A DNA stretch of 20,571 nt from a virus. Position numbers and translations under genes: made by a program. Of this stretch, positions 1 to 20,571 are shown in pieces (the first letter of the stretch is position 1; each line of letters opens with the position of its first letter). The notes under the pieces were generated by a model. The model searched no databases and was not told where the DNA came from. It saw nothing but the letters and a program-made list of their open reading frames with translations. The stretch covers positions 1-20,571 of IMG/VR virus record IMGVR_UViG_3300022929_003415; one strand, 5' to 3'.

Positions 1-1
1 G

Positions 2-442
2 TTATCTGACGATTTAAAGACACTGTTGGCAAGCACCTATGCTTTCGCAATAAAAGCTCAATACTTTCATTGGAATGTTGAAGGATCAAACTTTGCACAG
101 TATCACGAATTTTTTGCTAATCTATATGAAGAATTAAATGAAAATGCCATTGATCAGATCGCAGAATATATCAGAACATTAGATACTTACACTCCAGGAT
201 CGTTTGAAAGATTCTCAGAACTTAGTGTAATACAAGGACAGACAAAAGTGCCAAGAGCATCAATCATGATGCAAGAACTACTTGATGATAATCGTGCGTT
301 AGAAAGCATACTAGAACAATCGTTTCAATCTGCAGGTGCAGAAAAGAATAGAGGAATAGAAAATTTTATTGCTGAGCGATTAGACGCTCATGCTAAACAT
401 GGATGGATGTTAAAAAGTTTTTTAAAAGAGAGTAGAGAGTAA
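2..442 (+). CDS. Dps-like ferritin (5' partial)
   Basis: This is a Dps/ferritin-like four-helix protein. The family oxidises and stores iron and often shields DNA from oxidative damage. The N-terminal part shows the Dps signature: FHWNVEG, then YHEFF about a dozen residues later, then IDQIAEYIR. This keeps the two His and the Asp/Glu that form the Dps inter-subunit ferroxidase site. A later His-rich stretch (DAHAKHGWML) fits the last helix. The reading frame is open to the window edge (LSDDLKTLLAS precedes the first possible TTG start at 26), so the gene almost certainly begins outside the window. The stop codon overlaps the next ATG (TAATG at 440-444), implying translational coupling. Its place ahead of probable DNA-associated proteins would suit packaging with DNA, but that is inference. 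Confidence 0.8.
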   Translation, partial: LSDDLKTLLASTYAFAIKAQYFHWNVEGSNFAQYHEFFANLYEELNENAIDQIAEYIRTLDTYTPGSFERFSELSVIQGQTKVPRASIMMQELLDDNRALESILEQSFQSAGAEKNRGIENFIAERLDAHAKHGWMLKSFLKESRE

Positions 443-1380
443 TGGACGATAACAGTTTTGCAAACCTAGTAAGTAAACTTAATCAAATTGATGAAGCCAG
501 AAAGCCTCATGAGCGTCAATTTAAATCAAAGGTCAATCATATCAAAGAAGGTATGAAGGCCAATGATATGACCAGCATTCTAGAAAACCTATACCGTGAC
601 ATTCCATTTGAAAGTGCTAAGACTGTCAGCACTAAAGAATTTGAAAAAGACTATAAGCCAAAGCAACTTCCGGCTGATTACAAGATGCCAGAAGTAAGTC
701 CAGTTCTAGGAAGCAACAAAGAGAAAAACCCGACTAAAGGATATCTTGTTGGTGAAGACGCAGAAACAATTGATATTTCTGCCTATGCAAACGATGCAGA
801 AGAAGTAGATATCAAGGACAAAGGTGAGTATGACGAAGAAGGTGCAATGGCCAAAGATCAACTTGCACGAGCAGCAGATGCAGCACTAGAACTACAAGGC
901 ATCTTAGACGATGATGAAAACTTGCCAGAATGGGTGCAAGGTAAAATTATCAAAGCACTTGACTATCTTGATATATCCAGAGACTACATGAAGCAGGAAC
1001 TAGGCGAAGGACCAAATCCAGGAGATGAAGAATCATGGGACGGCGTTTCGCCAGACACAGATCAAACATTAAGTGGACCAATTAACCCTGCTAGTAAAAA
1101 AGCAGAGTTACCTGAGGATAGTATCGGCGATAAAAAATCAATCATGGACTATCTTGGCGACATTGAAAAAAAGAAAAACGAAGAAATGTTAGCAGAACCT
1201 GTTAAGACTTTTACCACAGACGATGGCAAAGAACTTAAAGTATATGGTTCAGAAGATGACGGCTACAGAGTAAAAGTAAACGGAAAAGAATCCAAAAAAT
1301 CCTTTGGCAAACTTCAAGATGCAGTAATGGCATGTGAAACCTTTGTACAAAGATCAAGAGACTATGCGAGCGAAAAATGA
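442..1380 (+). CDS. Acidic hydrophilic phage protein, unknown function
   Basis: This is a 312-aa protein without a function I recognise. It has no signal peptide or membrane segment. The middle is very acidic (for example AEEVDIKDKGEYDEEGAMA). It is followed by a helical segment at about residues 136-186 containing MAKDQLARAADAALELQGI and LPEWVQGKIIKALDYL. This segment resembles a module I recall from hypothetical proteins of marine T4-like phages. The last ~55 residues (FTTDDGKELKVYGSEDDGY onward) look like a small beta-rich domain with a lysine-rich tail. ATG 442 overlaps the stop of the Dps-like gene by one base, with GAGAG just upstream. The downstream gene overlaps by ATGA at 1377-1380. 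A structural or virion-internal role is a guess from context. Confidence 0.75.
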   Translation: MDDNSFANLVSKLNQIDEARKPHERQFKSKVNHIKEGMKANDMTSILENLYRDIPFESAKTVSTKEFEKDYKPKQLPADYKMPEVSPVLGSNKEKNPTKGYLVGEDAETIDISAYANDAEEVDIKDKGEYDEEGAMAKDQLARAADAALELQGILDDDENLPEWVQGKIIKALDYLDISRDYMKQELGEGPNPGDEESWDGVSPDTDQTLSGPINPASKKAELPEDSIGDKKSIMDYLGDIEKKKNEEMLAEPVKTFTTDDGKELKVYGSEDDGYRVKVNGKESKKSFGKLQDAVMACETFVQRSRDYASEK

Positions 1381-2903
1381 GACTACTACATCTATTTGAG
1401 GAAGAAAAAATGAAAATTAGCGAAGTGCATGTGCAGGAAGCAGAACCTAACTATGAAACCAATCCAGCACAGGCAAGACTGGCTGCCATTGCAGTTAAAC
1501 TAATGGATAAAGCAGAGACCACCTCAGATGAGAATCTACAAATTGCACTGTCAAGAGTAGCAACACACTTACCAGAATATGGTACTGCTTTTGGTGCAAA
1601 GAACATGCAGGAACTTTTGGACATTGTAAACGGTGAAGGTAGATATGCTCCTGATCCAGACATGCCACAGGACAATAAAAATCCTATCAAAATAACAAAA
1701 GACAGCCTTATGAAAATGATGGCTTTTGGACAGAAGATGGTCGACAAAGAAGGCACAGTGAAAGTTGATGTCAAAGAAGCAGAAACAACTGTGAAGGGTA
1801 AACCTTATAGTGCTTACAAAGCTAAAGCACAGTTAAGAGAATTAAGTGAATCAAGACGTATGCTCGAAAACGAGATTATCAAATTAGCCGACCTCGACAA
1901 CGGTGATTTGACAGATCAAATAACTACAATGTTCAATGCTAACACAAAAATGTCTGGTGCAATACGTAGAGCTTATAGCATAATACCAGAAGATCCAAGA
2001 GATCATATGAATGATCAACGTGAAGGTGTTGGGGAATCCAGTTTCGGCGACCGCTCACTGGCAGCAAGACAAATGAAGACTGATTCTAAAAATGTAACCA
2101 TGATAGTTGGCAACATAGATGATCCTCAATCTGTTGCCGCAACAATGAACAACGCACATAGAAGTCCAAGTTTCAAAGGCATAAAGTTTAATGCAAAACC
2201 AGCAGGCAGTAACAGTATAAAAGTGTCTGGCCCTGAGGGTAAAATTAAAGATTTTATAAAAATGGCCACTGGCAGTGCGACATTCAAAATGGTTGAAGCA
2301 GCGATTCCAACAAGTGAATTTGATTATGACATAAAAAAGTTTTACGATAAAGTAATGGAACTAGAAGATCAAAACCAGCATGGCAAAGTAGCTGAAATGC
2401 TTGTTAATCTTTACGGAACTGATCCTGAATCAATGGTAATACGTGGTATCAACGGAATGCACAGTGCTCAAGGAAGCATAATGCCTGAACAACAAAAACT
2501 ACGTGATATGATTTCTACAAAGTACTACAAAAAACTCGAGCAAGAAGTTAAAGGCATGAAAGAAGGTGTAATATCTGACTTGTTTACACCAAGCAAAGAC
2601 GAAAAAAGGCTCAAGCAAAGAACTGGCGATGCATATGATCAACACATGGTAGACAAGCATACAAAAAAGTTTGAAAAGCAAGGCCTTTCACCAGAAGATG
2701 CACGCAAGTACGCATATAGAAAAGTTTTTGGTAAACCTTTAGGCGAAGGCAAGTTACCAATGAACAAGATACATAAAGCAGTAGATGATGGTAAAAGCAT
2801 GGATGCTATTGTTGGTATGTTTGCAAATAAAGGTACAACAAACACAGACGATATACGTAAGATAGTAAAAGATTACAAATTTAAATCACGCATGAAGAAG
2901 TAA
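1377..2903 (+). CDS. Large hydrophilic phage protein, possible internal head protein
   Basis: This is a 508-aa soluble protein of unknown function, predicted largely helical and rich in Lys and Glu. Two starts are possible. ATG 1377 overlaps the upstream stop (ATGA) and gives the N-terminus MRLLHLFEEEKMKISEV. ATG 1410 has a good ribosome binding site, GAGGAAG at 1398-1404, five bases upstream. I keep 1377 because a short hydrophobic-acidic leader of this kind resembles the N-terminal tags of T4-type internal head proteins that the prohead protease removes, but this is weak evidence. The C-terminal ~110 residues (KDEKRLKQRTGDAYDQHMV to the end) form a basic module with a PEDARKYAYRKVFG segment. 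The next gene follows after three bases. Confidence 0.7.
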   Translation: MRLLHLFEEEKMKISEVHVQEAEPNYETNPAQARLAAIAVKLMDKAETTSDENLQIALSRVATHLPEYGTAFGAKNMQELLDIVNGEGRYAPDPDMPQDNKNPIKITKDSLMKMMAFGQKMVDKEGTVKVDVKEAETTVKGKPYSAYKAKAQLRELSESRRMLENEIIKLADLDNGDLTDQITTMFNANTKMSGAIRRAYSIIPEDPRDHMNDQREGVGESSFGDRSLAARQMKTDSKNVTMIVGNIDDPQSVAATMNNAHRSPSFKGIKFNAKPAGSNSIKVSGPEGKIKDFIKMATGSATFKMVEAAIPTSEFDYDIKKFYDKVMELEDQNQHGKVAEMLVNLYGTDPESMVIRGINGMHSAQGSIMPEQQKLRDMISTKYYKKLEQEVKGMKEGVISDLFTPSKDEKRLKQRTGDAYDQHMVDKHTKKFEKQGLSPEDARKYAYRKVFGKPLGEGKLPMNKIHKAVDDGKSMDAIVGMFANKGTTNTDDIRKIVKDYKFKSRMKK

Positions 2904-2906
2904 ACA

Positions 2907-3749
2907 ATGTCTGATATCGAAGAAAGAAAACTCACTGGTGGCGAAAAGCGTAGCAAAGAAGCCAAGTTCAAAAAACTAAAAAAAGTAAAAGGTGACTTTG
3001 CTGATCGCTATGGCAAAGATGCTGAATCAGTAATGCACGCAGTAGCAACCAAGCAAGCCAAGAACGAAGATAAAGATTATACTCAAGGCTACATGGATCA
3101 TATGAAGAAAGTTAACAAAGGTGAAGTTAACAAGTATCCAATGAGAGGCAAAGGCAAGCCACTTAGTCAGGCACGAAAAGATGCATTGTTTGGCAAAAAG
3201 AAAAAAGATGCAGACTATGTAGAAGAAAAAGCAACATACAAACCTGATCCTAAATTAAAAAATCTACGCATAAGTGATATTCCAAGTGACTATGAAAAAC
3301 GCAAGTATGCGGCAAAAACAGCAAAGAAAAACGAAGACATTGATTCAGATCTTCCTACTACTAACAAAAGATCACAACGCATACTAAATCTAATTAGAGC
3401 AAACAATCCAACTGCAAAGAATGACTTCGAAGCAGTATTACTATCTTTGGACAAAGCAAAGAAAAACCTAAGCAACGACGAAGATCAGAGAGATATTGCT
3501 AAACTTCAACAAGAGGTTGATGGATTAAAACTTCTTTTAAATCAAATGAAAGCCAAAGTTGACGGACTTAACGAAAGTGCTTCATTAATAACTGAAGAAC
3601 AATTTGATGAAGCTGCTGGCGAAAAAGATGCATGCTATCATAAAGTTAAGTCACGTTACAAAGTATGGCCAAGTGCATACGCATCTGGTGCATTAGTACA
3701 ATGTCGTAAAAAAGGTGCCGCAAACTGGGGCAATTCAAAAAAGAAATAA
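2907..3749 (+). CDS. Basic phage protein with C-terminal Cys-framed module
   Basis: This is a 280-aa, very Lys-rich soluble protein. The N-terminus (LTGGEKRSKEAKFKKLKKV, then FADRYGKDAESVMHAVATK) resembles a short helical module I recall from many hypothetical proteins of marine T4-like phages. Residues ~195-225 (IAKLQQEVDGLKLLLNQMK) look like a coiled coil. The last ~45 residues contain ACYHKVKSRYKVWPSAYASG followed by ALVQCRKKGAANWG. This is a compact basic motif framed by two cysteines, and I know it from cyanophage and pelagiphage proteins without an assigned function. The charge suggests DNA contact or a virion-internal role; this is inferred. The start is three bases after the preceding stop, with a weak GAAGAAG upstream. 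The gene ends one base before the next ATG. Confidence 0.75.
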   Translation: MSDIEERKLTGGEKRSKEAKFKKLKKVKGDFADRYGKDAESVMHAVATKQAKNEDKDYTQGYMDHMKKVNKGEVNKYPMRGKGKPLSQARKDALFGKKKKDADYVEEKATYKPDPKLKNLRISDIPSDYEKRKYAAKTAKKNEDIDSDLPTTNKRSQRILNLIRANNPTAKNDFEAVLLSLDKAKKNLSNDEDQRDIAKLQQEVDGLKLLLNQMKAKVDGLNESASLITEEQFDEAAGEKDACYHKVKSRYKVWPSAYASGALVQCRKKGAANWGNSKKK

Positions 3750-3750
3750 A

Positions 3751-4140
3751 ATGCTTATAGAAGAAATACTCGGCGAAAAATGTTGGGACGGTTACGAAAA
3801 GAAGGGCATGAAGACCATGTTCGGCAAACGTGTACCCAACTGTGTCAAGAAAGAAAGTGTTGACTTCTGTGTGAATTGTGGCGAACTGATATTTGAAGAC
3901 GATATCACCGAAGATCTCAAAAAGTGGTTTAAAGAGAAATGGGTACGTTTTGGTCCAGATGGTAAGATACGTGGCGACTGTGCTAGGGGCAGTAAGTCAG
4001 AAGGCAAGCCAAAATGTCTACCACAAAAGAAAGCACACGCACTAGGCAAAAAAGGTCGCAAGACTGCAGCCAATCGTAAACGCAAACAAGATCCTAAAAA
4101 GAATCGCCGTGGCAAGGCAAAAAATGTAAAGACCAAGTAA
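3751..4140 (+). CDS. Small basic Cys-rich phage protein (DUF5872-like C-terminal part)
   Basis: This is a 129-aa protein. The start at ATG 3751 is chosen because it directly follows the upstream stop and gives MLIEEILGEKCWDGYEKKG; an in-frame ATG at 3715 lies inside the preceding gene. Residues 11-31 hold the module CWDGYEKKGMKTMFGKRVP ending in NC, common in marine T4-like phages. CVNC at 40-43 is a possible metal-binding half-knuckle. Next come KKWFKEKWVRFG and two more cysteines in a segment that recalls DUF5872. The last ~40 residues are almost all Lys and Arg (AHALGKKGRKTAANRKRKQ and on), strongly suggesting nucleic acid binding. Function is unknown. It may be packaged with the genome. 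Confidence 0.72.
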   Translation: MLIEEILGEKCWDGYEKKGMKTMFGKRVPNCVKKESVDFCVNCGELIFEDDITEDLKKWFKEKWVRFGPDGKIRGDCARGSKSEGKPKCLPQKKAHALGKKGRKTAANRKRKQDPKKNRRGKAKNVKTK

Positions 4141-4157
4141 TTCAGCATAATTACTTG
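4134..4157 (+). promoter_or_regulatory. Perfect 9-bp hairpin over a stop codon
   Basis: CAAGTAATT at 4134-4142 pairs exactly with AATTACTTG at 4149-4157, with a 6-base loop (CAGCAT). The left arm contains the TAA stop of the 129-aa gene, and the right arm ends one base before the ATG (4159) of the 54-aa gene. No T-run follows, so it is not a classical terminator. It could reduce initiation at 4159, where I also see no Shine-Dalgarno sequence, or it could mark an RNA end. Confidence 0.5.
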
Positions 4158-4158
4158 T

Positions 4159-4323
4159 ATGACTATTACTGAATATCAATCTACAAATTGTAAAAATTGC
4201 GGACACCACAGTCATTGTGGTGAACCATTGTGGAAAGAAAACCAAGGTTATCCACAAGATGGAAACAATTTTTACAAAGCATGCGATCATTGCAGATGTG
4301 AAAAATGCACAAATGGCAAATAA
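4159..4323 (+). CDS. 54-aa Cys-rich putative zinc-binding protein
   Basis: This is a short gene encoding 54 residues beginning MTITEYQSTNCKNCGHHSHC and ending KACDHCRCEKCTNGK. The cysteine pattern is CxxC, a nearby HxxC, then CxxCxC and a final C. That is enough ligands for one or two zinc sites, which suggests a small zinc-ribbon-like fold. Similar tiny CKxCGHxxHCG proteins occur, as far as I recall, in marine T4-like phages with no assigned role. It occupies the space before the 325-aa gene, whose ATG (4313) overlaps its end, an arrangement typical of phage operons. No clear ribosome binding site is visible, and a stable hairpin sits immediately upstream, so initiation may be weak or coupled. 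Confidence 0.62.
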   Translation: MTITEYQSTNCKNCGHHSHCGEPLWKENQGYPQDGNNFYKACDHCRCEKCTNGK

Positions 4324-5290
4324 TAAAATAATTTCTATAATTGCAGATGCTTCTGTAGGTGGATCTTTTTTGTCATGGAGCATCATATACCTCAGTGGAC
4401 AAAGCAATTATTTTAACAGAGAAAATAATCAATGGCTTCCACTGATTGCAAATCCTATGACAAAAGATAAAAATGCCCACAACTATAAAGCAAATTTTTC
4501 TTCTCAACTAGATGATGTGTGTAAACTTGTAGATACACTTAAAAATAATAATAGTAAATATCATCATCTTTTATACTTTCATGAAGAGCCGCCAGAAAAC
4601 CCAACTGCAGCAGTTGATTTTCTGTTATCTAACAGTGATAAAAGTGTTATACTGTCAATGGATAAAAACTATGGTTTATACATGAGTAATATGTCACGTA
4701 GGGAAGGTGGACTTCCAAGTTTTACAGAACCTAAATATTTTTTGACTGACGATGACGAAATATTTGACGACTTCATTAATTGCTATTTTAGTGATTCAAA
4801 ACAAGTTTTTAATCTAAACAATGTTTGGGACAAAAGAGAATTTATTGCACTAAACTACGACACTGCAAAAAGTAATTTGAAACCTATAACAACGTTTATC
4901 AGCAAGTTTGAAGAGGATCAAAACTATTTTCGGTTAAACTGTTTTGATTTATTTTGTACATTTGAAACAAGTGTCTACAATCTATTTAAATATCTTAACT
5001 TAGAAATTATTGATGACAGATATACAAAATGGCTAAGTGTATATCACAAGTGGAATAAAAACCACTACAAACGTTTAAGATTTATGTGGTATGTTGACGA
5101 AATAGTAGATGATATACTGTATAACCGACCTAGAAATCTTCTTGATTTTGAACTTGATTTACTACAAGAAGCAATAATACAACAGAAACTTATAAAAAAC
5201 TATAATCTAAACTTGCAGAACTGGCAACTTGATAAATTTACAAATACACAACAATTACATAAATTATTAGAACCAAACGTTCATGACTAA
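4313..5290 (+). CDS. Conserved phage protein of unknown function (325 aa)
   Basis: The start at ATG 4313 is preferred over an in-frame ATG at 4217, because 4217 lies deep inside the 54-aa gene. The N-terminus from 4313 is a hydrophobic beta-strand plus a Gly-rich turn, IISIIADASVGGSFLSWSI. This is reminiscent of nucleotide- or PAPS-binding loops in sulfotransferase-like proteins but is not a clear Walker motif. The C-terminal third contains WLSVYHKWNKNHY and a segment rich in Leu/Ile (LDFELDLLQEAIIQQKLI). I recall that pattern from uncharacterised proteins of marine T4-like phages. No signal peptide or membrane helix is evident. Its place directly before three glycosyltransferase-type genes hints at a surface or glycan role; the function is not established. 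It overlaps the next gene by 8 bases. Confidence 0.7.
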   Translation: MANNKIISIIADASVGGSFLSWSIIYLSGQSNYFNRENNQWLPLIANPMTKDKNAHNYKANFSSQLDDVCKLVDTLKNNNSKYHHLLYFHEEPPENPTAAVDFLLSNSDKSVILSMDKNYGLYMSNMSRREGGLPSFTEPKYFLTDDDEIFDDFINCYFSDSKQVFNLNNVWDKREFIALNYDTAKSNLKPITTFISKFEEDQNYFRLNCFDLFCTFETSVYNLFKYLNLEIIDDRYTKWLSVYHKWNKNHYKRLRFMWYVDEIVDDILYNRPRNLLDFELDLLQEAIIQQKLIKNYNLNLQNWQLDKFTNTQQLHKLLEPNVHD

Positions 5291-5984
5291 ACACTTTCTT
5301 ACTATATTATTGCCAACTCGCATGCGTACTATGCTTTCAGAAAAAAGCATAAAAGGCCTGCTGGAATTTGCTAACAATCCTCAGAGACTGCATATCGCAG
5401 TAGCTTATGACGATGATGACGATGAAAGCGACATTTACTTTAACAACAATCAGTGGAAAATGCTGGTTGAACACACTGGTGCAACACAATCTGTACATAA
5501 AATGGAACGCACAGGGTGGAGTGGCTTGCACGAATACTACAATCATATGGCAAGATCCATAGACAGTGAATGGTATCTTGTATGGAACGATGATGTGTAC
5601 ATGCGTGACCAAGGATGGGATGATGAAATCTACAAGCATCGTGATTACAATTCTTTGATCAGCATGGAGTCAAACGGCAAGCGTCCTGATAGCACACTGT
5701 TTCCTTGCTTACCTCGATTATGGATTGACACCTTTGGTATGATAGGTATTAATCCTGTTGACCAGTGGGTGCAAGATATTACCTATGAACTTGGTGCGTA
5801 CAAACGCATCTCTAGTAAACTGTTTCATGATCATTTCCAATTTACCGGTAACAACAATGACGAGATATATCAAGAAACATCACGCACCAAAAAGTCAACC
5901 AAGCGAGCTTACAAAACAGCCGAAGTCGATGAACTAAAGCAACAATGGATAGAACGCTGGAGAAGCACAATCAATGAAAACTAA
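5283..5984 (+). CDS. GT-A-type glycosyltransferase-like protein
   Basis: This is a 233-aa soluble protein with the layout of a small GT-A (family 2-like) glycosyltransferase. It has an N-terminal strand with LTILLPTRMR and a poly-Asp loop (AYDDDDDESD) at 41-50. At 98-105 it has YLVWNDDV, where the DD fits the metal/nucleotide-sugar-binding DxD position. Later residues (CLPRLWIDTFGMIG) fit the acceptor side. Such an enzyme would move a sugar from a nucleotide donor to an unknown acceptor in the cytoplasm. The gene overlaps its neighbours by 8 and 11 bases, so it is co-translated with the two following glycosyltransferase-type genes. The acceptor (DNA, virion protein or host glycan) cannot be told from the sequence. 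Confidence 0.65.
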   Translation: MTKHFLTILLPTRMRTMLSEKSIKGLLEFANNPQRLHIAVAYDDDDDESDIYFNNNQWKMLVEHTGATQSVHKMERTGWSGLHEYYNHMARSIDSEWYLVWNDDVYMRDQGWDDEIYKHRDYNSLISMESNGKRPDSTLFPCLPRLWIDTFGMIGINPVDQWVQDITYELGAYKRISSKLFHDHFQFTGNNNDEIYQETSRTKKSTKRAYKTAEVDELKQQWIERWRSTINEN

Positions 5985-6693
5985 GATTATTGTTTTAGAA
6001 TCAAATGAACATAGTGCCACTATGGGACAGAAATGTATTGGTAGAGCCAAAGAATTTGGTATTAGTCCTGAAATATTTTCAGCAGTAGACGGTCGTGATG
6101 CTCCTGCAATTCTAGAAGAACTTGGACTGAGACAATACAAGTTCAAGATGAAAGGCGGAAGACTAGGTGTACTTGGATGTTTTTTAAGCCATTACTTTCT
6201 TTGGTGTGAGTGTGTTGAAGCAGATGAACCTTTCATGATTTTTGAACACGATGCTTACATGCTACGACCTCTTCCTGAGAATATAATGGATAAATTCACT
6301 GACATATTAAAGTTAGACTATCTAAATCCATACAATAAAATGTACAATAAACATATCGTACAACAACAAGACATTGAAGAAGAAATATGGAGTTTACATG
6401 ATAGAGAAGATCATGGAAAATTTATGCATAGTCAAGGACTATACTCGATGGGAGGATATGGGTATATTGTTAAACCACATGCGGCTCTTCATCTAGTTGG
6501 ACAAACCAAAATGCATGGTTATAGACCAGCTGATCACATGCTTTATACAACTGAGTTTACAGACGTCCAACATATCAAGCCAAGCATTGTTCGAATACAT
6601 CCAGAGTATATTGAACAAAATGCTATGAAAACTTTATCGTTAACACGAAACCTTGAAAAACACATAGATAATGAAAATACAGATACCGAGTGA
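5974..6693 (+). CDS. Glycosyltransferase family 25-type protein
   Basis: The 239-aa product looks like family GT25, whose members (for example LPS galactosyltransferases) transfer sugars from UDP-sugars. Visible signatures are an N-terminal IIVLE strand and a SAVDGRD segment at 36-42. These are followed by GVLGCFLSHYFLW at 65-77, the most typical GT25 motif, and FMIFEHDAYM at 87-96, which supplies the acidic metal-binding residues. GGYGYIVKPHAA near residue 165 fits the conserved tail. The start ATG overlaps the previous gene by 11 bases, and the end overlaps the next gene by 23 bases. It acts in the cytoplasm as part of a three-gene sugar cluster; the acceptor is unknown. Confidence 0.78.
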   Translation: MKTKIIVLESNEHSATMGQKCIGRAKEFGISPEIFSAVDGRDAPAILEELGLRQYKFKMKGGRLGVLGCFLSHYFLWCECVEADEPFMIFEHDAYMLRPLPENIMDKFTDILKLDYLNPYNKMYNKHIVQQQDIEEEIWSLHDREDHGKFMHSQGLYSMGGYGYIVKPHAALHLVGQTKMHGYRPADHMLYTTEFTDVQHIKPSIVRIHPEYIEQNAMKTLSLTRNLEKHIDNENTDTE

Positions 6694-7438
6694 ATCGTTA
6701 CGCATACGTGAGCATCTTTTTCCGTATCTAATAAAAAATTATGATTGTAAAATTGTTAGTAATGCTGATAATATAGAACCAGATCGTGTTCTTGTTACCA
6801 GTGCCCCATTTGAAACGTATCTTCAAGAATCAATACGAAAACACAATTTAGACTTTTTTTACATAGACAATGGATATATAGGAAATCACAACTATAAAAA
6901 ACCTTGGTATTACAGAATAAGTTACAATCAATTGCAAAATACACGTATTGGCAAGTTCGGCAAGAGCAGAATACATACTCTTGAACTTGACGGAAGATAC
7001 GAAGACTGGAACAACGATGGCGATTACAACTTGCTTGTGATGCCATTAGCAAATAAACTGTTCACTTGGTTTAACAAAGATTACGACACATGGAGACAAG
7101 AAACTTTAGAACACTATCAAAGTCTAGATACATACTGTGTAGTTAGAGACAAACCTGGAGGAAGAGCAAGTAGGCAACAACGTTTTCGTGACATACTGCC
7201 ACTCATACGTGGAGCACGTAAGGTGATTACACATCACAGTATGGCCGCAGTAGAAGCACTATGTCTTGGTAAGCCAATTGAAATACTAGGAGAGAGTGCA
7301 GTACAACATTGGCAAAATCAAACCAATTTTGATAGACAGGAAATGTTAGAACATATAGCACACAGTCAATTTAACAGAGATGAATTTGCAGACGGTACTG
7401 CTTGGAGAGTAACAATGCAGTATCAACAAACAGAATAG
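6671..7438 (+). CDS. Putative GT-B/capsule-transferase-like protein
   Basis: This is a 255-aa soluble protein. Residues 185-205 (KVITHHSMAAVEALCLGKPI) resemble the donor-binding segment of capsular-polysaccharide transferases and GT-B enzymes. In those enzymes a His/Ser pair and a conserved Glu contact the nucleotide sugar and are followed by GxPI/V. The first half (IEPDRVLVTSAPF, DFFYIDNGYIG) would form the acceptor domain, shorter than usual. The gene starts inside the upstream GT25-type gene (23-base overlap), so it belongs to the same translational unit. It is the last gene before the hairpin cluster at 7436-7506; its TAG stop is the first triplet of that structure. Specific donor and acceptor are unknown, and the family placement is tentative. 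Confidence 0.6.
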   Translation: MKIQIPSESLRIREHLFPYLIKNYDCKIVSNADNIEPDRVLVTSAPFETYLQESIRKHNLDFFYIDNGYIGNHNYKKPWYYRISYNQLQNTRIGKFGKSRIHTLELDGRYEDWNNDGDYNLLVMPLANKLFTWFNKDYDTWRQETLEHYQSLDTYCVVRDKPGGRASRQQRFRDILPLIRGARKVITHHSMAAVEALCLGKPIEILGESAVQHWQNQTNFDRQEMLEHIAHSQFNRDEFADGTAWRVTMQYQQTE

Positions 7439-7506
7439 CCTTAGGACCGATCCAAAGGCTAGGGAGGGAACTGCCCTAGGACCAAGTTATCGCTACCCTG
7501 GTTTTT
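7436..7506 (+). terminator. Three-hairpin terminator region after the sugar cluster
   Basis: Hairpin 1 (7436-7461) pairs TAGCCTT with AAGGCTA, then after an A/A mismatch GGA with TCC, closing a CCGA tetraloop. Its first triplet is the stop codon of the upstream gene. Hairpin 2 (7459-7479) pairs CTAGGG with CCCTAG and competes with hairpin 1 for CTA. Hairpin 3 (7481-7502) is a weaker ACCA/TGGT stem followed by TTTTT at 7502-7506. TAGGACC occurs twice, at 7442 and 7477. The final stem plus T-run reads as an intrinsic terminator that separates this operon from the promoter at 7580. Confidence 0.6.
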
Positions 7507-7525
7507 AAAGTGCCATTAGTATCAA

Positions 7526-7545
7526 ACAAGTTTTTTAAGACTTGT
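7526..7545 (+). other. Short hairpin in the intergenic spacer
   Basis: ACAAGT (7526-7531) pairs with ACTTGT (7540-7545) around a T-rich loop. It lies between the terminator and the consensus promoter. It may be a back-up terminator reading in from the left, but no T-run follows the stem. Confidence 0.3.
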
Positions 7546-7579
7546 GTTGTCCATAATCTAAATACTATTAATAAAATAC

Positions 7580-7608
7580 TTGACAGTAACAAATAAATCT
7601 ACTATAAT
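7580..7608 (+). promoter_or_regulatory. Perfect sigma70 consensus promoter for the replication operon
   Basis: TTGACA at 7580-7585 and TATAAT at 7603-7608 are separated by exactly 17 bases. This is the ideal bacterial housekeeping promoter and the form expected of a phage early promoter read by unmodified host RNA polymerase. Transcription should begin near 7615, giving a very short leader that contains the AAAGGAG ribosome binding site (7618-7624). It drives the dsbA-like gene, gp43 and probably everything through 13747. Confidence 0.9.
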
Positions 7609-7631
7609 GCATTATACAAAGGAGTATTTAC

Positions 7632-7889
7632 ATGGCAACCCAATTTGACTCAGAACAAAAAGCAAAACTTACACAAATCATTAACGAAGGTATGGGTGTA
7701 ATGAGCGAAGTAGAAGCACTTAACGAAGGACTTAGTGATACAGTAAAAGCTATTGCTGAAGAACTACAGATCAAACCAAGTGTGCTTAAGAAAGCAATAC
7801 GTATTGCACACAAAGCAAGTTACACTGCAGAAAAAGAAGATCAAGAACTACTGGATGAGATTCTTACTACCGCAGGAAGGACTTTATAG
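7632..7889 (+). CDS. dsbA: DsbA-like small double-stranded DNA-binding protein
   Basis: This is an 85-aa, helical, charged protein: an N-terminal DSEQKAKLTQIINEG segment, then LSDTVKAIAEELQIKPSVLK and a basic KKAIRIAHKAS stretch. The pattern of a KAIAEEL helix, a turn with KPS, and then a basic helix suits a compact DNA-binding fold. It matches the small proteins next to gp43 in marine T4-like phages that are annotated as DsbA, the double-stranded DNA-binding protein that in T4 acts at late promoters. AAAGGAG precedes the ATG by 7 bases. It is the first gene after a perfect consensus promoter, so it should be made early and strongly. Note that this is the phage DsbA, unrelated to the disulfide oxidoreductase of the same name. 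The assignment rests on recall of the family rather than a catalytic motif. Confidence 0.65.
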   Translation: MATQFDSEQKAKLTQIINEGMGVMSEVEALNEGLSDTVKAIAEELQIKPSVLKKAIRIAHKASYTAEKEDQELLDEILTTAGRTL

Positions 7890-7892
7890 TCT

Positions 7893-10553
7893 GTGAGTTA
7901 TGTAGACGCACTATTTGATAGAGAAAAAGATCGTATACATGTTGTAGAACGTATTGATGGCAGACGAGAATATCGTGAATATCCTGCAACATACTGTTTT
8001 TACTATGCAGATCCTAGAGGCAAGTACAAAAGCATCTATGGAAACCCTGTGAGTAGATTCTCAACACGTAACAACAAAGAGTTTCGCAAGGAACTCCGTA
8101 TGCAATCTGGTAAAGATATATTTGAATCAGATATTAATCCTGTGTTTAGATGCTTCGAAGAAAACTACAAAGACCAAAACGCACCAACACTACAAACTGC
8201 ATTTTTTGATATCGAAACAGACTTTGATCCTGTACGAGGATACAGTAGTGTTGGTGATCCGTTCAATCCTGTGACTGCGATAAGTGTGTATCTACAGTGG
8301 ATGGAACAATTGGTTACATTGGTACTTCCGCCTAAGACACTGAGTTGGGATACTGCTCAAGAAATATGCAACAAGTTCCCTAACACAATGTTATTTGAAC
8401 GTGAAGAAGATCTTATTACCACATTCTTAGACTTGATTGAAGATGCAGATATCATAAGTGGATGGAATAGTGAGGGTTACGATATACCCTATCTTGTAAA
8501 CAGAACTGCAAGAATATTGAGCAAGGATGATACAAGACGTTTTTGTTTGTGGGGGCAACTGCCTAAGAAACGTACATTTGAACGTTTTGGATCAGAGAAC
8601 ATCACGTTTGATACCATCGGCAGAGTGCATATGGATTATATGCAACTGTATAGAAAGTACACATACGAAGAGCGTCACAGTTACAGTTTAGATGCTATTG
8701 GTGAACATGAACTCGATGAGAAGAAAACTGCTTATGAAGGCACACTTGATCAACTGTACAATCAAAACTTTGAAACGTTTATAGAATATTCAAGACAAGA
8801 TACTGCACTACTGGATAAATTGGATAAAAAACTGCGTTTTCTTGCATTGGCAAACGAACTAGCACATGCAAATACTGTATTGCTACAAACAACAATGGGT
8901 GCAGTTGCAGTTACAGAACAAGCGATTATCAATGAAGCACATGAACAAGGATTGGTTGTTCCAAACAGACGTGAACGACTCACTGATGAAGATACACAAG
9001 CGGCAGGTGCATATGTTGCATATCCTAAAAAAGGTATACATGAATGGATTGGTGCTATTGATATCAACAGTTTGTATCCTAGTGCTATTAGAGCACTTAA
9101 CATGGCTGGTGAAACTATTGTAGGACAACTGCGTCCTATAATGACCAATAACTATATCAAAAACAAGATGAACAACAAAGCAAGTTTTGCTATGGCTTGG
9201 GAAGGCTTGTTTGGCACCCTAGAATACACTGCGGTTATGAAACAGGAACGTGGCACAGAAATTACAGTGGACTGGGAGAACGGCGAAGAAAGTGTACACA
9301 GTGCCGCAGAGCTATGGAAACTGATATTTGATAGTAATCAGCCGTGGATATTAAGTGCTAATGGTACTATATTCACATATGAAAAAGAAGGTATTGTTCC
9401 TGGACTGCTTGCACGTTGGTATAGAGAGCGACAGGAGATACAGGCAAATCTTAGACAGGCAACCGATCCAGGTGAAATAGAGTTTTTGGACAAGCGACAG
9501 TTGGTTAAGAAGATTAACTTGAACAGTTTGTATGGTGCTATTCTCAATCCAGGTTGTAGATTCTTTGATAAACGTATCGGACAATCAACTACACTTACAG
9601 GTAGAGCAATTGCACATCACATGGATGCATTTGTTAACGAAGCAATCACTGGCAAATATGATCACATAGGTGATGCAGTAATTTATGGTGATACAGATAG
9701 TGTGTACTTCAGTGCGTATCCAATACTCAAGAAGGATATTGATGCAGGCAACATGGAGTGGAACAAAGAAATTTGTATACAACTTTATGATGCTATAAGT
9801 GATCAACTGAATGACAGTTGGCCTGCGTTTATGGAACAGGCATTTCATGTGCCAAGAGATAACGGACTTATTATCAAAGGTGGTAGAGAAAGTATTGCTG
9901 ACAGAGGGTTGTTTATCACAAAGAAACGTTATGCAATCAACATCTTTGACAACGAAGGCAAACGTTTAGATGTTGCAGGCAAACAAGGCAAGATCAAAGC
10001 AATGGGTTTGGACTTGAAACGTAGTGATACGCCTAAGGTGATACAGGACTTTTTGATGACACTATTGACAAGAGTTCTTGCTGGTGCCGAACGTCAAGAA
10101 ATAATTGATATGATTAAAGCATTCAAGATTGAGTTCAAAGAACGTCCTGCTTGGGAAAAAGGATCTCCTAAACGTGTAAACAATCTCACAATGTATAGCA
10201 AACGTGAAGAGCAAGAAGGCAGAGCAAACATGCCAGGACATGTTAGAGCTGCACTCAATTGGAACAACATGAAGAAAATGAATTCAGACAACTATAGTCA
10301 GAGTATTGTAGATGGCATGAAAACTATTGTTTGCAAACTGAAATCCAATCCACTAAACTGGACATCAATTGGCTATCCAACAGATGAGATGCATATTCCG
10401 CAATGGTTCAAAGAACTGCCTTTTGACGATGCATTAATGGAAGCAACTGTTGTGGACCAGAAGATCAGTAATCTATTAGGAGTACTTGATTGGAACCTAG
10501 CAAGCGAAACAGATACCACCAACACATTTAATACACTATTTGAGTTTGAATAA
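7893..10553 (+). CDS. 43: T4 gp43-type family B DNA polymerase
   Basis: This is the replicative DNA polymerase with 3'-5' proofreading, 886 aa against 898 in T4. Motifs in order: Exo I FFDIETDFD with D106 and E108; Exo II GWNSEGYDIPYL; Exo III YSRQDTALLDK. Polymerase motif A is DINSLYPS with catalytic D390, motif B is KKINLNSLYG at 539-548, and motif C is YGDTDSVYF with D600 and D602. All catalytic residues are present, so the enzyme should be active in synthesis and proofreading. The start is GTG at 7893, three bases after the upstream stop; AGGAAGG at 7874-7880 is a somewhat distant ribosome binding site. The C-terminal tail (FNTLFEFE) is compatible with a sliding-clamp-binding peptide, and the clamp is encoded two genes downstream. 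Confidence 0.97.
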   Translation: MSYVDALFDREKDRIHVVERIDGRREYREYPATYCFYYADPRGKYKSIYGNPVSRFSTRNNKEFRKELRMQSGKDIFESDINPVFRCFEENYKDQNAPTLQTAFFDIETDFDPVRGYSSVGDPFNPVTAISVYLQWMEQLVTLVLPPKTLSWDTAQEICNKFPNTMLFEREEDLITTFLDLIEDADIISGWNSEGYDIPYLVNRTARILSKDDTRRFCLWGQLPKKRTFERFGSENITFDTIGRVHMDYMQLYRKYTYEERHSYSLDAIGEHELDEKKTAYEGTLDQLYNQNFETFIEYSRQDTALLDKLDKKLRFLALANELAHANTVLLQTTMGAVAVTEQAIINEAHEQGLVVPNRRERLTDEDTQAAGAYVAYPKKGIHEWIGAIDINSLYPSAIRALNMAGETIVGQLRPIMTNNYIKNKMNNKASFAMAWEGLFGTLEYTAVMKQERGTEITVDWENGEESVHSAAELWKLIFDSNQPWILSANGTIFTYEKEGIVPGLLARWYRERQEIQANLRQATDPGEIEFLDKRQLVKKINLNSLYGAILNPGCRFFDKRIGQSTTLTGRAIAHHMDAFVNEAITGKYDHIGDAVIYGDTDSVYFSAYPILKKDIDAGNMEWNKEICIQLYDAISDQLNDSWPAFMEQAFHVPRDNGLIIKGGRESIADRGLFITKKRYAINIFDNEGKRLDVAGKQGKIKAMGLDLKRSDTPKVIQDFLMTLLTRVLAGAERQEIIDMIKAFKIEFKERPAWEKGSPKRVNNLTMYSKREEQEGRANMPGHVRAALNWNNMKKMNSDNYSQSIVDGMKTIVCKLKSNPLNWTSIGYPTDEMHIPQWFKELPFDDALMEATVVDQKISNLLGVLDWNLASETDTTNTFNTLFEFE

Positions 10554-11539
10554 TGAAATTACAAGATCTACTAATATATCGTAATCAACTTCAAGATATA
10601 ATCAATGGTGATAAAAATATTCAAGCACTGTTGTTTGCACATCTAAATAAGTTTAACAAAACTGTTAACAGTTCAAATTTTGACACAAATAATCTTAAGC
10701 ACGACATGTTCAAAAATCAAGCAGAAATCTTGGAAAATTTAAAGGATCTGTACAGTAATCTAAATACCATGTATGATAGTTTAGAATTACAAATAACAGA
10801 TTTAGAACAAAATTATATAATCAAAAGTGAAAAAATTTACAAAGATGACCTTGAAAAACCTTATCAATTAAAAGACAACGAATATGAAAATTTGCCTTTA
10901 TTCGGAAAACCTGGTTATATTGAGGATGCAGGGCATGACTCAAATAAAAAGTTTGTTGGAACCTTACTGAAATATACGGATTTCAAATGGCCTGGCTTAG
11001 AGCTTGGACCAGCAAAAGGAGATTTGACAAAAAAAATAGTTGCTCTTGATCCTTTATATATTGCTGATACAGACATTAATAAGTTTAAACATGTACAGAA
11101 ATTATGGAATGATATATACCAAAAGAGATTGAGATATTATGTGCTAGATGATAGTGTAGAAGATCCTATGCATCAGTTACCAAAAGATCAATTTGGATTT
11201 ATTGTTGCATGTGATTGGTTTAATTTCAAACCACAAGATGTAGTACAAAGATATCTACAATCTGCCTTTGGGTTATTACGTCCTGGAGGTGCAATACTTT
11301 TTACCTACAACAACTGTTGTTATCCAAAAGCAGTTGACAAAGTAGAAGAAATGTACTACACTTATATAAATGGGAACACACTTAAAAAGCACTGTGAATC
11401 TATTGGTTTTAAAATAATTTCTGAATACAACGGCGAAAAAGAAGCAGATTGGTGTGCAAGTTGGTTAGAATTACAAAGACCTGGAGAACTAACAAGCCTG
11501 AGAGGTGGACAAAACCTTGCTGAAATTAACAAATTATAA
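10553..11539 (+). CDS. Coiled-coil plus SAM-dependent methyltransferase protein
   Basis: This is a 328-aa protein in two parts. Residues ~1-100 are helical, Asn/Leu-rich and likely coiled coil (LENLKDLYSNLNTMYDSLEL). Residues ~145-290 look like a class I methyltransferase: motif I LELGPAKGD at 149-157, an acidic residue after the next strand (IADTDINKF), FIVACDWFNF as the motif IV region, and LLRPGGAILFTYNN as the motif V/VI region typical of SAM methyltransferases. The substrate is unknown; IVACDWF is not the NPPY or PCQ motif of common DNA base methylases. The start overlaps the gp43 stop by one base. Its position between polymerase and clamp, where T4 has regA and clamp-loader genes, is unusual and could point to a DNA- or nucleotide-related role. 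Confidence 0.7.
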   Translation: MKLQDLLIYRNQLQDIINGDKNIQALLFAHLNKFNKTVNSSNFDTNNLKHDMFKNQAEILENLKDLYSNLNTMYDSLELQITDLEQNYIIKSEKIYKDDLEKPYQLKDNEYENLPLFGKPGYIEDAGHDSNKKFVGTLLKYTDFKWPGLELGPAKGDLTKKIVALDPLYIADTDINKFKHVQKLWNDIYQKRLRYYVLDDSVEDPMHQLPKDQFGFIVACDWFNFKPQDVVQRYLQSAFGLLRPGGAILFTYNNCCYPKAVDKVEEMYYTYINGNTLKKHCESIGFKIISEYNGEKEADWCASWLELQRPGELTSLRGGQNLAEINKL

Positions 11540-11554
11540 ACTTGGAGATAAAGA

Positions 11555-12286
11555 ATGAGAGACTACTTATTAGACTTAGTTGAACACAGCTATGATTTAG
11601 GTTGCATTGATCTAATTAAAATTACAGGAACAGATACTACAACCGCAGTTGATGGACTTGCAGAAGACAAGAGTGTTGTGTTACAAGCAAAGTTTCATAG
11701 TCCAGTTGCAGATTACATTGGTACATTTGGTATGCCTAACTTGGCAAAACTAAAGATACTACTTAACATTGGCGAGTACAAAGAAAACGCAGAAATAAGT
11801 GTTAAGAGACAAGAACGTAATGGTGAAAATGCTCCTGTTGGACTGCACTTTAAAAACGCCGCTGGTGACTTTAAGAATGACTATAGATTTATGGTTAGTG
11901 AGATTGTAAACGAAAAGCTCAAAGGCGTAAAAATGAAAGATGTGCCATGGGATATAGAATTTGAGCCAACAACTGCAAGCATCATGAGATTGAAAATGCA
12001 AGCACAGGCAAATGCTGAAGAAACAACATTTCAAACCAAAACAGAAGATGGACATTTAAAGTTCTTGTTTGGTGATCATAGTACACACGCAGGTGACTTT
12101 GTGTTTCAGCATGACGTTGGTGGCAAACTTACTAAAGCATGGAGTTGGCCTGTACAACAGTTCATAGCAATTATGAACTTAACTGGAGATAAAACTGTGA
12201 GAATATCAGATAGTGGTGCAACTAAGATTACTGTTGATTCGGGCATTGCAGTTTACAATTACATTCTTCCAGCACAAAGCAAATAG
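11555..12286 (+). CDS. 45: T4 gp45-type sliding clamp
   Basis: This is the processivity clamp of the phage replisome, which in T4 forms a trimeric ring that holds gp43 on DNA and also activates late transcription. The 243-aa product has the gp45 hallmarks: a short helical start, an alternating beta pattern, QAKFHSPVADYIGTFGMPNL in the first domain, KFLFGDHSTHAGDF in the second, and the C-terminal WPVQQFIAIMNLTGDKTVRI with a final IAVYNYILP strand. Length is slightly above T4 gp45 (228 aa). The start has a clear GGAGA at 11544-11548, six bases upstream. The downstream gene begins immediately at the base after the stop. No clamp-loader genes (44, 62) are seen in this window. Confidence 0.9.
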   Translation: MRDYLLDLVEHSYDLGCIDLIKITGTDTTTAVDGLAEDKSVVLQAKFHSPVADYIGTFGMPNLAKLKILLNIGEYKENAEISVKRQERNGENAPVGLHFKNAAGDFKNDYRFMVSEIVNEKLKGVKMKDVPWDIEFEPTTASIMRLKMQAQANAEETTFQTKTEDGHLKFLFGDHSTHAGDFVFQHDVGGKLTKAWSWPVQQFIAIMNLTGDKTVRISDSGATKITVDSGIAVYNYILPAQSK

Positions 12287-13747
12287 ATGATTGAACAGGA
12301 TAACCTAACACTAAAACAGAAAGACTATGCAGTATTTTTGCCTGCAATCAGCAGTTTCTATGCTGGTTACATTGGCAAGGAACGTTTTCCTGCAGGTGAC
12401 AAGAACAAGATAATTGGTGATAGGTTGCCTAAAGGTATTCCTAATATGGAGGCTATGAACTGGCTGAACAGTAAAGAAAGTTTATTTCCTTACAAGTACA
12501 GTTTGTACAGTGCTGGACATGCCAACATGGACCTAAGTGTCACAGTGCCTAAAGAAGATATGGTTCGCAACAGAGAAGCAGACACTATCATGCTTGCTGA
12601 CTCAGGTGGATTCCAAATTGCTAAAGGTGTATGGCCAGGTGCTTGGGCTGATCCTAAAGACAAGGCTTGTGAAAAGAAACGTGAACAGGTTATTGCATGG
12701 CAAATGGGCATAGCAACACATGGTATGACCATGGATATTCCTACATGGACGTACCTGGATAAAGAAGCAAGTGAAGCATGTGGAATTAAAAGTTACAAAG
12801 ATGCAGTTGATGCTACATTGTTCAACAATGAATTTTGGATGAAGAGTAGAGGTGGCGATCTGAAGATACTAAACGTGCTACAAGGAAGTAACCACACAGA
12901 AGCAGACTCATGGTACGATACTATGAAGAAGTTTTGTTCAGACAAGTATGATCGACCATTTGATGGTTGGGGCATGGGTGGACAGAACATGTGTGATGTA
13001 CACTTGGTATTGAAACGTTTGGTTACACTAATACATGAAGGTTTGTTGGAAAAAGGCCAACATGACTGGATGCACTTTTTAGGCACTAGCAAACTAGAGT
13101 GGGCATGTTTGTTAACTGACGTGCAACGTAGTGTACGTCGTCATGCGAATGCAAACTTTACTATTAGTTTTGATTGTGCGTCGCCATTCCTTGCAACTGC
13201 TAACGGACAAGTGTATACCAACCTGCGTACCGAAGACAGAGGTAAGTGGAGTTACATGATGGAAGCCACTGCTGATGATAAAAAATATGCACATGGTACA
13301 GACAGTTTTCGTGACGTAGTGCTACGTGATGGTATTCATGAAAAGTTTGAAGACTCTCCAATAAGTTCAAGACTTACTATTGGAGATATTTGCTACTATG
13401 CACCCGGCGACCTAAATAAGATTGGTAAAGAAGGCAAAACTTCATGGGATAGTTTTAGTTATGCACTGCTTATGGGACACAATGTATGGCAACACATAAG
13501 AGCAGTACAAGAGGCAAACGTAAGATATGATCAAGGTATACTTCCTGGAATGCTTGTACATGAAACATTTGAACGTAAACTGTTTAGAGATGTAGTTGAA
13601 CAGATATTTGAAAAACGTGACTATGACAAAAGTATGCAAGTAATTGAAGACAATAGTAAGTTTTGGGATAGTATTATAGGTACTAGAGGATTTACTGGCA
13701 AGAAAATTGTAAACAGTGCAAGTCAATTTAATGCATTGTTTAATTGA
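12287..13747 (+). CDS. dpdA: TGT/DpdA-like DNA 7-deazaguanine transglycosylase
   Basis: This is a 486-aa member of the tRNA-guanine transglycosylase superfamily, and in a phage replication operon it is best read as DpdA. DpdA exchanges guanine in DNA for a 7-deazaguanine base such as preQ0. Visible motifs: LADSGGFQI at 103-111, where D105 matches the conserved Asp near the TGT active site; GMGGQN, with G231-G232-Q233 matching the substrate-binding GG loop; and ISFDCASP with D296 as the likely nucleophile. GHNVWQHIRAV near the C-terminus matches the TGT His/helix region. I do not see the CxCxxC zinc motif of tRNA-acting bacterial TGTs, which fits a diverged DNA-acting enzyme. It starts directly after gp45. 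Its stop TGA lies within the -35 hexamer of the next promoter. Confidence is high for the superfamily and moderate for DNA as substrate. Confidence 0.82.
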   Translation: MIEQDNLTLKQKDYAVFLPAISSFYAGYIGKERFPAGDKNKIIGDRLPKGIPNMEAMNWLNSKESLFPYKYSLYSAGHANMDLSVTVPKEDMVRNREADTIMLADSGGFQIAKGVWPGAWADPKDKACEKKREQVIAWQMGIATHGMTMDIPTWTYLDKEASEACGIKSYKDAVDATLFNNEFWMKSRGGDLKILNVLQGSNHTEADSWYDTMKKFCSDKYDRPFDGWGMGGQNMCDVHLVLKRLVTLIHEGLLEKGQHDWMHFLGTSKLEWACLLTDVQRSVRRHANANFTISFDCASPFLATANGQVYTNLRTEDRGKWSYMMEATADDKKYAHGTDSFRDVVLRDGIHEKFEDSPISSRLTIGDICYYAPGDLNKIGKEGKTSWDSFSYALLMGHNVWQHIRAVQEANVRYDQGILPGMLVHETFERKLFRDVVEQIFEKRDYDKSMQVIEDNSKFWDSIIGTRGFTGKKIVNSASQFNALFN

Positions 13748-13772
13748 CACCAAACACAAATTGTTGTATAAT
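13744..13772 (+). promoter_or_regulatory. Second perfect sigma70 consensus promoter
   Basis: TTGACA at 13744-13749 and TATAAT at 13767-13772, spaced 17 bases. The -35 box overlaps the stop codon of the DpdA-like gene. Transcription is expected near 13779, just upstream of AAAGG (13781-13785) and ATG 13792. This rules out the earlier in-frame TTG at 13744 as a start for transcripts from this promoter. It makes the 13792-15818 genes an independently transcribed early unit. Confidence 0.88.
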
Positions 13773-13791
13773 AAAAAGAAAAAGGCAAGCA

Positions 13792-14298
13792 ATGGAAAGA
13801 CCTGATCACGAAAACGTACAATGGTTTATAGGTACAGAAGTTGAACATACTCCTGCATTTGGAATGAAGACACTGTTTGTTGTTGGTATACAAGATGTTG
13901 TTGCTATCAAAGAAGCATATGAAAAGCATGGTTGTGAACACATATTCTTTGGTGCTAACCATACATATGATCCTAAAGATGACGATGAGCATTATGAATG
14001 GACATTCATGATCATGCCATTTCTGAGAGAAAACATATGGTGCACACTAGATATTCCTGCATCTCAGTTTGAGCACTTTCATGAAGAAGGTTACTGCGAA
14101 TACAATACTTTTATTCCACAGTTGAGAGTTGGTATTCCTTTTATCAAACACTGGAATTATAACACAATGTTGAAGATTGATGACATTGATTTTGATGCAA
14201 CAAATCCTGGTGTATGGACACATAGTTTACACAAACTTATGGACAGGAGAAAATTTACTCCTTGGACAGATTATGCAAAAGATGAGGTAATAAAATGA
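13792..14298 (+). CDS. Conserved phage protein of unknown function in the deazaguanine cluster
   Basis: This is a 168-aa soluble protein starting MERPDHENVQWFIGTEVEHT. I recall relatives in marine T4-like phages, always without an assigned function. Seen in the sequence: an alternating strand/helix pattern (TLFVVGIQDVVAIKEAYEKH, then HIFFGANHTYD), several His and Asp residues that could bind metal, and a highly patterned end with KIDDIDFDATNPGVW and FTPWTDYAKD. It has no radical-SAM CxxxCxxC, so it is not an obvious QueE. It is the first gene after a perfect promoter and overlaps the QueD-like gene by four bases (ATGA). This suggests a role in the same modification pathway, but that is only context. 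ATG 13792 is chosen over an upstream in-frame TTG because of the promoter and AAAGG. Confidence 0.78.
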   Translation: MERPDHENVQWFIGTEVEHTPAFGMKTLFVVGIQDVVAIKEAYEKHGCEHIFFGANHTYDPKDDDEHYEWTFMIMPFLRENIWCTLDIPASQFEHFHEEGYCEYNTFIPQLRVGIPFIKHWNYNTMLKIDDIDFDATNPGVWTHSLHKLMDRRKFTPWTDYAKDEVIK

Positions 14299-14705
14299 TA
14301 CAAGAAGAACGTGAAGCAATTGAAAGTGCAAAAGACAAAGCACGTAGACAGATTTGGGTTACATTTAAAAAAGAAGGCATACACAAGTATCCAGCCGCAC
14401 TTGATGATCCAAAACTAGCAACTGGTGATGAGTATGATGTAAGTTTCTTAGGCTATCCTCATAGACATATATTTCACTTTCGTGTTGCAATTGACGTATT
14501 CCATAATGACAGAGACATTGAGTTTATACAGTTCAAACGTTGGTTGGAAAATCTCTACAAAGAAGACATACTCAACTTGGATTACAAAAGTTGTGAAATG
14601 ATAGCAGATGATATCTACACTCAAGTGGCTGCTAAATACCCAGGAAGGGCAGTAACTATTGAAGTCAGTGAAGATGGAGAGAATGGTTGTTGCATAAGCT
14701 ACTAG
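14295..14705 (+). CDS. QueD/PTPS-like T-fold protein (atypical)
   Basis: This is a 136-aa protein with the outline of the 6-carboxytetrahydropterin synthase (QueD) family, the second step from FolE product toward preQ0. HRHIFHF at 56-62 corresponds to the HGH zinc-ligand strand, and IEFIQFKRWLE at 75-85 to the VxDFxxLK element. SCEMIADDI at 99-107 corresponds to the PTxEN helix, and VTIEVSEDGENG at 120-131 to the C-terminal strand ending in the pterin-anchoring Glu (E126). What is missing is the catalytic Cys a few residues before the HxH, and the LDH motif. It may therefore be a diverged enzyme with altered chemistry. Context supports the call: folE and a DpdA-like gene lie in the same window. 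RBS GAGG is at 14284-14287, and the start overlaps the upstream gene (ATGA). Confidence 0.5.
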   Translation: MIQEEREAIESAKDKARRQIWVTFKKEGIHKYPAALDDPKLATGDEYDVSFLGYPHRHIFHFRVAIDVFHNDRDIEFIQFKRWLENLYKEDILNLDYKSCEMIADDIYTQVAAKYPGRAVTIEVSEDGENGCCISY

Positions 14706-14706
14706 T

Positions 14707-14982
14707 ATGGAGACATTTTTATTATGCTTGCTAATCTTATTAATTACGGTCTTGGCAATGAGTATAGGCCTCCTAAGAGGCCGACGTGTAAGCGGCAGTT
14801 GCGGTGGTGCATCAGGCGAGTGCTCTGTATGTGGCAAAGACAATGCAAAAGACCGCCTACAACAGATGAAACGAGATCCTAATCGCAGGATTGACAGTGA
14901 CAACATGACTGAAGTTGAAAAAATGGATCGAGGGTTCACTCACGGCACATATAATATTAACGGAAGAGATGTAGACTTCTAA
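14707..14982 (+). CDS. NqrM-like small membrane protein
   Basis: This is a 91-aa protein with one N-terminal transmembrane segment (ETFLLCLLILLITVLAMSIG, residues 2-21), then basic LLRGRRVSGSCGG and GECSVCGKD. The order of membrane helix, GRR, SGSCGG and CxxC closely matches NqrM (DUF539). NqrM is the iron-delivery/maturation factor for the Na+-translocating NADH:quinone oxidoreductase. It has four cysteines: C7 in the helix, C32, C39 and C42. The polar tail (residues ~45-91, ending in NINGRDVDF) is phage-specific. It would sit in the inner membrane with the Cys cluster exposed. It lies between the QueD-like and methyltransferase genes, one base after the former and overlapping the latter by one base. 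I see no clear Shine-Dalgarno, so translation may be coupled. The homology is from motif recall. Confidence 0.62.
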   Translation: METFLLCLLILLITVLAMSIGLLRGRRVSGSCGGASGECSVCGKDNAKDRLQQMKRDPNRRIDSDNMTEVEKMDRGFTHGTYNINGRDVDF

Positions 14983-15818
14983 TGCTTGACAAGATATTAC
15001 AAACATTCACTGAAAACGACACTAGACCAAAACATAATCCCATATATTATATGGGAAAAAGTATAACTAACCCACAAGTAAATAAAAAAATTTATACTGG
15101 TTTATTGCCACCTAACATTTTAAAAAATAAAACTGTATTAGACTTTGGCCCTTGGATCTTTCTTTCAGGTGCATGGAGTTTGTATCACGGTGCAAAGCAT
15201 GTGACAGGTGTAGAATATGATAAAGAAAATTATATTACAGGTAAACAATGTATGAATACTTTTTATACTGAAAACTGGCAACTTGAAAATACACTTATAG
15301 AAAAGTTTATAGCAAACAACGATCAAAAATATGATGTTATACTAATAGCAGGTACTATACATAAACTTTCTGATAAAACTGCTTTCTTGGAATGGTGTGT
15401 TGACCACAGTGATTATGTAATAATAGACGGCAACTACCCTCCTCTTTGGCATTATCTACTAGATGTTCCAAGATGGTGGAAAGACAGAGAACATAAAATA
15501 TTTCAACATATATATTCCGCACAAGATAAAGAGATGGTGAATAATATACTTGCGTCACCAGAATATGGAGTATGGTTTAGTCAATTTATACAAGATAAGT
15601 TACCGTTATACCAACATAGTGTTAACACTGGACACAAGATTACCTCTCTAGGTCAAGGTGCAAAAACAACATATACTAGTCCAAACTATTATGAGTACTT
15701 TTTTAAGTACAACGGATGGCAATCTCAAAGTATTCACAGTGATTATCTAACAGAACATGTGCCAGATTACTATACATTTCCAAGAAGATATTGTCTAGCC
15801 TATAAAAAGGTTGCCTAA
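14982..15818 (+). CDS. SAM-dependent methyltransferase-like protein
   Basis: This is a 278-aa soluble protein with a class I methyltransferase core. After an N-terminal stretch, TVLDFGPWIFLSGAW (51-65) is motif I, in the variant DFGP rather than DxGxGxG. HVTGVEYDKENY follows, where the acidic E after the strand would bind the SAM ribose. KYDVILIAGTIHKL is the motif IV region. The C-terminal half (PPLWHYLLDVPRWW, YYEYFFKYNGWQ) is aromatic-rich and unfamiliar, so the substrate is unknown. It is distinct from the methyltransferase beside gp43, which has a coiled-coil N-terminus. It is the last gene of the unit begun at 13744. The start overlaps the upstream stop (TAATG). Confidence 0.65.
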   Translation: MLDKILQTFTENDTRPKHNPIYYMGKSITNPQVNKKIYTGLLPPNILKNKTVLDFGPWIFLSGAWSLYHGAKHVTGVEYDKENYITGKQCMNTFYTENWQLENTLIEKFIANNDQKYDVILIAGTIHKLSDKTAFLEWCVDHSDYVIIDGNYPPLWHYLLDVPRWWKDREHKIFQHIYSAQDKEMVNNILASPEYGVWFSQFIQDKLPLYQHSVNTGHKITSLGQGAKTTYTSPNYYEYFFKYNGWQSQSIHSDYLTEHVPDYYTFPRRYCLAYKKVA

Positions 15819-15822
15819 CTAG

Positions 15823-15851
15823 TTGACAACCGCCTAAAGTACTATTATAAT
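15823..15851 (+). promoter_or_regulatory. Third perfect sigma70 consensus promoter
   Basis: TTGACA at 15823-15828 and TATAAT at 15846-15851 with a 17-base spacer, immediately after the methyltransferase stop. Transcription should start near 15858. The leader carries AAAGGAG at 15865-15871, five bases before the ATG at 15877, a strong ribosome binding site. It drives the GT-B gene and possibly the genes beyond. Confidence 0.9.
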
Positions 15852-15876
15852 TAATACATATTTTAAAGGAGATAGA

Positions 15877-17070
15877 ATGCGTAAACTTTTCTACATGGGT
15901 CTTGAATCTTATGAAGCACGTTATACACTACAGTTAACTGAATGGAACCGACGTGTATTTGAACGTAGAGGAATTGATGTTGTATATGTTCCTGGCACAA
16001 CTATAGATGATACAAAAAGTATTTCAGTTGGGCAAGTTCTTGATGCACATGGAAGAAGTTACTTTGGTATGAGCCAGATTATGAATCTAGTACAGATGAT
16101 GCGTAATGGTGAATGTACTGGAGAAGATGTTATTTACTTTGAAGATATGTTTCAGCCGGGTATCGAAAGTCTTCCATACATAATGGATCAGATTCCAGAT
16201 GCCCAACGACCCCGAGTGTATGTACGCTGTCTTGCCCAAGCAATTGATCCAGATGATTTTGTACATGTGTGGGGTATGTCCAAGTGGATGGGCCTATATG
16301 AGAAAATGGTATGTGAGTTTGCCACAGTCTTGGCTACTAATGAAGAAATGGTAGCACACATGAAGATTGCTGGTTGGGAGTCACCTATATACAATATCTC
16401 AGGCTTGGCATTTGGCAAAGCAGAAGTTCAAGAAAGGTTGGGCGAACGGATAAAGCCTTTCAATGAACGTGCTAACAGGATTTGCTTTAGTGCAAGATTT
16501 GATCAAGAGAAACAACCAGACTTCTTTATGGATCTTGTAGAACGTTATAGTGAGCAACACCCAGGGTCTCAAACGTTTGCAATACTACAAGGTGGTCCAT
16601 TGCGTAGTAATAATGAAAAATATATAACCCGTGCAAGAGAATTACAAGCACGTGGCATACTAGAAATACATGAAAATTTGCAAAAGCATGAATACTACAA
16701 AATACTCAACGACAGTAAAGTGTTGTTTAACTGTGCTTTGCAAGACTGGGTAAGCAACACAGTCAGTGAAGCAGATGCACTGGGTTGTAATGTCCTGTAT
16801 CCAGCATACAGAAGTTTTCCAGAAACTTTTGCAAATGATCCAAACAGATTGTATGTGCCTTGGAGTATTGATGATGTTGAAGTAAAACTAGGAAACTTGT
16901 TAAAAGAAGCACATCACAACATGGGTCTTATTAGTGATTGGACAAATGGTACCATTGACAGAGTAGTTGACATCATGCAAGGCAAAGGCGAGCAATGGTT
17001 ACGTACAGGTAATAGGTACAGAGATCATGTTGCTGGTGCAAAATATCAGGTGGTAAAAATTGAAAACTAG
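15877..17070 (+). CDS. GT-B (GT4-like) glycosyltransferase
   Basis: This is a 397-aa soluble protein with the two-domain GT-B layout. The first half contains VIYFEDMFQPGIES and VYVRCLAQAIDP, and its domain ends near residue 195. The donor domain begins with RICFSARFDQEKQPDFF (201-217), the usual strand plus (K/R)QP element, and AILQGGPL follows. LQKHEYYKILNDSKVLFNCA leads to NTVSEADALGCNVLYP at 294-309, where E298 is in the position of the conserved Glu of the EX7E-type motif that contacts the nucleotide sugar. The length is normal for GT4 enzymes. The acceptor is unknown. It stands first in a unit with an epimerase, implying UDP-hexose chemistry. It has a strong promoter and ribosome binding site. 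Confidence 0.75.
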   Translation: MRKLFYMGLESYEARYTLQLTEWNRRVFERRGIDVVYVPGTTIDDTKSISVGQVLDAHGRSYFGMSQIMNLVQMMRNGECTGEDVIYFEDMFQPGIESLPYIMDQIPDAQRPRVYVRCLAQAIDPDDFVHVWGMSKWMGLYEKMVCEFATVLATNEEMVAHMKIAGWESPIYNISGLAFGKAEVQERLGERIKPFNERANRICFSARFDQEKQPDFFMDLVERYSEQHPGSQTFAILQGGPLRSNNEKYITRARELQARGILEIHENLQKHEYYKILNDSKVLFNCALQDWVSNTVSEADALGCNVLYPAYRSFPETFANDPNRLYVPWSIDDVEVKLGNLLKEAHHNMGLISDWTNGTIDRVVDIMQGKGEQWLRTGNRYRDHVAGAKYQVVKIEN

Positions 17071-17086
17071 TGAATATGTTTTACTC

Positions 17087-17130
17087 TATATAGTTGTGAT
17101 AACAATTATATACTCTAGTGTGGGTATAAT
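17087..17130 (+). promoter_or_regulatory. Candidate regulated promoter: AT-rich dyad plus TATAAT
   Basis: An 11-bp inverted repeat (17087-17112) runs TATATAGTTGT, loop GATA, ACAATTATATA, with one G/T wobble. It is followed by TATAAT at 17125-17130, just before GGAG (17134-17137) and the galE-like ATG. No -35 hexamer is found at 16-18 bases upstream; the dyad occupies that place. This suits either an activator/repressor-controlled promoter or an RNA hairpin between two cotranscribed genes. Confidence 0.45.
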
Positions 17131-17145
17131 GATGGAGAAGTTCTC

Positions 17146-18099
17146 ATGAAAACAGTTGCAATAACTGGCGGTGCTGGTTACATAGGTGGACAAACCGCAA
17201 TCTATTTTAAAGAACAAGGTTGGGAGGTTACTGTTATCGATCGCAATCCTGTTCCAGATAGACTCGGTGAGTTTGTCGATTATTTTATACACGACGACTT
17301 TGAGAGCAAACAAACACTTGGACAACTACACTATACCGATGTAATTGTACACTGTGCTGGTAGCAGTTTGGTTGGTCCAAGCATTAAAGATCCAAGCAAC
17401 TATTTTGAAAACAATTTTGTTGCTACAAAACGCATGCTAGATTACATTGTTGGCATGAAGTTACATCCTCGGATTGTTTTTTCAAGTAGCGCCGCAGTAT
17501 ATGGCAATCCATTGATGACACCAATTTCAGAAGAAGATCCAAAAAATCCAATATCACCATATGGACTAAGCAAACTAATGGTTGAACAGATGCTTGAAGC
17601 ATATGGTGTTGCATACAATCTAGACTATGTTGGATTACGTTATTTCAATGCAGCTGGTGCAGATCCTAAAGGAAGACATGGACAAGAAAAATCTGCTACA
17701 CATATAATTGCAAGAGTAATGGAAGCAATAAAAGAACAAAAACAGTTCACACTCAATGGCACAGGCTTAACAACTGAGGATGGAACCTGTGTAAGAGACT
17801 ACGTACATGTACACGATATTGCAAAAGCACACTTTTATTGCACAGAACCAAGAGTAGGTACTGGATTTTACAATTTAAGTACAGGAATGGGAGCAAGTAA
17901 CTTAGAAATACTGCGAAAGTGTTGTGCAGTAAGTGGCAGTAAACCTAGTACTGTTGTAGAAGGACCAGGTAGACCAGGCGACCCAGATACGTTAGTAGCA
18001 AGTAATAAAAAGTTCTATGAAACATGCCAATGGCAAAACGAATATCATGTTGACGACATTGTAGAACATGCATGGAATTGGTATAATCGTGGGCTTTGA
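17146..18099 (+). CDS. galE: UDP-glucose 4-epimerase-type SDR protein
   Basis: This is a 317-aa extended short-chain dehydrogenase. The N-terminal TGGAGYIG (7-14) is the NAD-binding glycine motif, and VIDRN follows the second strand. VFSSSAAVYGNP supplies the catalytic Ser/Thr region, and Y139xxxK143 (YGLSK) is the catalytic pair. LRYFNAAGADP and CVRDYVHVHDIAKAH are characteristic of UDP-glucose/UDP-galactose 4-epimerases. The protein is about 20 residues shorter than E. coli GalE. It would interconvert UDP-hexoses for the neighbouring glycosyltransferase. All catalytic residues are present. GGAG stands eight bases before the ATG. The end overlaps the next gene's likely start. The exact sugar specificity is not fixed by these motifs. 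Confidence 0.85.
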   Translation: MKTVAITGGAGYIGGQTAIYFKEQGWEVTVIDRNPVPDRLGEFVDYFIHDDFESKQTLGQLHYTDVIVHCAGSSLVGPSIKDPSNYFENNFVATKRMLDYIVGMKLHPRIVFSSSAAVYGNPLMTPISEEDPKNPISPYGLSKLMVEQMLEAYGVAYNLDYVGLRYFNAAGADPKGRHGQEKSATHIIARVMEAIKEQKQFTLNGTGLTTEDGTCVRDYVHVHDIAKAHFYCTEPRVGTGFYNLSTGMGASNLEILRKCCAVSGSKPSTVVEGPGRPGDPDTLVASNKKFYETCQWQNEYHVDDIVEHAWNWYNRGL

Positions 18100-18682
18100 G
18101 AAGTTTAAAGAATTTGAACAAGCACTCGGTGAGTATACTGGTGCACCTCACGTTGTGTTAACTGATTGTTGTACTCATGCAGTTGAATTGTGTTTGAGAC
18201 TAAAAGGTATTGGCATAGCAACTATACCTTATAGAAGTTATCTTTCCATTCCAATGACATTTCACAAACTTGGTATAGAATATCATCTTGACACTGAAGT
18301 TGAATGGGAATATGAATATCGTATTGGACTCACAACTATTTGGGATAGTGCTAGACTTCTGCAACCTGGCATGGCTAGAGCAGGACAAATGCAATGTTTG
18401 AGTTTTGGTCATACCAAAACATTAGAAATTGGTCATGGTGGTGCTATACTCACAAGCAACAAAGATGACGCAGAGAAACTAAGAAAAATGGCATATGATG
18501 GAAGAGACCTAAGTGTGTCTCCTTGGCAAGATCAGAAAACTTTTCATGTTGGATACCATTACAAACCCAGCATAGAAGATTGCGAGAAGGGATTGTACAT
18601 GCTCGCCAATAACCAACTGAAACCCAAACAATCTCAACTGGTAAAATATCCTGACTTAACAAAGATAGAAATAGTCGATTGA
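18089..18682 (+). CDS. Half-length DegT/DnrJ-type aminotransferase-like protein
   Basis: The product is 197 aa from GTG 18089, or 204 from the alternative ATG 18068. Both starts lie inside the galE-like gene and neither has a good ribosome binding site. It resembles the PLP-binding half of DegT/DnrJ/EryC1/StrS sugar aminotransferases. VLTDCCTHAVELCLRLKG matches the N-terminal phosphate-binding region. IWDSARLLQP stands where the PLP-ring Asp lies. CLSFGHTKTLEIGHGGAIL contains the candidate Schiff-base lysine K110 in the SFxxxK context, with HGG replacing the usual GEGG. Normal family members are ~370 aa; here the C-terminal domain is nearly absent. The ending (KYPDLTKIEIVD) looks natural, and a similar short form is known to me from marine phages, so it is probably a real reduced protein rather than a fragment. 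Activity is uncertain. Confidence 0.7.
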   Translation: MGFEKFKEFEQALGEYTGAPHVVLTDCCTHAVELCLRLKGIGIATIPYRSYLSIPMTFHKLGIEYHLDTEVEWEYEYRIGLTTIWDSARLLQPGMARAGQMQCLSFGHTKTLEIGHGGAILTSNKDDAEKLRKMAYDGRDLSVSPWQDQKTFHVGYHYKPSIEDCEKGLYMLANNQLKPKQSQLVKYPDLTKIEIVD

Positions 18683-18683
18683 C

Positions 18684-18712
18684 TTGACCAGTGGTATAAA
18701 TAATCGTACAAT
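18684..18712 (+). promoter_or_regulatory. Overlapping sigma70-like and T4-late-like promoter signals upstream of folE
   Basis: TTGACC (18684-18689) and TACAAT (18707-18712) are separated by 17 bases; each matches five of six consensus positions. Inside the spacer is TATAAATA (18695-18702), the exact T4 late promoter octamer. The folE unit could therefore be read early by host polymerase and again late with phage factors. A chance match of the octamer in AT-rich DNA is possible. Confidence 0.55.
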
Positions 18713-18727
18713 AAGTTTAACTATTGT
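18708..18727 (+). other. Small inverted repeat in the folE leader
   Basis: ACAATA (18708-18713) pairs with TATTGT (18722-18727) around an 8-base loop. It overlaps the proposed -10 hexamer, so it could be an operator or a leader hairpin. No T-run follows. Confidence 0.3.
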
Positions 18728-18760
18728 GGTCATCCTCGACCCAAACTCGGAGAATCCTAA

Positions 18761-19447
18761 ATGACAATTTCCAATATAATTACACAAAGAATTAAAAAAG
18801 CCAAAAAAAGATACTGGGCTGGTGACAACATCAGTGGTTATCTACACGATGGCGACAAAGAAGCATTGATAGAAGAACTTACTGAAAAGTTCAATGGTGT
18901 GCTTGACAGTTTGATCATCGACAGAGAAAACGACCCAAACTCACACGGCACAGGCAAACGCCTTGCTAAAATGTATATCAATGAATTAATGGCTGGAAGA
19001 TACAATCCTATGCCAAATGCAACCAGTTTTCCTAATCATCTTGAAGACAGATATGATGGCATGTTGGTGGTTCGCAGTGAACTAAAAAGCATGTGTTCTC
19101 ATCATCACCAGCCTGTTACAGGAACTGCTTATATTGGAATACTGGCGGCAGATCATCTAATAGGATTAAGCAAATACACAAGAATTGCACAATGGTGTGC
19201 AAGAAGAGGTACATTGCAAGAAGAACTTGCAATGGACATAGCCAGAGAAATAATGAAAGCAACTGACAGCAATGACGTTGGTGTTTATATTCAAGCAACA
19301 CATGGTTGTTGTGAAAATAGAGGCATAATGGCACACAGTAGTCTTACACAGACAACTGTACTCAAAGGTGCTTTCAAAACTGACTCTGGCACAAAAAAAG
19401 AGTTCATGGACAATATTAAGTTGCAACAAGAATATAGTCCACGATAA
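18761..19447 (+). CDS. folE: GTP cyclohydrolase I (FolE)
   Basis: This enzyme converts GTP to 7,8-dihydroneopterin triphosphate, the first step toward folate and toward preQ0/queuosine-type 7-deazaguanines. The 228-aa product has the zinc site: C112 and H115 in MCSHHHQPV, and C183 in ATHGCCENRG. These correspond to E. coli C110, H113 and C181. The RG after the last Cys is the usual substrate loop. DHLIGLSKYTRIAQWCARR matches the conserved oligomer helix. The N-terminus is longer and more basic than usual (QRIKKAKKRYWAG). GGAGA at 18749-18753 precedes the ATG by seven bases. The folate use is possible, but a QueD-like gene and a DpdA-like gene in the same window favour DNA modification. The BMP-family gene follows after 52 bases. 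Confidence 0.93.
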   Translation: MTISNIITQRIKKAKKRYWAGDNISGYLHDGDKEALIEELTEKFNGVLDSLIIDRENDPNSHGTGKRLAKMYINELMAGRYNPMPNATSFPNHLEDRYDGMLVVRSELKSMCSHHHQPVTGTAYIGILAADHLIGLSKYTRIAQWCARRGTLQEELAMDIAREIMKATDSNDVGVYIQATHGCCENRGIMAHSSLTQTTVLKGAFKTDSGTKKEFMDNIKLQQEYSPR

Positions 19448-19456
19448 TACAACCAT

Positions 19457-19474
19457 GGCAGAGTCGATCCTGCC
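19457..19474 (+). other. Hairpin between folE and the BMP gene
   Basis: GGCAG (19457-19461) pairs with CTGCC (19470-19474), with an 8-base loop. A further short CCTT/AAGG pairing (19473-19492) would cover part of the AAGGA ribosome binding site of the next gene. It may tune translation of the downstream protein or stabilise mRNA ends. No terminator T-run is present, so read-through from folE is likely. Confidence 0.35.
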
Positions 19475-19499
19475 TTAACACCCTCGAGAAGGAAACAAA

Positions 19500-20567
19500 A
19501 TGAACGTTCTAAAACTATTGGCAGTACTTCTGTCAGTGATGTTTTTCAGTGTTGCACATGCTGGAGACAAAATCAAAGTAGGTTTTATCTATGTTGGACC
19601 AATTGGTGACCATGGATGGACCTACAGACACGACATCGGAAGATTGGATGTTGAAAAGCACTTTGGAGACAAAGTGGAAACTGTATATTTGGAAAATGTA
19701 AAATATGGTCCTGATAGTGAAAGAGCTATTAGAGCTATGGCAAAATCAGGAGCAGATATTATATTTGCAACAAGTTTTGGTTACATGGAGCCTATGCTTA
19801 AGGTTGCTAAAGAATTTCCAAATGTTAAGTTTGAACATGCAACAGGTTACAAGCAAAGTAAAAATATGGCAACTTATGGTTTGAGATTATACCAAGCAAG
19901 ACATGTACAAGGTGTTATTGCTGGATTAATGACCAAAACTAATAAAATTTGTTACGTTGGTGCATTTCCAATACCAGAAGTTATTCGTGAAATCAACACC
20001 TACTACTTAGGTGCTAAAACTGTTAATCCAGATGTTGACATTGACATAGTATGGGTAAACACATGGTATGATCCGGGTAAAGAAGCACAGGCTGCAGACG
20101 TTATGATTGCTGAAGGTTGTGATATGGTTGCACAACATACTGATTCACCAGCACCATTACAGACTGCAGAAAAAGCAGGTGTACTTGGTTTTGGTCAAGC
20201 TAGTGATCAGTACAAGTTTGCTCCTAAAGCTCAGTTAACTGCAACAATTGATAACTGGTCACCTTACTACATTAGTAAAGTACAAGCAGTAATTGATGGT
20301 AACTGGAAAACAGGTGATTACTTTGGACACATGAATGAAGACGTTGTGCAAATGGCTCCGTTTACAAACATGCCAGACAAAGTAAAAGCATTTGCTCAAA
20401 AGATCAAAGATGATATTAAGAATGGAAAATATTTTGCATTCACTGGTCCTATCAAAGACAACACAGGAAAGATTCAGTTAAAAGCTGGAGAAATTGCTGA
20501 TGATGCACATCTTAACAGCATGATGTACTATGTTGAAGGTATTGACGCTAAAGTACCAGGAAACTAA
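19500..20567 (+). CDS. BMP-family ABC transporter substrate-binding protein (PnrA/BmpA type)
   Basis: This is a 355-aa periplasmic binding protein. Residues 1-21 form a Sec signal peptide: basic start, hydrophobic core LLAVLLSVMFF, cleavage after AHA. No lipobox cysteine follows, so it should be free in a Gram-negative periplasm. KVGFIYVGPIGDHGWTYRHD is the typical BMP N-terminus. GADIIFATSFGYMEPM and CDMVAQHTDSPAPLQTAEKA are typical core segments, and the length fits the family. Characterised members bind purine nucleosides such as guanosine, inosine and adenosine; others in Proteobacteria may bind different ligands. It is complete, with AAGGA six bases before the ATG, and follows folE in the same direction. 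No permease or ATPase gene is present, so it would have to work with the host transporter. It was probably acquired from a host. Confidence 0.85.
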   Translation: MNVLKLLAVLLSVMFFSVAHAGDKIKVGFIYVGPIGDHGWTYRHDIGRLDVEKHFGDKVETVYLENVKYGPDSERAIRAMAKSGADIIFATSFGYMEPMLKVAKEFPNVKFEHATGYKQSKNMATYGLRLYQARHVQGVIAGLMTKTNKICYVGAFPIPEVIREINTYYLGAKTVNPDVDIDIVWVNTWYDPGKEAQAADVMIAEGCDMVAQHTDSPAPLQTAEKAGVLGFGQASDQYKFAPKAQLTATIDNWSPYYISKVQAVIDGNWKTGDYFGHMNEDVVQMAPFTNMPDKVKAFAQKIKDDIKNGKYFAFTGPIKDNTGKIQLKAGEIADDAHLNSMMYYVEGIDAKVPGN

Positions 20568-20571
20568 GACA

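Follow-up and report, generated by a model that had tools for sequence, protein, structure and literature searches.

The window, as the whole 20,571-nucleotide stretch is called here, is a fragment of a marine giant phage and holds part of a gene cluster (Table 1). An initial sequence-only reading had recognized a TGT/DpdA-like gene, a QueD-like gene (QL) and folE. All three are real genes and lie where that reading had placed them.

Table 1. Genes and predicted promoters of the cluster in the window.
Feature	Position	Strand	Remarks
Perfect sigma-70-type promoter	7580-7608	+	Precedes a small gene, polymerase, methyltransferase-like gene, clamp and dpdA
Family B DNA polymerase	7893-10553	+	PF00136 E=1e-35; synteny
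Methyltransferase-like gene	10553-11539	+	Weak PF13489; between polymerase and clamp in closer relatives
Sliding-clamp position gene	11555-12286	+	Homologous position in phage Phosso annotated DNA polymerase III sliding clamp beta
dpdA-like gene	12287-13747	+	486 aa
Perfect sigma-70-type promoter	13744-13772	+	Overlaps dpdA stop codon; precedes QueD-like unit
184-aa ORF (168 aa from its ATG)	13792-14298	+	Cluster-restricted protein, function not assigned
QueD-like gene (QL)	14295-14705	+	136 aa; predicted QueD-fold paralogue without QueD catalytic Cys and Asp-His
91-aa protein	14707-14982	+	Kept in closest relatives only
Methyltransferase-like protein	14982-15818	+	Weak hits; kept in few relatives
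Perfect sigma-70-type promoter	15823-15851	+	Precedes glycosyltransferase
Glycosyltransferase (GT-B, Glycos_transf_1)	15877-17070	+	PF00534; predicted DNA-base glycosyltransferase
NAD-dependent nucleotide-sugar epimerase/dehydratase	17146-18099	+	PF01370 E=5e-49
Short DegT/DnrJ/EryC1-type sugar aminotransferase	18068-18682	+	PF01041 E=3e-14; short form conserved
Near-consensus promoter	18684-18712	+	10/12 match; precedes folE
folE	18761-19447	+	228 aa; GTP cyclohydrolase I, full active site; PF01227 E=4e-39

Perfect TTGACA-N17-TATAAT sites occurred three times (at 7580, 13744 and 15823), where chance would give 0.03 on each strand of the entire window. The proposed layout, with each modification gene behind a different promoter, thus holds with some refinement: QL shares a unit with the preceding 184-aa gene, and the folE promoter is only near-consensus. 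T4 late promoters (TATAAATA) were ruled out, as matches were rarer than in shuffles. Among relatives, promoters matching at 11/12 positions or better were present upstream of the 184-aa gene (14/51), the glycosyltransferase (9/24) and folE (10/25), while none preceded dpdA (0/58) or QL (0/45); the background for such matches was 20/1600. The clamp lay upstream of dpdA in all 79 relatives with room for it (median gap 4 nt), in support of a link between dpdA and the polymerase and clamp genes. Shared ancestry accounts for part of the conservation seen among the 80 relatives.

The Pfam TGT model matched nothing in the window, so homology of the 486-aa protein had to be drawn from structure and profiles. 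PADLOC, NCBIfam and PHROGs returned nothing useful for this protein, the 184-aa protein or QL. An AF2 model (pLDDT 87) showed the TIM-barrel TGT fold, with TGTs accounting for all 50 PDB matches listed by Foldseek (best E=4e-6, probability 1.0). The model also matched DpdA2 of Vibrio phage nt-1 in structure (E=3e-9). Profile-to-profile alignment of the two with hhalign gave E=5e-6, while BLAST found no similarity between them. D105, D150, Q199-G200, G231-G232 and D296 were invariant in 29 aligned relatives. These comprise the catalytic Asp pair, the base-recognition Asp, the QG and the GG loop, and the D296 region aligns with FDCV of E. coli TGT. The original assignment, made from D105, the GG loop and D296, is borne out by both fold and residues. 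The enzymes share their fold with bacterial and archaeal TGTs (PF01702), and E. coli TGT can be aligned with them over the DSGGFQ, QG, GG loop and FDCxxP motifs. They differ in escaping the Pfam model, in length (486-596 aa), in their C-terminus and in an incomplete CxCxxC zinc site, where only C369 and H398 were invariant among the 29 relatives. Its predicted structure places the 486-aa protein among the TGT/DpdA-type transglycosylases, as a remote member in a divergent subfamily.

Profile comparison with DpdA subfamilies, suggested at the outset, gave the hhalign link to DpdA2 described above and no match in Firehammervirus CP220, to which the DpdA3/DpdA4 comparison was limited; neither the profile nor an ORF scan revealed a homologue there. 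CP220 carries DpdA3, and dADG replacement in its DNA is complete. It resembles the present cluster in that 7-deazaguanine genes (FolE and QueC-type) lie close to those for polymerase and clamp, and differs in having QueC at all. A 695-aa CP220 protein was rejected as a DpdA3 candidate, as it lacked both the TGT motif and a profile match.

FolE was assigned with confidence (134 bits for PF01227). It keeps the Cys, His and Cys zinc ligands and the GTP-binding residues of E. coli FolE, with C111, H113, H114, S136, K137, R140, Q152, E153, H180, C182 and R186 conserved (E. coli numbering from Met1). These residues exclude a divergent, non-catalytic T-fold protein and agree with its first description as a bona fide FolE.

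QL proved different from its first description as the QueD of the pathway. Its model (pLDDT 93) best matched E. coli QueD in the PDB (TM 0.6-0.7). No Pfam model matched QL, and in PHROGs it corresponds only to phrog_17812, with no function assigned there. Cys27, Asp70 and His71 of QueD were missing from all nine diverse members, with Leu at the Cys position and no Asp-His, while the zinc-binding His triad and pterin-anchoring Glu of the T-fold were kept (H30, H56, H58 and E126). Moreover, a separate QueD was found in 11 of 11 related genomes searched. QL, as modeled, is thus a QueD paralogue with the QueD fold and zinc histidines and without the catalytic Cys or Asp-His. It is a candidate enzyme acting on a product of the QueD/QueE branch.

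QueE and QueC are absent from the window, as noted originally. What had been overlooked is that, in relatives, the real QueD and QueE follow dpdA at distances of about 8.6 and 10 kb, respectively, a short way outside the window. QueE was found in 11 of the 13 relatives searched. The possibility that the QueD of relatives (STKTYGH type) is instead the odd paralogue was considered and rejected: its Cys, Asp-His and Glu are all retained, although most members have changes at two of the zinc His. PA5oct also has a classical QueD. Given these residues and the classical QueD, a decarboxylase might be any of these T-fold proteins and not necessarily QL.

The search beyond the window had a different outcome for QueC. 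None was detected in PA5oct, Phosso, ACP17, RHph_I1_18, BUCT-ZZ01, Bakedbeans, Ahp1 or phiST; X1 gave a sub-cut-off match only. Ten large IMG/VR contigs gave no match above the cut-off, and further QL loci yielded none (0/80). QueC was thus missing from every QL-bearing phage genome tested, including phages recorded as complete. This argues against preQ0, the product originally proposed, and suggests that the phage-made product is 7-carboxy-7-deazaguanine or a derivative.

Two constant members of the cluster had escaped notice, the 184-aa gene and the glycosyltransferase. The former was present in 50 of 50 relatives and, in the phage collection, was limited to PA5oct-like phages and ACP17. QL was equally constant (50/50 relatives with room), as was the glycosyltransferase between QL and FolE (31/31 with room). 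QL was also present at 77 of the 80 loci found by the glycosyltransferase, and the other three contigs start within 1.2 kb upstream of it. Among 50,697 phage records, its sole GenBank homologue was in cyanophage BUCT-ZZ01 (69% identical, 0 nt after QL), in a QueE-QueD-FolE-DpdA2-QL operon that also holds a second glycosyltransferase. A second glycosyltransferase type accompanies QL in PA5oct-like phages, Phosso, ACP17 and X1. On Magnetospirillum contigs, the genes for this type, QL and dpdA overlap, in that order, in one operon, and QueD comes next. The enzyme in the window is restricted to this kind of cluster, and we predict it to be a DNA-base glycosyltransferase.

The gene content, fold, residues and linkage, together with the link to nt-1 DpdA2, support the original proposal that a TGT/DpdA-type enzyme belongs to a cluster for 7-deazaguanine modification of DNA. 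The cluster very probably replaces guanines in phage DNA with a 7-deazaguanine. We favor, at a probability of roughly 55%, a reading in which the window holds the 5' portion of a cluster from a jumbo phage whose new DpdA subfamily inserts a 7-deazaguanine that is then glycosylated. In this post-replicative modification, FolE, with QueD and QueE encoded beyond the contig in relatives, would yield 7-carboxy-7-deazaguanine. QL would probably convert this compound or a precursor further, decarboxylation being one option. The DpdA-like enzyme, whose gene would share a transcript with those of polymerase and clamp, would exchange guanine in DNA for the resulting base by a TGT mechanism, using D296 as nucleophile, D105 as acid/base and D150 for base recognition. 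The glycosyltransferase would then attach a sugar, which the epimerase and aminotransferase genes would help to provide, and the modification may protect the DNA from host nucleases. To our knowledge, no sugar-decorated 7-deazaguanine has been described in DNA. Deazaguanine is not mentioned in publications about PA5oct, MIJ3, Callisto or Paride.

The inserted base might instead stay free of sugar, as 7-carboxy-7-deazaguanine or, if QL decarboxylates, plain 7-deazaguanine, with the glycosyltransferase serving another purpose. FolE, QueD and QueE without QueC predict the carboxy base, and no glycosyltransferase was seen beside QL in phiST, Bakedbeans, Ahp1 or RHph_I1_18. Cui et al. in 2023 reportedly found dCDG and dDG in phages, with modification ending at QueE; a glycosyltransferase linkage is not known to be part of that system. 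The name DpdL is given to a 7-carboxy-7-deazaguanine decarboxylase activity, and QL may catalyse a comparable step. However, glycosyltransferases of two types accompany QL and DpdA in jumbo phages, in a cyanophage, in ACP17/X1 and in Magnetospirillum, in several cases within a single operon, which makes an unglycosylated base somewhat unlikely.

Less likely still is insertion of preQ0 (or preQ1) with a host-supplied QueC, as first envisaged. Many hosts encode QueC and may be its source; the Magnetospirillum genome with the operon encodes it. In Vibrio phage 2.275.O, QueF, a COG1738 transporter, QueC and FolE lie one gene further on from a homologue of the transglycosylase, and QL found no match. 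The subfamily can thus serve preQ0 or preQ1. Yet this reading must contend with the lack of QueC in QL-bearing phages, complete ones included, and leaves QL unexplained. Vibrio phage nt-1 has DpdA2 and contains dPreQ0 in its DNA (PMC6884629). Its FolE-QueD-QueE-QueC-DpdA2 pathway shares a TGT-fold transglycosylase, FolE, QueD, QueE and corresponding catalytic motifs with the present cluster, which differs by the lack of QueC in QL-bearing phage genomes and by its extra QL, glycosyltransferase and 184-aa protein. DpdA2 also occurs in the QL clusters of ACP17, X1 and BUCT-ZZ01.

A TGT variant altering host or phage tRNA during infection would fit the TGT fold, and jumbo phages carry other tRNA-modifying genes (e.g. 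TilS in MIJ3; PMC6892783). The missing Pfam match, incomplete zinc site, constant position beside clamp and polymerase, and detectable DpdA2 profile link render it improbable. Folate or pterin metabolism with an unrelated transglycosylase-like gene is hardly credible given the strict linkage of dpdA, QL, FolE, QueD and QueE across phages, even though FolE is common to folate synthesis and QL occurs with QueD and FolE in Streptomyces.

Several observations run against the glycosylation model. In Phosso, dpdA lies far from QL. Phage 2.275.O pairs the transglycosylase with QueC and QueF. Several sugar genes at 4217-7438 of the window suggest glycan synthesis for other purposes, and the Streptomyces QL group may be a metabolite cluster.

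On a wider scale, the chances are about even that a conserved glycosyltransferase-QL-DpdA module making glycosylated 7-deazaguanine has spread among jumbo phages, cyanophages, Acidovorax/Xanthomonas phages and Magnetospirillum, and that members of two or more DpdA subfamilies and of two or more glycosyltransferase families have been swapped for one another within it. If the glycosylation model is true, a sugar-bearing purine analogue would join the known DNA bases. It would also give a function to hundreds of jumbo-phage hypothetical proteins (including those of PA5oct, MIJ3, Callisto and the dormant-cell killer Paride) and predict how nucleus-less giant phages evade restriction and Cas nucleases. 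PA5oct and Paride are cultured, making the prediction testable, and the compact Magnetospirillum operon could carry the modification into E. coli K-12 DNA. The proposed likeness to T4-type DNA glucosyltransferases is one of function, a sugar being put on a modified base after synthesis; the base differs, and the present cluster uses GT4-like Pfam families.

No Pfam, NCBIfam or PADLOC model recognised the 486-aa product of the dpdA-like gene, and a PHROGs search with it gave nothing significant. An AlphaFold model built from 29 relatives was good (pLDDT 87, pTM 0.88), and all 50 of its PDB matches listed were tRNA-guanine transglycosylases (TGTs). Viral structure matches included a protein of Vibrio phage 2.275.O and DpdA2 of Vibrio phage nt-1, whose DNA contains dPreQ0 (PMC6884629). 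Profile comparison aligned the TGT motifs of the family with E. coli TGT (E=0.002) and a four-member DpdA2 set (E=5e-6); as E-values for these remote comparisons are modest, the weight lies on agreement among fold, motifs and context. D105, D150, Q199-G200, G231-G232 and D296 are invariant. In 2.275.O, QueF, a COG1738 transporter, QueC and FolE lie downstream of the homologue, beyond one intervening gene, tying the family to 7-deazaguanine chemistry. The clamp gene precedes dpdA in 79 of 79 relatives (from the best 80 among matches listed, all one lineage), with a median gap of 4 nt. This fixed position and the link to nt-1 DpdA2 suggest that the substrate is DNA, not tRNA.

The window is a complete IMG/VR virus record of 20,571 bases, with no nucleotide match among 50,697 phage records. 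Since relatives of the 486-aa protein occur on IMG/VR contigs up to 343 kb and in jumbo phages (PA5oct-like Pseudomonas phages, Sinorhizobium phage Phosso and 2.275.O), it is a piece of a giant marine-type phage.

The sequence-only reading had taken the 136-aa QueD-like protein (QL) for QueD. Its model (pLDDT 93) has the QueD fold, with E. coli QueD as best match (TM 0.6-0.7), and it retains the zinc histidines and C-terminal Glu. However, all nine diverse members tested carry Leu in place of the catalytic Cys and lack the Asp-His pair, so that identification was not borne out. A separate PTPS/QueD-scoring protein, matching NCBIfam QueD, was present in 11 of 11 related genomes; PA5oct holds classical QueD and variant QueD in addition to QL, and also QueE and FolE. 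This separate QueD and the QueE had escaped the earlier reading because their median distances from the start of dpdA in relatives are 8.6 and 10.3 kb, whereas the window stops 8.3 kb from it.

That reading also proposed a preQ0 route, with queE and queC to be sought elsewhere in the genome. Among related genomes, QueE was found in 11 of 13. QueC was absent from PA5oct, Phosso, ACP17, RHph_I1_18, BUCT-ZZ01, Bakedbeans, Ahp1 and phiST, gave only a below-cut-off match in X1 and nothing above cut-off in ten large contigs related to the window, and was missing from all 80 further QL loci (best 80 among matches listed). Conversely, 2.275.O, nt-1 and CP220 have QueC and no QL match. Hosts could supply QueC. 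Its absence from the QL-bearing phages tested argues that the phage-made intermediate is 7-carboxy-7-deazaguanine rather than preQ0, with QL marking the QueC-free branch in phages. As 7-deazaguanine and 7-carboxy-7-deazaguanine have reportedly been found in phage DNA, a decarboxylase is a reasonable guess for QL. Any role assigned to QL, the 184-aa protein, epimerase or aminotransferase is putative.

Features of the window
Feature	Positions	Remark
Dps/ferritin-like	2-442	contig edge; PF00210 E=3e-19
Sugar-related genes	4217-7438	before polymerase; one clear GT25, PF01755 E=2.5e-16
dpdA-like	12287-13747 (+)	486 aa
184-aa ORF	13792-14298	before QL
QL	14295-14705 (+)	136 aa
GT-B glycosyltransferase	15877-17070	between QL and FolE
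Epimerase	17146-18099 (+)	between QL and FolE
Short aminotransferase	18068-18682 (+)	between QL and FolE
FolE	18761-19447 (+)	
Bmp/PnrA-like nucleoside-binding lipoprotein of ABC transporters	19500-20567	3' of folE; PF02608 E=1e-54

Wherever relatives have room (31 of 31, among the best 80 listed), a glycosyltransferase gene comes after QL. Searching IMG/VR with the window's own glycosyltransferase recovered QL in 77 of 80 loci (best 80 among matches listed); in the other three, which retain FolE and QueD, the contig starts at most 1.2 kb upstream. Its sole GenBank-phage homologue (69% identity), in cyanophage BUCT-ZZ01, begins 0 nt past QL in the same-strand order QueE-XGPRT-hypothetical-QueD-FolE-second glycosyltransferase-DpdA2-QL-glycosyltransferase. 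Other subclades substitute a second type (PA5oct gp167), found elsewhere in the QL carriers Phosso, ACP17 and X1 and in four Xanthomonas/Erwinia phages without a QL match. Because the association spans separate lineages and different DpdA subfamilies, it would be hard to explain unless a sugar step were part of the pathway. Among phage records, the 184-aa ORF occurs only in PA5oct-like phages and ACP17, where it adjoins DpdA2. PA5oct-like phages, including Paride, carry dpdA, QL and glycosyltransferase (L081; PA5oct 167-173 kb, L100, L103); these, together with the QueE, FolE and two QueD proteins of PA5oct, are nearly all annotated as hypothetical proteins.

The proposed division into three transcription units stands as a consensus-based prediction. 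Three perfect sigma-70 promoters (0.03 expected per strand) all fall in gaps: one precedes the polymerase, another overlaps the stop codon of dpdA and the third precedes the glycosyltransferase. The site in front of FolE matches at 10/12. In relatives, promoters are enriched at folE, the glycosyltransferase and the 184-aa gene, and at neither dpdA nor QL.

The Bmp/PnrA-like gene, an unusual uptake gene for a phage, is kept in close relatives. The sugar-related genes, partly retained in relatives, may serve sugar supply or glycan modification. CP220 has a Dps-like gene adjoining its clamp and FolE. The 2.275.O locus (L083 5905-12931) also encodes an amidoligase-like protein (PF12224 slightly under cut-off) directly after the transglycosylase homologue and an Ntn-type amidotransferase between QueC and FolE; its product may be an amide-linked 7-deazaguanine.

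Beyond phages, glycosyltransferase, QL and dpdA form an operon of overlapping genes, with QueD next, on Magnetospirillum contigs up to 1.4 Mb and on Rhodospirillaceae contigs (L315 4823-8905; L314, L316, L317, L318); the Magnetospirillum transglycosylase and glycosyltransferase share 30% and 38% identity with their window and PA5oct counterparts. A tyrosine-recombinase-like gene is close by in L314/L315. The operon may belong to a prophage or to a bacterial island for DNA modification. Streptomyces sp. NEAU-Y11 (L319 5968-9611; L320 identical) has, in two copies, a group of neighbouring genes for QL, QueD, FolE, an FAD oxidoreductase and a deaminase that resembles a cluster for a 7-deazapurine or pterin metabolite. 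A contig binned as Altiarchaeales (L321 2608-7331) encodes QL, a glycosyltransferase and a protein of 785 aa in which a DSGAHTF motif occurs together with a stretch resembling a terminase small subunit; this may be a third type of transglycosylase, carried by an archaeal virus.
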